The position numbers and the translations under genes were made by a program. A DNA stretch of 64,000 nucleotides, taken from assembly GCF_000970205.1 (NCBI RefSeq), contig NZ_CP009512.1:1860001-1924000 (forward strand), given 5' to 3'. Every line of letters starts with the position of its first letter. Position 1 is the first letter of the stretch. Below the pieces are notes generated by a model. That model was not told the DNA's origin. It did not search any database and was given only the letters and a program-made list of their open reading frames with translations. This document shows, one piece after another, positions 1-64,000 of this stretch. Origin of the DNA: Methanosarcina mazei S-6 (GTDB lineage: Archaea > Halobacteriota > Methanosarcinia > Methanosarcinales > Methanosarcinaceae).

Positions 1-690
1 GCCTTTTTCTGCACTCTGGAAAATCATTTCTAAATTTTTGTCAATAGCTTTTGCAGCTTTTTTCATTTCTTTCCAGGTCTCTGCCCTGTGGGAATAGCGG
101 TCAAGGGCTCTCAGGTGCACAGACAGGACATCGGGCTTTTCTTTCATAGCCTGAAGGGCGTATTCTGTTATCCTGCAGTCATAATCCAGTATGTCTTCGG
201 AATTCGGGACCCCGTAAAAGTCTTTTATCCTTCCTCTGAAACTCTCCGCTCCTTCCGTTTCTATTACAGCGGCGGATTTCATGCCTGCCCTGCAAGCCCA
301 TTCCATAATACTTCTTAGCCTTGGATTTTCAGAGTTTTTTGCTCTTTCACTATAAATGTCAGCAGTCGAGTAAATATTATGTTCTTCCGGAAGATAGCCA
401 GTAAAGATTGAAGCAATTGCAGGAGATGTAATAGTTGCCGGAGACCTGCATTTGAAAAGCAGTCCACTTTCCGTAATTTCATGCAGGTTTTTCATCACCG
501 GTGAGAGGTGCCGGTAAATGGAATATCCAAGGCTGTCAACCACTATAATTACTGCCCTTTTACAGCCTCTTTCTTTTGCATAGTTTTCTACCTCAGGAAT
601 AGGACTCCCCGAAGGAGGAACCATGGGTATTTTTAACAATCTGGAAATCGTGGGCGCAATGTCAATGGTACTGCATTCTAAAGCTTTCAT
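1..690 (-). CDS. Alkaline-phosphatase-superfamily phosphodiesterase-like protein (partial)
   Basis: The reading frame is open from ATG at 690 to the left edge, so the C-terminus lies outside the window (about 230 residues seen). It shows the superfamily's metal-site strand (VVDSLGYS, near residue 50), a nucleophile region of the type SPATITSPAIASIFTG followed by LPEEHNIYS (residues about 83-107), and a later metal-ligand segment LRALDRYSH (near residue 205). This fits type I phosphodiesterase/nucleotide pyrophosphatase-like enzymes, which hydrolyse phosphate esters with two bound metals. Substrate is unknown. No signal peptide is seen, so it is probably cytoplasmic. Odd: the N-terminus begins with a DIAPTISRLLKIP segment, a motif usually near the C-terminus in this superfamily. 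Confidence 0.75.
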   Translation of the reverse strand, partial: MKALECSTIDIAPTISRLLKIPMVPPSGSPIPEVENYAKERGCKRAVIIVVDSLGYSIYRHLSPVMKNLHEITESGLLFKCRSPATITSPAIASIFTGYLPEEHNIYSTADIYSERAKNSENPRLRSIMEWACRAGMKSAAVIETEGAESFRGRIKDFYGVPNSEDILDYDCRITEYALQAMKEKPDVLSVHLRALDRYSHRAETWKEMKKAAKAIDKNLEMIFQSAEKG

Positions 691-880
691 GGGTCTCCCT
701 TATACTTATATTATCTGGCACAACTGTTTATATGTGTTTCCAGAGCTGCTCTGGTTTTATCTGTTCCGGATTAATGAAAAGTTATTAGCATTATTTTTGG
801 ATACCCGGAATAAATATACTCATTAATAAAGCAGTCCAGAAACATTCTGAACTGGAGAAAATGAGTTTGAGGGTCGAGAA

Positions 881-1555
881 ATGAGTATAAAATATGAGGA
901 ACTTTCTGAAGAATTCCCTGAGGAAGGATTTTCTGAAAATGAATTCCTTGAAGAAGGTGAAGAGTTCTCAGAACTTATAAAATATACGATCCCCGGGTAC
1001 ATTTTAGGGCTTCTTGCAGGGGTTTTTCTGGATTTCCAGGGATATCAGCGGAGCCCTGTGGGGCAGTGGCTTGTCAGGACTCTAGCCGGAGAAGGGGAGA
1101 GCATTTTTGAGGGAATTTTTTCCATCCGCCAGCGCATCCGGCAGGCTGAAGGAAGTATGGCAGAAGCTTATGGCTGGGGAAAATTTTTTGGGATTGCTTT
1201 TCCCTGGATAATTGACCTTGGGAGCCGGCTAGCTGGGGTAGATGTTTACGGGGTTGAAGGTTTTTATATCCCGTATTTTTATGCACTCAGTGACCAGATC
1301 GGAGCCAATATTTCAGGTATGCTCTTCCTCAAACGTACTGAAGGATCATGGAAAGCCGGCTTTTCCAGGTATGTCCGTCATCCGGTAATGCTTGCTAGTC
1401 TTTTTATAATCATACTTGTCCCTCTCGGACTGCTTGGTGCAAGAATTCTGGGTTTCAGCCCTACAACTCAGACATTTACAGCCCTCGAGACCATTGCAGC
1501 AAACCTCTGCTGGGTCCCGCCGCTTGCTGGATGGCTAAATGAAAAGTACCGCTGA
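881..1555 (+). CDS. Conserved hypothetical membrane protein
   Basis: A 224-residue protein that I cannot assign to a named family. The first 35 residues are strongly acidic (runs of E). Hydrophobic segments follow at about 36-52 and 170-190, with weaker ones near 105-120 and 200-215, suggesting a small multi-pass membrane protein with an acidic cytoplasmic tail. The ATG at 881 has GAGGGT six bases upstream, which fixes the start. It stands alone, 190 bases from the divergent gene on its left and followed by the promoter of the secreted gene at 1700. Function unknown. Confidence 0.7.
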
Positions 1556-1585
1556 ATTTAAAGAAAAAAAAGCAGTAGCGATCAA

Positions 1586-1622
1586 AAGTTATATATCTCT
1601 CGAATGACTACATATGTAGTAT
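1586..1622 (+). promoter_or_regulatory. TATA box followed by a 14-bp perfect palindrome
   Basis: A TATA-like TTATATATC at 1589-1597 is followed by the perfect palindrome ACTACATATGTAGT at 1607-1620, which lies where transcription of the gene at 1700 should begin. A palindrome between TATA box and start site is a typical repressor operator position in archaea. The ArsR-type regulator at 2706 is a nearby candidate ligand, by inference only. Confidence 0.4.
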
Positions 1623-1699
1623 AAACACTGCATATAGCAAAAGTAGTGTCCAGCAAGGTATATCGAAAAAAACAAAATAACTTGATGAGGGTGTAAAAA

Positions 1700-2182
1700 A
1701 TGAGGAAAACAATAACAGCAATTCTTATGGGCATACTGCTGATAGGCACTTTCGGAGCGTTTGCTGTCAGTGCAGTTGCTTCGGAAGATGCCGGAAAAGG
1801 ATACGTTTCTGGACCCATGAACAGGTGGGCTGCCAGATATGCGGATTCAGGAGATGGTGCAGGGGACCACCCTTACTGTCCTTATTACGGGACAGGTGAA
1901 ACCGCAGAACTTGAGGTCAAAACTGCAGACGAGGCTTATGAAATAGCAAAATCGGAAATCGATGACAGCATTTCCAGAGATGATATATATCAGAAGGGCC
2001 GCTGGTGGATTGTCTATTATGAAGATGAGGATGGAATCCGCACTCAGGCAAGGATCGATGCAGTAACAGGTGAAGTATTTACCGGATACAGCACCCCTTC
2101 AGGGGCTCAAATGGGCGGCAGGCACGGACGCGGTTCCGGGCATGGCAGAGGTCCGGGAAATTGTATGGGATATGGAAATTAA
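1700..2182 (+). CDS. Secreted PepSY-like domain protein
   Basis: A 160-residue exported protein. Residues 1-26 form a clear signal peptide (basic MRK start, hydrophobic core ILMGILLIGTFGAFAVSAVA). Residues about 70-125 resemble a PepSY domain: an AYEIAKSEI helix, then strands with RWWIVYYEDEDGIRTQARIDAVTGEVF, where the VDxxTGEV-type turn is characteristic. The C-terminus is Gly/His/Arg rich (GGRHGRGSGHGRGPG), possibly metal binding. PepSY domains are often protease inhibitors or sensors outside the cell. The ATG at 1700 has GAGGGTG upstream with a six-base gap. A palindromic operator candidate lies in its promoter. Confidence 0.65.
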   Translation: MRKTITAILMGILLIGTFGAFAVSAVASEDAGKGYVSGPMNRWAARYADSGDGAGDHPYCPYYGTGETAELEVKTADEAYEIAKSEIDDSISRDDIYQKGRWWIVYYEDEDGIRTQARIDAVTGEVFTGYSTPSGAQMGGRHGRGSGHGRGPGNCMGYGN

Positions 2183-2414
2183 AATTGGTTTTAAACCGTA
2201 TATAATTCCCCCTCTTTTTACTTGCTTCAATCAGCTAATTTTTCAGATTTAGTTTTTATATCAGGCTTTTTTTACCGGGTATTTTTTATATTTAAGGTTG
2301 GAATGAGTATTTAAAGGAAAAATAAATTCAATAATAAGCAGTGAATAAGAAAAAATAAAAAATTAAGTGAAAACAAATAAAATAAAAAAATCCAGTTTTT
2401 TCGAGGTGAAATGT

Positions 2415-2630
2415 TTGAACGGTATGGGGTACGGAATGTATGGCTCTTTCTGGGGTTTCTTCCTGAATCTTCTCATTATCCTGCTCATTGCAGGCGTAGC
2501 TGTGTTAATGCTTAATAGGTCCGGTTATATGGCTTCCAGGGATAATGAAAGGCTTGTTAAGATCGAAAAAGATATTGAAGATATTAAAAAAACAGTTGAG
2601 GATATAAAATCCAAACTGGAAGAAATCTAA
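2415..2630 (+). CDS. Small membrane-anchored coiled-coil protein (TTG start)
   Basis: About 71 residues. A GTG at 2367 opens the frame further upstream, but the TTG at 2415 has GAGGTG at 2403-2408 with a six-base spacing and gives a compact protein. It starts with a Gly/Met/Tyr-rich segment (NGMGYGMYGSFWGFF), has one membrane helix (LNLLIILLIAGVAVLML), then a charged coiled coil with K/E/I heptads (ERLVKIEKDIEDIKKTVEDIKSKLEEI). The architecture resembles small envelope-stress membrane proteins, but no family can be named. It lies 75 bases ahead of the ArsR-type gene and may be co-transcribed with it. Confidence 0.6.
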   Translation: MNGMGYGMYGSFWGFFLNLLIILLIAGVAVLMLNRSGYMASRDNERLVKIEKDIEDIKKTVEDIKSKLEEI

Positions 2631-2705
2631 AGTTAATATGCTCAAATTTGTCACACTTAAAATAACTTCCAGGAATACTTTAAGATCAGAAAACTATATT
2701 GATTT

Positions 2706-3023
2706 ATGAGGGTGCACCAGGTGGAAAAATCACTTCAGCAAATAGTTGAAATTGGCGAAGCCCTCTCTCATCCTGTAAGGTTAAAACTTCTTTATCTTCT
2801 GGCTGAAAGAGAGCGGTATGTGTATGAACTCGCCAAAGATCTGGACCTCTCAAGACAGGTTGTAAACCTGCATTTGAAACGCCTGGAAAAAGCTGGATTT
2901 GTCGAGAGTGATCTAAGGCTTGAAGATGATGATATGAGGGCAAAGAAATTTTATCGGCTAAAAGAGTTTGAGGTTTCTCTGAGTATGGAAGATCTCGAAA
3001 AGATTTTTGAAAAGCATTCCTGA
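2706..3023 (+). CDS. ArsR-type winged-helix transcriptional regulator
   Basis: A 105-residue winged helix-turn-helix protein. Residues 15-75 carry the ArsR-type core: IGEALSHPVRLKLLYLLAE (helix 1-2), YVYELAKDLDLSRQVVNLHLKRLEKAGFVES (recognition helix), then an acidic beta wing (LRLEDDDMRAKKFYRL). No Cys cluster for metal sensing is visible, so it may respond to another signal. It follows the small membrane protein at 2415 and the PepSY-like gene and is the natural candidate to regulate them. The ATG lacks a strong ribosome site and the mRNA may be leaderless. Confidence 0.8.
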   Translation: MRVHQVEKSLQQIVEIGEALSHPVRLKLLYLLAERERYVYELAKDLDLSRQVVNLHLKRLEKAGFVESDLRLEDDDMRAKKFYRLKEFEVSLSMEDLEKIFEKHS

Positions 3024-3265
3024 AAAATAGCCCATAACTTCAATCTTATTTTTGAGCCATTTAGATACCCGTAAAAGTATATTTCCAGATTTCTCATTCA
3101 CCATTTATGCTCGGATACAGCAGGAAAAACTGTCTATAAAGTGTCTTTCTTCGTCCCAAATCTTTTGTATCCAGAATCAGAACTCCGGATAAACTGATAT
3201 CTCCATATTTAATAATGTTTAAACAGGCATATATCACAGGATAACCAATCATTATTGGGGTTATC

Positions 3266-4123
3266 ATGGCTACTGGAGTTATTAGGGGCGCGGAGCTTTC
3301 GCCATCGTATATTATTGAAGAGATTCTCGGTTTATATCAAAACATAGTGGTTCTGTCCAATGAAGAAATCGTTTATGGTTTATCGGACCGGAACAGGGAG
3401 CTTTTTCAGGAGCTTGAGTACCTGGTTAGCCTGGAAGTTGAAGATAGTGTGGTGCAGGATATACTACAAAAAAAAGAGCTGGAGCCAGCATTTACTGAAA
3501 TTAAAAGATTCAGGAACCTTTATACCGTAAGACTTGAAACCGAGCATGCAAAAGAAATCCTGTCCAGCGATTCTCCCTGGGCTTCCCTTGAAATGTTCTC
3601 TTTTTACGGAAATTATCTCAAGCTTGTACGCACGGAGTATGAAGGTCTGAGGCTTTCTTCCGGAGATACTGTTTTTTTTCTTGGAAGCGGCCCGCTTCCT
3701 TTAACTCTGATTGTTTTTTTCAGGCTGTACGGAGTGAAAAGCACTGGAATCGAAAAAGACTCCTTCCGGGCAAATCTCTCAAAAAAAGTACTTGAAAAAC
3801 TTGGGCTTTCCAGTGTAATCAAAATAGTAAACGGAAACCACTTTTCTCTAAGCAGGAAGGACTTAAGCTTAAGTCCGGATACAGGGGTAAAAGCCCTGAT
3901 GATAGCTGCCCAGGCTGAACCGAAGAAAGAGATCTTCGAGCACCTTCTGGAAGTCATGCCGATAGGAGGTAGAATTTCGTGCAGGATTTATGAAAAAGGG
4001 CTCCGTAAATTATTGAGTGGAAACTGCCTGTTTGACCTGCCTGAAGGTTTCGTGGAGCAGGAAAGAGTACAACCCCAGCCCCCGGTCTATAACACAGTCA
4101 TATTCTTTGAGAAAAAGAGGTAG
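3266..4123 (+). CDS. Nicotianamine synthase-like protein
   Basis: A 285-residue protein of the nicotianamine synthase family, which condenses aminocarboxypropyl groups from S-adenosylmethionine into nicotianamine or, in archaea, a related opine-like metal chelator. The helical N-terminal domain covers residues 1-115. A Rossmann fold follows, with the SAM motif DTVFFLGSGPLPLTLIVFF (near 132-150), the acidic loop residue in GIEKD (near 160), and LMIAAQAEPKKEIFEHLLEVMPIGGRI (near 210-238). Length suits the shorter archaeal members rather than the plant enzymes. The ATG at 3266 has TGGGGTT upstream. It is monocistronic and convergent with the surface-protein gene. The product and metal are not shown by sequence. 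Confidence 0.75.
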   Translation: MATGVIRGAELSPSYIIEEILGLYQNIVVLSNEEIVYGLSDRNRELFQELEYLVSLEVEDSVVQDILQKKELEPAFTEIKRFRNLYTVRLETEHAKEILSSDSPWASLEMFSFYGNYLKLVRTEYEGLRLSSGDTVFFLGSGPLPLTLIVFFRLYGVKSTGIEKDSFRANLSKKVLEKLGLSSVIKIVNGNHFSLSRKDLSLSPDTGVKALMIAAQAEPKKEIFEHLLEVMPIGGRISCRIYEKGLRKLLSGNCLFDLPEGFVEQERVQPQPPVYNTVIFFEKKR

Positions 4124-4330
4124 GACTTAGCATCCATTTTTTTGCTGCCAAATTGTGTTTCTTGCAGCGATAGTAAATAATGCCGGATAGGAAGTTCCCC
4201 CATCCAGCTTTCTGAGCTTTACTCTTTTTTACCGGATCTGGATTCCGATTTCGAATCCTTCTTACGGAACCGGTGATTGATGCTGTCCGTTTGTAATGTT
4301 TGGTGCTTTTACATTAATCTGGTATTTTTC

Positions 4331-6055
4331 TTATCTTATGCTGCTGGTGTTGTTACACACGTTGACTACATTACTTTTCGTAATTGTACAGTTGCTGTTG
4401 CTTACTGTCAGGTTGACCCTGTAACTGCCCGGTTTACTATATACATGTATAGGGTTCTGTTCAGTTGAATTTGTCCCGTCTCCAAAGGTCCAGTACCATC
4501 TGGTTGCATCTTTTGACAGGTCCGTAAACTTCACTACAAGAATGAGATTGCTGGTGAAGTTTGCAGCAGGGCATTTTGGTACTGTAGGACATGTAGGACA
4601 TGGGCATGTGGGACATGGCGGTTTTGGTACCGGGACAACACATACACAATGTCCAGTGGTAGAAACCGGAATATTGCGTGCAGGCGCCGTTGATATAACA
4701 TTGTTATTTATCGTATTAATTATAGTGACCGTGTTACTGTTAAAGTTAGTCACGTGTGCCTCATTGCCTATTATTGAAATTGCAGCAGGATATTCTCCAA
4801 CATTAATTGTGCCTATAATGTTGTTGTTTATCGTGTTAATCACAGTAACAGTATTGCTGTTAGCGTTACAAACAAATGCCTTATCTCCCGTGACTGCAAT
4901 TCCGGTAGGATAGCTTCCAACGTTAATTGTGCCTATAATGTTGTTATTTATCGTGTTAATCACGGTAACAGTATTGCTGTTAGCATTAGTTACAAATGCT
5001 TTATCTCCTGCGACTGCAATTCCAGCAGGACGCTCGCCAACATTAATTGTAGCTGTTACGTTGTTATTTATTGTGTTAATTACAGTAACAGTATTGTTGT
5101 TAATATTGGTCACAAGCGCCTTTTCTCCTGCAACTGCAATAGCACCAGGTTTTTCTCCAACGTTAATTGTACCTATAACATTGTTGTTTATTGTGTTAAT
5201 TACAGTGACCGTATTACTATTTACATTGGTCACATATGCATTTTCTCCTGCAAATGCAATTCCAGAAGGATAATTTCCAACATTGATTGTTGCTTCAACA
5301 CTGTTGTTTATTGTATTGATTACTGAGACCGTATTGTTGTTAATGTTAGTTACATATGCACGTGTCCCATCTGGACCGACCGCAATTCCTCCGGTATCAG
5401 GGCCTACATCCAGTGTAGATGTAGTATTTGTTTCTTCGTCAATTATAGCGACAGTACCGTTAGTTTCGATTAATGGTGATACGATTTCCGGTGCTGTAAA
5501 ATCCTCCTCAGGTACTGTTATAGCCTCCTCCGGTACTGTTACACTATCTTCTGATACTACTACATCCTCCTGTGGTATTGTTTCAACAGGTACTATTATT
5601 TCTCCAGTGGGCGTCACTTCTTCTGTTGGTGTCACTTCTTCTGTTGGTGTTACTTCTTCTGTTGGTGTTACTTCTTCTGTTGGTGTTACTTCTTCTGTTG
5701 GTGTCACTTCTTCTGTTGGTGTCACTTCTTCAGGAGGTGTCGCTTCTTCAGGAGGTGTTACTTCTTCAGGAGGTGTTACTTCTTCTGTTGGTGTTACTTC
5801 TTCTGTTGGTGTCACTTCTTCGGGAGGTGTCACTTCTTCAGGAGGTGTCGCTTCTTCTGTTGGTGTTACTTCTTCAGGAGGCGTCACTTCTTCGGGAGGT
5901 GTCACTTCTTCTGTAACGTTAGCGTCTGGTTCTGTCGGTAATAACGTTTCCCCGTTCTGTGCGCTAACTGATGCAACAGTTATTGATATTAAAAAGATAG
6001 ACATCATGAAAATGCTTAATATCTTGTGCATACTGTCAGACTTTTGTTTCCCCAT
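4331..6055 (-). CDS. YVTN beta-propeller / PKD surface protein with Pro-Glu-Thr repeat stalk
   Basis: A 574-residue secreted protein. Residues 1-32 are a signal peptide ([22 protein letters not shown]). Residues about 45-160 are a low-complexity stalk made of [12 protein letters not shown] hexapeptides. Residues about 210-455 hold roughly six 42-residue YVTN-type blades ([19 protein letters not shown], then INVGxYPxGIA), forming a beta-propeller as in Methanosarcina surface-layer proteins. After a Cys/Pro-rich hinge ([15 protein letters not shown]) comes a PKD domain ending near residue 565 ([24 protein letters not shown]). It is probably an extracellular adhesin or envelope protein. There is no obvious C-terminal membrane anchor. 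GGAG lies ten bases before the ATG at 6055. Confidence 0.85.
5612..5911. repeat. 18-bp minisatellite coding for the TPTEEV stalk
   Basis: About sixteen tandem copies of an 18-bp unit (plus-strand form GGTGTCACTTCTTCTGTT), with variants where the last bases read AGGA (PPEE) instead of TGTT (PTEE). It lies in frame in the surface-protein gene, so copy-number change would lengthen or shorten the stalk without breaking the frame. Confidence 0.85.
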
Positions 6056-6810
6056 TAGTTATACACTCCAGATTTTGCTAAATTTGATACAATTTGACCT
6101 GGTTCTTTGATTCACTTTTAGCATATATGCTGATTGAGTTATATTACCAGTTTAATTCTCGCCATTATTCTCAGGGGAGAATATTTAGGTAAAACCTATT
6201 TTTGCTTGGAGCGAAAACGGCTCAAATTGCATCTACAAAGTATTAATTTTCGGAGAATATAATAATGAAAGAACTATAATTCAGAAGTCAATATAAATAA
6301 AAACCGGAAATTCTTTAGTCGTATGCTGTGAATATCTTTCAAGCAGTAGCATTCTTGATTGATTCTACTTGTATATTTATGAACTAATAAAAATACTAAC
6401 CTCCTTTTCTATCAACGATAAATTAGAGATTTATACAGCATGGAATTACAGATAGTAGAAAAACTGACAAAAACATCTTATAGCTCTATGTTTGTTATAA
6501 AAATTGGTTTTATTAAAGTATGACCTAAAATATGACTTGAAAACTCAGTAAATTTTTTATACACGTCATCTCATGTATTAGTATGAAATATATACACGGT
6601 TTTTATTGGGTTATGCCTATAGTTTTCTTTCTTACAATATTCTGGATCTTCAAGAAGATTCTAAGTTCTATTAAGTTTCGAAAATCTAATGTCAAATTGC
6701 GCACAGCCGCCCTACCCTGAAGATTCCAAAAAAGAAACTGCTCCAGAAATTTGGAGCGCTGTTCCAGATAAGTAACCTGAGACAATAAATGAATTGAAAC
6801 AATAAACGAA
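6056..6810. other. Long AT-rich intergenic region
   Basis: It holds the promoter of the surface-protein gene (minus strand) and the 3' flank of the MerR gene. A short inverted repeat ATTCTC-AGGG-GAGAAT lies near 6167-6184. A 60-codon minus-strand frame at 6603-6785 has no ribosome site or recognisable composition, and I do not call it a gene. Confidence 0.4.
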
Positions 6811-7665
6811 TTATCTCTCTCTGATCCGGACTTGGACCTCAGTCATCAGTTCTTCTTCCGGGACTTCAGCAGGGTCATTGAAATAAAGTTCCCTGCTCGG
6901 CATCATTGTCTCCAGATTGTTTTCTTCTGCATAGGAAAAAATCTTTTTATAAGCTGCTTCAACCCCGGGGTATGGGCCCCTGTAAATAACGGAAACTGCT
7001 CTTACAGCAGGCAGTGTCTTTATTTCCATTATGGGATCTTCCACTGAGAGCCTTCCTGAAACCGGAAGTGCAATCTCTATATCCGCACCTGTTTCTTTGT
7101 ATTCCTCGTCGTGGCAAAGGAACATAATAGGACCTGTAGTTTTTACACGGTTACGCTGGTTTTCAGGGCTGCTAACACATACACAGATTTCGCCAATTAG
7201 TTTTCCTATAGTTTCTACAAAGTTCCCTTTTTCACGTTTGCTCAATACTCGCAGCTCAGGAATCTCTTTAATAACGGGTTCTGTAATTGACATTTTGAAT
7301 ATCTCCTTAACTTTTCCATTCTGTCTGCAGGCGCCCTGCAAAATGCCCTCGATCCTCTGCAGCTTTCCTGCCTCCAGCCGGACTTCCTCAAGCCTCTTCC
7401 TGAAACAGGTCTCAATAAATTCATTATTTCCTTTGCTTTCTGCGTCCAGAAGCATGGAAATTTCCTCAAGGGAAAATCCCAGGAAAGTAAAGGTCTTGAT
7501 TTTCATTCCCAGCTCGATCTGGGGAACCGTATAGTAACGGTAGCCTGTAAAAGAGTCTTTTACTTCCGGAACAAGCAGCTCTTTACTATCATAGAGCCTG
7601 AGAGCTTTCTGGGAGAGACGGGTCATAAGGGAAAATTTTCCGATTGGGATCTGATCGACTGGCAT
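6811..7665 (-). CDS. MerR-family regulator with GyrI-like effector domain
   Basis: About 284 residues. Residues 7-75 are a MerR DNA-binding domain (IGKFSLMTRLSQKALRLYD, then the winged part with GYRYYTVPQIELGMKIKTF). A connecting helix follows (about 95-115), then a GyrI/BmrR-like effector-binding domain (residues about 140-284, with VRAVSVIYRGPYPGVEAAYKKI and a C-terminal MTEVQVRIR strand). Such proteins activate drug- or stress-responsive promoters by distorting an operator in the spacer. The ATG at 7665 is preferred, but a TTG at 7674 is equally possible since no Shine-Dalgarno precedes either and the message may be leaderless. A near-perfect dyad lies upstream (7710-7729), consistent with autoregulation. 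Confidence 0.85.
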   Translation of the reverse strand: MPVDQIPIGKFSLMTRLSQKALRLYDSKELLVPEVKDSFTGYRYYTVPQIELGMKIKTFTFLGFSLEEISMLLDAESKGNNEFIETCFRKRLEEVRLEAGKLQRIEGILQGACRQNGKVKEIFKMSITEPVIKEIPELRVLSKREKGNFVETIGKLIGEICVCVSSPENQRNRVKTTGPIMFLCHDEEYKETGADIEIALPVSGRLSVEDPIMEIKTLPAVRAVSVIYRGPYPGVEAAYKKIFSYAEENNLETMMPSRELYFNDPAEVPEEELMTEVQVRIRER

Positions 7666-7730
7666 CTTGCTCAACCCGTTAATTGTCCTGAAATTAGATA
7701 AACTGCCTTACTTTTCCCCGGGGAAAGGTT
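7661..7730 (-). promoter_or_regulatory. MerR gene promoter with GC-rich dyad (copy 1 of 3)
   Basis: Reading on the minus strand: the dyad at 7710-7729 (core TTTCCCCGGGGAAA), then a TATA-like TTTATCTAA about 30 bases ahead of the ATG, then the first codons. The same 70-bp segment recurs at 12143-12213 and 22403-22473. The GC-rich dyad stands out sharply in AT-rich DNA and is the likely binding site of the MerR protein. Confidence 0.65.
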
Positions 7731-8023
7731 TGAGTTTAAGAATAAATGTGTATTTAACATCCTCGTTTTTGAGAATTTTGATTTGATTAAAAAATAATAA
7801 TTCTACAGTGTTAGATTCAAGGACGTGATCATATTGTAATTACAATTCTATATTTATCCTTCATATTTAATTAGTTATAAATGTAAAAAGCAGTTAGTAT
7901 TTTTTAATAGGACGAAACCGCAAACAAAAAGGAGTATCTCAAACTGGACAAATAATATGATCTATTTTTTTTGTAAGATTTAACCAATAGCTCACGGACA
8001 CGGCAAACTTATGGAGTAACTAA

Positions 8024-9970
8024 ATGTCAAAAATAATACCGAAGAAGGTAAATAAAAGGGATAGATTAGATCTAATCATTTCAACTTTAACAGCCCCTCT
8101 TTTATTTATAATTATATTTTCCTCTATTGTTTTGATAGCTGTTGCACAAATTGATGGCGTAGAAGAGTATACAACCGACACAGAATACGCTCCAGATGCT
8201 GAGTTTTCTGCAGATGTAATCTGGGGATATGCACCTTTGACTGTAAAGTTTACTGACGAAAGTACAGGAAATCCTACTGAATGGAAATGGAACTTTGGCG
8301 ATGGATCTCCGATAATAGATGGTACTACTTCTGATTATCAGAATCCGACTCATACCTATGAAAAAGCTGGAGTATATGAGGTAAAAGAGACAGCCATCAA
8401 CTCGGCAGGTAGAAACACAGAGATAAAACCACATTATATCACTGTAAAGTCTCCTGAGGAGATCGACGATTCTGATTATTCTGGATTCCAAACCTCAGAA
8501 GAAGAACCTGATGCTGAATTCTCTGCAGATATAACCTCGGGATATGCACCTTTGACTGTAAAGTTTACTGATGAAAGTACAGGGCACCCCACTGAGTAGA
8601 AATGGAACTTTGGCGATGGATCTCCGATAATAGATGGTACTACTTCTGATTATCAGAACCCGACATATACCTATGAAAAAGCTGGAGTATATGAGGTAAA
8701 AGAGACAGCCATCAACTTGGCAGGTAGAAACACAGAGACAAAATCACATTATATCACTGTTGTATCTCCTTATGATCCAGATCCCCAATCTCCAGAATAT
8801 GCTCCAGATGCTGAGTTTTCTGCAGATGTAACCTCTGGATATGTACCTTTGACTGTAAAGTTTACCGACGAAAGTACAGGGAATCCCACCGAATGGAAAT
8901 GGAATTTTGGAGACGGCTCTGATATAATAGATGGAACTACTTCAGATTATCAAAATCCGACTCACACATATAAAAAAGCTGGAATTTATGAAGTAAAAGA
9001 AACAGCAATTAATTCTGCAGGTAGAAACACAGAGATAAAAACAGGGTATATCACTGTAAAATCTCTTGAGCAAATCTCCGAGAAAGAACCTGACGCTGAA
9101 TTTTCTGTAGATGTAACCTCTGGATATGCTCCTTTAACTGTAAAGTTTACCGACAAAAGTTCAGGGAATCCCACTGAATGGAAATGGAACTTTGGCGATG
9201 GATCTCCGATAATCGATGGATTTACCTTAACTTATCAGAATCCGACCCATACCTATGAAAAAGCTGGAGTGTATGAGGTTAAAGAGACAGCAATTAATTC
9301 AGCAGGTAGAAATACAGAGATAAAAGCAGGATATATTACTGTAAAACCTTCTGATGATTCTGACCTCCAACCTTCAAAACATACCCCAAATGCTGAGTTT
9401 TTTGCAGATATAACCTCTGGATATGCTCCTTTGGCTGTAAAGTTTACCGACAAAAGTTCAGGGAATCCCACTGAATGGAAATGGAACTTTGGCGATGGAT
9501 CTCCGATAATAGATGGTACTACTTCTGATTATCAGAATCCGACTCATACCTATGAAAAAGCTGGAGTATATGAGGTAAAAGAGACAGCAATTAATTCAGT
9601 AGGTAGAAACACAGAGATAAAAACAGAGTATATTACTGTAAAATCTTCTAAAGATATTGAGAATACCGATTATTCTGGATCCCAAATATCAGACGAAAAA
9701 TATTTTACAAGAGATTCTCAGGACGAATCTGATACGGAGACAGATGTGCCCCCACAAACTCAAATAATCGAGACTATAACACAGTTTTATACAACTCATG
9801 TTGAAGATATTAGTACTACTTTTATTGATGATAAGGATACAAATACTATTTATAATAACCCAAGTTCTGATCCTAGCAATGGAGATTCCATTGTTAATAA
9901 TATTATTACTGTTATTGGTTCTATTATTAGTGCAGTTATTGTTGCCTATATCCAAACTAAAAGAAAATGA
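8024..9970 (+). CDS. Five-PKD-domain membrane-anchored surface protein with one in-frame UAG
   Basis: The frame from ATG 8024 runs to TGA at 9968-9970 (648 residues) if the single TAG at 8597-8599 is read through. The part after it continues in exactly the same frame and completes PKD repeat 2. An N-terminal hydrophobic segment (residues about 25-44) acts as signal or anchor. Five PKD domains of about 80 residues follow (near nt 8190, 8510, 8800, 9090, 9390), each with NPTEWKWNFGDGS, QNPTHTY and a YITV end. The C-terminus has a transmembrane helix (IVNNIITVIGSIISAVIVAYI) and a KRK stop-transfer tail. In the other four repeats the TAG position is TGG (Trp). Methanosarcina can insert pyrrolysine at UAG, so a full-length product is possible. 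The alternatives are a 191-residue truncation or a recent pseudogene. An A residue in place of G is the only change needed. Confidence 0.75.
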
Positions 9971-9986
9971 AAAACCACTTCAAAAA

Positions 9987-10022
9987 AATATACTTGATTG
10001 AAAATTTTCAATCAAGTATATT
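9987..10022. terminator. Perfect 36-nt palindrome after the PKD gene
   Basis: An 18-bp perfect inverted repeat with no loop centred on AAAA/TTTT (arm AATATACTTGATTGAAAA), 16 bases after the stop codon. It could form a long hairpin at the mRNA 3' end or act as a protein-binding dyad. AT-rich stem content is unusual for a terminator. Confidence 0.5.
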
Positions 10023-10558
10023 CTTGGAGATTTCTCTACTTTGACTTTATGTTCCTACATTCGGCAACAAGCACATTCTAACATATAAATATCCCTAATT
10101 GTTATTTTTTGTAGGTTCGCTTCAAAACCAATATCATACGGACTATATATTCAACCTGATTTGACATTCATTTCATTTATTGTAAATATATATTAATTAT
10201 TTTATGGTTGTCCTTTAGTAATTTTTTATTTAAATTTAATTTCAAAAGTTCTGAAAAAAAACGATATCAACAGAAAAATTGAATGGATTTTTATGTCGAC
10301 CTGCCGAAAGCAGGATGTTGGTTACATTTTCCACTAAATAATCTTAACAAACTATAACTCAGTGGAAGAAATAATAGTGAAGTTTTAAAATAAACTTTAA
10401 AATTCATTTAGTCTTAGAAGAGTCTTTAATTTTAGATACCAATTTTTAAAGTTTCTAGATGATGAGAAATCTTGGGGGTTTATTTTTTAGTACTGAAAAA
10501 TCAATTTTAAATAACCTAAGTTTGACAGCATCCACTAATTGATACTTTATTTTTCCCT
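10023..10558. other. AT-rich spacer between PKD gene and IS element
   Basis: No gene is supported. One small GC stem-loop (CCTGC-CGAAA-GCAGG) lies at about 10302-10316. The rest is AT-rich sequence with stops in all frames. Confidence 0.4.
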
Positions 10559-12119
10559 TCTTTTTTGTCCCAATTTGACTTGACAATTCGTTCAATTTTA
10601 TAAAAATTTCTTACATATTCTATGTAATTCCATTCCATTTTGCTACTATCAAGCTATTGATCCTGTCAAAATTCGCAAAAATATAGTTTTTGACGCCATT
10701 TATCCTGAACTTGATTGTAAGTGTCAAATTCTTCAAGCTTTTTTTAATGAATTTTGTAGAGGTGTGTTTTAGCTCTTCAAATTCATATCGCATCAGCGAT
10801 ATGAATAATTGAGCGATAAATCCAAGGATAATAGCTCCATAAATGCTATCCTCCGACCACACTCTTAACGGCTTAATCTGAATTTCGTTTTTCAATGAAT
10901 GGAATATTTTCTCAATAGAATCCTTTTTTCTGTATGTTACTAACGCATCTTGAAGTGTCAAATTCCTGTTTGATTTCAGACAAAAAAATCCTTCTCTTCC
11001 GTTAATCAGTGAAGCTTTAAGGAGTTCAATAGCTTCGTCGTCACTAAGCTCTTCGAGCTTAGTTTTAAAAGAGTAATCAATCTCAATCAATTCATTATTT
11101 ATTCTGAATTTCTTAGGAAGCTTTTTCTTGTTTACTACAGCTTTCTGAATCTCTTTTGCTTCCTTTAACTTCCTCATAACAGCTCTTGCTTTTGCCTCTA
11201 ACTGTCTTTTCTGTAAAGATTCAGAGAAATATAAGTATTTGATGCTGCTAGGCTTGACGATTTTTATCCCATATATACCTTTTTTCGGAATCTATTAGTT
11301 CTGCTTTTTCCAGATAAAAGTTCTCTATTATTTTATCGTCACTTGTATTCAGTTTCATGGCAGTGAGATATTCCATCTCAGCATCCTGTATACTCTTGAG
11401 ATTATCAGTGGTATTAGCTCCTTTATCAAAAATAATAAGAGAACCTTTTTTAAGTTTACTTTTTACCTGGTTATATGTGTCAGAGAAATGCTCCAGATCA
11501 AGAACGTTTCCTCTATTCACTGTAACTCCAATAGGAATGTTAATGGGATTAGCTAATTCACTAATTCCAACGGTTATCTGTAGCTTATCAGGTCTGTAAT
11601 CTCTGCTATACCCGTATTTACCAAGTTTGGATTTAGTTCCGAAAAGAACTATACTCGTCCAATCCAGGTTTATATCTGTCTCTTCAAAATCGTATACAGA
11701 AAACAGAGAATCCAGAATATCAGAGAGAATTTCCTCTCTGTTACGTCCTAAAAGTTCAAGAGTTCTGTAAAGAACTCTTTCATGAAACTGTTCAAGATTT
11801 AAGATATCGAGAATCTCTTTCTGATTTAACCATTTGCCAGCTTCTTTGATACTGAAATTCTCAGTTAATTTATAGCTTAACAAACCGATTATTAAACTAT
11901 TGAGGTCAAGACCTTTGCTTTTATGCTTGCTAAAAATGTCACAGAAATTAAGCTTTTCATAAAAGAGTTGGACGGCAAGAATCGGTCCGATAGGAACACA
12001 TATATTCTTGTTAGGAATTGTAGGGAAGGCTCTATGTTTTGTGATGTTCATTTTACCAAACAACACAAAACAAAGAGCACTTATTTTTATATTACTGTCA
12101 AAGTCAGGATAAAATACAT
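10559..12119 (-). mobile_element. Degraded IS4-superfamily (IS1634-like) insertion sequence
   Basis: The element holds a two-part transposase on the minus strand. Weak candidate terminal inverted repeats are TTTTTGTCCCAATTTGAC at about 10562-10579 and, in inverse orientation, TTTTATCCTGACTTTGAC at about 12098-12115 (roughly two-thirds identity). No clear target duplication is visible, so the borders are approximate. Confidence 0.45.
10620..12066 (-). pseudogene. Frameshifted IS1634-like transposase
   Basis: The N-terminal part (12066 to 11248, 272 residues) contains the first DDE strand (INLDWTSIVLFG, near residue 155) and the second (LIIFDKGANT, near 212). The C-terminal part (frame ending at 10620) contains the YREK-type motif YRKKDSIEKIFHSLK with the catalytic Glu. 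Between them the frame shifts by one base near 11248-11270: the first frame ends NRQA-stop while the other frame reads smoothly KIVKPSSIKYLYFSESLQKRQ across the same spot. A single frameshift is the simplest explanation. An A-rich run (GATAAAAATC) sits at the shift, so programmed slippage is not excluded, though this family normally uses one frame. Confidence 0.8.
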
Positions 12120-12142
12120 TTTGTCCAAGAACTATAAATATA

Positions 12143-12213
12143 TACTGGCATCTTGCTCATCTCTAAATTACCCTGTACTTAGATAAACTGCCTTACTTTT
12201 CCCCCGGGGAAGA
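12143..12213 (-). promoter_or_regulatory. MerR promoter/operator copy 2 (truncated gene start)
   Basis: About 70 bp closely match 7658-7730: the first codons (ACTGGCATCTTGCTCA on the plus strand), the AGATAAACTGCCTTACTTTT block and the GC dyad (here CCCCCGGGGAAG). The match ends abruptly inside the first codons, beside the insertion-sequence end. It looks like the 5' stub of a second MerR gene that was cut off. Confidence 0.6.
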
Positions 12214-12662
12214 CCTCAGTAAATAACTACAATTGATATGTGTTTGTTCGAAAGTAAATTGCTGGTAATCTGTTTTATTTTACGAACTGATCCTAAAGCT
12301 CAAAAATCGCTTCGTTGAATCTCGATATTAGAATAATCAATCGTGCTGTTGATTACGAAAGTAGCTATTAAACTCTTATGCACGTGGAAATAATATCAGT
12401 TTTGGGATAGGCTTAATAAGTGAACCATTACGAAATTCAAGATCGATTCAAAAAATAAGAATGTCGGAATCATTAAAATAAAAATTGAATAGTCTGGACC
12501 CGGTTTATTATACGGATCCGTCAGCTTGGAACCACAAATGTCTATGGAATAGTAATTTCCACTCTATCTTCCTCAAGCCTGGGCTGGATAATTGGTCTCA
12601 CCCCGCCCTTTAATCTCTTTCTTTTTTACAACTGCTTCATCTATTGAAATCCGAGAATTGTA
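12214..12662. other. Spacer between MerR stub and orphan gene
   Basis: No gene or clear signal is recognised beyond scattered AT-rich tracts. Confidence 0.35.
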
Positions 12663-13046
12663 ATGTATCGAATTCTGAACAACTCTTTACTCCTGCCCGG
12701 AGCTCAAAAAGCTTTTAATATCGGTGAGAATATCGAGATGATAATGATAATGGAGAAAACAGCAAGAGAAATGTACGCGAAAAACCGCGAAAAAATCATG
12801 CAAAAAGCAAGGAGTTCCAATAGCGGGTTTTTTGGAGTGGGGTTCTATAATAACTTCAGCGTTTTACTTTCGGAAAAGAGTACAAGGCCTGGAATTCAAT
12901 GGGATAATAATCCTGAGTTTCACTTTCAGGTGCCCTGTAAGAGGTTGCTGAATTATCGTTACCTTGATGAGCTATTTACCGAAGCACTGGATAATTATCT
13001 TCTTACCGGCAAAAAATTTTTCGTGAAAGATGAGAAAGATGAGTGA
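12663..13046 (+). CDS. Hypothetical protein
   Basis: A 127-residue frame of unknown family. It has a charged helical segment (MEKTAREMYAKNREKIMQKARSS, split here by position near 30-52), then an aromatic-rich part (GFFGVGFYNNFSVLL) and a C-terminal LDELFTEALDNYLLTGKKFF segment. It has no signal peptide or membrane helix. No ribosome site precedes the ATG, so translation may be leaderless. It sits in the relic-rich accessory zone and could itself be a fragment. Confidence 0.45.
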   Translation: MYRILNNSLLLPGAQKAFNIGENIEMIMIMEKTAREMYAKNREKIMQKARSSNSGFFGVGFYNNFSVLLSEKSTRPGIQWDNNPEFHFQVPCKRLLNYRYLDELFTEALDNYLLTGKKFFVKDEKDE

Positions 13047-13076
13047 CAGACTGGATTGTCATTTACCTCATTTAGA

Positions 13077-13337
13077 TTACTTCAACCCTGGGGATTTTAA
13101 GGAAATTCGGAATTCCCAATTTAATTTATTTTTATTTACAGGTAAGAAATTACATCTGACCATCGCTTCTTTAAACTGCTTATTTGTGATAAAGAAACCA
13201 CCTGGTGTTTGTTCAAACAAATTTTTAAGTGCATAACTGGTGTAATTTTTATTTGGCGTTTTTTGTGGGAGTATATTTAACATTATCCAATTATCCACGG
13301 CTTTTTTTTCAATATCGGTTAATTCGTATTCACTCAT
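13077..13337 (-). CDS. Small winged-helix-like orphan protein
   Basis: An 86-residue protein starting at ATG 13337, chosen because AGGAG lies eight bases upstream (a GTG nine bases further out overlaps that site). It reads SEYELTDIEKKAVDNWIMLN, then a helix and SYALKNLFEQTPGGFFITNKQFKEAMVRC and LNWEFRIS. The TSYxLKxxFE...GGFFITNxQFKEAM pattern resembles small DNA-binding proteins found in phage and mobile DNA; this comparison is from memory. It is convergent with, and 30 bases from, the gene at 12663. Confidence 0.6.
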   Translation of the reverse strand: MSEYELTDIEKKAVDNWIMLNILPQKTPNKNYTSYALKNLFEQTPGGFFITNKQFKEAMVRCNFLPVNKNKLNWEFRISLKSPGLK

Positions 13338-13473
13338 TTTTCTCACTCCTGTTTTTCATAATTTGCAAATAAAGTACCACTGAGCTATGCCTTGATTTCC
13401 TTTATTGGAGAACAAAATTGGTTTTGAGATGAACTCACAGTCTATACACAAATATTTAATGTCGTTGACAGAA

Positions 13474-13632
13474 TTATGCTTTTCCTGCATTTCTCGCCTT
13501 CTTCATGGCTACCTGATTCGCAGGAAATGATCTCTGGCAGTTTTCGCATCGGTAGTTACGCTTTTTCGTGTTTTTAGTTATATCAGGTGAATTGCAAAAC
13601 GGGCATACTTTTATTGTATTTGTGGTAGTCAT
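13474..13632 (-). CDS. 52-residue zinc-ribbon protein
   Basis: A short gene starting at ATG 13632 with GGAG nine bases upstream, ending at TAA 13474-13476. Two CxxC knuckles (CPFC near residue 10 and CENC near residue 29) flank a basic linker (TKNTKKRNYR), the hallmark of a zinc ribbon. A basic tail follows (QVAMKKARNAGKA). It may be a nucleic-acid-binding accessory protein or the N-terminal ribbon of an InsA-like transposase subunit that now stands alone. The ribosome site and intact knuckles argue for a real gene. Confidence 0.65.
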   Translation of the reverse strand: MTTTNTIKVCPFCNSPDITKNTKKRNYRCENCQRSFPANQVAMKKARNAGKA

Positions 13633-13797
13633 TAAAAAAGCTCCAGAACAAACTTAAACACTCGTTTTTAATTATCTTCGTTTTTACTGCTCTCTTATAC
13701 ACTCTTATAGATAAACGTAAACACTCAAAAATTATACAAATAATTACGCTGCTAAAGTAATTTAGAGGCATAAAATCGAGTTATTCGAGTTAATAAA

Positions 13798-13896
13798 CAG
13801 TCTGAAGAAACAAATTCAGATAAACCGTTCAGTCTTAACAGCCATGTTCTTGAAAGAGTAAATAAATGGGAAGCTCTGGTTTCAGGTCAAAAGTAA
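13798..13896 (+). pseudogene. cas1 C-terminal fragment A
   Basis: Thirty-two codons end the same way as the other cas1 tail fragments in this window: SDKPFSLNSHVLERVNKWEALV then SGQK-stop. The upstream part of the gene is absent; preceding sequence has stops in this frame. See the entry at 16443 for why these are called cas1. Confidence 0.55.
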
Positions 13897-14229
13897 AAAA
13901 TATGTATAGTTTTTACTGTAAAAGTCACATCCTCTTTTTGAACCTATTCTTCAAGAATTACAGAAGTTATATCTTACATCCTTTGCAAGCACAGCACGAT
14001 TTTTTATATTTTCCGTAATTATAGAAATGTCCCTTGATTGGTCACATATTGAAAACTGAGATTTCCAGTATTTTCACGAGAATTCTCGTAATTATACGTG
14101 ATATTTTATCATTTATGGTTCAACAAAAGAGAATACAAATGTGCCAAGACGATGAACAAATTCATTGTATATGTTAGAAAAATTTCAGGTTTTTTAACCT
14201 CAAGTTTAAAGCATAGGAGCCAAAAATAT
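13897..14229. other. Spacer with a 14-bp palindrome
   Basis: Non-coding AT-rich DNA. A perfect palindrome ACGAGAATTCTCGT lies near 14083-14096, followed by AATTATACGTGAT. No adjacent gene start explains it. Confidence 0.35.
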
Positions 14230-14418
14230 TCACCGCCAAGCCATCTTGTCAAGCATCCTGATTAAGTTATTTACCTCATCAAAGGATAAGTCGGTCCAGC
14301 TATTTTTGTAATATTCTTTGCAGTACTGATCAATTTTTTTGTGCCTCTCCATATAATTAAGAGACTTTATTAATAAATCTTTTTGCCTAGATGTTATCGA
14401 AGAATCCATAAACTTCAT
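14230..14418 (-). CDS. Small hypothetical protein
   Basis: A 62-residue protein, mostly helical and basic (SSITSRQKDLLIKSLNYMER, then WTDLSFDEVNNLIRMLDKMAWR). AGGAG lies five bases before the ATG at 14418, a strong start signal. I cannot name a family. A short helical protein of this kind in an accessory zone could be an antitoxin or mobile-element accessory protein, but no partner gene is adjacent. Confidence 0.55.
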   Translation of the reverse strand: MKFMDSSITSRQKDLLIKSLNYMERHKKIDQYCKEYYKNSWTDLSFDEVNNLIRMLDKMAWR

Positions 14419-14569
14419 AAATACTCCTTATCCATTTATTAGTAGTTTAATCACTGAAAAGCAGAAAATATCAAAAGCCTATGCTTTTTATAATTATATA
14501 TATGGAGTTCATGTTATATATATGCCTGTATTAAATGAAGGTATCAATATATAGCTATGACTCGTTCGT

Positions 14570-14853
14570 CTTGTAGAAGCCAACTCAGAGGTGCTAATTG
14601 CAGGAGTTAACCCTACAAGGGCTGACCTTACAGATGCCAATCTTATAGATGCTACCTTGCAAGAGTTGATCTTTAAAAAGCAACCTCATAGAGGCAAAAC
14701 TTGAAGAGGCTAACCTTAAAGGAGCTCAAAATCTAATTGTTGACCAGCTTTCCAAAGCAAAAACACTTTACAATGCGGGATTGGATAAAGAGCTAGAGAA
14801 ACCATTAAGAGAAGTATCCTGCCCTCTTTGATAAACTTAAAGTTGAGCCTTAA
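14570..14853 (+). pseudogene. Broken pentapeptide-repeat gene, 3' part
   Basis: Reading across two frameshifts gives pentapeptide-type repeats (TRADLTDANLIDATL, then NLIEAKLEEANLKGA), a QNLIVDQLSKAKTLYNAGLD linker and a C-terminal KYPALFDKLKVEP-stop, which together are the normal end of a Methanosarcina pentapeptide-repeat protein. The first frameshift is near 14670 and the second near 14812. No intact start is present, so this is a decayed gene. Confidence 0.75.
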
Positions 14854-14905
14854 ATTAATCCGTTCCTTAAAGACACACTAGAAGTAGAGAAAAAAGATTC
14901 TGAAC

Positions 14906-15063
14906 ATCTCTTACGTTGATTGGAAGAAGCTAGGGTTTTCTAAAGGTACTTTATATTATATGAAGCTATGAAGCAGGATACCAGGTCAGATAAACCCTTT
15001 ACTCTTAATAGCCATTTTCTGGTAAAGGTAAATAAATGGGAATCATTGGTTTCAGGTCAATAG
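14906..15063 (+). pseudogene. cas1 C-terminal fragment B
   Basis: Reads ISYVDWKKLGFSKGTLYYMK, then a seven-base duplication (ATGAAGCT-ATGAAGC) shifts the frame, and the tail resumes as SDKPFTLNSHFL...NKWESLVSGQ and ends in TAG. It lies 50 bases after the pentapeptide relic. Confidence 0.6.
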
Positions 15064-15321
15064 TAAAAATGTGTATATTTTTGCTGTAAAATAGTAAAAT
15101 AATATTAGCATAATTGTAAAGAGTTTAAATTAACAATCTAAGCTTACTTATTTTTTTACCTTTATTTTTTCGGAATATTTTTTATTGCATACTGAAAAAT
15201 CTTCATAAAATCAGTTCGATTTTGAACTTTCTCTCTTTTCAGATTCGAAAGCTTTAAAAATAAAATGACATACGAAATAGCAGTTGGAACAAGTATATCC
15301 AGCCTGTAATTTATATAAAAA

Positions 15322-16191
15322 TCATTTCAGTGTATGCTGGACAACGCCTTTTTTAGCTGTCCTGTAAGACTTCTCTGCAAGTTCCACACTTCCCTTTACT
15401 TCAATGATTTCCATATCGAAAGTGCGGGCAAAATCCCGGACGTTTTTGTGGAAATCCGGGTCGTATGAAAGACCTGTATCGAGTTTTACCACTCGTGAAT
15501 ATCTCGGGTCCTTCAGGTAATTCTCGTTGAAGTTCCGGGATTTCTTCCTTTCTTCCCTCATCTCTTTCCAGCTTGAAGCCCACATGGACGTGAAATAGAG
15601 AGCACCAGTCCCCCTGCAGGTGTACATGAGTTCATCATAGGCGGCATTTCCTCCGATAGCGGCGCTTATGCAGTCTACCACAACTTCCTCATTTCCATCT
15701 TTAAACCAGTAAAGGGGGCAGTCAAATTCCAAACAATTCTCTTCCAGATTCTCAAAGGCTCCTCCGCAACTGCAGTAAAAGAGAAGGATTCCGTCTGAAA
15801 AAGAGGTCATCTCCTTGATATTTTTGTAGACTTCAGACCTGAGGATCTCAATATCATCATGAAGTCCTAGCTTCAGGAGGTTCACAACCACTGTCAGTTC
15901 TTGAGCCGCTTTAATCTTCATCTTCTCGTGAATTTTCCTGAAAAAAGGAAGTATAAGCAGGGGTTTTGAAATAGTCATGAAGCCAGAGCCGTGCCCGTTT
16001 CCCAGGAGAAAAGGAACCCTATCCAGGGGCGATGTTCTGGGCAGGCAGTTATCGGACCTGAGTTTCCGGAGCAGCCCGAAACTATCCTTGTTTTCCACCA
16101 CAATTAACTGCTTCATTTCCTTATCACTGGAGATTATATGGGCAAGCTCATCCTCAAACATCCTGCAAGAGATAATACTCAGTACGGGCAT
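15322..16191 (-). CDS. DUF1638-family protein
   Basis: A 289-residue protein with the DUF1638 pattern: an N-terminal ISCRMFEDELAHII, a central Cys-rich strand LLFYCSCGGAFENLEENC (near 150-168), and a YTCRGTGALYFTSMWASSWKEM segment (near 200-222). Members occur in methylotrophic methanogens, often near corrinoid methyltransferase genes, and several conserved Cys/His suggest metal or cofactor binding; the reaction is not known to me. AGGGG lies eight bases before the ATG at 16191. No methyltransferase gene lies nearby here, so it appears as a single gene. Confidence 0.7.
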   Translation of the reverse strand: MPVLSIISCRMFEDELAHIISSDKEMKQLIVVENKDSFGLLRKLRSDNCLPRTSPLDRVPFLLGNGHGSGFMTISKPLLILPFFRKIHEKMKIKAAQELTVVVNLLKLGLHDDIEILRSEVYKNIKEMTSFSDGILLFYCSCGGAFENLEENCLEFDCPLYWFKDGNEEVVVDCISAAIGGNAAYDELMYTCRGTGALYFTSMWASSWKEMREERKKSRNFNENYLKDPRYSRVVKLDTGLSYDPDFHKNVRDFARTFDMEIIEVKGSVELAEKSYRTAKKGVVQHTLK

Positions 16192-16442
16192 GTGAAAACC
16201 CCTTTCCGGTTGTTTTTTAATTCTGATTCTGTTACGATTTAAAAAAAATGCTGGATAACCTATATTTTGAAGCCCTATAATTTCCTATCGATAAGCCATT
16301 AGTTAGAAAAAAATTACTATTATACCTGATCGTAATTCTAAGAGTGTATATTCCTGTTAAAAGGATCAGGCAAGCTCTTAACCACAAAACTTCCTCCTGA
16401 GAGTACCAATATAAAAACAAAGAGAGTACCAATATAAAAACA

Positions 16443-16716
16443 AAATTTGCTCAGTATCATGCTTTTGAGGGTAAGAAAACAAGGCTAGAGATAGCAAAGA
16501 GGTTTATTGAGGCTAAACTAAAAGGTCTAAAGCTGTTCTTGATTTCCTGAGCCAGAGGTATCCTGAAATTAAATTTGATATTTTGGATGGACTCACAAAG
16601 TTAAAAGGTGTAAAGAGTTTCAGGGAACTGTAGGTCTGGATGCTCATGTAGGGTTTTTGCATGAAATCACACCAAGCAAAAATAGCTTAGTATATAGCCT
16701 ACTTGACCTACTTTAA
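16443..16716 (+). pseudogene. cas1: cas1 central fragment C
   Basis: Decayed coding sequence with one frameshift near 16523 and one stop at 16632. Pieced together it reads KTRLEIAKRFIEAKLKG, then KAVLDFLSQRYPEIKFDILDGL...LKGVKSFREL, then GLDAHVGFLHEITPSKNSLVYSLL. The last piece matches the Cas1 integrase active-site region (G-x-D-x-x-x-G-x-L-H ... S-L-x-x-D-L-x-E), including the metal-binding His; the usual Asp in YDLME is replaced here (YSLLD). This fragment identifies the shorter tail relics in the window as cas1 remains. The gene is clearly dead. Confidence 0.7.
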
Positions 16717-16811
16717 GAGTCACTGAAGAAATTTATCAAACTCATCGATCAGAAACGGATAAATATTTTGTATACAGTTTAATTAGTGTTAATTACTTCA
16801 AGGGGATTAAA

Positions 16812-16973
16812 ATGGCAAAGAATACTGGAGAAAATAGAAGAAATGGATCTGTCAAAGGAAGAACACAGACATACAACCCTGTAACGGATCAGCATGTAAA
16901 GAGAGATGCAACGACTGGACAATTTATCGGTGCGAAGAAAGGAAAATATAAAGGTATTAGAGAAGAAAAATAA
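16812..16973 (+). CDS. 53-residue basic hypothetical protein
   Basis: Starts at ATG 16812 with AGGGG seven bases upstream. The sequence is very basic and Gly/Asn rich (NTGENRRNGSVKGRTQTYNP, VKRDATTGQFIGAKKGKYKG), without hydrophobic stretches. A widespread orphan family with the core NGxxKGRxQxYNP...KRDxxTGxF is familiar from prokaryotic genomes, but its role is unknown to me. It sits among cas1 relics as an intact gene. Confidence 0.6.
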   Translation: MAKNTGENRRNGSVKGRTQTYNPVTDQHVKRDATTGQFIGAKKGKYKGIREEK

Positions 16974-17118
16974 CCGACCACTAAAGGTTAAAGAGATTGA
17001 TTATTTCTTTAAAACGGTTTTATTTCTTTTTAGACTTAAATTGAATTCTTGTACAGTATATTAGCATGTACACTTATCTTCTGTAAATACATACAACATT
17101 ACAGCCATATCTAGGGAT

Positions 17119-17409
17119 TTACAAAAACTCAGAAATTTTGTATGCATTTTGAAGCCCTAACAGTACTGTGCCCACCCCACGTTCTGACAGGCGTACAAAT
17201 CCTTTTGGGATGCTTTTATCCACAAGTTTAGCGCGATACAATTCTTTGACTGCATTTTGATCTAGTTTTGATTGCTTTTCCCAACCTTCGTTTATGCCAA
17301 GAGTTCCCATTTCATATAGATGTTTAAGTATTTCGCTTTCCATAGTTTCTAAAATGTACATACCTATAAACTCCTGATCTTCATTATCTGAGAGAAATAA
17401 AGTCTTCAT
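17119..17409 (-). CDS. Small winged-helix-like hypothetical protein
   Basis: About 96 residues from ATG 17409 (a TTG at 17430 would add seven). The content ETMESEILKHLYEMGTLGIN, then DQNAVKELYRAKLVDKSIPK and GFVRLSERGVGTVLLGLQNA has the helix-helix-recognition helix-wing order of a winged helix and may bind DNA. There is no Shine-Dalgarno; an AT-rich region with TATA-like elements lies upstream. It lies between cas1 relics and upstream of the first Roco gene's 3' end. Confidence 0.5.
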   Translation of the reverse strand: MKTLFLSDNEDQEFIGMYILETMESEILKHLYEMGTLGINEGWEKQSKLDQNAVKELYRAKLVDKSIPKGFVRLSERGVGTVLLGLQNAYKISEFL

Positions 17410-17750
17410 TAGTGCAATGAGGGTAATCAAATTTTACAAACAAAAGCAAAAAGCTCCATTAATCATTGATTACAATCACAACAATAAAGTTAACGAAATA
17501 TTATTTATTATTTTCATAATATCAAAAACAGTAGGTAGAAGAATAATATAAGATTAAACTAATAAAAAAAATTGAAGAGTTTATGTGAATTTCTCCACTG
17601 GAAATTAAGGAATGAGCTGGTTTCAAAATTCCGCTTATTCATGTATTTGATAAAAAGTATCAATTCTATTAAGTTCTGATGATCTTGATTTGTCCACTCC
17701 AAAAAATTGGCATGGAAAGATTGAGGGTAGTTTTAAAGCAAGCTCAATAG

Positions 17751-17948
17751 AAAATTATAGACCGTAAAGCCAGAAACCTGAAGGCTGTCTGTGCCTGTCT
17801 TACTTTAAAATATATGTATCACTCATTTTCTAAAGGCACTTTACATTATATGAAGCAGAATGCCAAGTCAGATAAACCGTTTACTCTTAACTCTCATTTT
17901 CTGGAAAGGGTGAATAGGTGGGAAGCATTGGTTTCTAGTCAAATGTAA
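17751..17948 (+). pseudogene. cas1 C-terminal fragment D
   Basis: An uninterrupted 65-codon frame KIIDRKARNLKAVCACLTLK, then FSKGTLHYMKQNAKSDKPFT and LNSHFLERVNRWEALVSSQM-stop. The first part matches the late Cas1 helix (a run of RKAR before the C-terminal tail). The WKKLG portion is replaced by YMYHS, so the piece is a relic with an internal change. It lies 118 bases from the 3' end of the Roco gene on the opposite strand. Confidence 0.6.
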
Positions 17949-18066
17949 AAGTATGTATAGTTTTTACTGTAAAATGTAAAAAAGGAAAGTTTACTGTAAA
18001 ATGTTAAAATGTAAAATTACAGTAAATAGTTTAAAAACTAATAAATTTATTTCCTTTAACAGTTAA

Positions 18067-20859
18067 TTAAAGAAATAGATCAGGGATTTGAGGCATTGCA
18101 AGCCACTGAGCGAATTTATTATAACTTCTGCCAACTTTTTGTACAATCTCTATGCCTTTTTGAGTTCCTTTAATCACTTTATTATAATCAGAATTAGGAT
18201 CGGCCAATTTATTGAGGAAGCGATATAGCTTATTAAAAGGTTTAACTATCTTTTCTTTGTCAGAATTAATGTTTATCTCATCTAAACTATCCTGAATTGT
18301 TTCCATATCCCGATCAAGCTTAGGATTTATGTTTTCAAGCTCGTCTTTTAAACTATCAAACTCGGCTCGAATATATGGTAGTTCTACCTTTAAATCTATA
18401 TTGACATTTATACTAATTTCTGATTTTAGTTCAGCTTTAGAGATTGAGTTTGCTTCTGAACTAGTTTGTACTTGGTTTATTAAGACGATTGGTGTTTTAC
18501 CTCCGAATTCATAATTTCCTTGGGGTTTGTAACCATATAATAGCGACGAAATGGATACTTGCTTGCTGCTAGTAAAACATATCGTATTCTCCAATTTTTC
18601 AGTTTCCGCTTTTAGCAAGCCTTCATATGGGTACCTTTGAAGACAATTAGCTGAACAGTTACAAGGTATTTCTTTGCTGAGTTTTACCTTTTTTATGGAC
18701 GCATTGATGTGGTCAAGATGATTGCAGATAAAGCCTAATACTTCCCTTTTATTATCACCTTTTATTCTGATCTCAATCCGCTTCTCATCAGGCTTCATCT
18801 CTACAAAAGCACGTGAATTTTCGAGCTTTAATACCACTCCTTCTCTCCAGCACATAGGCATTTCATTCTCTTTTTTCTCGATATCATGATGCATTCGCAC
18901 AATAAAGCGGGTAATTATACCAGGAGGCAAAAAGTAATCATAACAATAAAAGAAGCACAGATTATCTTTCTCGTCCCATATAAAGTTGGGTGCGTTTTTA
19001 GGTAATAGTTCAGGAATAAGATAGCTGCTTTCATCTGGAAGTTCGTAAGCAAGCTCAAATTTATTCATTAAGTCCATTAATTGGGGGTAAATATTGGATG
19101 GATATGTTTCTCTGTCCCAGATCTGGCGTAATTCACTGTATAGCAATTTACCTTCACGTTGGAGAACGGACTTTGTTGACAATATTTTATAAAATGCACC
19201 TGTAACCCATTCAGGTTTTAATATTACCATATTTTCTAATTTATCATCAAAATGAAGAATTACTCCTAGTTCGTGTAAATATCCGTCTAGTGTGTTAATA
19301 TTTTCTTCGTCTAATCCTTCCGAAACACATATATTATAAAATTCATCGTAAGAAATCCAATAATCTTTAAGTCCTTCAAGTGTTCCACGTACTTTGTACC
19401 ACGAATCAAACCATGAAGCTCTCATTAAAGGAAGGTCCCAAGCGATTTTACTAATAGCTTCTTTTAGAGTGGAGATTCCTTTGCCATCTTTACTATCAAT
19501 TTTGAAGTTATCTACAATTTGAGGGAACTTATTTTTGAGATCTTTTAGATTTAAATCGTCATCACTTTCGTTCATCTTGCTCATTACAAGGATTATTGGG
19601 CTATCTCCACCAAAAGCTTCAATTGTGTGCAACCATGAATAGATATTGTTAAAGTCCTTTGCTTTCCTCGCGTTCCATACTAATAGATAAACTGAACGCG
19701 TTGTTAGGAAAAACTGGTGAGTTGCATGATAGATTTCCTGTCCACCAAAGTCCCAAATATTCAGTTTGATTATACTATTACTAGAATCAGGAGCTTTAGT
19801 GCTCCATTTTGATATATTTATTCCTTCAGTTATCCCATCTTCCGCAAATTCATTGGTAATTAATCTATGAGTTAGGCAAGTTTTCCCAACTTCCCCGTTA
19901 CCAACTAGTATTAACTTTGCTTCATTGTTTTCTGTAGTTTTTGATTGCTTCAATTGTCTCAAATAAGTGAGGATTGAGCTCAATCCCATAGAAACAATTT
20001 CAGGCGGAGGTGAAATTAAAGGATTATAAGAAACGTCAAGCTGTTTAAGTTCTGTAAGTTCTGCAATCTCAGTTGGTAGTTCAGTAAACTCATTCTCAGA
20101 TAAGTCAAGTTTTACAAGTTTTTTAAGTTTTTTAATTTCAGGCGGTAGTTGAGTCAGATGGTTTCCAGACAAATACAGATTTTTAAGGTCTTTAAATTTT
20201 CCAATTTCTGGCGGTATTTGAGTCAGCTGATTATAAGAAATATCAAGATCCTCAAGGTTCTCAAGTTTACCAATTTCTTGTGGTAATTGAGTTAAATTAT
20301 TATGACATAAGGAAAGTCTCACAAGATTCCTGAGTCCAGATATCTCTGGAGATAGTTGGGTCAGTTGATTATTAGAAATATCAAGATTCTCAAGATTCTC
20401 AAGTTTTCCAATTTCAGATGGCAACTGTTTTAGATTGTTATGGCACAAAGAAAGTTTTGTAAGTTTTGTAAGTTCCCCAATTTCAGACGGTAGCAAAGTC
20501 AATTGATTGCCAGTTAAGTCAATTTCTCTAAGGTTCTTAAGTTTTCCAATTTCTGATGGCAACTGCACAAGCTGGCTATAGAATGAGTAAAATTTTGTGA
20601 GTTGTTCAAGTTCCCCAATTTCTGGTGGTAGTAGAGTTAAATGATTCCTAGATAAGTTTAGCTCTGTAAGGCTTTTTAATTTTCCTACTTCTGGTAGCAG
20701 TTCAGTCAGATCATTTCCATACAGATTAAGTTCTTTAAGGTTTTCAAGTCTCCCTATTTCCGGTGGTAGTTCAGTCAGATTATAACCATCTAAATAAAGC
20801 GCTAAAAGGTTTTTTTTCGAAGCTTCTTTAATAAGTTGAATTACCTTTTCTTTCGTCAT
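18067..20859 (-). CDS. Roco protein (LRR-Roc-COR GTPase), copy 1
   Basis: A 930-residue Roco family protein, the archaeal relative of human LRRK2; M. barkeri is a known source of archaeal Roco proteins. Residues about 15-290 are eleven or so 23-residue leucine-rich repeats (LxxLPxEIGKLxNLxxLDLSxNxLTx). The Roc GTPase domain follows: P-loop GNGEVGKT (near 320), switch WDFGGQE (near 368), and a G4-like site MSKMNESD (near 425) where NKxD is degenerate. The COR domain spans about 500-730 (GYLHELGVILHF, LKPEWVTGAFYKIL, YLIPELLP). The C-terminal 200 residues include a coiled coil. No kinase domain is present. ATG 20859 has GAGG six bases upstream and is preferred to the TTG at 20871. No membrane segment; likely cytoplasmic, dimerising through COR. 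Confidence 0.93.
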   Translation of the reverse strand: MTKEKVIQLIKEASKKNLLALYLDGYNLTELPPEIGRLENLKELNLYGNDLTELLPEVGKLKSLTELNLSRNHLTLLPPEIGELEQLTKFYSFYSQLVQLPSEIGKLKNLREIDLTGNQLTLLPSEIGELTKLTKLSLCHNNLKQLPSEIGKLENLENLDISNNQLTQLSPEISGLRNLVRLSLCHNNLTQLPQEIGKLENLEDLDISYNQLTQIPPEIGKFKDLKNLYLSGNHLTQLPPEIKKLKKLVKLDLSENEFTELPTEIAELTELKQLDVSYNPLISPPPEIVSMGLSSILTYLRQLKQSKTTENNEAKLILVGNGEVGKTCLTHRLITNEFAEDGITEGINISKWSTKAPDSSNSIIKLNIWDFGGQEIYHATHQFFLTTRSVYLLVWNARKAKDFNNIYSWLHTIEAFGGDSPIILVMSKMNESDDDLNLKDLKNKFPQIVDNFKIDSKDGKGISTLKEAISKIAWDLPLMRASWFDSWYKVRGTLEGLKDYWISYDEFYNICVSEGLDEENINTLDGYLHELGVILHFDDKLENMVILKPEWVTGAFYKILSTKSVLQREGKLLYSELRQIWDRETYPSNIYPQLMDLMNKFELAYELPDESSYLIPELLPKNAPNFIWDEKDNLCFFYCYDYFLPPGIITRFIVRMHHDIEKKENEMPMCWREGVVLKLENSRAFVEMKPDEKRIEIRIKGDNKREVLGFICNHLDHINASIKKVKLSKEIPCNCSANCLQRYPYEGLLKAETEKLENTICFTSSKQVSISSLLYGYKPQGNYEFGGKTPIVLINQVQTSSEANSISKAELKSEISINVNIDLKVELPYIRAEFDSLKDELENINPKLDRDMETIQDSLDEININSDKEKIVKPFNKLYRFLNKLADPNSDYNKVIKGTQKGIEIVQKVGRSYNKFAQWLAMPQIPDLFL

Positions 20860-21306
20860 TATCTGCCTCAACTACGATTAATTAACTCTTATATGTATTC
20901 CCAATTACATCATACAGTCCATACTTTTACTCCAAAAGCTTTTTCTTTTTATTCAGTTTTATTTGTCACCTTTAATTTTTGAACAATTTGAATCGTTAAA
21001 AATAAAATTGAATAAAAAGAAGATTGGTATTTTGGAAAAAACGTTTGGCTATTTTTATACCATCATTTGATATAAAGACATGAAAAATATATTTTTGGAT
21101 AGGACAATTTTTGAATAATAGCGGTGTGTAAGCTTTATAAACAGCTTCTTTTCTTAGATGGCAATACTTTATTGTTTAACTTAATTTAAGTCTATAAAAA
21201 GATGTACCAACTGAAAGAGCTTGAAGATATCCTGAAAGCTTGAAAGAACAACAAGCAATCTTTAAAAACTATGGAGTGATTGTAGAAATAATGAGCTGGT
21301 GATTAA
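20860..21306. other. Divergent promoter region of Roco copy 1 and the membrane gene
   Basis: On the minus strand a TATA-like ACATATAAGAG lies about 30 bases ahead of the Roco start. Near 21096-21135 there is a block (ATAGGACAATTTTTGAATAA and a TGTGTAAG) resembling the degenerate repeats at 22017-22245. No gene is visible. Confidence 0.45.
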
Positions 21307-21744
21307 TTGCCATTTTTTGAAAGTTTTTATGATGAAAGTGAACGATTATTTGATAGAGCTGTTGATAGAAAAGAAAGATTGGTTCAAACTTACATTGTAG
21401 TAAGTGGTTTGTTGGTAGCTTGTTATCAGCAGTTACCTATTTCTAGTATTTATGCATTTTATATGTTTTTAGCTGCTGTAATATCTTATTATGTTGAGCT
21501 GTCAAGAATAAGGTTGCCTGATGTTTCGACTAACGCACTTAAATTAGCATTTCTTAATTTTCTCGGGATGATTTCTGCGGCTACTTTTGCTTATTTAGTG
21601 GTTGATTTTGTTAAACATATTTATAGTGATAGTAACCTTTATTTTTCGGTATTGTTTTTTATTATGACTTTAACTGTAATAAGGTCATTGTGGTTAAACT
21701 ATCCAGAATTTACTCCTAGAAAAACAAATAATGTGGAAAAATAG
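21307..21744 (+). CDS. Small multi-pass membrane protein
   Basis: A 145-residue protein starting at TTG 21307, supported by GGTGA four bases upstream. The N-terminus is amphipathic and charged (FYDESERLFDRAVDRKERLV), followed by four hydrophobic segments (about 27-42, 48-63, 78-98, 113-128). No family is recognised. It is transcribed away from Roco copy 1; small membrane proteins beside LRR-GTPase genes could be partners, but nothing in the sequence proves a link. Confidence 0.6.
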   Translation: MPFFESFYDESERLFDRAVDRKERLVQTYIVVSGLLVACYQQLPISSIYAFYMFLAAVISYYVELSRIRLPDVSTNALKLAFLNFLGMISAATFAYLVVDFVKHIYSDSNLYFSVLFFIMTLTVIRSLWLNYPEFTPRKTNNVEK

Positions 21745-22016
21745 TATTTTCTCATTTTTTTCTCAACTTCTCGTGTTATTCCTTCGCATATCATCACTAA
21801 GAAGCATTAAATTTATCTTTTTTGCAATATTTTCAATAAAGGTCTCCAATCATATATGTCCAAGCTCAAAAGTATAAAATATATAATCGAGTGACTAGTT
21901 ATCCTGTTAATCAATTTGACATTTTTTTGTTATAGTTAGTTTTAGAACCTACTCTAAAAGTAAGTAATGCATGTTGAAAAGTCACAAGAAGTGATAACAT
22001 TGGAGTGCCCATTAAG

Positions 22017-22245
22017 GTTTTGCATAACTCCTAAAAATGCGTACAAAAAAATTAGCTTTTTATCAATATGAACTTATAAAAATAAGGTAATTTTTATTTA
22101 GGGCAACTTTTGAAACACGGTTGTGCGTAACTCGTACAATAGCGTACACCTTTTATTAATCTGGCTTTATAGAAGATACCTAATTTTTGCTAGGGCAACT
22201 ATTCTAAAAATAGTGCTGTGAAAATATTTCAGTAGCGTACAAAAA
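22017..22245. repeat. Degenerate tandem repeat of about 93-103 bp
   Basis: GCGTAC occurs at 22039, 22142 and 22235, and TAGGGCAAC at 22099 and 22191, giving a period of 92-103 bp. Each unit has a (T)TGCGTAACTC-like block, GCGTACA, an A/T-rich run and AGGGCAAC. A weaker unit is near 21096. The function is unknown. Confidence 0.5.
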
Positions 22246-22402
22246 ATTAACGTTATATATATCCCCCATAATTATTGCGACGGGTTGTATTTGAACCACA
22301 AATACCTTCGTGAAAGAAGAAAGATTAAGAACTTACATTTTAGCAGTCAAAAAAGTCTCATTGCAAATAAAATGATATATTGCCCAAAAGCTAAACACTT
22401 GA

Positions 22403-22473
22403 CGACATCCTGCTCAACCCATTAATTTTCCTGAAGTTATATAAACTGCCTTACTTTTCCCTGGGAAAGTTTA
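22403..22473. promoter_or_regulatory. MerR promoter/operator copy 3, upstream of the serine hydrolase
   Basis: Matches 7661-7730 over about 70 bp, including the gene-start stub (CATCCTGCTCAACCC on the plus strand), ATAAACTGCCTTACTTTTCC and the dyad (here TTTCCCTGGGAAAG). No MerR frame follows on the minus strand, so the gene body is gone. Its position 120 bases ahead of the serine hydrolase start suggests that gene could now be under control of the MerR protein. Confidence 0.55.
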
Positions 22474-22594
22474 ACTTTTAGTAAAACACATTTTATTGCA
22501 TATTATATGAAATATATTATCTGAAATTCAAATTGTGCTGTCGCTATTTTTCAGGCAGAAAAAAGCAAATATAGGGCAATTTGAGGTATATTTG

Positions 22595-24199
22595 ATGAGG
22601 GGTAATGGGAGTTCGAAATTTATCGAATTACTTGTGTTTTTATTGATTCTGCTTGCAGCCTCCGGTTGTGTTGAGACTCCTGATTCAGGCAACGAACCGG
22701 CTTCAGTCAATGAGTCTGCAACATACTGGCCAACCGAAGAATGGAGAACTTCAACGCCTGAACAGCAAGGGATGGACTCTGAAGAACTGGCCGGAGCCCT
22801 TGATTACATACAGGAAAATGACATTAACATCCACAGCCTGTTGATTATACGCAATGGATATGTTGTAACTGATGCCTATTTCTATCCTTTTTCTAATGGT
22901 TCAGTACACGATGTCGCTTCCGTTACCAAGAGTTTTACAGGGACCCTGATAGGTATCGCAATTTCCGAAGGGTACATTGCCGGTGTCAATCAACCAGTTC
23001 TGGATTTTTTCCCGAATCATACTGTTGCGAATGTTGATGCAAATAAAAAGGCAATGACTCTTGAAGACCTTCTTACAATGAGATCGGGCCTGGAATGCGT
23101 TAATGAGCCTTACGAAGTTACTACTGAGCAGATGGAGAAGAGTCCTGACTGGATCCAGTTTGCGCTTGACCTGCCCATGGCAGAAGAACCGGGAACCCGT
23201 TTTGTCTACTGCAGCAGTAACTCACATCTCCTCTCGGGAATTATCAGTGAGACCACAGGCATGAACGAATCTGATTATGCTCAGGAGCGACTTTTTGAGC
23301 CCCTTGGAATCTCCAATTTCATCTGGCCCTCTGACCCTCAAGGAAATAACCGCGGCTGGGGTGATCTGCATTTGACCCCTCATGATATGGCAAAGCTCGG
23401 CTATCTCTATCTTAATAACGGGAAATGGGATGGAAAACAGATAGTGCCGGCAGAATGGGTTTCCGAATCAACGCGTGAGCAGGTCTCTCTGGGAGAGGAC
23501 GAGGGATATGGTTATCAGTGGTGGGTTCCAGACGATGACCTTCCTGAACGTTATGACGCAAGGGGCCGTGGGACTCAACTAATAACTGTCGTGCCTGAAG
23601 AAAATCTCATAATTGTGACAACGGGCGGTGGCTTTAACGCAGATGAGACAGCTCCTTTCCTTGTTTCTGCTCTGAAATCAGACCAGCCTCTGCCTGAAAA
23701 TCCCGTCGCCTATGAAAGGCTTCAGGAAAAAATAGATGCCGTTGCAGAACCTCCTGAGCCTGAACCTGCGAAGCCTCTGCCTGAAACGGCAAAAGAAATT
23801 GAAGGAAAAACATACATTCTCGATTCCAATCCTCTGGACCTTCAGTCTCTTTCTTTAACTTTTGATGAAGAAAAAGGAGAAGCTTTACTAATAGTGGGAC
23901 TGCCGGAAAATCAGACGTTAGAATATCTTCTGGGGCTGGATAACGTCTATAGATTCTCTCCCGGAGAATATGGTTTACCTGCGGCAGGGAAAGGATCATG
24001 GGAGTCAGACAATGTTTTTGTTGCTTACATCGATGAGGTCGCAAATATAAATCATTATAAGGTAACTACTACTTTTCAGGACGATCAGGTAACCATACTG
24101 TTGCAGGATCCGACATGGTTTGGAGATGTAGAATTTGGCGGGAGGCTTGAAAGCGGCAGCGAACGGGAAGCGGCTGCAAGAAATAATACCAGCAGTTGA
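22595..24199 (+). CDS. Serine hydrolase (class C beta-lactamase family) lipoprotein
   Basis: About 534 residues from ATG 22595, chosen because GAGGT lies eight bases upstream; the frame is open further back without a ribosome site. A signal peptide ends in the lipobox-like LLAASGC (near residue 26), so it is probably a lipid-anchored extracellular protein. The beta-lactamase/penicillin-binding fold follows: SVTKSF with the catalytic Ser and Lys (near 110), YCSSN as the YxN motif (near 209), and GGGFN in place of the KTG-like strand (near 346). Residues about 390-534 form an extra C-terminal beta domain. These enzymes act as esterases, peptidases or amidases; substrate unknown. The upstream MerR-type operator copy suggests stress regulation. 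Confidence 0.85.
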   Translation: MRGNGSSKFIELLVFLLILLAASGCVETPDSGNEPASVNESATYWPTEEWRTSTPEQQGMDSEELAGALDYIQENDINIHSLLIIRNGYVVTDAYFYPFSNGSVHDVASVTKSFTGTLIGIAISEGYIAGVNQPVLDFFPNHTVANVDANKKAMTLEDLLTMRSGLECVNEPYEVTTEQMEKSPDWIQFALDLPMAEEPGTRFVYCSSNSHLLSGIISETTGMNESDYAQERLFEPLGISNFIWPSDPQGNNRGWGDLHLTPHDMAKLGYLYLNNGKWDGKQIVPAEWVSESTREQVSLGEDEGYGYQWWVPDDDLPERYDARGRGTQLITVVPEENLIIVTTGGGFNADETAPFLVSALKSDQPLPENPVAYERLQEKIDAVAEPPEPEPAKPLPETAKEIEGKTYILDSNPLDLQSLSLTFDEEKGEALLIVGLPENQTLEYLLGLDNVYRFSPGEYGLPAAGKGSWESDNVFVAYIDEVANINHYKVTTTFQDDQVTILLQDPTWFGDVEFGGRLESGSEREAAARNNTSS

Positions 24200-24235
24200 T
24201 GGTGATAGTATATTGGATAATATATTGATAACTTA

Positions 24236-24385
24236 GAGCCCATCCGAAAAGTCAAATACGGAAAATTGAAAAATCATAGCGGGTCTAAAAAAATCATAGC
24301 TGGTCTATAGAATCAGAGTATCAGTTCTGGTTTTGAATTATTTTTTGTAAAATTTAGATCAGGTGACCATTTTTCGGATAGGCTC
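24236..24385. mobile_element. 150-bp MITE with 15-bp terminal inverted repeats
   Basis: The left end GAGCCCATCCGAAAA and right end TTTTCGGATAGGCTC are inverted repeats with one mismatch, flanked on both sides by TTA (24233-24235 and 24386-24388), a TNA-type target duplication as made by some IS5-group elements. The interior has no gene but contains a doubled AATCATAGCGGGTCTA-like block. It is a non-autonomous insertion between the serine hydrolase and aldo/keto reductase genes. Confidence 0.75.
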
Positions 24386-24438
24386 TTAGTTGAGCGAGAC
24401 AAGAAAGATCCAGTAAAGTGAATAAAGTTATATCAATC

Positions 24439-25572
24439 TCACTCAAATTTTTCCCTTACTTCCTTCAGCATCTTCCTTATTTTGATATTCTGCGGACAGA
24501 CTTCCTCGCATTCCCCGCATTCAATACAATTTCCAGCTTTTTCTTCCGGCAGCAGAAGAACCCCATACTGGAACTTTGCATTCTCCATGTCGTCAAGCAT
24601 GAAAACATCATTTAAGTAACTGAGATTCCGCGGGATATTCACTCCTGATGGACAGGGCATACAGTACTTGCAGTTTGTGCAGTTGACTTTTATCCTGGAC
24701 CTGTAAATTTCACTCACTTCAGATATCAGGCTTTTTTCCTCGGCTGAAAGGGAATTGGGCTGCCCCTGTTCTGCAATTCTCAGGTTTTCTTTCAGGTGCT
24801 CCATTTCTGACATCCCGCTCAGGACAACACTGATTTCGGGATAGTCCCAGAGGTAGCGGAAAGCCCATTCTGCCGGGGTTCTTTTAACTTCAGCTATGTC
24901 CCACACCTTCTTTGCTTCTTCCGGGACTTTTGATGCCAGGTTTCCTCCGCGCAGGGGTTCCATGATAACGACGGCAAGACCTTTTTCAGCCGCGTATTTC
25001 AGACCCTCTATTCCCGCCTGGAAGTTTTCGTCCAGATAATTGAACTGGATCTGGCAGAGGTCCCACGGGTAAGCGTCAACGACTTCCTTGAAAACGTCAG
25101 GTTCGTCGTGGAAGGAAAAACCCGTGTATTTGATCTTTCCGGCTGCGCGGGCTCTTTCAAGGAAGTCTATAACTCCAAATTTCTTCATTTTTTCCCAGTA
25201 ACTCTGTTTAACGGCGTGCAGGAGATAGAAGTCTATGCAGTCCGTCCGGAGCTTTTCAAGCTGCTCGTTTAAGAAGCGGTCCATGTCTTCTTTGCAGTTT
25301 ACTCGCTTGCAGGAAAGTTTTGTTGCCAGATGGACTTTTTCCCGGTAGCCGTCCTTCAGGGCTTTTCCGAGGAAAACTTCATTCATCCCGCTGTGATACG
25401 AATAAGCCGAGTCAATGTAATTAACCCCGTGGTCAATAGCATAACGAACGAGACGGATTGCTTTTTTTTCGTCTATACTTTCAGGGTTTCCGTCAATAAC
25501 AGGAAGCCTCATACAGCCGTAGCCGAGAATGGAGACCATCTCACCTGTTTTTCCCAGTTTGCGGTATAGCAT
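24439..25572 (-). CDS. Aldo/keto reductase with C-terminal 4Fe-4S ferredoxin domain
   Basis: A 377-residue two-domain oxidoreductase. Residues 1-275 are the AKR barrel, with the NAD(P)H-site start GYGCMRLPV, the catalytic-region Tyr in DSAYSYHSG (near 56), Lys in ATKLSCKR (near 85) and His in FYLLHAV (near 120). Residues about 300-377 carry two Fe-S motifs: CTNCKYCMPCPSGVNIPRN and CIECGECEEVCPQ. The family couples carbonyl reduction to ferredoxin-like electron transfer; substrate unknown. GAGG lies seven bases before the ATG. It faces away from the CMD-family gene at 25980. Confidence 0.9.
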   Translation of the reverse strand: MLYRKLGKTGEMVSILGYGCMRLPVIDGNPESIDEKKAIRLVRYAIDHGVNYIDSAYSYHSGMNEVFLGKALKDGYREKVHLATKLSCKRVNCKEDMDRFLNEQLEKLRTDCIDFYLLHAVKQSYWEKMKKFGVIDFLERARAAGKIKYTGFSFHDEPDVFKEVVDAYPWDLCQIQFNYLDENFQAGIEGLKYAAEKGLAVVIMEPLRGGNLASKVPEEAKKVWDIAEVKRTPAEWAFRYLWDYPEISVVLSGMSEMEHLKENLRIAEQGQPNSLSAEEKSLISEVSEIYRSRIKVNCTNCKYCMPCPSGVNIPRNLSYLNDVFMLDDMENAKFQYGVLLLPEEKAGNCIECGECEEVCPQNIKIRKMLKEVREKFE

Positions 25573-25711
25573 GTTTTTTCCTCAATAATTTTGCTGCATT
25601 TTTTGCCTGCATTATACATTTTTTGCCTGCATTATAAGGAGTAGGGGGCTATAGCTTTACTGCCCGAGTCCCGCCTCGGGAGGGCGGTGTCCTTTTCGCT
25701 CGCTTTGCTCA

Positions 25712-25852
25712 CTCAAGAGGACTAATTTTTGGTTCTATTGTAAAACTTAACTCAAGAGGACTAATTTTTGGTTCTATTGTAAAACTTAACTCAAGAGGAC
25801 TAATTTTTGGTTTTATTGTAAAACTTAACTCAAGAGGATTAATTTCTGATTT
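25712..25852. repeat. 39-bp tandem repeat
   Basis: Three full copies and one partial, period 39 bp, unit beginning CTCAAGAGGACTAATTTTTG, at 25712, 25751, 25790 and 25829. The stretch just before it (25660-25690) has a GC hairpin (CCCGAG...CTCGGG), and 25598-25640 repeats TTTTTTGCCTGCATTATA twice. Non-coding. Confidence 0.85.
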
Positions 25853-25979
25853 ACTATAAGGCCGATTTCAGGAGGACTGTTTATGAATTATATAAGCAAA
25901 TTGAACTGAAGAGGCTGATTAGGGATTATGTTTAGAGATACTGTTATATTCGATCCTTTCCTATGACATATCGATTATT

Positions 25980-26339
25980 ATGGGGAAGAATATCCAAGAA
26001 ATTAAAGATGTGAAGGGCTTCTTGCCCAGGTCTGTTGCGTACGCTGAGAGGCTGAATGAAGATTTTGGCGAAGGACTTGCAGGTTTTTATAAGTCCGTCT
26101 GGGCTGAAAGAGAAGGCGGCCTCTCCATGAAAAATAAACATCTGATGGTTTTTGCCGTCGCCTGCTCCAACAATAACGTGGAGAGCGCGGTAAAGATCAT
26201 GGAAAGGCTTCACAAATTCGGAGCCACAAGAGCTGAAATCGTGGATACTATGATGATTGCAGCCTGGACTGGCGGCATTCAGAATTTCACGGATTTCAGT
26301 GCAGCAATATTGAAGGAAATGGAGAAGCTGGGCTATTAA
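25980..26339 (+). CDS. Carboxymuconolactone decarboxylase-family protein
   Basis: A 119-residue alpha-helical protein with the CMD/AhpD fold: GFYKSVWAEREGGLSMKNKHLMVFAVACSNN (helices around the usual active-site turn, residues 36-65), then MERLHKFGATRAEIVDTMMIAAWTGG. AhpD-type members carry CxxC followed by His; here only one Cys (VACSNNN) is present, so a peroxiredoxin-partner disulfide role is unlikely. Possibly a decarboxylase-like or uncharacterised single-Cys member. The ATG has no Shine-Dalgarno. Confidence 0.8.
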   Translation: MGKNIQEIKDVKGFLPRSVAYAERLNEDFGEGLAGFYKSVWAEREGGLSMKNKHLMVFAVACSNNNVESAVKIMERLHKFGATRAEIVDTMMIAAWTGGIQNFTDFSAAILKEMEKLGY

Positions 26340-26625
26340 AATCCCGTTTCTCTCTTATTTTTTAGATAACTTTTAAATCAGTCTTCTTTATGGAAAAGCG
26401 TAAAATCCTCAGGTTTTTAGCCTGGTAGTATAATCGTCAACTTATTTACATTCTACCATTATTGATTCTGCAAACTTATTTCTATTTTTTAATTAATTCT
26501 TTCTCATAATACTTAATTTCATTTTATTGTATTTCAGTTTTGAAACCAGGCTCAAGTTCTGTACCAACTCTTTAATACTGTTTGCACCTAATAAAATATG
26601 TAAGACAGCACTCGGAGACTACTGA

Positions 26626-27174
26626 ATGTACTGCGCAACTGAAGGAATGAGCAGGATCTGTAATCCGGTCCTTTATCGAGAAGTCCAGAAAATGGACCAG
26701 CTGTGGATCAGGATTGCAGTCGGGATTCCGGTAGTAATCTCATGGTATGGTGCTTACCAGCAGCTCATTCTCAGAAAACCTTTCGGGAACAATCCTGCCC
26801 CTGACTGGATGATGCTTGTTTTGCTGGTGGTCTTCGGAGCCATTTTTCCTCTTTTTTTCCATTCCCTTAAAATGAGTACCGAGGTCAGGAAAGAGGGGCT
26901 GTATATCCGTTTTCATCCTTTCCATTTTTCTTTCAGGACCTTTCCGATCAAAACTATCAGGAGTTGTGAAGTAATTACTTATAATCCTATCAGGGATTAT
27001 GGGGGCTGGGGCATACGTTACGGGCTAAAAGGAACAGCGTATAACGTAAAAGGAAACAGGGGTGTTCTTTTTGAATTTTCGGAAGGGAACAAAGCGAAAA
27101 GGCTGATGATTGGATCCCAGACCCCGGAAAAGCTCTCAGAAGCTGTTAACAGGGCAATTAAAATGCAGAATTGA
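26626..27174 (+). CDS. Conserved membrane protein, paralog 1
   Basis: 182 residues. Two hydrophobic segments (about 25-44 and 62-82) precede a soluble domain (MSTEVRKEGLYIRFHPFHF, SFRTFPIKTIRSCEVITYNP, GIRYGLKGTAYNVKGNRGVLFEF) that looks like a PH-like beta fold ending in a helix (EKLSEAVNRAIKMQN). This is the layout of bacterial PH-domain membrane proteins of unknown role. GGAG is eight bases before ATG 26626, although an inner ATG (residue 8) aligns better with the paralog at 27710. The stop is followed by a doubled 20-bp segment. Confidence 0.7.
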   Translation: MYCATEGMSRICNPVLYREVQKMDQLWIRIAVGIPVVISWYGAYQQLILRKPFGNNPAPDWMMLVLLVVFGAIFPLFFHSLKMSTEVRKEGLYIRFHPFHFSFRTFPIKTIRSCEVITYNPIRDYGGWGIRYGLKGTAYNVKGNRGVLFEFSEGNKAKRLMIGSQTPEKLSEAVNRAIKMQN

Positions 27175-27709
27175 AGACCATCCTGCAGAATTGAAGATCA
27201 TCCTTGTTTCAGTTTTTATTTTCAAAATTTTGTAGCCGGGGAAATTGAATATTTATCTAAAATCCTGTCTTTATTTCGACACTAGAAGCCCCTGTATTCA
27301 TAATTTTTTCGGTAACGTTATCTACTTTACTTTATTTTCGCATAATATCTTTTTAATTTTTAATACTTTAGTCAACTTCCCCTTTATGATCTTGTTATTT
27401 AAATTAAAATTAATATAGTATTTTCATTTTTTTTCGGAAGATTTATCTACTCAGTTCTGATAGAGAAAAATAGAAGGATTTCAGTCAACAGACCTGCCAG
27501 GTTAAAAGTTTTTCAGAAGCAGACGCTTACTATTCATCATTTTCTTTAAAGGGCAGTATTTAAGTAATACAGGTATGCAGTATTCAATGGGAAGTCAGTG
27601 AGGGAAGAGTAATGTGCCTGTTTCGTGATAAAAAGAAAATTTACTACGTAAATATTATAAATGTGTATTGGTCAGAGTGCACACCTCGATCATTTAAACG
27701 GGAGAGATT
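27175..27709. other. Intergenic region between the membrane paralogs
   Basis: A 20-bp direct duplication (GCAGAATTGAAGAYCATCCT) overlaps the stop of the upstream gene. The remainder is AT-rich without a supported gene. Confidence 0.4.
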
Positions 27710-28207
27710 ATAACGGAACACCCTGAAACAGGTTTAATCTTTCGAGAAGTACAGGATTTGCATAATAATGTCGTTCTGATCTCTGTCCTTTATCCTGCCA
27801 TTCTTTTATGGTACATCGAGATCCACAGCCTCGTTTTCGGAAAACCTGCCGGGGTTCAGAACATTCCTGATCTTTATTTGCTGGCTCTATGGTTCGTTTT
27901 CGGAGTATTCTTTCCTCTCCTGTTCTACAGCACCAAACATATAACAGAGGTTCGAAAGGACGGAATCTATATCCGGCTTGTTCCTCTGAATCCTTCATTT
28001 AAGAAAATCCCTATTTATATTGTTGAAGAATGTAAAATTCAGGCATATGAGCCTTTTACAGGGAAGGACTATGTGGACAGGCCCCCCTCCAGAAGGGCAA
28101 ATTTCGTTGTCATCCTGAAACTCATAACCGGAAAAAGGGTTGTGATCAGTTCAAGAAATCCGAAAGAACTGCACCAGGCAATCATGTCTGCTGTATCTAA
28201 CTTCTAA
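27710..28207 (+). CDS. Conserved membrane protein, paralog 2 (AUA start likely)
   Basis: The homologous frame extends upstream of the first usable TTG (27758): TEHPETGLIFREVQDLHNN aligns with the paralog's CNPVLYREVQKMD. No ATG, GTG or TTG is available upstream before the stop near 27695. GGGAG at 27699-27703 is followed six bases later by ATA (27710) then ACG, so AUA seems to stand where AUG is expected. The protein (about 165 residues) has two membrane segments and the same PH-like soluble domain (TEVRKDGIYIRLVPL, FKKIPIYIVEECKIQAYEP). It may be expressed weakly, start at TTG 27758, or be a decaying gene. Confidence 0.6.
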   Translation: MTEHPETGLIFREVQDLHNNVVLISVLYPAILLWYIEIHSLVFGKPAGVQNIPDLYLLALWFVFGVFFPLLFYSTKHITEVRKDGIYIRLVPLNPSFKKIPIYIVEECKIQAYEPFTGKDYVDRPPSRRANFVVILKLITGKRVVISSRNPKELHQAIMSAVSNF

Positions 28208-28290
28208 TTCTAGCTTTTAATTCTAACTTTTTTCTAACTTTTTTCTAACTTTTTTCTAACTTTTTTCTAACTTTTTAATTCTAACTTTTT
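28202..28290. repeat. 11-bp T-rich tandem repeat
   Basis: Four to five copies of CTAACTTTTTT from 28223 plus flanking TTAATTCTAAC variants, directly after the stop codon of the preceding gene. Pyrimidine-rich on the plus strand and possibly a transcription end signal. Confidence 0.7.
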
Positions 28291-28473
28291 AATTAATTTG
28301 GAATTCCTCAAAATCTCTTCTGGATTGCCTCAGGATTTTTGTCTCAGGGTATATATACTGCCGGCTTAATATTTATTCTGGATCAGGGAAGGAAATAAAT
28401 TGGAACCTTTAAGGCAAAAAGCATTTTTTCGAGATAGATACGTGCTTTATAATACCTGCAAGGAGGAAAACAT

Positions 28474-29091
28474 ATAGGGGCGGGCACTGGAGCTGGCAGG
28501 AAGAGGAGATTTTCCGGCGAAGGGACAGAATTTTTTTACAGAGAGCATGCAGGGAAACCTGTAATAGAACTCGAACTCAAAAGCCTGTTACAGCTTTTTG
28601 ATTCTTTTGACCCTGCTCCTTTCAGAGAAAAAGACCTCGACCCTGAAGCAGAAGAGTACATCTACAATGCCGTTGATGAATTTTCTCTCAAAAAACCTCT
28701 TGAAATCATGATATATCTCCCGTCTGCAGGGATAACTCCGGAAATCGAAAACGACCTTAAAGAAGCCATAAAAAACCATTTTTCTTACAAAAAACTCCTT
28801 ACCGAAATTGAATTAAAAAGGCTTCTTCATCAGGGAAGAAGAAACCTCATAATAGCCCTTACTTTCCTGTTTCTCTGCTTGCTTGCTATCAGGCTGCTTG
28901 CGACCTTTGAAGAAAGCCTTGTGAACACTCTTTTTTCCGAAGGGCTACTTATTATTGGCTGGGTTGCCATGTGGGAACCGGTACATATTTTTCTTTACGG
29001 ATGGTGGCCAATCGTCCACAAACGCAACATTTACGAAAAAATCATACATATGGAAGTGTACATAGGATTCAGGCCTTCGGCAGGTAAATAA
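28474..29091 (+). CDS. Conserved two-TM membrane protein, tandem paralog A (start uncertain)
   Basis: Homology with the next gene extends well upstream of ATG 28708: IELELKSLLQLFDSFDPAPF and DPEAEEYIYNAVDEF precede it. The frame is open back to a strong site AAGGAGG at 28460-28466, and the codon seven bases later is ATA (28474), with no ATG/GTG/TTG. The soluble N-terminal domain (about 75 residues of EELELK... type) is followed by a basic segment (KKLLTEIELKRLLHQGRRN), a membrane helix (LIIALTFLFLCLLAIRLL) and a second one ending GWVAMWEPVHIFLYGWWPIV. Family role unknown. About 205 residues from ATA. Confidence 0.6.
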   Translation: MGAGTGAGRKRRFSGEGTEFFYREHAGKPVIELELKSLLQLFDSFDPAPFREKDLDPEAEEYIYNAVDEFSLKKPLEIMIYLPSAGITPEIENDLKEAIKNHFSYKKLLTEIELKRLLHQGRRNLIIALTFLFLCLLAIRLLATFEESLVNTLFSEGLLIIGWVAMWEPVHIFLYGWWPIVHKRNIYEKIIHMEVYIGFRPSAGK

Positions 29092-29246
29092 ACTTCAGGG
29101 CACCTTTTTAAGCCGGATAAAGCCTGATGGTTCACTGCCCGAAATATGAAACTAAAGCCTTATATAGAATATGACAACAGTTTAATTGATAACAGTTTTA
29201 ATTATATTCATATGAGTTTAAAAAGGCTGCAGACGGTGGATGAGAA

Positions 29247-29915
29247 ATGGATTGGGGATTGGATATTTTCCCGAAAGGTACAGATAATCTTTACAGGAAA
29301 CTGAATGGAAAACTCATGATAGAACTTGAGCTTCATACTGCAATGCAGCTTTTCAATTCCTTTGACCCTGCTCCTTTTCACGAAAAAGAACTTGATCGGG
29401 AAGCGGAAGAGTATATTTATAATACGGTTGGAGAATTTCCTTTAAAAAAACCTCTGGGGATCTTTATATACCTTCCTCCTTCCGAAGCTGATGGAGAAAC
29501 GGAGCATATCCTCAAAAAAGCGATCAGAAACCATTTTTCTTACAAAAAACTTCTCACGGAGATAGAACTTAAAAAACTTCTCCAGCGGGGAAGGAGAAAT
29601 GTGACAATTGCAACCCTCTTCCTTTTTCTCTGCCTGCTCGTAATCCGGCTCCTATCAACTCTTAAAGAAGGACTGGTACATACCATGCTTTCTGAAGGTT
29701 TTACCATCATCGGCTGGGTTGCTATGTGGGAACCTATTAACGTTTTCCTTTACGGCTGGTGGCCTGTTGTGCAAAAAAGGAACATTTACAGGAAAATTCT
29801 CAGCATGGATGTAAATATCATAGCTGGCTCCCCAAGCAAAGTAAAACTGTCCGACCCCCGTTTCTCACCGAAAAAAATCAAGCTGAGGGCTGATGATCCG
29901 GAATTTTTTCAGTAG
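29247..29915 (+). CDS. Conserved two-TM membrane protein, tandem paralog B
   Basis: A 222-residue protein, closely related to the gene at 28474. It has an N-terminal soluble region with the conserved FDPAPFHEKELDREAEEYI block, a basic RGRRN before helix 1 (TIATLFLFLCLLVIRLL, near 142-158) and helix 2 with IIGWVAMWEPINVFLYGWWP (near 175-194). The WVAMWEP...LYGWWP signature is widespread in bacteria and archaea in an uncharacterised family. ATG 29247 has GGTGG upstream with a normal spacing. Convergent with taw2, four bases apart. Confidence 0.75.
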   Translation: MDWGLDIFPKGTDNLYRKLNGKLMIELELHTAMQLFNSFDPAPFHEKELDREAEEYIYNTVGEFPLKKPLGIFIYLPPSEADGETEHILKKAIRNHFSYKKLLTEIELKKLLQRGRRNVTIATLFLFLCLLVIRLLSTLKEGLVHTMLSEGFTIIGWVAMWEPINVFLYGWWPVVQKRNIYRKILSMDVNIIAGSPSKVKLSDPRFSPKKIKLRADDPEFFQ

Positions 29916-29919
29916 CCTT

Positions 29920-30951
29920 TCATTCGGATATCCGGGCGTCCACAACCACATGCAGGACTCCGGGAGAATACTTCTTAATCTTTCGGGTTTCGAGAACCTC
30001 TACTTTTTTTCCCAGTAATTCGGCAGCTTTTTTTACCCTTTCTTCTGGTCTTGTCATTGCAAGGTTTTCAGGCACCGTTTCATGGTAATGAAGAATTCCC
30101 CCGTTTTCTTTCAGAGCTTTTATAGCCTGTCCCAGGTAATGGTGGGTTGTTCCCACATATCCCATAATTACCCTGTCTGCCTCCCCTTCTGGAGCAGCCT
30201 GAGAGCAGTCTCCGAGAATCGGGATAATAACATCTTCCACACGGTTCAGCCTGATATTTTCTTTCAGGTAGGCAAAGGACTCAGGGTTTATTTCTATCGA
30301 GGTAATTTTTTCCGGCTTTGCATGGACAGCCATGGGAATTGAAAAATACCCTATCCCTGCAAACATGTCCACAACAGTTTCACCTGCTCCGAGGAGGCTC
30401 ATCCTTTTTCTCTCTTCCAGGTTGCCTTTGGAGTACATAACTTTTGTTACGTCCTGCTTGAAAAAGCAGCCATGTTCCTTGTGTATGGTTTCGGTACCGC
30501 TGCCCAGAAGAAGCTCTCTTTCTGGCTGACGGAACTGTCCTCCGATTCCTAAATCTCTGACAACACTTTTGCATTTAGGATACATGGAAAGCAGGGCTTC
30601 TGCAATCAGAATTTTCTTATTTTCGAGGTTTTCCGGGATGCTGACGATGATGATGTCTCCTAATATATGCCAGCCTGAAGGGACCTGAGCAAGTTCTGTT
30701 TCTGAGAGAGAACCTTTAAGGCATTCTTTGAGGGATGCTGGAATTTCCAGAAATTCGGGATTCTCCTGTTCGATTACAGGGAATCCTTCAATTGCTTCAC
30801 ATGCAACCTCTATGACAGGAATTTCGAGAAAAGCGCCTTCTTTTGTCTGAAGTTTCCGAATTTTTCTAGTAATATCCAGAAATTTCCCGGCAATTGCTTT
30901 TTCCCTGATTTCTTCTCCTTTTTCAGGCGGAATCCGGATTGCTCTATACAT
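29920..30951 (-). CDS. taw2: Taw2-like tRNA(Phe) wyosine aminocarboxypropyltransferase
   Basis: A 343-residue class I SAM enzyme of the Trm5/Taw2 group. The N-terminal half holds the D1/D2 domains (VPSGWHILGDIIIVSIPENL and the basic GGQFRQPERELLLGSGTETI region). The Rossmann domain shows motif I VVDMFAGIGYFSIPMA (near 203), the acidic loop TSIEINPESF and a motif IV of MGYVGTTHHYL. Trm5 methyltransferases carry an N-L/P-P at that spot, so the TTHHYL form plus HYHETVPE fits Taw2, which transfers the aminocarboxypropyl group of SAM in wyosine synthesis at G37 of tRNA(Phe). A Trm5-like methylation role is the alternative. Confidence 0.72.
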   Translation of the reverse strand: MYRAIRIPPEKGEEIREKAIAGKFLDITRKIRKLQTKEGAFLEIPVIEVACEAIEGFPVIEQENPEFLEIPASLKECLKGSLSETELAQVPSGWHILGDIIIVSIPENLENKKILIAEALLSMYPKCKSVVRDLGIGGQFRQPERELLLGSGTETIHKEHGCFFKQDVTKVMYSKGNLEERKRMSLLGAGETVVDMFAGIGYFSIPMAVHAKPEKITSIEINPESFAYLKENIRLNRVEDVIIPILGDCSQAAPEGEADRVIMGYVGTTHHYLGQAIKALKENGGILHYHETVPENLAMTRPEERVKKAAELLGKKVEVLETRKIKKYSPGVLHVVVDARISE

Positions 30952-31025
30952 TCGATCTGATGAATAGTGTGCATGGAATTAATGTTTTTTGTTGGAGCCT
31001 TCTGTAATCAGGCCAGAATTTCAGG

Positions 31026-31571
31026 ATGAAAAAGGACATATTGAGAAAGAAAATTAAGATATGTGGTAAAGTTCCGGGACTCAATGAGAGGCAAACCAGA
31101 GCTGTCGAGAGATTAAAGGAAATAGACCCGGAATGTGAAATTTTCTGGGATTCCGGGATAAAGATTCCCGAATTCATCAAAGGTACCCTTTCGAGACCTT
31201 CAACTGAAAGCCCTTAAGATATAGCAATAAGATTCCTGGAAGATTGCAGGGATCTTCTGAAAATGCGGCCCGGAATTGATGAAAATCTGAAACTTTCAAA
31301 TACAGAGACCAATTTTTTCGAGAAGCCAGGTATGTCCTGCTGCACGCCTGCCGCCAGCTGTATGGAGAAAAAGGGCCCGAATATGCTGCAATTATAAAAC
31401 GCCCGGGCTGCAGTTGGACTTGGAAAACCGGCAGATGGCACTGAAGGCCTTTTTTTTCTTGAAACGGAGATTTTTCCCGGAATTCTGATCCCGGACGTCT
31501 ACCCTGAAGGAGTCCTGAGTTCCATTTGTGTTGATGAAGAAGGGCTCATAAAAAACATCGCGTCAGCGTAA
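31026..31571 (+). pseudogene. Decayed gene of unknown family
   Basis: An initial frame of 63 codons (KKDILRKKIKICGKVPGLNE ... IFWDSGIKIPEFIKG) stops at 31215. Coding-like sequence then continues in other frames: FLEDCRDLLKMRPGIDENLK, RYVLLHACRQLYGEKGPEYA, and a last frame with GLGKPADGTEGLFFLETEIF and PGILIPDVYPEGVLSSICVD-EEGLIKNIASA-stop. At least three frame changes are needed, so the gene is broken. I cannot name the parent protein. Confidence 0.6.
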
Positions 31572-31666
31572 ACATTGAACACTCCTAACGTTGAACACTC
31601 CTAACGTTGAACACTCCTAACGTTGAACACTCCTAACGTTGAACACTCCTAACGTTGAACACTCCT
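31571..31666. repeat. 16-bp tandem repeat, six copies
   Basis: The unit AACGTTGAACACTCCT (first copy AACATTG) is repeated six times without spacers, beginning on the last base of the pseudogene's stop codon. Confidence 0.9.
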
Positions 31667-31842
31667 ATCTCAGGGATTTCAGGGTCGTACTGTTTACTCC
31701 TTCGGGAAAAATATATAATTTTCTCAGTTTTTTCTCTCTGCGCAGCACCTGGACAGAACCGGTATTTCAGCTAAAAAAACATGTCATAAGTCAGTACCGC
31801 GGCTAAGAAAAATAAATAAAAAATCTGGTGGCCTGTTTTAAA

Positions 31843-32868
31843 TTAAAATACTTTAATATTTTCTTCTGACCACCCGGGCTGATTTATGGCAAGGAATTTC
31901 AGGGTGGAATTTCCTGTATTGAATGTGGTTTGAACGGCGCCTGCAGGTATGTATATAAGCTGGTCCATGTGCAGTTCCACCGGAATTCCGTCTATATACA
32001 GGATGCCTTCTCCTTCAAGGATATAATGGACTTCGGGGTTTTTCATCAGGTGGGGAGCAATATTTTCTCCGGGCTTGACAATCGAATGAGCTATGCTGTA
32101 ATCGAGGTCAAGGTTCTGGCCGGGATTTTCAGGGTTCAGCAGCTCCACAGCATGAATATTTCCCGGCTCCTCAAGATACTTGCAGTCGCTGAGGTTTCTG
32201 CACATTATATGATCGTCCACATAAAAACTTGAACCCACGATGTAAGACTGCCCTCCGAAGGTAGATTTTTTTACGAAAGTAAGTTTGCGGTAAGTCTCGG
32301 AGATGCCCGGATCCTGCCAGTTATAATCTATCCAGCCTTCTCCGCTTTCACTCTTGGCTGCTTTTATAAAGAGTTCACCTATGGGTTTTCCGTCTGCATC
32401 AAGAAGCCCTTTCATGTCCTTTCCTTCACTGTCCTTATCCTGAGGACAGACCAGCTGAGTCCCGTTTATTGTCCAGACAAAAACACAGAAGTCATCGTTG
32501 TTCCAGGGAGACTCTTCCTCTCTGAATGAAGCAAAAAGTTCTTCTCCCCGTGCATCAAGGAGCCTGACTGTAGCCCTGACTTTATTTTCTATGTCCCTCC
32601 TCTCAGTTGCCATTTTACTCTCACCCTGTGCAAGGATAAGAGAGTCCGGAGGTGCAGGTTTCATAACGGCCGGTTCCGAACTTGTGTTCTCTTCTGAGGC
32701 ATGATCTTTTCCTGCTATTTCTCCTGTTACCCCTGCAGCAGATACACTTACATTTTCATTTTCGGGCTCATCCGCAATTGCTTTCCTCTCGTCGTGAGCC
32801 CCACAGGTAAGTATGCCCAGAAAAATGGCAACTGCAAGCATTCCACATATAATCTTTATTAAATCCAT
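31843..32868 (-). CDS. Cache-domain / cupin fusion protein, membrane anchored or secreted
   Basis: A 341-residue protein. Residues 1-24 are a signal or anchor helix (IICGMLAVAIFLGILTCGAH; the Cys could be a lipid site). A low-complexity acidic linker runs to about 80. Residues about 85-220 match a single Cache sensor domain (VRLLDARGEELFASF, DFCVFVWTINGTQLVCPQDK, GWIDYNWQDPG, KLTFVKKSTFGGQSYIVGSS). Residues about 240-335 are a cupin barrel (HSIVKPGENIAPHLMKNPEV, HYILEGEGILYIDG, LIYIPAGAVQTTFNTG) with two His and a Glu of the metal motif. The combination suggests extracellular ligand sensing or a metal-dependent small-molecule reaction. No kinase or methyl-accepting domain is attached. Confidence 0.8.
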   Translation of the reverse strand: MDLIKIICGMLAVAIFLGILTCGAHDERKAIADEPENENVSVSAAGVTGEIAGKDHASEENTSSEPAVMKPAPPDSLILAQGESKMATERRDIENKVRATVRLLDARGEELFASFREEESPWNNDDFCVFVWTINGTQLVCPQDKDSEGKDMKGLLDADGKPIGELFIKAAKSESGEGWIDYNWQDPGISETYRKLTFVKKSTFGGQSYIVGSSFYVDDHIMCRNLSDCKYLEEPGNIHAVELLNPENPGQNLDLDYSIAHSIVKPGENIAPHLMKNPEVHYILEGEGILYIDGIPVELHMDQLIYIPAGAVQTTFNTGNSTLKFLAINQPGWSEENIKVF

Positions 32869-33418
32869 ATGACTTCCCTATTTTTTAGATTTCTATTCAA
32901 TATTGAAAAACCCTTAAGAGCCTTTATCAGAATTTTGAAAAGCTTTCGTCAGATCTTCTTTTATATATAGTCATAATAATTATCACAGGTGTTATTTTAT
33001 TTTTTCACTATGTTGTTTGGAAATTGTTTGAAGAAACCCTGTTTACTAAATCCCGGATAATTTTTAAGGGATAATTTTTAAGTGATCTGAATTTTTCATG
33101 GCTTTAGCTTGCAAATCAATAATTTCTTTATAACTTCACAATTCTTTTAAATTCTGGTTCTTTTAATCTCTCTACATTATGTTCAAGCCTTAATAACTTT
33201 ATATCGATTTTATCCGAAAATTATGGAACGCAGGACTAAGCAAAGAAAAAACAAAAGATGTAATAAGATCTAAATATAAAAAATGGAAAAGATGCAAACA
33301 GGTGTAAAAATAAAAAACAGGTTAATAAGCGTAAAAAATGAAAGGTAAGTAAATAAACGAAAAATGAAAAACAGTTAATAAATGTAGAAAAATGAAAAAT
33401 ATTTAAAAAGGGGTAAAA
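32869..33418. other. AT-rich divergent promoter region
   Basis: Lies between the Cache-cupin gene and exonuclease III. From about 33240 the plus strand is almost all purine-rich runs with recurring GTAAAAAATGAAA and AACAGTTAATAA words, a degenerate tandem array ending at the ribosome site AGGGGT of the exonuclease gene. Confidence 0.4.
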
Positions 33419-34195
33419 ATGCCGGAACACTATAACCTTATTTCCTGGAACGTAAACGGCCTCCGGGCCGCTGTTAAAAAAGGCTTCCTTGACCTTTTGC
33501 TCGAGCACCGGTTTGATATTGTATGCGTTCAGGAGACAAAAGTTTCTCAGGATAAGCTTCCTCGAGAAGTTAAGAACATCCAGGGTTACTATAATTATTT
33601 TGTTTCCGCAGAGCAGAACGGTTACAGCGGGGTCGGAACTTTTTCAAAAAATAAACCCATTAAGCTCGAAAAAGGTATGGGCATCGAGGTATTTGACAGG
33701 GAAGGCCGCTTTCTGAGGACCGACTACGAAGATTTCGTCCTGCTTAACATCTACTTCCCTAACGGCAAAGCTTCTCAGGAACGCCTGGGATATAAAATGG
33801 CTTTTTATGATGCTTTTCTGGACTATGCAAATGCCCTTAAATCCGAAGGTAAAAAGCTTGTAATCTGTGGGGACGTGAATACAGCCCACAAAGAAATTGA
33901 CCTTGCCCGCCCGAAACAAAACGAAATGATTTCAGGATTTCTCCCCGAAGAGCGGGCATGGATGGATAAATTCCTTGCAGCCGGATACCTTGATAGCTTC
34001 CGCATGTTCAACCCTGAAGGCGGTAACTATTCCTGGTGGTCAATGAGAACCGGCGCACGCAGCAGAAACGTCGGCTGGCGCCTGGATTATGTTTTTGTCA
34101 GCGAAAATCTCAGAGAAAACGTGAAATCTGCCTCTATTTACCCTGAAATTATGGGTTCGGACCACTGTCCTGTAGGGCTGGAACTGGAGTTTTAA
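33419..34195 (+). CDS. xth: Exodeoxyribonuclease III (AP endonuclease)
   Basis: A 258-residue member of the exonuclease III/APE family that cuts DNA 5' to abasic sites and trims 3' ends in base-excision repair. It shows SWNVNGLRAA (N-terminal Asn), CVQETKV (metal Glu, near 39), LLNIYFPNG, ICGDVNTAH (catalytic Asp and Asn, near 148-154), RLDYVFVS and GSDHCPV (catalytic Asp-His at the end). The size is standard and all catalytic motifs are present. GGGGT precedes the ATG. Single gene, convergent with hsdM. Confidence 0.95.
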   Translation: MPEHYNLISWNVNGLRAAVKKGFLDLLLEHRFDIVCVQETKVSQDKLPREVKNIQGYYNYFVSAEQNGYSGVGTFSKNKPIKLEKGMGIEVFDREGRFLRTDYEDFVLLNIYFPNGKASQERLGYKMAFYDAFLDYANALKSEGKKLVICGDVNTAHKEIDLARPKQNEMISGFLPEERAWMDKFLAAGYLDSFRMFNPEGGNYSWWSMRTGARSRNVGWRLDYVFVSENLRENVKSASIYPEIMGSDHCPVGLELEF

Positions 34196-34335
34196 GTTAA
34201 ATCTATTTTAATCTTTATTTTTAAGGGTTTATCATTTTTTACTCGGGTTGCAGAACTTATGCCTGATTAAAATTTGTGCTTGATTAAAACTTATACTTTA
34301 TCTGGACTGGTGTTTTTTTAGGATTTATGCCTGAC

Positions 34336-35850
34336 TTATAAATCCTGATTGAGCATCCTTTTTAATTCCGCAATATTTCCCAGGATTTTTCCTTCGAGTT
34401 CCTCTATTTTTTCAATGATAATCTCGGGCTTTTCGTACCTGATTTCTTCATACTCGATTTCTTTGTACCTGGAAATCGAAAGATCGTAATTATTAGCTTT
34501 AATTTCTTCGGCTGGCACGTAAAAGCATTTTCCTTTTCTATCGGTCGGGTTTTCTTCTCTACGGTTTCTGAATCTTTCGATGATATCCGGGATATCTCCT
34601 TTTCTGTCAAGTGGAGTTCGTTTATCATCCAGGGAATAGCCGTCGGCTTCCATATCATAGAACCAGACTTTTTCCGTATTCCCGCCGTTTGTAAAGATGA
34701 GCACTGCAGTTGAGACTCCTGCATACGGCTTGAATACGCCCGAAGGCATGGAAACTATTCCTTCGAGCTGACATTTTTCGAGCAGGAGCTTTCGGAGGTC
34801 CCTGTGAGCATTCGAGCTTCCAAAGAGCACGCCGTCGGGAACGATTACGCCGCACTTACCTCCGATTTCGAGCATCCTGTACATTTTTTCTACGAAAAGG
34901 AGTTCGGTTTTTGTTGTGCCAAGTGTCAGCCTGTCATTGATGTCGTTTTTATCAATGCTCCCCTTGAAGGGCGGGTTTGCAAGAATGACTGTAAATGCTT
35001 CTTCTCCGCTGTACTGGTTTGAGAGCGTGTCGGTAGATTCGATATGAGGGGCTTTAATTCCGTGCAAAACCATGTTCATGAGCGCAATCCGGACCATAGT
35101 AGAGTCAAAATCAAAGCCGTAGAATGTGTCCTGGTGCAGCTTATCCCATGCGTTCTGCTCGGTTATATGGTCTCCGATAAGGCCGTGCCAGTCCCCTTCC
35201 TCGTCTTCTGTCACCATATCGGGACTTGTGTACTTTTTGAGGATATACCTGTAAGCAGTAAACAGGAAACCGGCAGTCCCGCACGCAGGGTCGCAGATCC
35301 TGTCATTGACATCAGGGTCTACAAGCTCGACTATCATCCTGATTATGTGCCTTGGAGTCCTGAACTGCCCGTTCTTGCCTGCGGTTGCGAGCTGGCTTAA
35401 GAGATATTCGTAAATGTCTCCCTGCACATCAGAAGTCTGTCCCGAAATGTCGAGCTCGTCAATGATTCCTACGGCCTCCTGTACAAGAGAAGGTTTCGGG
35501 ATAATGAACACGGCATCTTTCATATGCTGGGAAAAAAGCGTCTTCTCCCCATCATGAATATTCTTGATAAACGGAAACACGACATCTCTGACATGCTTAA
35601 GCATCTCCTCAGCAGATTTGTGTTTCCATTCCGACCACCTGCACTCCTCGTGCCCTTCAAAAATAGAAATATAAGCCTTTCCGGTAGCATTCGCCCGCCT
35701 CTGCTCCAGCACGTCCATATCCTCAAGCCTTTTCATGAAAATGAGGTACGACATCTGCTCAATGGACTGCAAAGGGTTGGACAGCCCGCCGCTCCAGAAC
35801 CTATCCCAGAGGGCATCTATTTTTGACTTTTTTTCGGGTGGGAGTCTCAT
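34336..35850 (-). CDS. hsdM: Type I restriction-modification DNA methyltransferase subunit
   Basis: A 504-residue HsdM that methylates adenine in the site chosen by HsdS. The N-terminal helical domain (KIDALWDRFWSGGLSNPLQSIEQ...) is followed by the N6-adenine methyltransferase domain with motif I DPACGTAGFLFTAY (near 192) and motif IV NPPF (ILANPPFKG, near 290). The DPMY-like order is that of type I/gamma methylases. GTGATC lies five bases before the ATG. hsdS and hsdR lie 5.4 kb away on the same strand, with TPR genes between, an unusual split. Confidence 0.95.
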   Translation of the reverse strand: MRLPPEKKSKIDALWDRFWSGGLSNPLQSIEQMSYLIFMKRLEDMDVLEQRRANATGKAYISIFEGHEECRWSEWKHKSAEEMLKHVRDVVFPFIKNIHDGEKTLFSQHMKDAVFIIPKPSLVQEAVGIIDELDISGQTSDVQGDIYEYLLSQLATAGKNGQFRTPRHIIRMIVELVDPDVNDRICDPACGTAGFLFTAYRYILKKYTSPDMVTEDEEGDWHGLIGDHITEQNAWDKLHQDTFYGFDFDSTMVRIALMNMVLHGIKAPHIESTDTLSNQYSGEEAFTVILANPPFKGSIDKNDINDRLTLGTTKTELLFVEKMYRMLEIGGKCGVIVPDGVLFGSSNAHRDLRKLLLEKCQLEGIVSMPSGVFKPYAGVSTAVLIFTNGGNTEKVWFYDMEADGYSLDDKRTPLDRKGDIPDIIERFRNRREENPTDRKGKCFYVPAEEIKANNYDLSISRYKEIEYEEIRYEKPEIIIEKIEELEGKILGNIAELKRMLNQDL

Positions 35851-36234
35851 GTGATCACTTGTTTTTTACTTGTTTTTTGGTTCGTTTTTAACCTGTTTTT
35901 TTAACTTGTTTTGAGCGTTAGTTTCGGGTGTTGTGTTTTAAATGTTGTGCTTTGATATAAAAGAAGAGCCTGAGGTTATTCTGTCTACCTGAAAGCAAGA
36001 TCTAAACCTAAAAATTAGGTTTTTTCATTCAGTTTTCTTTTCATTGAGTCTTCTATTGTGCAGAACTAAGTGTCTGTCTGGAAATAGCTGCTTGTTGCTG
36101 GGAAATCGTGAAGCAGTTGAGAATTTCATGCATGTCGAGTGTTTCTTACCTGAGATATTATGAAGTTTACCGTTTTTGCAGGAACTTCTGGAAGATACAT
36201 TTAATTCTAATACTCTGAGCTCCAAATTACCTTT
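35851..36234. other. Promoter region between hsdM and the TPR gene
   Basis: Contains T-rich direct repeats (ACTTGTTTTTTGG-like words near 35865-35920) upstream of hsdM. On the plus side TAATACTCTGAGC lies about 30 bases before the TPR start, a possible TATA region for a leaderless message. Confidence 0.35.
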
Positions 36235-38604
36235 ATGTCCAGGCGGCTCGTAGATTTAACAGTCAGGGAATTGATGAATGCATCCACTCTTTTTGAAAAG
36301 GAGAAATATGAAAAGGCACTTGAGAAGCTTAATAAAGCTGAAAAACTGGCGGAAAAGGCAAAAAGTTCGGACCTTATGTGCCGTGTTCTGCTCCACAAAG
36401 GAGAGGTTATGGATTCCATGGATTATCCAGAAGAAGCTCTGGAGCTGTATGAAAAAGCTCTGGATATTTCATCACGCCTTTTTTTAAATGAACCCCAGGA
36501 TTCCTCCTATCAGAAATGTCTTTATAATTCCATTGGTCTCATTGGAACTAATCTTGAAGATAGAGATAGTTTTTCGGCAGCAGAGAAGTCTTATGGACGT
36601 ACAAATAAATTATTTGATGGGATAACTGATGAATATAATAAACTGATTGCGGAGCAGCCTGAAAACTCTGAGTATTTGTTGAATTATTTAAAAACCCTGA
36701 AAAATATTGGTGCTTATTTTTTAATTATCGGTCAACCTGAAAAGCAAATCCCGCTTACCAACAGTACCCTGGAAACTTTCAGAAAAATATTAATTCTCCA
36801 GCCCGAAAATCCGAATATTTTAGAGCAGCTGGATTTATTTGTGAGGAAACTTGGAGAAGAATTTCTGGAAAATGAGCTTTTTGAAGATGCGAAAAAACTC
36901 TATGACCAGTTACAGGAGATTTACAGGAGTCTTCTTGAAAAATACCCAGATAACGAGATTGTAATTCATTATTTTATTTTCTCATATGGGTATTTAGGAG
37001 ACCTCCAGTCGATACAGGGATACCCTGAAAAAATGGAAGAAACTTACCTGCAGGCTCTTTCAATAGTAGAAGATAACTTACGCAAAAACCCTGAGGACGC
37101 TGCATTTCTTGTTAACAGAGGTAAAATTTACGAGGAAATCGGGCTCAATTATTCGGAATCCGGAGACCCCGAAAAAGCAAATTCGTTCTATGAAAAAGCG
37201 CTCGCAAACTTTGAAGGTATGACAGGAAAGTACCCGGATGACCAGGATTATCAGTTTAAACTTACAGAAACTTTCGGCAACCTTGGGAAACTTTTTGCAA
37301 AAATAAAGCGCATCGAGAAAGCAAAACAATGCTATATGTATAAGATTAAAATTTATGAGTCCCTCTTCGAAAATGGTCCCGAGGATGAAGACCTCAAAAT
37401 GGAGATTATCGATACCTTCACGCAGATAGGGAACCTCTATGCTGAAGCAGGAGATAGGGATCAAGCAAAAGAATACTATGAAAAGGCGATTGAAGGATAT
37501 GAAATGCTGCTTTCCGAAAACCCGGAGTCAACTGATTTTGAGATTGGCATTTCGGACGTCCTCACGGCTCTTGGGGACATGTATGCAAAAGTGGAGCATG
37601 AAGATGTGGAATCCGAAGACGAAACCGAAGATGCAGAATTTGAAATTGCCAGGGAATACTACGAAAAAGCCCTCAAACTAAACGAAAAAGAATTTGGACG
37701 ATATCCTGACGATTCAACATGCCAGGATGAGCTTGTCAGGACACTGGGCAAAATTGGAGATTCATTTGCAGCTCAGGAAAGGTACATTGATGCAGTTCCA
37801 TATTACCGGCGCATTATCGAGATCAAGGAACAGGCGGTAAGAGATAATCCCGTCGAATGGATCTATATAATGACTCTTACTAATTCTCTGTATCAGTTAG
37901 GGTATTTATATGGACAAATAGGGGAAATAGAACTGGAGAAGCAACAATATTCAAAGGCGGAGGAACTTTTCTCAAGATTATTACACGATGAAAAAATCTC
38001 CCTTCCGGTAAAGCAAATCCTGGCTTTTGATGTGCAGGGCCGTGGAATAGACCTTCTTAATTCCAGGAAATACGACAGCGCGAAAGGAGCCCTTGACCTT
38101 GCCCTTGAATTCTTTGAAAACGAGTATGAAAAAAACCCGAAAGAGCCGGAAAACTATCCTTTCATATGTGAAGCACTTCACCAGAGTGGAAGGCTGCAAC
38201 AATCCCTGGAGAACTTTGAGGAAGCGGCTAAAATCTTTGATTCACTGCTCCCAGCAGTGGAAAAATTGCTCGAATCAAATCCCGAAAATCCCGAAAATGC
38301 CGAATACCGGGAAAAAGCAGGAATCAATTATACCGATGCCGGGGAAGTGTATTATCTTATCGAGGAGTATGAAAAATCTAAGCAGTCCTTTAAAAGAGCC
38401 CTGGACATAAATGAAGTCCTCCTTGATGAAGAACCGGATAACCCCATATATAAGATAAACCAGGCGGAAACATTCGGGAAATACGCAAAGTTACTCTCAA
38501 AACTTGGAAGGAATGAGGAAGCAGACGATTACAGTACAAAATCCAAGGAAATATACAGGAAACTGGCTGAAGAGGACTGTGGCGAAAAGGATACTGATGA
38601 ATAA
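36235..38604 (+). CDS. Large tetratricopeptide-repeat protein
   Basis: A 789-residue soluble protein built almost wholly of TPR-type helix pairs (recurring A...Y..A...Y.KAL.I and LGNLYAEAGDRDQAKEYYEKAIEGYE; at least twelve copies). There is no signal peptide or membrane helix. TPR proteins are scaffolds for protein complexes. The start ATGTCCAGGCGG matches that of the second TPR gene at 39615 (ATGTCCAGACAG), and the first 60 residues of the two are clearly related, so they are duplicates. There is no Shine-Dalgarno. It lies between hsdM and hsdS-hsdR on the opposite strand. Confidence 0.88.
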   Translation: MSRRLVDLTVRELMNASTLFEKEKYEKALEKLNKAEKLAEKAKSSDLMCRVLLHKGEVMDSMDYPEEALELYEKALDISSRLFLNEPQDSSYQKCLYNSIGLIGTNLEDRDSFSAAEKSYGRTNKLFDGITDEYNKLIAEQPENSEYLLNYLKTLKNIGAYFLIIGQPEKQIPLTNSTLETFRKILILQPENPNILEQLDLFVRKLGEEFLENELFEDAKKLYDQLQEIYRSLLEKYPDNEIVIHYFIFSYGYLGDLQSIQGYPEKMEETYLQALSIVEDNLRKNPEDAAFLVNRGKIYEEIGLNYSESGDPEKANSFYEKALANFEGMTGKYPDDQDYQFKLTETFGNLGKLFAKIKRIEKAKQCYMYKIKIYESLFENGPEDEDLKMEIIDTFTQIGNLYAEAGDRDQAKEYYEKAIEGYEMLLSENPESTDFEIGISDVLTALGDMYAKVEHEDVESEDETEDAEFEIAREYYEKALKLNEKEFGRYPDDSTCQDELVRTLGKIGDSFAAQERYIDAVPYYRRIIEIKEQAVRDNPVEWIYIMTLTNSLYQLGYLYGQIGEIELEKQQYSKAEELFSRLLHDEKISLPVKQILAFDVQGRGIDLLNSRKYDSAKGALDLALEFFENEYEKNPKEPENYPFICEALHQSGRLQQSLENFEEAAKIFDSLLPAVEKLLESNPENPENAEYREKAGINYTDAGEVYYLIEEYEKSKQSFKRALDINEVLLDEEPDNPIYKINQAETFGKYAKLLSKLGRNEEADDYSTKSKEIYRKLAEEDCGEKDTDE

Positions 38605-38641
38605 AAAATGAAATTTAAAAACCATGTAGACCTGTGATGTT

Positions 38642-38866
38642 ATGCACAAAACCTTCAGAGAATTTAACGGCAAAACCTATATGCTCGATGAACTGAGCTA
38701 TTTCGGGCTTGAAAAATCCGATGCCGAGAAAAGAAAAGCCATGATTAAAAAGAGCGGGCTCGGAGTTAGATGCATAAAGAAAGCAAATGGCAAATACGTA
38801 GTATACCGCGAATATACCGGCGATATAAATGAAGAAGACGGCTCTTCGCTGTTTAGAATTGGTTGA
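38642..38866 (+). CDS. Small hypothetical protein after the TPR gene
   Basis: A 74-residue protein (HKTFREFNGKTYMLDELSYF, KSDAEKRKAMIKKSGLGVRC, NGKYVVYREYTG). Basic with a helix-then-strand layout that could bind nucleic acid; the family is not recognised. It begins 38 bases after the TPR stop and may be co-transcribed. Confidence 0.6.
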   Translation: MHKTFREFNGKTYMLDELSYFGLEKSDAEKRKAMIKKSGLGVRCIKKANGKYVVYREYTGDINEEDGSSLFRIG

Positions 38867-38945
38867 AAAATAGTTACTCAGTTATGGGTTCCTATGCTTA
38901 ACTTTTTCATATTAATCTCTAATGCACTCATAGTAAAATATTTTT

Positions 38946-39397
38946 TCAAAATGGTAAATTCCTAAATATTTCGTTCTTCAATTTTTGTATTGATTTTTCG
39001 GAAGGAAAGTCAGGGATTCTTTTCTCGTAAAAACTAACAGATTCATTTATCAGGTTTCTATGGTCTGAAATATATTTTGGGAACCTTGAATCCAGGGTAA
39101 ATGTGTAAGCCCAGTCTTCTTCCGACCTTATAGACCTTCCAATACTCTGGCATACTGAAATAGCAGTTCTGTATTTATAAAAAATATTGTTTCTGAAGAG
39201 ACTTCTGGTTTGTGCAGATGTAAGCATTTTTAAAATACCTGGCAATTGCAATAGACAGCGCAGTTTTTCCCGAACCTGTCGGAGCCTGAATTATAAAATT
39301 GATTTTTCCCCTGTCAGGGCCTTCCTGAATTTTATCTAAAACGTATCCCTGATGTCCCCTTAACTCTCCATGCGGGAAAAAGTCTTTGATGACTATA
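38946..39397 (-). pseudogene. Internally deleted DinG/XPD-type helicase
   Basis: The minus strand begins VIKDFFPHGELRGHQGYVLD, then Walker A APTGSGKTALSIAIA and the motif Ia region YICTNQKSLQKQY, then a stop. After a frame change it continues directly with motif VI YRTAISVCQSIGRSIRSEED and the usual C-terminal tail RFPKYISDHRNLIN. Motifs II to V, about 350 or more residues in the family, are missing. A large internal deletion left both ends. No start codon precedes VIKDFF (GTC at that place). Confidence 0.75.
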
Positions 39398-39614
39398 TAT
39401 ATTCCAGTTTAAATTTATACCTGCTGTACTTATTTATATAGTAAATATGAAACGATATATATACATATGGATAAGAGGCTGCCAGAATCACCTACCTCAC
39501 AGGACATCACTGCGCTGAAGTTATCTTCAGGTAATTCGGGTAATTAGAGTAAATCGAGAATTTGTTTTTCCATTTTCACTTAATTCTAAATAATCCTAGT
39601 TCCAATTTATCTAC

Positions 39615-40808
39615 ATGTCCAGACAGGCTGAGGATTTAATGGTTAGGACTTTAAGTGATGCATCTTCTCTATTTGGAAAGGAGAGGTACAAAAAAGCCCT
39701 TGAAAAACTTGATAAAGCCGAAAAACTGGCGGAAAAAACAAAGAGGACGGACATCCTGTGCCGTGTTCTACTGCAAAAGGGAGCGGTAATGAATTCCATG
39801 GGTAAGCCGGACGAGGGCCAGGACCTGTACGATAAAGCCCTGGATATTTACAGGACTTCCAATTTAAATGAGCAGGAGAGTTCGGTTCTTAAACATACCC
39901 TTTCGAATACCTTTAGTGAGCTTGCAAAACACTTTAAAATGGTAGACAGTATCGAGAATGCAGAAAAGTGTTACTTGAACGAAATAAAGGTCTATGAGAT
40001 CCTTCTGGAGAAGGACCCCGAAGATGAGGATTCAAACCTGGAAATTGCCAGAGTTTTCAAAGCTATTGGAGATCTATATGAGTATTTTAAGCCAGAAAAG
40101 ATGGATCCCGAAACTGAAAGGCAGTATTACGAAAAAATTCTGGACATAAGGGAGAAAGCATTTGAGCTGCTTCCTGATAGTGAGACCTATATATATGACC
40201 TGGCCCATGCCCTTGGAAAACTTGTTGATTACTATATAATTCGACAGGACTATAAATCCGCGATTCAATTTCAAGAGCGTGTTGTTGAGGTCATGGAGGA
40301 ACTTATTGATCTTCTGGCAAACTGGAAGGACCTGAAAGCCAAGAGCAATGCCTATGATAAACTGGGTTCCCTTTATGCGGAAATTGGAGAAGAGGAGCTC
40401 GCACAGGAGCAGTATTCAAAAGCCCTTGAATATTATGGGATGATTTTTGATGACGAACTCTGGCCCTTTTCTGTTAAGGCGACGCTGGCCTCCGAACTCA
40501 TGGAACGCGGAAAGACCCTCCTCCTTTTAAAGAAATACGAGAGTGCGAAAGAATCTATGGACATGGCCCTCGATTTCCTTGAAGGAGTAGATAACGAAGA
40601 ACCGGAAGACAGCACAGAAGAATCCCTGGACCTGGCCTCTGTTATTCTTGGAGAAGGATATGAGGAAGAGTCGGAAGACTCCGGCTATCTGGCAGAGTTG
40701 GCTGAAATCTTCAGGGAGTATGCAAAAACTCTCTCTGACCTGAACCGGAATGAAGAGGCAGAGGAGTTTACTGCAAAATCGGAAAAAATATTGAGGAAAC
40801 TGGCTTAA
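39615..40808 (+). CDS. Tetratricopeptide-repeat protein, paralog of the 36235 gene
   Basis: A 397-residue TPR protein. Residues 1-60 parallel the larger paralog (AEDLMVRTLSDASSLFGKER, YKKALEKLDKAEKLAEK). Further helix pairs run to the end (SIENAEKCYLNEIKVYEILL, LGSLYAEIGEEELAQEQYSK, LLLLKKYESAKESMDMALDF). No signal peptide or membrane helix. It is probably a shortened duplicate. The message is likely leaderless. Its position inside the restriction locus may be coincidence. Confidence 0.85.
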   Translation: MSRQAEDLMVRTLSDASSLFGKERYKKALEKLDKAEKLAEKTKRTDILCRVLLQKGAVMNSMGKPDEGQDLYDKALDIYRTSNLNEQESSVLKHTLSNTFSELAKHFKMVDSIENAEKCYLNEIKVYEILLEKDPEDEDSNLEIARVFKAIGDLYEYFKPEKMDPETERQYYEKILDIREKAFELLPDSETYIYDLAHALGKLVDYYIIRQDYKSAIQFQERVVEVMEELIDLLANWKDLKAKSNAYDKLGSLYAEIGEEELAQEQYSKALEYYGMIFDDELWPFSVKATLASELMERGKTLLLLKKYESAKESMDMALDFLEGVDNEEPEDSTEESLDLASVILGEGYEEESEDSGYLAELAEIFREYAKTLSDLNRNEEAEEFTAKSEKILRKLA

Positions 40809-41230
40809 GAGGGTAATGGAGATTCATAAACTTCTTCCAACACCCCCTTCAAATCTTCAGAAAAACCGGATTTCATGGGTTTAAAGGTAAGGAAATATCC
40901 TTCTACTCCAAAAAAGGTTTTTAAATTCACCTGGGATCGAAAACCTCCGCCAGCTTGTCTGGCGGCCCTGTCCATAATGAAAAAGAAGTTGAAAGAAGAA
41001 TATGTAAAAAGACGAAAAACAGTAAAAAAGAAGATTTAAAAAGCAAAGATGAGCGATAAAACCTTAATGAGTTATTATTTGCCTATTACTTCTCTTTTTA
41101 TCTTTATTTCTTCTTTTTTATCATTTTGGGAAAGGCCGCTCTCCTTCGTCGAGCGTGACAAGAACGGTTCGATAAAGCTAATACGGTTTTAAGGGTCAGA
41201 GTTCAAGATTCAATTTCTTACAATTCATGC
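40809..41230. other. Intergenic region with REP-like GC elements
   Basis: Contains a GC stem-loop (CCGCCAG-CTTGT-CTGGCGG at about 40947-40965) followed by CCCTGTCCATAATGAAAAAGAAGTTGAA, and near 41127-41150 a GGCCGCTCTCCTTCGTCGAGCG block. The same two elements, in the same order, recur at about 49150-49200 and 49498-49525. Confidence 0.45.
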
Positions 41231-42436
41231 TTATGAAACCAGTTTCCCGGTGAAGGCTTTCTGCATGAGGGCATCGAAGAGGCTATTTATTTCAAGTGAG
41301 GATTGCTGTTGGTTAGATCTTGTTCTATCCAATTGTTCTACTATTGTGGTAAATCGTTGTTGCTGTTTAATAGGTGGTAAAATAACATCGATGTCTTTAA
41401 TCTGACTGAACTCTAAGTTGTCGGCCGTAACCGATCTGACGCGATTTAGCAGATCTCTCTGGTAAATCTTGAAATAGTAAAGCATAAAGAAAGAATTTGT
41501 GAGTTTATCGTCGAAAACAAAACCTTTCATATCTTGGTTCATTGTAACTTTACAATTATTTATTGCTATAGGAAGTGTATGTTTTAGGATTCCACTGCGG
41601 ATAACCATAAGTAAAGAATATGGAGGTATTAATTTTGTCGAACTCTCTTCAATTGCTTTTTCTGAAATATGATCTATGCTGTCTTGGATAAAATCCTGCT
41701 TCATATCTTTAGGAGTGACCCAAGGAATATCGCCCTCGTAGTATTCTGGCTTGGATTTAGAAGGAGTTCCGCCTCCATATATTTTCACACATAATTTTTC
41801 AAGTTTTTCAGTGTTCCAACCCATTGGATTTGTAACTGGATCTCCAAAAATCTCCAAAAACACACTCTGAAGAAGCTTCTGAGTCAACTCATCCGCCTGT
41901 GCCCGAAGTTTTCTCGTTTCTTCGGCTTTTTCGAGGATGGAGACTATTTTTTGCTGAGTTTTGAGGGGAGGTAAAATTATTTCAATTTTTTTGAGTGCAT
42001 TAATTGGTATAAATTTCTGGTTTCCACCGTCTGCTCTTTTAAGCAAAGAGTTATGTACTTGTTCACATTTCAGGTAATATCTAATATATTTATTGAAGAC
42101 AATGTCTTCCTTTAATTTGAATAAAGCTACATTTTTTATGCTAAATTCAAAGTCTACATTAACAATGGTTGGTTTTCCGATTGTTCCTATTTTTGAGTAT
42201 AATATGTCTCCTTTTTCCGGTTTGGATCTTCTTATTATTTGTTGATGTTGTTCTGTTGTTATATAAGTTACATTTTCAAAAGAAATCCCATCTTCAGTGA
42301 GATCTTTAGAAGTGACTAAAGGAACACCTATTTCCTTATCTACAAGTGGTGTTTTATCATGTGTTCCATCGGTGACAAGATTACAAATATATTCAAGATT
42401 TGTAATCTTCCATCCTTCAGGCAGTTTGTTTTCCAT
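41231..42436 (-). CDS. hsdS: Type I restriction specificity subunit
   Basis: A 401-residue HsdS with two target-recognition domains, each followed by a conserved helix. TRD1 (residues 1-150) ends LPPLKTQQKIVSILEKAEETRKL. TRD2 (about 195-360; TEKLEKLCVKIYGGGTPSKS and GDIPWVTPKDM) ends ILPPIKQQQRFTTIVEQLD. The helices form the arms binding HsdM and setting spacer length. The start is 11 bases after the hsdR stop, so the two are co-transcribed. It determines the bipartite DNA site, which cannot be read from sequence alone. Confidence 0.95.
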   Translation of the reverse strand: MENKLPEGWKITNLEYICNLVTDGTHDKTPLVDKEIGVPLVTSKDLTEDGISFENVTYITTEQHQQIIRRSKPEKGDILYSKIGTIGKPTIVNVDFEFSIKNVALFKLKEDIVFNKYIRYYLKCEQVHNSLLKRADGGNQKFIPINALKKIEIILPPLKTQQKIVSILEKAEETRKLRAQADELTQKLLQSVFLEIFGDPVTNPMGWNTEKLEKLCVKIYGGGTPSKSKPEYYEGDIPWVTPKDMKQDFIQDSIDHISEKAIEESSTKLIPPYSLLMVIRSGILKHTLPIAINNCKVTMNQDMKGFVFDDKLTNSFFMLYYFKIYQRDLLNRVRSVTADNLEFSQIKDIDVILPPIKQQQRFTTIVEQLDRTRSNQQQSSLEINSLFDALMQKAFTGKLVS

Positions 42437-42447
42437 TTTTCAACCCT

Positions 42448-45309
42448 TCACATAAACAGATCTTTTTCAACGCCTTTGCAGATGTCGATAAAAGAATTTA
42501 ACTCTTCCTGACTGAACATCGGGAAGGGAGCAGTTGTGCCGAAGTTGGTGAAGGGGGGCTGCCAGAGGGTGGAGTATTCGATGTGCTTCTTTTTCAGGAA
42601 GACGGTCTGGAGGGTCAGGATGAAGTTGAGCTGGTCTGAGGAATAGTGTTTATTGTTTCCGATTATGTAGGTCTGGAAGGCGTCTTTGATCAGGGCGTCG
42701 GGGGCGGGGGAGGAGTAGAGGCCCAGCACCTGGCGAATGAAGTCCGTAAGCGAAGCCTGCTGGCTGGGGTAGAGGTCGAAAAGGCTGGCTAGGCTGGAAA
42801 GTTTCGGGTTGTCAGGGGCGAGGGCTGCGTTCAGGAGGGTTTCCTCAAGCTGTTCGAGGTCGTAATCGGTGAGAGGTTCGTTATTTTTGATTTTCCGGAC
42901 AGCGGGGTGGGTTTCGGCAAGGGCTTTAATGCGGGCTTCGACTTCGCGGCGGTAGGCTTCCACATAGGAGGGGTCATTTCCGTCTGAGATCTCCCACTTT
43001 TTTCTTTCGGCAATGATGTCGCTCATGTCGATTACTATCGTTTCGCGGGGCTCTTTTGCCATGTAGGGCATAAGGGGAGCGAGGTCGGAGAGGAGGAGCT
43101 GCACGTCTTCAAAGCTTACGGTTTCCCAGAAGGAGCGGGAAAGCACGTTGTCCATCAGGGCTTCTCTTGCACGGACCGAATCAAGGGTGCGGGGGAGGCG
43201 GTCCACCATTTCGGCAATTGAGGTTTTCAGGCGGTCGATTTCTGCCTTATCGTTTTCCAGAAGCGCGTAAGCCAGTTTTTCGCAGCGCAGGGTGAAGGTC
43301 GCTTCCTTGAGGTTCACGTCCGGCTTGAACTTCATCAGGGGCATGATCTTTTTCTGCAGGAACTCGACCGGGTCAATGGCTATATTGTCCCAGAGTTTCG
43401 GGGAAAGGGCTTTTTCCATGTCCTGAAGATGTTCCCGCACGTTTACCGAATCGCGGGGAAGGGATTCGATATCGGAAATAATCTTTGCTTTTACCTGCTC
43501 GGCGGCTTTTCCTGATGCCGGGTCTCTGCGCTGCATCAGTTCTCCGAGCTGTTTGAGCCGGGTCAGGAAGATGCGATTTGTAATCGCCTCGGCGGACTCG
43601 TTTTTTGCGCCTTCGGGGTTCATGTTCCAGTACTCGAAGTTGTTCCAGAAGTCGAAGACCTTAAAGTATTCTTTTTTTCCGTCAGGCAGCCATTCCCTGT
43701 GTTCGCAGGCTCCGTCTGCACGTGTGCCTCTGCCAAGCATCTGCCAGAACTTGATTTTTGAAAATACGGGTTTTGCAAAGACAAGATTGCAGACCTCGGG
43801 GACATCGATTCCGGTGTCCATCATGTCAACTGAAATTGCAATTCTCGGGAAAGGCTTTTCTTCAAAGTCCTTGATCAACTGCTGGGCTCTTGAGTCCTCG
43901 GAGACGATAATTCGTGCAAGCTTCCCTTTATGTTCGGGGTATAGCTTCTCAAAAGCTTCCCAGAGCCTCTTTGCGTGCAGTTTCGAGATTGCAAAAAAGA
44001 TAGTTTTTGCAGGCAGGGTTCCGGCCTGATCTGTAAGGCAGTTCTCCATAAACTCCCGAACAATTGCTTCTGACGTGCCCTTAACTGCAACTTTCTTCTC
44101 AAGCTCAGTGCCTTCAAAGTTAATATCATCGGGGTCGATTCCTTTCTTAATCAGTTCTTCTCGCTCGCCTTCGGTCAGGTTTTCGGGCTTTAAGCCTTCG
44201 ATCTGGAAATATGTCCTGGCGCCCGAGATATTCTTCCTGAAATCGCAGAGCACGCCGTCCCGAACAGCATCTTCATAAGAGTAAAGGGCAGTTGGGATAT
44301 CGTCGTGGCACTCGAAAAACCTGAAGGTGTCCCTGTCCACCATATCTGCCGGCGTCGCAGTCAACCCTATCTGGATTGCGTCAAGGTAGGTAAAAATCCC
44401 TTTCCACTTCGAATAAATCGACCTGTGGGCTTCGTCCGAAAAGATAAGGTCAAAAGCTCCGGGAGAAATCCTGTATTTTCCGTTTCTGTCTTTCTGGTTG
44501 TAAATCTCCTGAAAAGTCTGAATCGTGGAAACGTAAAGCCTGCAATTGGAATTGTAGTTTCCTGAATGGATAATTTCTTTTGTTTCCTCAGGGAAATATC
44601 GCAGGTATCCCTTTTCATAAGCCTGTTTTCGAAGAGCTTTTCTGTCTGTCAAAAATAGAACTCTCTGAACCCTGCTTTCCCGCATGAGCTGGTCGATAAT
44701 AGCCATTGCAACTCTGGTTTTTCCAGTTCCGGTTGCCATCACAATCAGAGCTTTCCTGTGCCCTTTGTGTATATGTTCGACAACCCTTGTCGCAACCTCT
44801 ACGCTTTTTGCCCTGTCAACAATGTTTCCGTCAATGTCGATTTCAGTTTCCCGCTCCGAATATTTTCGCTGGTAGAGAAGCCTTTCAAGATCTTCTGGGG
44901 AATAAAACCCTTTTATCTGGCGGGGTCCGTAGCGTTCCCTGTCCCATAACCATATCTGGTAACCGTTTGAAAGAAAAATAAAAACTTCTTCCCCTGTCTG
45001 TGTCTTTATATCATCGGCATACTCTTCAGCCTGCTTCTGTCCCAGAATAGGGTCTTTAGTTGTTCGTTTGGCTTCAATAATGGCAAGCGGTTTTCCGGTA
45101 CTGTCCAGAAGCAGATAGTCCGCATACTTGCTTTCAGCATCATTTCTGCGGGTTTCGTTGACCTGTCTGTAATCCTGCTTTTTAATATCAGATTGTATTG
45201 TATCGACTTCGAGGACAACCTTCGACCTGTCACCAACGTCCCAGCCATGCTCCTTAAGTAAAACGTCTATTTTCATTTTCCTTGTCAGGAACTCGTTCAG
45301 GTCGAGCAT
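42448..45309 (-). CDS. hsdR: Type I restriction endonuclease subunit
   Basis: A 953-residue motor-nuclease. The N-terminal PD-(D/E)xK domain shows LAIIEAKRTT (near 78). The SF2 helicase part has Walker A MATGTGKT (near 193), the DEAH box SDEAHRS (near 290), GLTATP (near 314) and motif VI QMLGRGTRAD (near 530). The C-terminal helical region (about 600-953) binds the methylase. ATG 45309 is preferred over the GTG two codons upstream because GAGGG lies five bases before it. First gene of the hsdR-hsdS operon. It cleaves unmodified DNA after translocation. Confidence 0.95.
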   Translation of the reverse strand: MLDLNEFLTRKMKIDVLLKEHGWDVGDRSKVVLEVDTIQSDIKKQDYRQVNETRRNDAESKYADYLLLDSTGKPLAIIEAKRTTKDPILGQKQAEEYADDIKTQTGEEVFIFLSNGYQIWLWDRERYGPRQIKGFYSPEDLERLLYQRKYSERETEIDIDGNIVDRAKSVEVATRVVEHIHKGHRKALIVMATGTGKTRVAMAIIDQLMRESRVQRVLFLTDRKALRKQAYEKGYLRYFPEETKEIIHSGNYNSNCRLYVSTIQTFQEIYNQKDRNGKYRISPGAFDLIFSDEAHRSIYSKWKGIFTYLDAIQIGLTATPADMVDRDTFRFFECHDDIPTALYSYEDAVRDGVLCDFRKNISGARTYFQIEGLKPENLTEGEREELIKKGIDPDDINFEGTELEKKVAVKGTSEAIVREFMENCLTDQAGTLPAKTIFFAISKLHAKRLWEAFEKLYPEHKGKLARIIVSEDSRAQQLIKDFEEKPFPRIAISVDMMDTGIDVPEVCNLVFAKPVFSKIKFWQMLGRGTRADGACEHREWLPDGKKEYFKVFDFWNNFEYWNMNPEGAKNESAEAITNRIFLTRLKQLGELMQRRDPASGKAAEQVKAKIISDIESLPRDSVNVREHLQDMEKALSPKLWDNIAIDPVEFLQKKIMPLMKFKPDVNLKEATFTLRCEKLAYALLENDKAEIDRLKTSIAEMVDRLPRTLDSVRAREALMDNVLSRSFWETVSFEDVQLLLSDLAPLMPYMAKEPRETIVIDMSDIIAERKKWEISDGNDPSYVEAYRREVEARIKALAETHPAVRKIKNNEPLTDYDLEQLEETLLNAALAPDNPKLSSLASLFDLYPSQQASLTDFIRQVLGLYSSPAPDALIKDAFQTYIIGNNKHYSSDQLNFILTLQTVFLKKKHIEYSTLWQPPFTNFGTTAPFPMFSQEELNSFIDICKGVEKDLFM

Positions 45310-45686
45310 CTTCACCCTCGAAGTTATGTTACGAAAGATCTTTTATCAAAATTATATCCCCCTATATAAATAGATTAGGAATTATATCAAGATGTTCGGT
45401 AATAAATATTCAAACATTTAGATTGTTTTTATTCTTTTTTTAAACGCACAATTTTTAAAAACACTGGTATCTGGAAGTTATTTGCTGGAGCAGATCAGTT
45501 CTTCCCTGAAAGAAAAATAAAGTTGAGAATGAAAAATGTTCTTGAATGATAAAAGAAAAGTTGGAAGATATATTCCACCAGATCAGGGGCGTGATTATTT
45601 TTCAGCAGCACAGATTTTTACTGCAGACACCGGGACAGAAACATTTAACGCTATTCATAGCCTCTTTCCTTCAAGGTCATAAATCA
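45310..45686. other. Spacer between hsdR and flavodoxin gene
   Basis: The hsdR promoter lies here (AT-rich, TATATAAATAG near 45361 on the plus strand). No gene is supported. Confidence 0.35.
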
Positions 45687-46217
45687 TTATGTCAAAGCAG
45701 GCTGAAGCCGGGTGGCAAGCTGGCCCGCCCAGTCTCGGATTTCTATCCAGTCCCGGATGTCGCTTGCCGGCATATTGTGTATGGGGCTTGCAGGCAGTCT
45801 GGCAAGTAAGCTGTCAGGAAAACGCAGATTTTTCGGATCGAACTTACCTCCAAATATTTTTGTGTCAACTGGTCTGAACCAGGGAAACTTTCCCAGATCT
45901 TTATCCAAATTTGAACGTGCTTCTTTCCACTCCTCTTCCTCATTACTCAACGGTCCGAGTACAAAAATTGCAACCGGCAGTTTTTTGAGCGCTTCATGGT
46001 GCTTCGAAAGAAAACCTGCTGCATCTTTATGCAGGTGGGTTACATAAATTGGTGCACCAAGCACGACAGCAGAATATTCCTCAAGAGAATGCACTTTTTT
46101 CGCGTGCTCAAGGTCTACTGTAAGGCCATTTTCCTGCAAGATCTTTGTGATCGACTCAGCTACTTCCTTTGTTGAACCGTATTTCGAAGCATAAGCCACA
46201 AGAGTTCTGGTTTCCAT
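45687..46217 (-). CDS. Flavodoxin-domain protein (HemG-like)
   Basis: A 176-residue flavodoxin. The FMN phosphate loop is AYASKYGSTKEVAESI (residues 9-24), followed by VVLGAPIYVTHLHKDAAGFL (near 51) and VAIFVLGPLSNEEEEWKEA (near 82), the pattern of HemG/protoporphyrinogen-oxidase-like flavodoxin domains. It is likely a cytoplasmic FMN electron carrier or quinone/disulfide-type reductase; a true HemG role cannot be shown here. It starts with ATG 46217; weak ribosome site. Confidence 0.85.
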   Translation of the reverse strand: METRTLVAYASKYGSTKEVAESITKILQENGLTVDLEHAKKVHSLEEYSAVVLGAPIYVTHLHKDAAGFLSKHHEALKKLPVAIFVLGPLSNEEEEWKEARSNLDKDLGKFPWFRPVDTKIFGGKFDPKNLRFPDSLLARLPASPIHNMPASDIRDWIEIRDWAGQLATRLQPALT

Positions 46218-46814
46218 CCTAACTAATTCCCCCTATAACTGTTATTTTCACTCCTGTTACTTGTCATCTTCGGACACAGTTCTCGTTGACACAGTTCTCG
46301 TTAAATGTCGCTCTGATATTCCCGGGTTTCCTTCAACAGGTATACTCTGTCAGGATCACCCGTATTCATTAATTCCTTAATATTTATAGATAGAAAAAGT
46401 TTTAAGTCGTGTAATCTATTCTTAATTTTTTTATTTTATTCACGTGAAGTTTATGTAGATTTGACTCTTTTACTCTTAAGTATTACTGAGGACATCATTT
46501 TCCAAAAACGGCTTCTTACTGCTTTTCCCGGCTATAAAAGTGGAATTTGAAATATACCTGTTCAATGAATTTCAGGATAGCTAATCTCTTAATTTTTGCT
46601 TTCAGGGTCCTAACGATCTATCTAAAGATTTAAGCCCTTATCACAGGCTTCTATGAGGTATAAATGTGTACAAAACAGGTTTGAGGGCTATGGAATACAT
46701 GCAAAGGGTATTTATCTCATTAAGATTATAATATGATTAATTTAATCTACATAATAAAGTAATTAATTTAATTTTTGTAGATATAATTATTAAAAAATAT
46801 TTTGGAGGAATATC
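46218..46814. other. Intergenic region before mscL
   Basis: Near 46276-46307 a 16-bp unit (GACACAGTTCTCGTT) is duplicated. Before mscL an inverted pair ATCTACA...TGTAGAT spans about 46747-46783, with an AT-rich stretch and GGAGG ahead of the GTG start. No gene is supported. Confidence 0.4.
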
Positions 46815-47120
46815 GTGGGACTTATTGGTGAGTTTAAGGAATTTCTTTATGAGTACAAAGTAATTCCCCTGGCAATTGCTTTGATTATGGGTATCGCATC
46901 GACGGCTTTTATAAAATCCTTTGTGGACAACATTATTATGCCGATCATAACACCTTTTATCCCCGGAGGGGCCTGGAGGACAGCAACGATTGATATCGGT
47001 CCGATAGTACTGGGCTGGGGTGCTTTTCTCGGAGAACTGATAAACTTCATAATTATTGCATTTGTGGTCTTTATTATCGCCAAAAAAGTGCTGAAAGAAG
47101 AAAAAGTTGAGAAAAGATAA
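46815..47120 (+). CDS. mscL: Large-conductance mechanosensitive channel
   Basis: A 101-residue MscL, shorter than the bacterial proteins (about 130-150). The N-terminal amphipathic helix (GLIGEFKEFLYEYKVIPLAI) is followed by TM1 (LAIALIMGIASTAFIKSFVDNIIMP, split across 18-42), a short periplasmic loop (PFIPGGAWRTATIDIGPIVLGWG) and TM2 (LINFIIIAFVVFIIAKKVLK). It opens under membrane tension and releases solutes in hypo-osmotic shock. GTG start at 46815 with GGAGG six bases upstream. Probably monocistronic. Confidence 0.92.
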   Translation: MGLIGEFKEFLYEYKVIPLAIALIMGIASTAFIKSFVDNIIMPIITPFIPGGAWRTATIDIGPIVLGWGAFLGELINFIIIAFVVFIIAKKVLKEEKVEKR

Positions 47121-47292
47121 TAGGAAATCACAATTTTTTCTATTACTTTTTGCTCATCATTTTTCTTTTTAATTTTTAAACTTTTTTTATTCTTTTATTA
47201 TTTTGTTCATTATTTATATTCATTGTTTAATCCATTGTTTATTTCATCCCTGTCTGCAGTTTTATATTTCAAGCTCAGGTTTTTCGTCCATT

Positions 47293-47405
47293 TCCGGGAT
47301 CCCTGTGGAGATGATCAGATCAGCCTTACTGCAGAAGAATACGGACCTGTGCTTATACAGGACTTCCTCAGGGAAAAAACTCATTTTTTAGATCAGATAT
47401 GTTAG
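47293..47405 (+). pseudogene. Catalase gene relic (N-terminal fragment)
   Basis: About 38 codons match the start of heme catalases: SGIPV in one frame, then GDDQISLTAEEYGPVLIQDF and LREKTHF in another, ending LDQIC-stop. Catalases have GDNQNSLTAGxxGPVLLQDF followed by EKxxHFDRERIPER. The rest of the gene is missing. Confidence 0.6.
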
Positions 47406-47522
47406 ATAATTATTCAAGGGTATGACTCTGGTAGATATAACATGAAAACAAAATAATGTACGGTTAATGTACGGTTCCGCAAACTAAGCTTCTTTAAGAA
47501 AGCACATTTTCTGAGGTGTAAA

Positions 47523-48044
47523 ATGGCCGGTGGCATGGTATACATTTATACTGGGGAAGGGGAAGGAAAGACAACAAATGCACTCGGGCTGGCTCTCAGA
47601 GCGGTAGGACACGGATACAGTGCAGTAATTATCCAGTTCATGAAAGGTAGAAAGTACATAGGGGAATACAAAATTAAGGACAGGCTCGCACCGGAATACG
47701 AGATCCACCAGTTCGGAAGGGAAGAGTTCATAGATTTCAGGAACCCTGTGCCTCTGGATTATGAGCTGGCAGAAAAAGGACTCGAATTCGCAAAAGAAGC
47801 CCTCGGAAAGAAGCCCAGAATACTGGTGCTGGACGAGATAAACCTTGCAGCTCATTTTGGCATTGTGAAAACAGAAGATATCCTGAAATTGCTGGAAGAC
47901 ATCCCTGAAGAGACAACAGTCATTCTGACAGGCCGGAGAGCTCCAGAAGAACTGGTAGAAAGGGCAGACCTGGTAACTGAAATGAAATTTGTGAAGCATC
48001 CTTTTGAAAAAAAAGTCCCTGCAAAGGAAGGGCTTGAATATTGA
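47523..48044 (+). CDS. cobA: Cob(I)alamin adenosyltransferase, CobA/BtuR type
   Basis: A 173-residue P-loop enzyme that adenosylates corrinoids from ATP in cobalamin synthesis or salvage, a high-demand pathway in methanogens. It has an N-terminal YIYTGEGEGKTTNALGLALR (Walker A GEGEGKTT, near residue 10), VIIQFMKGRKYIGE (near 38), RILVLDEINLAAHFGI (near 99) and VILTGRRAPEELVERADLVTEM (near 130). These are the CobA/BtuR motifs; the PduO and EutT types look different. GAGGTG lies four bases before the ATG. A catalase relic precedes it. Confidence 0.9.
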   Translation: MAGGMVYIYTGEGEGKTTNALGLALRAVGHGYSAVIIQFMKGRKYIGEYKIKDRLAPEYEIHQFGREEFIDFRNPVPLDYELAEKGLEFAKEALGKKPRILVLDEINLAAHFGIVKTEDILKLLEDIPEETTVILTGRRAPEELVERADLVTEMKFVKHPFEKKVPAKEGLEY

Positions 48045-48226
48045 CTCATTTTTAAATATTTCCGGCTAATTTGCCACAATTTTTCCTGCAAATTTAATAA
48101 TTCAGCTTTTTCTTTCCATAATTAGAGCCACTATTCTTTCTTCAGGCAGCGAGACACCGGGAGAGTTCATCCTTTCTCTTTTACGCGATATCTTTTTGTA
48201 ATATGTTTCAGTATATGACTTATACT

Positions 48227-48382
48227 TCTATATTCCAGCTTAAGTCTTAAAATCCATATTCCAGCTTAAGTCTTAAAATCCATATTCCAGCTTAAGTCTT
48301 AAAATCCATATTCCAGCTTAAGTCTTAAAATCCATATTCCAGCTTAAATCTCAAAATCCATATTCCAGCTTAAGCCTCAAAA
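48227..48382. repeat. 26-bp tandem repeat, six copies
   Basis: The unit TCCATATTCCAGCTTAAGTC plus TTAAAA repeats at 48227, 48253, 48279, 48305, 48331 and 48357. Units are directly abutting, so this is a minisatellite and not a CRISPR array. It follows the cobA stop by about 180 bases. Confidence 0.9.
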
Positions 48383-48530
48383 GATCATTTGATGTGGAAA
48401 AGTTTCTAGCTCCTCACAACTCTTTTTAACGTGGTTACTATTATTTTCATGCAATTAAAAATTTCAATATAATATAATTATTTAATTATATCGAATTTTA
48501 TAATAAAAATTATTTTTTTTAATCAATTAT

Positions 48531-48650
48531 GATATATATCTCCAGCTCATTATAGATGTACAGATTAAGGGTAATAGGGTTTCCTCTTAATCTATGGGTT
48601 GGATCGAAGGTAGGGACCTGAGAATAGGGACTCAGCCCCTACCATCTACT
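48531..48650 (+). ncRNA. Candidate structured RNA with own promoter
   Basis: A TATA box GATATATATC at 48531-48540 predicts transcription start near 48560. Hairpin 1 begins at once: AGATTAAG (48562-48569) pairs with CTTAATCT (48586-48593). Hairpin 2: GGTAGGGACCTGAG (48609-48622) pairs with CTCAGCCCCTACC (48631-48643), GC-rich in AT-rich surroundings. No frame is evident in it. It lies between the tandem repeat and the small membrane protein gene. Confidence 0.45.
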
Positions 48651-48846
48651 TCTAAACTAAACTTCAGAAACATCACGTCTTTTTTATCTTTCTGGCTTAA
48701 CCAGATACCATCTACCTGTACCTTTATTCGTGTTTACATTGACTTTTGCATTTGAGCCTGCTTCAAAAAAGAGTTGAAATAAGCTCTTATTCCTGTTTTT
48801 TATGAATATAAATATTTATTTATATCTTCAATTTTAATAATATATT

Positions 48847-49005
48847 ATGTCTTCACTGGTTGGTAATGCTGAAGCCATCAGTCAACAGATCTCTCCAGAT
48901 ACAGCTTTTGGGTGCGTCCTTACCCTGGTACTTATTGGCCTTATTTTGCTTTTTCTTTTATTTTCCACTTTACGCCGTGATGTCTGGCACAGGCCGAGTG
49001 TATAA
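48847..49005 (+). CDS. 52-residue single-TM protein
   Basis: Starts at ATG 48847 and stops at TAA 49003-49005. Sequence: a polar N-terminus (SSLVGNAEAISQQISPDTAF), one membrane helix (GCVLTLVLIGLILLFLLFS) and a short basic tail (TLRRDVWHRPSV). A TATA-like TTTATATC lies 25-30 bases upstream of the ATG, typical of a leaderless archaeal message. The family is unknown. The clean signal-anchor and promoter spacing support it over a longer overlapping frame at 48860. Confidence 0.5.
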   Translation: MSSLVGNAEAISQQISPDTAFGCVLTLVLIGLILLFLLFSTLRRDVWHRPSV

Positions 49006-49553
49006 CCTTTCTTCCGCACTTTTCTCTTTAAAGCAAATATAGCTCTGATTTTCCATGTTTTTATTCAGATTTACAGGAAGAAGGGTAAACCCCCAATTTT
49101 TAGCTTCATAGGACGTAGGCGTCAACTCCCAGGCATTTAACCGTTTCTCTGCCAGCTTGTCCGGGAGCTCTGCCCATAAAGCAGAAAGAAGTTGAAGAAA
49201 TCAAATAAGCAGACAAAAAAAATCAAATAAGTAGATTAAAAATCAAATAAACAGACAAAAAGTGAAAGAAATTTAAGAACGCTACAAAGAGTATAAAAAA
49301 CGCTACAAAGATTGAGCCAATCCCAAAACTCATCACTGCGGCTCTAAGTCCTGTATCCAAAATAATAAATCGAGTCTCTGATCATGAAAATCATTCGAAA
49401 AATTTTACTGGTGCGAGGTTTAATTTGGTTTTGGGATGAACTCAGTAATAAAAGTAAGATTGTATACTATGCCAATTCATTCTCTTTTTTACAGGTCAAG
49501 CCGCTCTCCTCTGTCGAGCGACAAAAAGACCCGGTATCTCCAATCACTAAACT
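49006..49553. other. Intergenic region with the second pair of REP-like elements
   Basis: Holds CTGCCAGCTTGTCCGGGAGC and CCCATAAAGCAGAAAGAAGT near 49148-49195, three AAATCAAATAARYAGA repeats (49198-49260), and GCCGCTCTCCTCTGTCGAGC near 49500, which match elements at 40947-41150. Confidence 0.45.
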
Positions 49554-50180
49554 TCAAATTAACCTCAATGAATCCATACCCACTTTAATAAATGTCAGTC
49601 CAAATATAATCTGGGCGATTCCAAGAGCATGGACTATAGACAGATAATATTTGCTGTTTATGAAATACTTTGACTTCTCCACAATCAACGCAACAATTAT
49701 CTTTGACCCTACCAGGAGCAAATAAAAGCCTGCTATGAATAAAATTGTAGCCCAGACATGAATACTCAGGCTTTTAAAAATTAGCGGCCCTCCTATGGAC
49801 AGCCAGAATACATATGGGTGAGGGTTTCCAAAATTAACAATAATCCCTTTTTTAAGGGCACCACTCTTTTCTGCACTTAATTCAATGCTTCCCTTTTTAA
49901 TTTTAAGGGATTCGACTCCTGAATATATCAGGTATGAAGCCCCAGAAAAAGCAATAATTCCTATAAATAGATCAGAACTTGTAAGATGTGACAGAACAAA
50001 GAGTACAGCCAGAACTATTGGCAGGTCGGTAATTAAAGGAGAAACTGCGACCTTTATTCCGTCCCACTTGCCATGTTGCAGAGTTTCGGAAATGGTTACA
50101 GCCAGAAGAGGGCCTGGGGATGTTCCTGCAGCAAGCCCGAGAAATGCTCCAAAGCCGAAATATTCAATAAAATCAAGCAT
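49554..50180 (-). CDS. LysE/RhtB-family transporter
   Basis: About 208 residues with six hydrophobic segments (about 10-28, 39-60, 67-85, 115-133, 143-165, 183-202) and the family signature AAGTSPGPLLAVTISETLQHGK near residues 12-34, which marks LysE/RhtB amino-acid exporters. ATG 50180 is chosen because GAGG lies eight bases upstream; an ATG at 50201 would add seven residues. It probably exports amino acids or related small molecules. Faces the ABC operon's 3' end; separate unit. Confidence 0.8.
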   Translation of the reverse strand: MLDFIEYFGFGAFLGLAAGTSPGPLLAVTISETLQHGKWDGIKVAVSPLITDLPIVLAVLFVLSHLTSSDLFIGIIAFSGASYLIYSGVESLKIKKGSIELSAEKSGALKKGIIVNFGNPHPYVFWLSIGGPLIFKSLSIHVWATILFIAGFYLLLVGSKIIVALIVEKSKYFINSKYYLSIVHALGIAQIIFGLTFIKVGMDSLRLI

Positions 50181-50417
50181 CTTTAATGCCTCATTTTTCA
50201 TAACTGTACTATTATGTCTAAACTAATACTTTAAAGCTGTATTCAGTACATTGAAACCCTTACTTATAATTTTACTTTCTTATAATTTTAGTTTCTATAC
50301 TCACATATAGTATTGAGGGTCTTTACTGAGAATCTTCAGATTATGAGTTAACCCCTGACCTGGCATCTAAAAATCTGGCGTACTAGCATTGAGATTCATA
50401 TTTAAAAAAAGAGGCAT

Positions 50418-51170
50418 TTACGCCTCAACTCTTGAAAACAGGAATGCTCCGATTATGCAGACAAGGACAGATAATATAAACATTATTGCAAAGTCATTAT
50501 GAATTCCAAACACGCTCATCCCTGCAAGGGCTCCTCTCATGCCGTCCACACCATAGGTGAGGGGGTCGATCCTGCTTATGAAGTATATTGCAGAAGGGAG
50601 ATTTTCCAGAGGGAAGAGGGCACCTGAGAGGAAAAAGATGGGCATTATCAGAAAGTTCATAATAAGCTGAAAACCCTGCATGTCCTTCATCATGGAAGCT
50701 ATGGCGAGTCCCAAACCTGTAAAGAAGATAGCTATCAGAAACATGAAGGTCATCCCGAGAGCCAGGCTAGACAGGCTTGAAATCCTGAAGCCGAGAAGAT
50801 AGGTGAGGCAAAGTACTACCAGCCCCTGTATTATGGCTATGGTTGCACCTCCAAAGGTTTTCCCGAGCATGATTTCTGTCCTTGAAATGGGAGCTACAAG
50901 TGTTTCTTTAAGGAAGCCGAACTGCCTGTCCCAGATGACTTCCAGCCCTGAAAAAATGGCTGTAAAAAGAATCGACATTGCGACAATTCCGGGTGCGAGG
51001 AAGTCCATATAGTTTGCTCCTCCGCTGGCTCTGGTATACATCGGCCCGAATCCGAAGCCAAAGGCAACCATGAAAAGAAGAGGCTGCCCGAGAGAACCTA
51101 TAAGCCGCGCTTTTGAACGCCAGTAATGCTTAAGCTGCCTGAGCCAGAGGATGTAGATTACCTCAATCAA
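50418..51170 (-). CDS. ABC-2 type transporter permease (DrrB-like)
   Basis: A 250-residue membrane protein with six hydrophobic segments and the ABC-2 layout: SKARLIGSLGQPLLFMVAFG (TM1), MDFLAPGIVAMSILFTAIFSG (TM2), LKETLVAPISRTEIMLGKTF (cytoplasmic coupling loop), then three helices and LPSAIYFISRIDPLTYGVDG before the last one. The TTG start overlaps the ATPase stop in a TTGA, so they are translationally coupled. With the ATPase it makes a DrrAB-like exporter for drugs, lipids or other hydrophobic compounds. Confidence 0.88.
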   Translation of the reverse strand: MIEVIYILWLRQLKHYWRSKARLIGSLGQPLLFMVAFGFGFGPMYTRASGGANYMDFLAPGIVAMSILFTAIFSGLEVIWDRQFGFLKETLVAPISRTEIMLGKTFGGATIAIIQGLVVLCLTYLLGFRISSLSSLALGMTFMFLIAIFFTGLGLAIASMMKDMQGFQLIMNFLIMPIFFLSGALFPLENLPSAIYFISRIDPLTYGVDGMRGALAGMSVFGIHNDFAIMFILSVLVCIIGAFLFSRVEA

Positions 51171-51970
51171 ATCCTGCCCCTCCTTCCTTTTCCTCTCATA
51201 AACCTCGTTTTACTTCCTGCACTTCCGTTTTCGTCCCTTATGTCCCTGCCTGTAAGTTTAAGGAAGGCTTCTTCTAAAGACTCGGTTTCATTATTGGTTT
51301 TTATTTTTTCCAGAGTGCCGGATTCTATGATTTTTCCGTGGTCTATAATTGCTATTTCGTCAGCTACCTCTTCGGCTTCATCCATGTAATGAGTTGTCAG
51401 AAAAATCGTCATGCCCCTTTCTTCATTCAGGTTTTTTATATGGGTCCAGATAGACTTTCTCGTCTGGGGGTCAAGCCCCACAGTGGGCTCGTCAAGAAAA
51501 AGGATCTTCGGATAATGAACAAGAGCCCTGGCAATCTCAAGCCTGCGTTTCATTCCTCCGGAATACTTTTTTACGAAATCTTTCCGCCTGTCCCAGAGCC
51601 CCACAATTTCAAGTGCCTGTCGAATTCTGTTTTCCCTCTCTTTTCTGGGAACTTTGTAGATTACGGAGTGGTATACCATATTTTCGTAGGCTGTAAGCTC
51701 TTCATCAAGGCTGTGGTCCTGAAACACTATCCCGAAAGAGGCTCTTGCATTATCCTGTTCTTTCAGTGCATTGAAGCCATTTATCCAGATTTCCCCGGAA
51801 GTGGGCTTCAGGACCGTTGTAAGCATTTTGATGGTTGTAGACTTGCCTGCCCCGTTAGGCCCGAGGAAAGCAAATATAGAGCCTGTTTTTACATCAAAAC
51901 TGATTCCTTTTACTGCGGTGAAATCTTCAAATTTTTTTGTCAGAGATTTAACTGTGAGTATGTTTTGCAT
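51167..51970 (-). CDS. ABC transporter ATPase (DrrA-like)
   Basis: A 267-residue ATPase. Walker A GPNGAGKST (near 38), Q-loop FGIVFQDHS (near 84), signature YSGGMKRRLE (near 143), Walker B ILFLDEPTVGLDPQTR (near 162) and H-loop TTHYMDEAEE (near 196). A C-terminal extension (LEEAFLKLTGRDIRDENGSA, then a basic RGKGRRGRI) resembles the DrrA C-terminal region. Upstream and coupled to the permease. First gene of a two-gene operon. Confidence 0.93.
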   Translation of the reverse strand: MQNILTVKSLTKKFEDFTAVKGISFDVKTGSIFAFLGPNGAGKSTTIKMLTTVLKPTSGEIWINGFNALKEQDNARASFGIVFQDHSLDEELTAYENMVYHSVIYKVPRKERENRIRQALEIVGLWDRRKDFVKKYSGGMKRRLEIARALVHYPKILFLDEPTVGLDPQTRKSIWTHIKNLNEERGMTIFLTTHYMDEAEEVADEIAIIDHGKIIESGTLEKIKTNNETESLEEAFLKLTGRDIRDENGSAGSKTRFMRGKGRRGRI

Positions 51971-52725
51971 GAGAGGACCTGAAATTCTTTTTTCAATAAG
52001 GAAAGGAGTAGTTCAATACATTTCAAGTTAAAAGATCTGCTCCACACTTGGCTGAGCAGCTAAATAGAATATTTTTAAAGAACAATATTGATAGAGAATA
52101 TACTTTCTGCTACTGAAATGAAGACATTATTTATAAATTCTGTTATTTAAATAGAATATGGATTTCATAATCCCAGGTATAATATCTTGAATATCAATAA
52201 CACGAAATAATAAATCTCTTTAACAGCCTTTTCAAATGATCTGTTGACATTAACCGGCGCAGGTTAAACAATTCCCGACACTTTTTGTGTAAATCCTGTC
52301 TCTTAAAGCCACTCTGTTATGGATTTATCTCTGTTTTATGGATTTATCTCTGTTTTCTAAAAGGAAAGGATTTAAATCCTTAAGGAAATGTTTTATTGAA
52401 GACAACAGGAGGCTGGCTTTCAGGTTTTGCAGTGCCGGGTCTAAGAACCTCTATGTCACACATTGATATTTAAATATTATTTTGATATTTAAATATTATT
52501 TTGATATTTAAATATTATTTGTTAGAATCTGCTTATTTGATTCGTTTGCTTCATGCATGTAAAGTTATTTTTTATTCATAGGTATTTAAGATACCATGAA
52601 TCTTCAGGCATCATAAATTCTTTAGATATCAGATAAAGTCAACATGTAAAAAACTATCCAATACCAAACTGTCTTATTATCAGCCTGCAGTATAGCTATC
52701 ATATTACAGGCGGGAGCAGCAAGAT
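51971..52725. other. Long intergenic region before htpX
   Basis: Contains a 17-bp duplication (ATGGATTTATCTCTGTT near 52320-52353) and the 19-bp repeat at 52463-52519. No gene is supported. The htpX ribosome site CGGGAG is at 52711. Confidence 0.4.
52463..52519. repeat. 19-bp tandem repeat, three copies
   Basis: TTGATATTTAAATATTATT at 52463, 52482 and 52501. Each unit contains the palindrome AATATTTAAATATT or its offset form, so it could also bind a dimeric protein. Confidence 0.8.
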
Positions 52726-53610
52726 ATGAAAAGAAAATGGGAACGGGACCTTGGGCTTCAGGGAAGAATGCTCTTCACGATGTTTCTTCTGGCAGCAGTT
52801 TACCTTTTTTTCCTTGCATTCCTTTCATACTACGGAACATCTCAGATTTTCATAATTCTATTCATCGGTCTTTTCATGGCCGCCCAGTATTTTTATTCGG
52901 ATAAGATGGTGCTCTGGACAACAGGGGCGCAGATTGTTTCTGAAAGTGAAGCCCCGCAGCTCCACGGGATGATTACCAGGCTCTGCGCAATAGCTGACCT
53001 CCCGAAACCTCAGGTTGCAATTGTAAGGACGCAGGTCCCAAACGCCTTTGCTACAGGCAGGAACCAGAATAAAGCTGTTGTTGCGGTTACGACAGGGCTT
53101 ATGGACAAACTCTCTCCTGCTGAACTTGAAGCAGTACTTGCGCATGAATTGAGCCATGTAAAGAACAGGGACATGGCTGTCCTGACGATTGCCAGTTTTC
53201 TCTCATCAGTGGCTTTCTATATTGTACGCTACAGCCTTTATTTCGGGAATATGGGAGGAGGCAGAAGGAAGGAAGGCGGAGGTATTATGCTTGTCTGGCT
53301 TGTTTCCATCGTGGTCTGGATTGTCAGCTTTTTACTGATCCGCGCCCTTTCCCGTTACAGAGAATTCTCTGCTGACAGGGGAGCGGCTGTTATCACCGGG
53401 CAGCCTGCAAATCTTGCTTCTGCCCTTATGAAGATAAGCGGAGTTATGGATAGAGTGCCAGGTGATGACCTCAGAAAAGTCGAAGGCATGAACGCCTTTT
53501 TTATTATACCTGCAATCTCAGGCTCTTCTATAATGGACATCTTTTCCACCCACCCTTCAGTGGAAAAGAGGATAGCAAAGCTTGAGAAAATGCAGCAGGA
53601 AATGAGTTGA
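52726..53610 (+). CDS. htpX: HtpX-type membrane zinc metalloprotease
   Basis: A 294-residue M48 protease of membrane quality control. TM segments at about 17-55 (FLLAAVYLFFLAFLSYY, then IFIILFIGLFMAAQYFY) and 155-215. The zinc site is HELSHVKNRD (near 141), with the downstream Glu in YREFSADRGA (near 213). It degrades damaged membrane proteins, usually under envelope stress. GGGAG precedes the ATG by ten bases. The neighbouring PspAB-type gene fits a common pairing. Confidence 0.93.
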   Translation: MKRKWERDLGLQGRMLFTMFLLAAVYLFFLAFLSYYGTSQIFIILFIGLFMAAQYFYSDKMVLWTTGAQIVSESEAPQLHGMITRLCAIADLPKPQVAIVRTQVPNAFATGRNQNKAVVAVTTGLMDKLSPAELEAVLAHELSHVKNRDMAVLTIASFLSSVAFYIVRYSLYFGNMGGGRRKEGGGIMLVWLVSIVVWIVSFLLIRALSRYREFSADRGAAVITGQPANLASALMKISGVMDRVPGDDLRKVEGMNAFFIIPAISGSSIMDIFSTHPSVEKRIAKLEKMQQEMS

Positions 53611-53844
53611 AATAAATGAATTGATGAAAAGTCATGTTAAGAACAAAAATGCAAATTAAAGAACAAAAAAGATGAATCAAAAAGATGACTCAAAAAATGA
53701 ATCAAAAAAATGAAAAATTTAATAAAAGTTAGATTGATTAAAAGCTAAATGGATTAAAACTGCATTGATTAATTAAACTGATTAAAAGCTGAATTATTAA
53801 AACTGGATTGATTAAAAAACGAGATTATAAAGGAGATAAGCTTG
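53611..53844. repeat. Degenerate A-rich repeat region
   Basis: Direct repeats of GATGAATCAAAAA (53670-53715) then of GGATTGATTAAAA and CTGATTAAAAGCTGA-like words (53730-53818). Non-coding, between htpX and the PspAB gene. Confidence 0.6.
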
Positions 53845-54474
53845 ATGGGTTTCCGGAATTTTGTGGATGCGGTCCTTGGGAGAAGCAGGCTTCCAAAAGC
53901 AAAAAGTGACAAGCTATTTGCAATCTCTACAGCAAGCATCACCCTGGAAAGCAGTCTTGGCCTGAAGCCTTCAGGATATGCAGGGATCTGTTTTAAGCCT
54001 TTAGGGGCTACCTCTTACGAATCTGCGAGAAAGGAAATCGAAGAGCTTCTGGAATTCAGTTCAAAGGAGACTGAAACTGACTTCAGGCTCGAAAAAGATG
54101 AATTTAACTTTCTCTGGGCTATTTTTAAAGATCCTGATTTCGAAGACCTTGTTGCCAGTATTCACCTTGTAAGCCAGACACTTGAAGACAGGGGCTTTGG
54201 CGAGCAGATCCTCTGTGCCATTTACAGGTTTGACAGAGAGCCTGAAATTCGGACAGCCGGGCAGGATGAAAAAGCCCATGCAAAAGGAGCCAGAGGAAAA
54301 TCAGTTTACTGGATCTATAACTTTAAACAGGGGACTTATTATCCCTTTATTCCTCTCTCTGGCAAACAGAGAGACAGCCCCTTTGAATTCAGGCTCAGGG
54401 CAGAAATGGAAAGAGAAATGCCTGTAGAAAAGAATGTGGAAAAATGGTATCCCCTCTGGGGAATTCCTTTCTAA
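53845..54474 (+). CDS. pspAB: PspA-associated protein PspAB
   Basis: A 209-residue soluble protein resembling PspAB proteins: FRNFVDAVLGRSRLPKAKSD, LFAISTASITLESSLGLKPS, YAGICFKPLGATSYESAR and a second half with KDEFNFLWAIFKDPDFEDLV and a final WYPLWGIPF. PspAB genes accompany PspA/HtpX envelope-stress loci in actinobacteria and archaea. GGAG at 53832 serves either TTG 53842 or ATG 53845; the ATG is used. Adjacent to htpX but separated by 230 bases of repeats, so it may have its own promoter. Confidence 0.78.
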   Translation: MGFRNFVDAVLGRSRLPKAKSDKLFAISTASITLESSLGLKPSGYAGICFKPLGATSYESARKEIEELLEFSSKETETDFRLEKDEFNFLWAIFKDPDFEDLVASIHLVSQTLEDRGFGEQILCAIYRFDREPEIRTAGQDEKAHAKGARGKSVYWIYNFKQGTYYPFIPLSGKQRDSPFEFRLRAEMEREMPVEKNVEKWYPLWGIPF

Positions 54475-54730
54475 TTTCTTTTAACCTGTGCGGTGCCATT
54501 CTCCATAAAAGGTCATTCTTTCCCTCTGGACCGGGAAGAAAGGATTCTCTTAAAAAGATGGAAAAAAACGGAACAGCCAAATATGAGTGATACTACTTTA
54601 TTATTTTTCAAACTCCTCCCTTACGGATTTTCATTTTTCTTCCGGGAAGTGCAGTCGGGCAGGCTTTTTCGTACAAATTTATTACTGTGCATCCGATAAT
54701 ATTTAATATCAAAGAACAGTTTAATTCCTG

Positions 54731-55297
54731 ATGCTTCTCTTTGGACATCTGTTTGTTACACTCGGGATATTTTTTGGGCTTGCGATTTTTATACCTCGAT
54801 TGAAGACGGTAATAAATCCGCGATATCTGGCGATTGGAGCTATTTTACCTGATTTAATAGACAAACCAATCGGTGAAGTGATTTTTGCTTCAACTTTCGG
54901 AAACGGACGCATTGTGGGTCATACCCTGCTGTTTTCCCTTCTTCTGTTTCTGGCAGGACTGTACCTGTATGATAAAAGAAGAGATATCAGGGCTCTTTCT
55001 CTTTCTGCTGGTTCTTTCCTGCACATTTTCGAAGACCGAATGGGAGCAGACCCTTATACTTTCTTCTGGCCCCTGTTTGGATGGAGTTTTCCCAGAGACT
55101 CAAGGGACTTTATCGGAGTTGAACATCTGGTTACAATGTTGATCAAATCTTTTCACCTTGAATTTTTATTAGCTCATGTTACGGAAATTCGGGCAATACT
55201 GACAGGGGTCTTAATAGGAGTTATAATAGTTCTGTACTGGTCGAAAAAAAGATTTAAAAAGAAAGATTCCAGTAAAATAGTAAGAGAAGAATTATAA
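54731..55297 (+). CDS. Membrane-bound metal-dependent hydrolase-like protein (YdjM/DUF457 group)
   Basis: A 188-residue protein with five hydrophobic stretches. The conserved His/Asp pattern of the YdjM-type group is visible: GHLFVTLGIF (near 5), ILPDLIDKP (near 39), GRIVGHTLLFSLL (near 60) and GSFLHIFEDRMGADP (near 95). The residues fit a membrane metal hydrolase. A basic C-terminal tail (KKRFKKKDSSK) would face the cytoplasm. ATG 54731, apparently leaderless. The substrate is unknown. Confidence 0.7.
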   Translation: MLLFGHLFVTLGIFFGLAIFIPRLKTVINPRYLAIGAILPDLIDKPIGEVIFASTFGNGRIVGHTLLFSLLLFLAGLYLYDKRRDIRALSLSAGSFLHIFEDRMGADPYTFFWPLFGWSFPRDSRDFIGVEHLVTMLIKSFHLEFLLAHVTEIRAILTGVLIGVIIVLYWSKKRFKKKDSSKIVREEL

Positions 55298-55869
55298 TTA
55301 TAAGTTCTAATTTTTTAATTATTCTCGAATATAATGGCCCTTAATGCTTTTTAAATCGAAATGCCAGGGCATCATATAATTTTTCTTTTTGATTTCCTTT
55401 GATTTTTACATGTAACAGAGAATTATCAAATAATTAAAATATGCTCATTTAAGGTGAGAAATTATCATTTAAGGAGAGGAGCTTAATACTTAAGGAGATG
55501 ACCTATCATTCAAGAAGATAAACTTATCATTTAAAGAGATGACCTATTATTTAAGTGGATAAGCTATCATATAAGGAGATGACCTATCATTTAAGGAGAT
55601 GAGCTTATAATCTCAGGATAATTTCTATAATAAAATACCCGCATATTACGAAACTCACTATGTACAATCCGGCTGTGAAAGTATCTGGTTTTTCAGTATT
55701 TTTTTGCAATTTTTTCTCCTCTTTTTTCTCCTCTTTTCTCTTTTATGTTTTCCTTATATCCTCTTTTCTCCTTATATTAATGAAGAAAATAGTATAAATG
55801 TCCTGTAATAGGGATTTCTATCATGTAACAATATCCTGTAATCTATGTTATGTAACATCCCGTAATTTA
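55298..55869. other. Intergenic region with tandem repeats
   Basis: Besides the array at 55445-55612, a 27-bp degenerate duplication (ATCATGTAACA...CCTGTAAT) lies near 55800-55870. No gene is supported. Confidence 0.4.
55445..55612. repeat. Degenerate approximately 20-bp tandem repeat
   Basis: About eight variants of ATTTAAGGAGATGACCTATC. The unit contains AAGGAGATG, which resembles a ribosome site with start codon, but no frame follows. Confidence 0.75.
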
Positions 55870-56814
55870 TCATGTCTTATTATATCTCTTTAACTCTTCT
55901 ATAAGTTCTTCCGAATATTCCGGCACAGCGCCCGGTTTTGATGCAACGTACGTCCCCAGGGTGGTGGCAATTGATAGGGCTTTTGAAGCTCCGTTTCCGG
56001 ATAGATAAGCATAAAGGAACCCTGCAGAAAAAGCATCACCCGCTCCTACGGTATCTGCGACTTCTATTGGGGAGGCACTCACTTCCTCATAAACTCCATC
56101 ATGGTAAACAGCCGCCCCATCAGGTCCTTTTGTTATGCAGATCACGGACATTTCAGGGTATCTGTCCGTAAGCAGGCGGCAGAGAGTCCGGAATTTATAT
56201 ATGGTATCAAAAAGCATTCCGGAAATTGCTTCCGCTTCTTCTTCATTCATCTTGAGGATTGTACAGTGTTCAAGGGAAGAAAGGATCCATTCTTCTGTAT
56301 AGTACTCTGCTCTCAGATTTACATCATAGAAAAAATGTTTTGTTTTTATTTCCTGAAAGAGCCTTTTAAGAGTTTTCCGGTTTTCTTCAGACCTCTGAGC
56401 AAGGGTCCCAAAGCAAAAAACATCCCATTCGTCTCCTGCAAGAGCTTCAAATTGCTTTTCATCCGGAGTAATCACATCCCATGCCACTCCTTCATTTATT
56501 GAAAAAACGGGGATTCCTTCATACTTCAATTCCACAGTAACGGTGCCTGTAGGCCTTTTCTCATCAATAAGGATGTATGAAGTATCAACTCCCATCTCTT
56601 CAGCCCTGGATAGGAGAATTTTTCCAAGCTCATCCTTTCCAACTGCTGTAAGCACAGCTGTTCTTGCCCCCAGTTTTGCAAGGTGGGCTGCCAGGTTAAG
56701 GGGGGCACCTCCCAGATGAGCTGTGCCTTTGATAGTATCGAAAAGAGCTTCCCCGAAAGTGAGTGCTCTTATCGGTTTAATAGCTCCTTTTTCACCTTTC
56801 CACTCCTTTTTCAC
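55870..56814 (-). CDS. PfkB-family sugar kinase
   Basis: A 314-residue ribokinase-family kinase (fructokinase-like). It shows TFGEALFDTIKGTAHLGGAPLNLAAHLAKLGA (GG motif, near 18-50), DVNLRAEYY (near 165), ILKMNEEEAE and the anion hole/catalytic motif DTVGAGDAFSAGFLYAYL (near 258, catalytic Asp). It phosphorylates a sugar or nucleoside with ATP; the substrate cannot be told. The GTG at 56814 gives MKKEWKGEK..., but the N-terminal codons are a 19-bp tandem duplication (AGGAGTGGAAAGGTGAAAA) holding two copies of a ribosome site, so the true start may be further in. Confidence 0.88.
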   Translation of the reverse strand: MKKEWKGEKGAIKPIRALTFGEALFDTIKGTAHLGGAPLNLAAHLAKLGARTAVLTAVGKDELGKILLSRAEEMGVDTSYILIDEKRPTGTVTVELKYEGIPVFSINEGVAWDVITPDEKQFEALAGDEWDVFCFGTLAQRSEENRKTLKRLFQEIKTKHFFYDVNLRAEYYTEEWILSSLEHCTILKMNEEEAEAISGMLFDTIYKFRTLCRLLTDRYPEMSVICITKGPDGAAVYHDGVYEEVSASPIEVADTVGAGDAFSAGFLYAYLSGNGASKALSIATTLGTYVASKPGAVPEYSEELIEELKRYNKT

Positions 56815-57116
56815 CTTTCCACTCCTTTTTACTGGTTACTTTCAGATTTTATACTTCATATACTCTCCATGTGTGCTTCATATACTCTCCATGGCTCTTT
56901 ATATACTCTTATATATACGCTTCATTTATATTCAACGGTTTCTTATACCAGGTGAGCTTTCAGCTACGTCGTTTTGCTCCTGCTGATATTTCACTCCATG
57001 TGATGTTTTTATCTCCTGCATACTTACGAAATAGTTTTATATAATATCTGCTTACGGGACATCCTGTTTAATTCAGGCTGCAGGGGAGAAATCACATTCA
57101 GGAGCACAGCAGGTTC
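56815..57116. other. Divergent promoter region of pfkB-type and MATE genes
   Basis: Contains CTTCATATACTCTCCATG repeated twice (about 56865-56895), a TATATACTCTTATATATACG stretch, and on the plus strand TATATAATATCTGC near 57037 ahead of the MATE gene. Confidence 0.4.
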
Positions 57117-58460
57117 TTGGGCACGGAAAAAGTAAGTAAACTCCTTTTCAGGCTTTCAGCCCCTTCAATTATCGGGATGCTTGTCTATGCCTTTTACAAT
57201 GTAGTGGACACTATCTTCATTGGCAGGGCTCTGGGGGAGGAAAGCGTTTCCGGTATTGGGGGGCTTGTAATAGCTTTTCCAATCCACATGCTTGCAATGG
57301 GGATAGCAATCGGACTGGGGATAGGAGGTTCTTCAATTGTCTCACGGGCTCTTGGGTCAAAAGAGCTGCATAAAGCTGAAAAAGCCCTGGGAACTGTATT
57401 TTTTCTGGGAATTTTCCTGGGATTTGCCTACTCCTTTACAGGGCTTTTCTTCCTCGAATCGCTGCTGAAAATCTTTGGAGCAACCCCCGGAATAATGCCC
57501 TATGCACGGGCTTATCTTGAGATTATAATGGCAGGGTCTGCGGTTTTTACCTTAGGAATTGCAACCGAAGACCTTGTAAGAGCTGAAGGTAACGCCAGAT
57601 ATGCAATGTTCGGAATGATTTTCGGAGCCGGCCTGAACATAATACTTGATCCCATCTTTATTTTCTGGCTTGATATGGGAGTCAGAGGAGCCGCTATTGC
57701 AACTGTCCTTTCCCAGCTCGCAGCAACAGTCTTCCTCTTGCGTTATTTCCTTTCCGGAAAAAGCTCGGTTGTCTTTAAGCCTGAGTTACTGGTCCCTGAT
57801 ATGACAATCTCAAAGGAACTGGCAGTAATAGGTATCGGCCCCTTCATTATTGAAGCATCAAATAGCACCATGATGATTTTTGTAAATAATGCCCTTGCAA
57901 CATACGGAGGGGATGTCTCAATTGCAGCCTTCGGGATCATCCACAGGCTTCTCATGCTCATATTTCTTCCTCTTCTAGGTATCTCTTTTGGCCTCCAGCC
58001 CATAGTGGGCTATAATTACGGGGCAAAGCAGTTTTCAAGAGTGGCGGAATCGGTTAAAGTCGCACTGATGGTGAGCACTCTATTTTCTTTGCCAGGGTTC
58101 CTGCTAATGTTCTTTTTCCCTGAACCTATCATCCAGATCTTCAGCTCTGATCCGGAACTCACAGCTGCAGGAGCCGGAGCCATGAAGATTGTTGTGCTGA
58201 TCCTGCCATTCATAGGTTTCCAGCTCGTAGGCACAACAGTGTTTCAGGCTCTTGGGAAGCCCGTACCGGCTTTTGTCCTGTCACTGGCAAGACAGATCCT
58301 TTTCCTGCTGCCCCTTGTGCTGATTTTGCCGAGGTTTTACGGGCTTGACGGAGTCTGGGCTGCATTTCCGATTTCTGATTTCCTGGCGTGCGGGCTTGCA
58401 GCCGGGATGATGTGGAGAGAATACCGGAAGTATAAGAATAAAGAAAAGCAGAAGAACTAA
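57117..58460 (+). CDS. MATE-family efflux transporter
   Basis: A 447-residue twelve-helix transporter of the multidrug and toxin extrusion family. It contains LLFRLSAPSIIGMLVYAFYN, VVDTIFIGRALGEESVSGIG, GLGIGGSSIVSRALGSKEL in the first half and the related IAAFGIIHRLLMLIFLPLLG, GISFGLQPIVGYNYGAKQF in the second. It exports cationic drugs or metabolites using a sodium or proton gradient. The start is TTG 57117; AGGAG is further upstream than usual, so an inner start is possible. Single gene. Confidence 0.92.
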   Translation: MGTEKVSKLLFRLSAPSIIGMLVYAFYNVVDTIFIGRALGEESVSGIGGLVIAFPIHMLAMGIAIGLGIGGSSIVSRALGSKELHKAEKALGTVFFLGIFLGFAYSFTGLFFLESLLKIFGATPGIMPYARAYLEIIMAGSAVFTLGIATEDLVRAEGNARYAMFGMIFGAGLNIILDPIFIFWLDMGVRGAAIATVLSQLAATVFLLRYFLSGKSSVVFKPELLVPDMTISKELAVIGIGPFIIEASNSTMMIFVNNALATYGGDVSIAAFGIIHRLLMLIFLPLLGISFGLQPIVGYNYGAKQFSRVAESVKVALMVSTLFSLPGFLLMFFFPEPIIQIFSSDPELTAAGAGAMKIVVLILPFIGFQLVGTTVFQALGKPVPAFVLSLARQILFLLPLVLILPRFYGLDGVWAAFPISDFLACGLAAGMMWREYRKYKNKEKQKN

Positions 58461-58583
58461 ATGTTGAACTTTACTGCCTTTTCTCAATACATTTAAAAAA
58501 AGTAAAGAAAAGGATATTTCAGTTTATATCCTGCAGTTTGAAGCGGGTTTTTGAACTCAGCTCCGGTTAGTCTCAGAACAGGT

Positions 58584-58793
58584 TTATATTCTTATAATCG
58601 CTTCGAGAACTTCATCAGCGCTGGCATATTCCTTGTCCTTAAGCATACCAAGTTTCTGCAGCAACATAATGTTCATTGCACCGCTCTTCCTTACATGCGC
58701 GATAAGCTCACCCTTTTTTACAGGATAATTCACATTTTTTAACACTTTCTGCATTTCCGCAGGAGCGGCCTGTGCACTACTTCCAGTTTCCAT
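58584..58793 (-). CDS. DUF2795-type small protein
   Basis: A 69-residue protein from ATG 58793, chosen for GGGGG seven bases upstream rather than the longer frame to 58853. The core QKVLKNVNYPVKKGELIAHV, RKSGAMNIMLLQKLGMLKDK and EYASADEVLEAI matches the DUF2795 helix bundle (QKxLxGVxYPxxKxELVxxA...LPDxxYxSPxDVxxAI). Function unknown; often in bacteria near redox or DNA-related genes. Confidence 0.7.
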   Translation of the reverse strand: METGSSAQAAPAEMQKVLKNVNYPVKKGELIAHVRKSGAMNIMLLQKLGMLKDKEYASADEVLEAIIRI

Positions 58794-58849
58794 GACGTTT
58801 CCCCCTTTACCCAGTTCAGTTGCCTTTAATTTTCTATATGCGGTATCTT

Positions 58850-59035
58850 TCACTTTCTGCCATAGGGTATCTTGCGGATATTTTCCTCAGTAAACCTCTG
58901 GCGGTAATTCCTGGTGTTCAACCATAGATATCCGTGTTCCATTTTCAGGTATGCACCCTGAAGATCCAGTATGTTATTCTCTGCCTGCTTTCTTTCAGAA
59001 ACCTGATAAGGTCTTTTGCTGGATAAATGATATCC
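58850..59035 (-). pseudogene. Possible gene remnant upstream of the DUF2795 gene
   Basis: The frame between stops reads SSKRPYQVSERKQAENNILD, then LQGAYLKMEHGYLWLNTRNY and RQRFTEENIRKIPYGRK-stop. Composition looks coding, but there is no normal start before it (only an internal ATG at LKMEH). It may be the tail of a lost gene, or a short gene with a rare start. Low certainty. Confidence 0.3.
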
Positions 59036-59303
59036 TTATGAATATGAGCTCTTAAACCTCAAATGGACCTCGTTTGATAGTTTCACGTCAGTAAATCAGG
59101 TAGCTCTCATTTTTCCCCCTGATTGCCCACCTCTCCTATATATTATATTCAATTATATAAAAAATAATTCCGCTAAAACATTTATTAAAGGACATTTATC
59201 AGGCTTTTAAGCCCAAATTTCTTTATTTTGAAGGAAAAAAATGAAAAATACAATAAAATGCTCGAAAAACGCTCATGTCATATGGGCACTTATAAGGAAA
59301 ATA

Positions 59304-59897
59304 TTAAGACGCTTTTAATCTGCCTTTTATTATTTTTTTCTCAATATTTTCAAAATAAGAAATGAATATGCGGTTAACCGGGATTAGATAATCTTTCAGG
59401 GTGAGCAATATCCCTGTAGAAAGTGATGCCACCAGAAAAGAACCGGCTATATCCATGGGAAAATGCAGCCCCGAATACACCCTGGCAAGCCCGCTTAAGA
59501 ATGCTAGAACTAAAAATATGGCACCTCTATACCTTAGATAATTGAATGCCAGGAGCATGATAGATACGGAAAACATCACCGTAGCATGGTCGGACGGAAA
59601 GGAAGACTCGGCAGCATGTGTTATCAGCAGTGTACCTGTGGGAACCATAAAAGGCCTCGGATGAAAGTAGAAAAGAGTGATAATGAAATTTATCCCGAGT
59701 CCGAGAACCGATGCATATCCGGCAAATAATGCTTCCTGGCGATATTCACTTTTTGTAAGCCAGATACAGGCAAGATAGGCAGCAAAAATATAAATGATAT
59801 TCTTTGCCGCAAATATCATTGTGCTATCAAGGACATGATTTTTTCCAGCAATATCATTTATTAAATGAAATAAGGTAAGATTCGGATCCGTTATCAT
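59304..59897 (-). CDS. PAP2-family membrane phosphatase
   Basis: About 197 residues with six membrane segments and the PAP2 triad: motif 1 FYFHPRPFMVPTG (near 72), motif 2 SSFPSDHATVMFS (near 96) and motif 3 SGLARVYSGLHFPMDIAGS (near 138), including the catalytic His residues. It removes phosphate from lipid pyrophosphates or phosphatidate, for example recycling polyprenyl carriers. ATG 59897 has GTGA five bases upstream; a GTG at 59906 is an alternative. Single gene. Confidence 0.88.
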   Translation of the reverse strand: MITDPNLTLFHLINDIAGKNHVLDSTMIFAAKNIIYIFAAYLACIWLTKSEYRQEALFAGYASVLGLGINFIITLFYFHPRPFMVPTGTLLITHAAESSFPSDHATVMFSVSIMLLAFNYLRYRGAIFLVLAFLSGLARVYSGLHFPMDIAGSFLVASLSTGILLTLKDYLIPVNRIFISYFENIEKKIIKGRLKAS

Positions 59898-60243
59898 AAA
59901 GCTCACTTTAAAACATATATGTTTAATTTATATTATTTTATTTCGTTAATTGACTCCTGGTTCCAACATAGATTGGAAGCCAGCTGCCTGATAAATTCTG
60001 AGTTCGTGGGTCTGTAAAGAGGTATTTTCTTCTGAGATCCAAATACCGTTGTCTATTTATTCCTCAATCCTGCCCGACCAGTTAATATTGGAAAGTAAAC
60101 TTAAAAAGAAATTCAAGTTTAGCTGCTGTTTAATTCCAATCTTTCTTAAAAAATTTATCTGCAATACAAAATCAATACATCTATATACTACATCTAACAC
60201 TTATGAAATATATATCTCCAAATATTAATATGGGACGAAAAAC

Positions 60244-60546
60244 ATGCTTTTGTTGGACATAACAACATTTGAGCTCGAAAATAGTGTGAAGGTGTTTAAG
60301 CGGTGGGAACAGGTTGAAGGTGAAGGTTCTCCGGAAGGGCTGAAAGTTATTAACCAGTGGTTTGATGCCGGAGGAGGACGCATAATTACCGTCTATGATG
60401 TAGAGTCCATTAAAGACTATGTGGCTTACAATTTTTCATTCACTGACCTGTGCCATGTTGAAGTGTTCCCGATTGTGGGAGCCGAAGAGTTTAAAAATTT
60501 TGTATTCAAATGTATGGAAAGTTTAAATGCAAAAAATCTCTTTTGA
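60244..60546 (+). CDS. DUF3303-family small protein
   Basis: A 100-residue protein with the DUF3303 ferredoxin-like pattern: LLLDITTFELENSVKVFKRW, a central EGLKVINQWFDAGGGRIITV, a YDVESIKDYVAYNFSFTDLC segment and VEVFPIVGAEEF at the end. Function is unknown; the fold suggests small dimeric proteins of the ABM type. GGGAC before the ATG. Monocistronic. Confidence 0.75.
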   Translation: MLLLDITTFELENSVKVFKRWEQVEGEGSPEGLKVINQWFDAGGGRIITVYDVESIKDYVAYNFSFTDLCHVEVFPIVGAEEFKNFVFKCMESLNAKNLF

Positions 60547-60693
60547 ATGCGTAATCCTGCTGAAACTCCTGATCTTTTATAATTATTTCCTATTAACTGC
60601 TCGATTAATAAATAAGCAGGTTATCCAGTCCTTACCGGATCTTTTGGGCAGTTTTATTCAATTTATTTCTGTTCCGGATTCAAAGAATAAATA

Positions 60694-61257
60694 TTATTCA
60701 GTACTTTTTAACACCAGCTTTTCTTTTTTTCCGTCCATTACCAGTGTAACTTTTACAGTACAATCTTCTCCAAGTCCAGTTCCCCCATTCCGATAAATAT
60801 AAACTGTCCTGTACGGAGTGCATAGTAGATCTATAGTGTGTTTGAACACGGCTCTCTGATCTTTTACCGAGCCCCCTTCAGAACAGGACCTGACAACATA
60901 GTTGCAGTCCTTGCGGTCTAAAGTAACATTTCCAGAGCCTTCACTTGAACCTGCATCATAAGAGTATTCAAACGGTTTAGGGAAGGAGGACTCGGACAGG
61001 TTATGTTTGTAAGTTATGATAAGCCTGCTTTCGTCCTTCCCATAATAATGGGTTTTACGGTCTGCAGTTATGAAAATATGTGTTTCGTTTAACAGATATT
61101 TTGCTTTCCAGTTCTCACTCTCGCCTTCAAGAGTATCATTATAGAAGATCACTTTTTTCTCAGTTATCAGCGAATTTGCGGAACAGATTGCAGGAAGTAT
61201 TAATATCAGGACAAAACCTGATAAAAGGAGACTGAGTGCTTTCTTGCTTGTTTTTAT
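60694..61257 (-). CDS. Secreted hypothetical protein (AUA or upstream AUG start)
   Basis: A clear signal peptide (KKALSLLLSGFVLILILPAICSA) is followed by a beta-rich 150-residue domain with two Cys (RKDCNYVVRSCSEGGS) and no named family. AGGAGG lies eight bases before ATA at 61255-61257, which would read ATA AAA ACA AGC AAG, exactly a classic MKTSK signal-peptide start. The only in-frame ATG (61284) lies upstream of, and includes, that ribosome site. Start is therefore either AUA or an ATG without a ribosome site. Confidence 0.6.
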   Translation of the reverse strand: MKTSKKALSLLLSGFVLILILPAICSANSLITEKKVIFYNDTLEGESENWKAKYLLNETHIFITADRKTHYYGKDESRLIITYKHNLSESSFPKPFEYSYDAGSSEGSGNVTLDRKDCNYVVRSCSEGGSVKDQRAVFKHTIDLLCTPYRTVYIYRNGGTGLGEDCTVKVTLVMDGKKEKLVLKSTE

Positions 61258-61365
61258 TTTAAGTACCTCCTGTTGAGAGAACATCCCTGTATTCAGACTT
61301 ACTATTTAATTTATGGAAGCCCATAAAATACTTTGTTGTAATGACATAAGGCAAAAATTTTAAGT

Positions 61366-61518
61366 ATTTCTTATGTTGACTGGAAGAAATTAGGGTTTTC
61401 TAAAGGTACATTGCATTACATGAAGCAGAATGCAAAATCAGATAAGCTGTTTACTCTTAACAGCCATATTCTTGAGAGGGTAAATAAATGGGAAGCATTA
61501 TTTTCAAGTCAAAAGTAA
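61366..61518 (+). pseudogene. cas1 C-terminal fragment E
   Basis: An unbroken 50-codon tail ISYVDWKKLGFSKGTLHYMK, then QNAKSDKLFTLNSHILERVN and KWEALFSSQK-stop. No upstream cas1 sequence. It lies 126 bases from the 3' end of the second Roco gene, as fragment D does from the first. Confidence 0.6.
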
Positions 61519-61644
61519 AAAATGTGTATGTTTTTACTGAAAAATGTAAAAATATGTATGTATTTATATAAAAAATAAAAATGTAAAGTTTACAGTAAAA
61601 TAGTTTAAAAACTAATAAATCTTATTTACCTTTAACAGTTACTA

Positions 61645-64000
61645 TTAAAGAAATAGATCAGGGATTTGAGGCATTGCAAGCCACTGAGCGAATTTATTAT
61701 AACTTCTGCCAACTTTTTGTACAATCTCTATGCCTTTTTGAGTTCCTTTAATCACTTTATTATAATCAGAATTAGGATCGGCCAATTTATTGAGGAAGCG
61801 ATATAGCTTATTAAAAGGTTTAACTATCTTTTCCTTGTCAGAATTAATGTTTATCTCATCTAAACTATCCTGAATTGTTTCCATATCTCGATCAAGCTTG
61901 GAATTTAAGTTTTCAAGCTCATCTTTTAAACTATCAAACTCGGCTCGAATATATGGCAGTTCTACCTTTAAATCTATATTGACATTTATATTAATTTCTG
62001 ATTTTAGTTCAGCTTTAGAGATTGAGTTTGCTTCTGAACTAGTTTGTACTTGGTTTATTAAGACAATTGGTGTTTTACCGCCGAATTCATAATTCCCTTT
62101 ATATTTATTTTCTATGTGTTTGTAACCATATAATAGCGACGAAATGGAAACTTGCTTGCTGCTACTAAAACATATTGTATTCTCCAATTTTTCAGTTTCC
62201 GCTTTTAGCAAGCCTTCATATGGGTATCTTTGAGGACAATTAGTTGAACAGTTACAAGGTATTTCTTTATTGAGTTTTATCTTTTTAATGGAAGCGTTTA
62301 TGTGGTCAAGATGATTACAGATAACGCCTAATGCTTCTCTTTTATTATCACCTTTTATTCTGATCTCAATCCGCTTCTCATCAGGCTTCATCTCTACAAG
62401 AGCATGTGAATTTTCGAGCTTTAATACCACTCCTTCTCTCCAGCACATAGGCATTTCATTCTCTTTTTTCTCGATGTCAGGATGCATTCGCACAATAAAG
62501 CGGGTAATTATACCAGGAGGCAAAAAGTAATCATAACAATAAAAGAAGCAAAGATTATCTTTTTCGTCCCATATAAAGTTGGGTGCGTTTTTAGGTAAAA
62601 GTTCAGGAATAAGATAGCTACTTTCATCTGGAAGTTCGTAAGCAAGCTCAAATTTGTTCATTAAGTCCATTAATTGGGGATAAATATTGGATGGATATGT
62701 CTCTCTATCCCATATCTGGCGTAATTCACTGTATAACAATTTACCTTCACGTTGGAGAACAGACTTCGTAGACAATATTTTATAAAATGCACCTGTGACC
62801 CATTCAGGTTTTAATATCACCATACTTTCTAATCTATCATCAAAATGAAGAATTACCCCCAGTTCGTGTAAATATCCATCAAGTGTGTTAATATTTTCTT
62901 CGTCTAATCCTTCCGAAACACATATATCATAAAATTCATCGAAGGAAATCCAATAATCTTTAAGCCCTTCAAGTTTTCCACGTACTTTGTACCACGAATC
63001 AAACCATGAAGCTCTCATTAAAGGAAGGTTCCAAGCGGTTTTACTAATCGCTTCTTTTAGAATAGAGATTCCTTTACCATCTTTACTATCAATTTTAAAG
63101 TTATTTACAATTTGAGGAAACTTATTTTTGAGGTCTTTTAGATTTAAATCGTCATCACTTTCGTTCATCTTGCTCATTACAAGGATTATTGGGCTATCTC
63201 CACCAAAAGCTTCAATCGTGTGCAACCATGAATATATATTGTTAAAGTCCTTTGCCTTCCGCGCGTTCCATACTAGTAAATAAACTGAACGTGTTGTTAG
63301 GAAAAACTGGTGAGTTGCATGATAGATTTCCTGTCCACCAAAGTCCCAAATATTCAGTTTGATTATACTATTACTAGAATCAGGAGCTTTAGTGCTCCAT
63401 TTTGATATATTTATTCCTTCAGTTATCCCATCTTCCGCAAATTCATTGGTAATTAATCTATGAGTTAGGCAAGTTTTCCCAACTTCCCCGTTACCAACTA
63501 GTATTAACTTTGCTTCATTGTTTTCTGTAGTTTTTGATTGCTTCAATTGTCTCAAATAAGTGAGGATTGAGCTCAATCCCATAGAAACAATTTCAGGCGG
63601 AGGTGAAATTAAAGGATTATAAGAAACGTCAAGCTGTTTAAGTTCTGTAAGTTCTGCAATCTCAGTTGGTAGTTCAGTAAACTCATTCTCAGATAAGTCA
63701 AGTTTTACAAGTTTTTTAAGTTTTTTAATTTCAGGCGGTAGTTGAGTCAGATGGTTTCCAGACAAATACAGATTTTTAAGGTCTTTAAATTTTCCAATTT
63801 CTGGCGGTATTTGAGTCAGCTGATTATAAGAAATATCAAGATCCTCAAGGTTCTCAAGTTTACCAATTTCTTGTGGTAATTGAGTTAAATTATTATGACA
63901 TAAGGAAAGTCTCACAAGATTCCTGAGTCCAGATATCTCTGGAGATAGTTGGGTCAGTTGATTATTAGAAATATCAAGATTCTCAAGATTCTCAAGTTTT
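61645..64000 (-). CDS. Roco protein, copy 2 (N-terminus outside window)
   Basis: The reading frame is open through the right edge: codons beyond the first GTG continue as LENLENLDISNNQLTQLSPE, matching copy 1, so the gene runs past 64000. The visible part (about 785 residues) holds the last five or so LRRs, Roc (GNGEVGKT, WDFGGQE, SKMNESD) and COR. It is nearly identical to copy 1 in LRR-Roc, with scattered changes in COR and a seven-residue difference (KHIENKYKGNYE versus KPQGNYE) before the C-terminal coiled coil. The 3' flank, including the cas1 tail, is also shared. Confidence 0.92.
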   Translation of the reverse strand, partial: KLENLENLDISNNQLTQLSPEISGLRNLVRLSLCHNNLTQLPQEIGKLENLEDLDISYNQLTQIPPEIGKFKDLKNLYLSGNHLTQLPPEIKKLKKLVKLDLSENEFTELPTEIAELTELKQLDVSYNPLISPPPEIVSMGLSSILTYLRQLKQSKTTENNEAKLILVGNGEVGKTCLTHRLITNEFAEDGITEGINISKWSTKAPDSSNSIIKLNIWDFGGQEIYHATHQFFLTTRSVYLLVWNARKAKDFNNIYSWLHTIEAFGGDSPIILVMSKMNESDDDLNLKDLKNKFPQIVNNFKIDSKDGKGISILKEAISKTAWNLPLMRASWFDSWYKVRGKLEGLKDYWISFDEFYDICVSEGLDEENINTLDGYLHELGVILHFDDRLESMVILKPEWVTGAFYKILSTKSVLQREGKLLYSELRQIWDRETYPSNIYPQLMDLMNKFELAYELPDESSYLIPELLPKNAPNFIWDEKDNLCFFYCYDYFLPPGIITRFIVRMHPDIEKKENEMPMCWREGVVLKLENSHALVEMKPDEKRIEIRIKGDNKREALGVICNHLDHINASIKKIKLNKEIPCNCSTNCPQRYPYEGLLKAETEKLENTICFSSSKQVSISSLLYGYKHIENKYKGNYEFGGKTPIVLINQVQTSSEANSISKAELKSEININVNIDLKVELPYIRAEFDSLKDELENLNSKLDRDMETIQDSLDEININSDKEKIVKPFNKLYRFLNKLADPNSDYNKVIKGTQKGIEIVQKVGRSYNKFAQWLAMPQIPDLFL

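Follow-up and report, generated by a model that had tools for sequence, protein, structure and literature searches.

Does an amber codon inside an otherwise open surface-protein gene of Methanosarcina mazei S-6 end the protein, or is it read, at least in part, as pyrrolysine (Pyl)? The question is raised by a gene for a protein with PKD repeats, located near the left end of the 64,000-nucleotide stretch of DNA analysed here (the window, genome positions 1,860,001–1,924,000; positions refer to it unless given as genome or L-numbered locus positions). The features of the gene are the following.

8014–8017, + strand: GGAG, a likely ribosome-binding site, 6 bases 5' of the ATG
8024–9970, + strand: five-PKD-repeat surface protein gene, from ATG at 8024 to TGA at 9968–9970 (648 codons with TAG as sense)
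8060–8164, + strand: N-terminal hydrophobic segment, signal or anchor, residues ~13–47 (by hydropathy)
8195–8446, + strand: PKD repeat 1, with TGG at 8282
8510–8761, + strand: PKD repeat 2, bearing the TAG
8597–8599, + strand: in-frame TAG (residue 192), TGG in the sister repeats
8807–9058, + strand: PKD repeat 3, with TGG at 8894
9092–9343, + strand: PKD repeat 4, with TGG at 9179
9389–9640, + strand: PKD repeat 5, with TGG at 9476
9884–9967, + strand: C-terminal hydrophobic anchor, followed by KRK (by hydropathy)
9984–10025, unstranded: near-perfect 42-base palindrome just 3' of the TGA, possibly a transcript end signal

In translation, the repeats are 84 residues each and are separated by linkers. 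Pfam recognized five PKD_4 stretches in the 648-residue product (E 1.8e-74), indicating that the frame is not a chance one, and the bit scores exceeded the curated cut-offs (246.2 versus 27 for PKD_4 and 187.5 versus 23.5 for PKD). The other two forward frames contain 49 and 63 stops over the same interval. The encoded protein is an array of five PKD domains with a membrane anchor.

It had been noted in the first-pass annotation that only the TAG at 8597–8599 interrupts the frame, that repeats 1, 3, 4 and 5 have TGG there, and that the downstream part stays in frame up to a C-terminal anchor. These observations hold. TAG is the sole internal stop across the 648 codons, the sisters read GAATGG or an equivalent where repeat 2 reads GAGTAG, and 1,371 bases are open after the TAG, with the hydrophobic anchor and KRK at their end. 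A single G-to-A change, as had been proposed, is enough to explain the codon, TAG being one base away from the sister-repeat TGG. The residue replaced is the first Trp of the motif WKWNFGDG. Among 153 distinct PKD motifs from congeners, 148 have TGG at this site, the others have R, R, V, V and T, and none has TAG. Given that Arg occupies the equivalent site in 2 of 28 motifs of the own genome and 2 of the 153 congeneric ones, a long polar side chain may, judging from these sequences, be tolerated there; pyrrolysine at such a strongly conserved Trp site may also unfold the domain.

The read-through suggested at first pass depends on the pyl genes, and these are present and open. The genome has one copy of pylT, with anticodon CTA, followed by open pylS and by three open genes that we take, from position and sequence, to be pylB, pylC and pylD. 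The PylS start, MDKKPLNTLISATGLW..., is that of Methanosarcina mazei. With this set of genes, UAG can be decoded. UAG is described as sense and stop alike in M. acetivorans, where an amber codon placed in a reporter was read through at 20–30%, and the PYLIS element is reported not to be essential (PMC2933860). On the reporter value, some full-length Pyl-bearing product is to be expected from the PKD gene, if it is expressed.

A PYLIS-like element was not found at the TAG by Rfam search, folding or comparison with the sister repeats. The Rfam search gave zero matches at the gathering score and none meaningful below it. The 100 nt beginning with the TAG show no folding beyond that of shuffled sequences (z = -0.22), and the equivalent stretch of the sister repeats gave a similar result. 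Moreover, repeats 1 and 5 share without any difference the 60 nt that begin with the final base of the TAG, indicating that this site has not evolved a recoding element of its own. No conservation of the TAG was seen either, the paralogous repeats having TGG and the 30 congeners having no ortholog.

Relatives of the gene are widespread at the level of its repeats. Matches occur in 31 of the 31 Methanosarcina genomes searched; in the 30 genomes other than that of S-6 the similarity is repeat-level only, and residues 1–56 and the final 108 have zero matches in the congener loci compared. The closest homologs (L058 and L010; 66–71% identity) were rejected as orthologs, being shorter repeat proteins that lack both terminal parts of this one and have no TAG. 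Two TAA codons in the L058 match were likewise rejected as interruptions, since they lie where its open frame of 499 codons ends. A search of viral contigs found no relatives, and a search of genome contigs found more distant PKD proteins only. Among the Methanosarcina PKD matches listed, no TAG was seen besides that of 8024–9970; the stops there are TAA or TGA and are possibly gene ends.

The surroundings of the gene are variable, as is seen from the comparison with the congener G025.

7748–22403, unstranded: insertion relative to G025, containing the PKD gene (loci L073 and L078)

In G025 (L073), the MerR-type gene (6811–7674) adjoins the serine-hydrolase gene (22535–24199), and the order is the same in L078. 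The insertion is 14.7 kb long, with direct repeats of ~75 bp at its flanks (7663–7740 and 22406–22481, 84.6%). The start region of the MerR-type gene is present in three direct copies, the two flanking the insertion and another at 12144–12212. Within the island, a transposase is split over two frames (ORFs 10620–11177 and 11248–12066), and 12200–18000 consists, like a patchwork, of segments found separately in other genomes. The absence from G025, the transposase and the patchwork make it plausible that the PKD gene is dispensable. Two further observations concern the window. The stretch 742–6723 is likewise missing between flanking homologous stretches of G025 (L073), representing either a second insertion or a deletion in G025, and two near-identical leucine-rich-repeat GTPase (Roco-like) genes (18067–20871 and 61645–63915) lie ~40 kb apart.

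Our answer, which we regard as probable, is an amber allele that is young and near-neutral, that is partly read through with insertion of pyrrolysine, and that is comparable to the one in Thg1 of M. acetivorans. One change from TGG to TAG would have hit repeat 2 of the five-PKD gene. UAG would be ambiguous in the cell, so that the release factor would terminate most chains at residue 191 and Pyl-tRNA would let a minority continue; some protein of 648 residues, carrying pyrrolysine at position 192, would thus be made. A lineage-specific gene, a variable island and a read-through that softens the loss together suggest that the TAG is probably recent and near-neutral. Expression of the gene, the reading of its UAG and the extent of this reading, as well as the neutrality and youth of the allele, are what we infer.

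The alternative that survives best, although we consider it unlikely, is that the gene is a plain pseudogene at its first step, little expressed or unneeded, in which the stop happened to be TAG by chance and any read-through product has no role. Its lineage-specific character, the lack of orthologs and its place in an island beside a transposase broken by a frameshift and a mosaic of fragments speak for such a pseudogene. Against it, there is one lesion only in 1.95 kb, with start site and frame intact and with dN/dS of repeat 2 not raised, in agreement with the earlier statement that the rest of the gene shows no decay. Pairwise dN/dS among the repeats is 0.10–0.34 overall, with 0.10–0.21 for pairs including repeat 2 and 0.11–0.34 for the others; the repeats have thus been under purifying selection in the past. 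Of the codon changes seen only in repeat 2, 12 are synonymous and 5, the TAG counted, are non-synonymous, with the amino-acid changes N26H, H53Y, I77T and S70L. Congeners vary at the N26H site, whereas they mostly have His (32 of 37) at the H53Y site. Nevertheless, this pattern fits a long-constrained gene with a late TAG as well as a TAG that is read, and the lack of decay does not discriminate between them because a young nonsense allele looks identical.

As a genome-wide control, stops with coding-like sequence on both sides were surveyed in 2.4 Mb (58%) of the 4,142,816-base genome. Under a strict test (60 coding-like codons on each side, score 0.12), 4 of 35 TAG-ended coding ORFs passed, namely mtbB (twice), mttB and the PKD gene. 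A looser test gave 25 TAG cases in the same 2.4 Mb, which include, apart from the PKD gene, 14 IS66-type transposases, mtbB (twice), mttB, a subtilase-like gene, a diphthamide-synthase-like gene, an I42 gene, a PAS gene and three weak ones. Orphan in-gene TAGs number ~5 when counted generously, two of the five lying only at a domain edge. Real in-gene interruptions by the other stops, according to Pfam tests, are two TAA and one TGA (genome 358033, DUF4367; genome 1305566, HATPase_c_4; genome 3218719, transposase), at least three in all among the candidates scanned. Most TAA/TGA "interrupted" candidates were rejected, being two adjacent genes in the same frame, for instance DHQ synthase/dehydroquinase or two HsdM. 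The excess of orphan TAGs (5) over TAA/TGA (3) is not significant, with a binomial p of 0.06–0.11 even at shares of 0.30–0.35, so tolerance via read-through lacks statistical support. TAG accounts for 33–42% of possible nonsense mutations and would be unsurprising in a pseudogene, and TAA/TGA-broken genes in the same genome speak for this alternative as well.

The survey also provides parallels to a young, partly read amber allele. In the diphthamide-synthase-like gene (PF01902; genome 2391391, - strand, L201:11104–11943), TAG takes the place of a CAG present in 8 of 8 congeners. The homologs in these eight congeners are 81–85% identical, and after the TAG the mean identity is 90.1%, versus 86.2–89.6% in congeners without TAG. 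This conserved post-TAG part indicates that the genome has TAG alleles free of downstream decay at other places too, and neutral Pyl insertion could be tested more cleanly on this gene than on the PKD gene. The family has a further gene, separate and intact, at genome 2923256. The subtilase-like gene (genome 2022542, + strand, L103:1792–3294) has tandem repeats with an M15 peptidase domain downstream; its repeat 2 has TAG where repeat 1 has Gln, and no match was found in 30 congeners. Separately, an in-frame TAG at a domain edge was observed in the I42 chagasin-type inhibitor gene (genome 63247, - strand, L108:2966–3796) and in the PAS gene (genome 2249202, - strand, L194:8888–9256). All 14 IS66-type transposase copies in the 2.4 Mb, e.g., genome 1825775 (+) and genome 203751 (-), have the TAG between DUF6444 and zf-IS66 (DHPE*VIEHSL) and are likely one of the published amber transposase families; with mtbB (twice) and mttB, they serve as internal positive controls for TAG-bearing genes in this genome.

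It was also suggested at first pass that the near-identical repeats could repair the codon by gene conversion. Conversion-like tracts are indeed present, and the codon is nonetheless still TAG. Such identity extends over 119 nt between repeats 1 and 5 (p = 5e-5), 76 nt between repeats 4 and 5 (p = 0.002) and, from the last base of the TAG, 60 nt between repeats 2 and 5 (p = 0.005). The tract common to repeats 1, 2 and 5 starts exactly at the last TAG base, and in the preceding 30 bases repeats 1 and 2 differ at 7 positions. Conversion could thus restore the codon and has not done so. Near-identical repeats are also prone to assembly errors, and the TAG might come from an error in sequencing or be polymorphic in the culture that was sequenced. 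We consider this improbable, since the differences between repeats 1 and 2 near the TAG (7 of 30 nt) make reads placeable and the assembly, a single contig, has a completeness rating of 99.97%.

The weakest alternative, selected pyrrolysine, in which the surface domain gains a new property from Pyl or UAG ties full-length display to the Pyl supply on methylamines, has in its favour the pyl genes, the sole strict-test TAG in the 2.4 Mb besides mtbB and mttB, and the Arg at the same site, but is very improbable for a TAG that is unconserved, without ortholog or recoding element, and one base from a TGG whose Trp is kept in almost all congeneric motifs. Evolved or selected use of pyrrolysine at residue 192 is therefore unsupported, and the "possible pyrrolysine" of the first-pass annotation, taken as a used residue, finds no support for want of a recoding element, codon conservation, an ortholog or a significant orphan-TAG excess. 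Least likely of all, and highly speculative, is the idea that the amber ties the display of the anchored, full-length PKD array to the supply of Pyl-tRNA; were it true, the cell surface would shift with methylamine metabolism and pyrrolysine would be exposed outside the cell.

The PKD gene is a candidate addition to the short list of non-methyltransferase genes where Methanosarcina may insert pyrrolysine. Together with the other orphan ambers, one of which has sense-codon orthologs and no downstream decay, it offers concrete genes for asking whether an ambiguous UAG turns nonsense into something missense-like.

Among known systems, Thg1 (tRNA-His guanylyltransferase) of M. acetivorans is a case of a neutral in-frame amber with species-specific, non-essential Pyl, according to PMC2933860 (citing Heinemann et al. 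2009). Each gene carries, in a Methanosarcina able to decode Pyl, a TAG at a place where its relatives use a sense codon; for the PKD gene the comparison is with the TGG of sister repeats, in the absence of an ortholog. In contrast to Thg1, a conserved enzyme in which Pyl was physically observed, the PKD gene is lineage-specific and repetitive. Like mtmB, mtbB and mttB, it has an in-frame TAG in a long ORF. Whereas the TAG of these genes is conserved, catalytic and efficiently read, that of the PKD gene replaces a Trp, is unconserved and has no catalytic setting. Amber-containing transposases have been reported in M. mazei and M. acetivorans (PMC2933860, PMC3639795), and they share with the PKD gene a TAG within a non-metabolic gene; the transposase TAG is common to all listed copies, whereas the PKD TAG is found in a single gene. 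Finally, the product resembles other Methanosarcina PKD-repeat surface proteins in being a membrane-anchored array, with five PKD_4 stretches, and differs from the listed Methanosarcina PKD matches in that its gene, 8024–9970, carries a TAG.

Follow-up and report, generated by a model that had tools for sequence, protein, structure and literature searches.

Fragments of casposase genes in Methanosarcina mazei S-6 as probable relics of casposon right arms

The five cas1-derived fragments in a 64,000-nucleotide stretch of the Methanosarcina mazei S-6 genome (NZ_CP009512.1, positions 1,860,001 to 1,924,000; hereafter, the window) come from the casposase (cas1-solo) genes of casposons, not from a CRISPR cas1. 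We put at about three in four the probability that they are relics of several separate casposons that lay at or near tRNA 3' ends and later lost their left part while keeping the right arm, with the 3' end of the casposase gene serving also as a boundary for cargo exchange. Casposons are mobile elements from which CRISPR adaptation is held to have arisen; to our knowledge, only a small number have been described, and little work has addressed what they carry or what becomes of them. The literature titles and abstracts covered, a set that does not extend to a 2016 study by Krupovic, reportedly of 62 M. mazei strains, contained nothing on casposon relics or cargo exchange.

The fragments derive from casposons

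The genome was found to hold two parent casposons (L008 and L009), intact parents having been what the original prediction proposed to search for. Each carries polB, HNH, 212-aa, HTH-protein and cas1 genes, terminal inverted repeats (TIRs) at both ends, and an intact 406-aa casposase with no Cas2 beside it. The 31-nt TIRs of L009 are identical to the MetMaz-C1 TIR given in PMC10359463, and L008, which adjoins a tRNA-Leu, is a damaged relative. All five fragments match these intact casposase genes in blastn and tblastn searches, which bears out their predicted cas1 derivation, and the blastn E-values of their main pieces (1e-21 to 1e-72) place the matches beyond chance. The CRISPR-type cas1 at 900 kb was rejected as a parent, being merely 25% identical to the casposase.

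The window had correctly been said to lack cas2 and an array. The genome's single Cas2 match over cut-off lies at 901 kb, beside the CRISPR-type cas1 (one weak match below cut-off lies at 2.48 Mb), and a crude exact 20-mer scan of the window gave no regularly spaced repeat. The window does not contain a CRISPR-Cas adaptation module, in which cas1 would be accompanied by cas2 and an array; from a casposon parent, none of cas2, effectors or an array would be expected. Measured against a family 2-like Methanosarcina casposon, the window holds casposase as fragments only, the intact copies residing at the parents, no family B DNA polymerase (the parents aside, the genome has one 97-bp polB piece, far off) and, by mismatch scan, no left ends; D and E, with a right end only, are thus relics and not casposons.

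Fragments A, B, D and E (Table 1) comprise the last 27-58 casposase codons and a short 3' flank, and C is an internal stretch of the gene. All five are broken, as predicted. Contrary to what had been thought, the tails do not end at one place at the DNA level; their homology extends beyond the stop codon by about 25-105 nt and reaches the 3' flank of the casposon. A search with the Pfam Cas1 model, a check that had been proposed, matched C alone and below cut-off (E 2e-4 and 1e-3), and two tails that were scanned hit no Pfam family. The tails fall within the C-terminal HTH domain, which the Cas1 model does not cover. This domain (residues 342-406) is described as essential for integration in PMC6977970, and the tails might be imagined as domesticated HTH-domain genes kept for a function such as casposase inhibition. 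Such a role is hardly conceivable for sequences in which stops, frameshifts and missing starts mark A, B, E and most genus tail copies examined, and in which the frame of D amounts to just 44 aa.

C and D may be pieces of one gene. The pentapeptide-repeat remnant between A and B is similar to the pentapeptide gene carried as cargo by the intact casposon C1, with a weak 32-nt match at L009 12404-12435. The intact DUF1638 gene may belong to the host and not to the cargo.

Table 1. Positions of casposon-related and neighbouring features in the window
Feature	Position	Strand	Content and evidence
Fragment A	13804..13923	+	Casposase codons about 380-406 and 3' flank; fragment 13804-13896, DNA match 13813-13923, 82% (blastn/tblastn to same-genome intact casposase)
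Pentapeptide-repeat gene remnant	14591..14830	+	Between A and B; sequence reading, weak 32-nt match
Fragment B	14888..15099	+	Casposase codons about 351-406, 8-nt insertion, and 3' flank; fragment 14888-15063, DNA match to 15099, 78-79% (blastn/tblastn, alignment)
DUF1638 gene, intact	15322..16191	-	Convergent with B; Pfam PF07796, E 8e-36
Fragment C	16369..16690	+	Casposase codons about 80-158 and 222-243; 24-nt tandem duplication, 190-nt deletion; main piece 87-89% (blastn/tblastn; Pfam Cas1 below cut-off)
Fragment D	17826..18009	+	Casposase codons 367-406 and 3' flank; fragment 17826-17948, match to 18009, 84-86% (blastn/tblastn)
LRR-Roc-COR (ROCO) gene, 934 aa	18067..20871	-	Cargo of relic D; Pfam COR-A, COR-B, Roc, LRR
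Partial casposon right end	21038..21126	+	After ROCO gene; end-profile E 0.0016
Two successive casposon right ends	22014..22265	+	End-profile E 8e-22 and 6e-20; second terminates in TATATCCC
14-nt target-site sequence	22266..22279	+	Sequence
Degenerate tRNA 3' end (T-arm and acceptor)	22280..22307	-	Compared with L008 tRNA-Leu 3' end
Fragment E	61341..61619	+	Casposase codons about 349-406 and 3' flank; fragment 61341-61518, match to 61619, 78-83% (blastn/tblastn, right-end scan, end profile)
Second ROCO copy, 756-aa ORF	61645..63915	-	Cargo of relic E; 3.3-kb, 94% match to D unit

Relic pieces accumulate at the casposase 3' end

The original prediction rightly held that the fragments are not one gene falling apart. 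In this genome, 10 of the 13 relic loci fall within 321 of the 8553 bp of the conserved element (3.8%; binomial p about 1e-12), a count made up mainly of lineage I, with L018 and L021 included. Casposase 3' matches occur in 25 of 30 Methanosarcina genomes, and 89 of the 117 matches across the genus are shorter than 320 bp and cluster at the 3' end, a clustering inflated by the better conservation of HTH DNA between the two casposase lineages. By comparison, polB has left 20 short pieces in 2.7 kb and the HNH-to-HTH region two in about 2.06 kb; the scoring of 10 candidates per genome in the polB and mid-element scans, against 16 for casposase, also tilts this comparison toward casposase.

The tree of tails that had been suggested sets lineage I (A, B, D, E) apart from lineage II (L018, L021) and resolves little within them. 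Tail starts coincide near codon 348-351 in E, L018, L021 and B, which lie in unrelated contexts. This coincidence is not predicted by random deletion and so argues against an explanation by decay; part of it may arise because the second casposase lineage is less similar in the upstream stretch. It is also what might be expected if a short cas1 3' segment were copied and pasted on its own, in a retro-copy-like or MITE-like manner: variable 5' truncation with a kept 3' end resembles retro-copies, 3' homology stops near fixed points, and L018 and L021 have both edges in common.

Right arms facing tRNA 3' ends

The surroundings of the tails point elsewhere. Across the genus, the layout is a 5'-truncated casposase, varied passenger genes, a casposon right end, the 14-nt target site and a tRNA 3' end. 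With up to 2 mismatches allowed, 15 of the 29 tail loci have a right-end TIR no more than 6 kb downstream; by eye, two of these were spurious and 13 convincing, the latter near-perfect, correctly oriented and 1-4.4 kb downstream. Controls at the same 29 loci gave two right ends upstream, one left end upstream and three left ends downstream. A search with an end profile recovers further right ends, those of the own-genome tails D, L017, L021 and L023, and neither scan found one for A, B, L018 or L020. Thus, in place of the repeated copying of a short 3' segment that had been envisaged, 13 of 29 tails form the inner boundary of a right arm that has lost its left part, continuing into cargo, right end, target site and tRNA end, and D and E were duplicated jointly with their Roc-COR-LRR gene, as 3.3 kb at 94% identity with the cargo included. 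Copying of the segment on its own is, for these reasons, very improbable; its retro-copying form is rejected by the right-end scan, and a MITE with both ends is represented by G029 alone, whose ends differ in inner type.

The partial right end after the first ROCO gene probably marks where the D/E unit originally terminated, the TIR of E standing at the corresponding place. This TIR and its target site lie just beyond the window (genome C1:1924726 onward), and ARAGORN reports no tRNA within it. D and E each have a single target-site copy and a tRNA-like end; a second copy was not found, and for D none exists with up to 2 mismatches in the 9 kb upstream.

Among 14 loci, a left target-site copy occurs at the truncation point in none and at a left end in one, which suggests that deletions usually extend beyond the element. 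The same counts bear on truncation during transposition, whereby copying or integration from the right end would abort before the left end. The G024 relic fits such an event, its cargo being 99.6% identical to that of an intact casposon, yet all left of codon 208 is gone. The scarcity of left target-site copies, together with left-arm relics that face a tRNA (L140, L143), makes this account quite unlikely.

A deletion between neighbours at the same target, removing the right part of one and the left part of the next, would also leave truncated elements. Tandem casposons do occur (G010:C54; C1 beside relic X; G007) and are described in PMC9939771, and the sole two-ended relic, in G029, has ends of different inner type, as such a collapse predicts. 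A left end upstream, however, is present at just 1 of the 29 tail loci, and we consider this origin unlikely.

Cargo and its possible exchange

Cargo includes ROCO, NB-ARC, ABC-three-component, AAA ATPase, serpin and unclassified genes, several of them defence-like, and is decayed or absent in some relics (A, L023). The ROCO protein of the window was unmatched in PADLOC. ROCO as a standing casposon cargo was rejected: at none of 13 homologue loci from 9 other genomes did the flanks examined contain a match to casposase or to a casposon end, and ROCO lies beside such matches at just two loci, both in this genome.

Shared DNA ends no more than 180 nt past the casposase in 251 of 253 pairs. In both of two cargo-sharing pairs the casposase is more diverged than the cargo. 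For example, G010 and G024 differ at 68 of 632 positions in casposase and at 7 of 2197 in cargo and right end (Fisher 1e-37), the switch in divergence lying between -18 and +195 nt from the casposase stop. D and E likewise differ at 44 of 214 positions in the tail and 25 of 225 in the right non-coding flank (p 0.008), a discordance that could also stem from gene conversion across the ROCO region, where 800 bp are 100% identical. Since casposase and cargo thus have different histories in pairs that share cargo, these comparisons indicate that cargo cassettes may be exchanged at the casposase 3' junction. Perhaps, and we offer this tentatively, as a doubtful extension, a casposon consists of a core and an exchangeable cargo slot, with homology arms supplied by the casposase 3' end and the right-end repeats. 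Cassettes would then be swapped by recombination between casposons and species, truncated relics would form a reservoir from which a resident casposon could retrieve them, and the tail would be kept as a handle for re-mobilisation.

Discussion

We propose that each Cas1-solo/PolB casposon entered the genome at or close to a tRNA 3' end. Its left end, polB, HNH, remaining core genes and the 5' portion of casposase would later have been deleted, while a right arm of casposase 3' end, cargo and right end was retained. Deletions would advance from the side away from the tRNA, since loss of the tRNA would not be tolerated, and would halt short of cargo useful to the host, leaving the inner edge anywhere in casposase. 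The right-arm structure is present in D and E and at numerous loci of related species; no right end was found for A or B, so for these two we infer a right-arm origin. The right arm presumably outlasts the left because tRNA and useful cargo protect it. Intact elements have either end toward the tRNA (three each way, by our reading), and 2 of 7 polB loci examined, L140 and L143, have a left end beside tRNA-like sequence, yet left-arm relics are less common than right-arm ones, so the tRNA anchor alone is insufficient; decayed or absent cargo in A and L023, in turn, weakens the case for selection on cargo. Overall, the original prediction is partly supported.

One-sided relics in most Methanosarcina genomes show that casposons have been far more active there than intact copies imply. 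Over a dozen natural junctions of right end, target site and tRNA are now available to define casposase recognition, and the divergence switch near the casposase stop suggests a route by which casposons acquire passenger genes.

These relics are best compared with MetMaz-C1 of M. mazei. L009 shares the 31-nt TIR, size of about 10 kb, polB and cas1-solo of this element (PMC10359463; for casposons in general, PMC4046053), and the relics agree with L009 in casposase, right end, 14-nt target site and tRNA-Leu-type flank. Those in the window differ in having no polB, HNH or left end and little of the casposase, and in carrying other cargo (ROCO). The tandem and remnant casposons of Methanolobus psychrophilus R15 (PMC4046053 and PMC9939771) are likewise adjacent at one target with one deteriorating, whereas in Methanosarcina decay is one-sided and found in most of the genus, with signs of cargo exchange. 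A further parallel is offered by Tn7 islands, cited in PMC9939771 and PMC4046053. They too arise by successive insertions at one site, with older elements decaying and passengers kept, though with another transposase and target and no homology to casposon relics.

Cas1 relics and their parent casposons

The Cas1 Pfam model, run against the complete genome (a single contig of 4.14 Mb), recovered three intact Cas1 genes, fragment C of the window as two weak matches, and a further broken piece (see table). The check first proposed was to look there for an intact parent of the window fragments, and two of the three intact genes do encode near-identical 406-aa casposases, the Cas1-solo proteins of casposons. 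Either gene sits inside a casposon together with polB and genes for an HNH protein, a 212-aa protein, and a helix-turn-helix protein, the small genes being named from a reading of the sequence. The first parent, C1, has perfect 31-nt terminal inverted repeats (TIRs), and the second, C2, located at tRNA-Leu(cag), has its polB interrupted by a transposase-like ORF pair. The third intact gene is accompanied by cas2 and is the CRISPR one, with 25% identity to the casposase. The C-terminus of casposon PolB is weakly similar to the casposase helix-turn-helix (HTH) domain (27% over 52 aa, E 0.22).

Searches by blastn and tblastn with both parents confirmed the original prediction that fragments A, B, C, D, and E are cas1-derived. 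The tails (A, B, D, E) correspond to the C-terminal HTH domain, residues 342-406, without which, according to PMC6977970, integration fails. The casposase stop and the right end of C1 are about 2.4 kb apart, with other genes in between, and the tail is therefore not the tip of the element. A tree of the tails places A, B, D, and E with lineage I of the two casposase lineages, D and E not being sisters (weak support). Upstream of their tails, D and the relic L023 have about 59 bp in common, unrecognisable as casposase and without another match in the genome search.

Coordinates of features discussed in the text
Feature	Sequence	Position
Parent casposon C1	own genome (L009)	1.76 Mb
Right-arm relic adjoining C1, reverse orientation	L009	12856-18488
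PolB C-terminus similar to HTH	L008 (C2)	14970-15125
Broken Cas1 piece (Pfam); relic matched by the 2081 bp preceding the tail	own genome	2.318 Mb
DNA common to D and L023, D copy	window	17767-17826
DNA common to D and L023, L023 copy	own genome	contig C1:1677924-1677979
Right end of D	window	22014-22265
Identical ROCO tract, first copy	window	19703-20502
Identical ROCO tract, second copy	window, extending into L011	63296-64095
Casposase-polB relic	L137 (G010:C20)	7572-8830
MATE-type gene beside lineage II casposon	L111 (G019)	15252-16586
MATE-type gene with similar start	window	57117-58460

Excess of 3' tails

The proposed over-representation of the cas1 3' tail is borne out in this genome. 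The final 320 bp of the casposase plus flank gave 14 matches, comprising the two parents, 10 separate relics, and two small matches, one in the 3' flank of C2 and one of 25 nt. The preceding 2081 bp matched the parents, three separate pieces of C, one relic, and one 42-bp stretch, and the left 6.15 kb matched pieces of the parents, TIRs, and one 97-bp polB piece. With the 42-bp match omitted and C counted once, the tail stretch (321 of 8553 bp) holds 10 of 13 relic loci (p about 1e-12); D and E form one duplicated unit, and p is 3e-11 with one of them dropped.

Across the genus, the casposase 3' part was matched in 25 of 30 Methanosarcina genomes and polB in 10, while the polB-to-casposase region has left two short relics. 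Match depth reaches about 40 over the HTH and is 1-11 in the query's first 520 bp, and 89 of 117 matches, C1 itself not counted, are shorter than 320 bp. This genus-wide pile-up is partly detection bias, because the lineage II casposase (protein about 74% identical) is best conserved in the HTH, and because the scans for polB and the middle region scored a smaller number of candidates in each genome.

Tails as remnants of casposon right arms

Repeated copying of a short cas1 3' segment, as first suggested, is an unlikely source of the tails, which are remnants of casposon right arms (casposase 3' end, cargo, and right end), probably so for A and B. Casposon ends were sought 6 kb to each side of 29 tail loci, 9 from this genome and 20 hand-picked in others. 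Downstream of the tail, 15 loci have a right-end repeat, and by eye 13 of these repeats are convincing: they have 0-1 mismatches and are followed by a 14-nt site with GCG or ACG at its end, and then by a tRNA 3' end (12 loci) or a neighbouring element (1 locus). As a control, the same scan found right ends upstream at 2 loci, left ends upstream at 1, and left ends downstream at 3. A profile built from 26 casposon ends detected right ends for D, E, and the tail relics L017, L021, and L023, and none for A, B, L018, and L020; degenerate tRNA 3' ends come after D and E. A typical relic thus consists of a casposase lacking its 5' part, followed by cargo, a right end, the target site, and a tRNA end. 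Another right-arm relic adjoins C1 across a common 14-nt target site; its cargo is a 1643-aa NB-ARC gene and its casposase tail is of lineage II.

Losses from casposons are one-sided. Truncation points differ widely (first matched codon about 67 to 380), and a left copy of the target site was found in 1 of 14 relics, so the lost part usually takes flanking DNA along. A relic in genome G029 is an exception, retaining both ends and both target-site copies; because the two ends differ in inner type, this relic may stem from the collapse of a tandem array. We suggest that the tRNA and useful cargo would hold deletions back on one side. The tRNA by itself does not suffice, since intact elements may have either end next to it, yet left-arm relics are rarer; a left end lies beside tRNA-like sequence in 2 of 7 polB loci fetched. 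Inversions occur too: in an inverted chimera of genome G010, casposase codons 168-249 are fused directly, on one strand, to polB codons 564-895, although these genes are divergent in intact casposons. The gene order of L136 is similar to that of this chimera.

A variable cargo slot

Different elements carry different cargo, and two pairs have cargo whose history is unlike that of the casposase. In a comparison of 23 casposase 3' ends, taken from 5 intact elements and 18 relics (253 pairs), co-linear DNA similarity is gone within 180 nt past the casposase in 251 pairs, several of which regain it at the right end; cargo is common to D/E and G010/G024 only. Between G010 and G024, 68 of 632 positions differ in the casposases, compared with 7 of 2197 in the cargo and right end together (p 1e-37); the last casposase difference precedes the stop by 18 nt, and the one that follows is 195 nt past the stop. 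The simplest reading would be a crossover at the extreme 3' end of the casposase, and cargo may be swapped through recombination at this 3' end. Pfam domains in cargo include ROCO (LRR-Roc-COR), NB-ARC, DUF2326 with an ABC-three-component partner, AAA ATPases, HEAT repeats, an Mrr-type nuclease domain, serpin, transglutaminase, and unknowns, and only some of these genes look like defence genes. The flanks examined around ROCO relatives in other species held no casposon match. In G010, a tandem casposon pair with different cargo (L114 and L115, contig G010:C54) has intact casposases about 10.3 kb apart and a target site between.

In the window array, read from left to right, fragments A and B flank a pentapeptide-gene remnant and are followed by a DUF1638 gene and then by C and D. 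Next come a ROCO gene, a partial right end, and a small membrane-like ORF, and after them two right ends and a tRNA-like end. This arrangement looks like several tandem casposons at one old tRNA site. The stretch common to D and E spans 3.3 kb at 94% identity, with differences at 44 of 214 positions in the tails, 111 of 2832 in the ROCO stretch, and 25 of 225 in the non-coding right flank. Within the two ROCO genes an 800-bp tract is 100% identical amid 100-bp blocks up to 8% different, pointing to recent gene conversion. A MATE-type gene adjoins the lineage II casposon of G019, and a gene with a similar start occurs in the window; the neighbourhood may thus be a casposon hot spot common to both genomes.

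Relation to known casposons

Neither the one-sided relics across the genus nor the cargo switch turned up in the literature searched, a set lying outside Krupovic 2016 on M. mazei strains. PMC10359463, PMC9939771, and PMC4046053 already describe casposons themselves, the tRNA-Leu they target, their insertion in tandem, and a second copy in decay. The TIR of C1 is letter-for-letter the one that the first of these (PMC10359463) gives for M. mazei Go1 MetMaz-C1.
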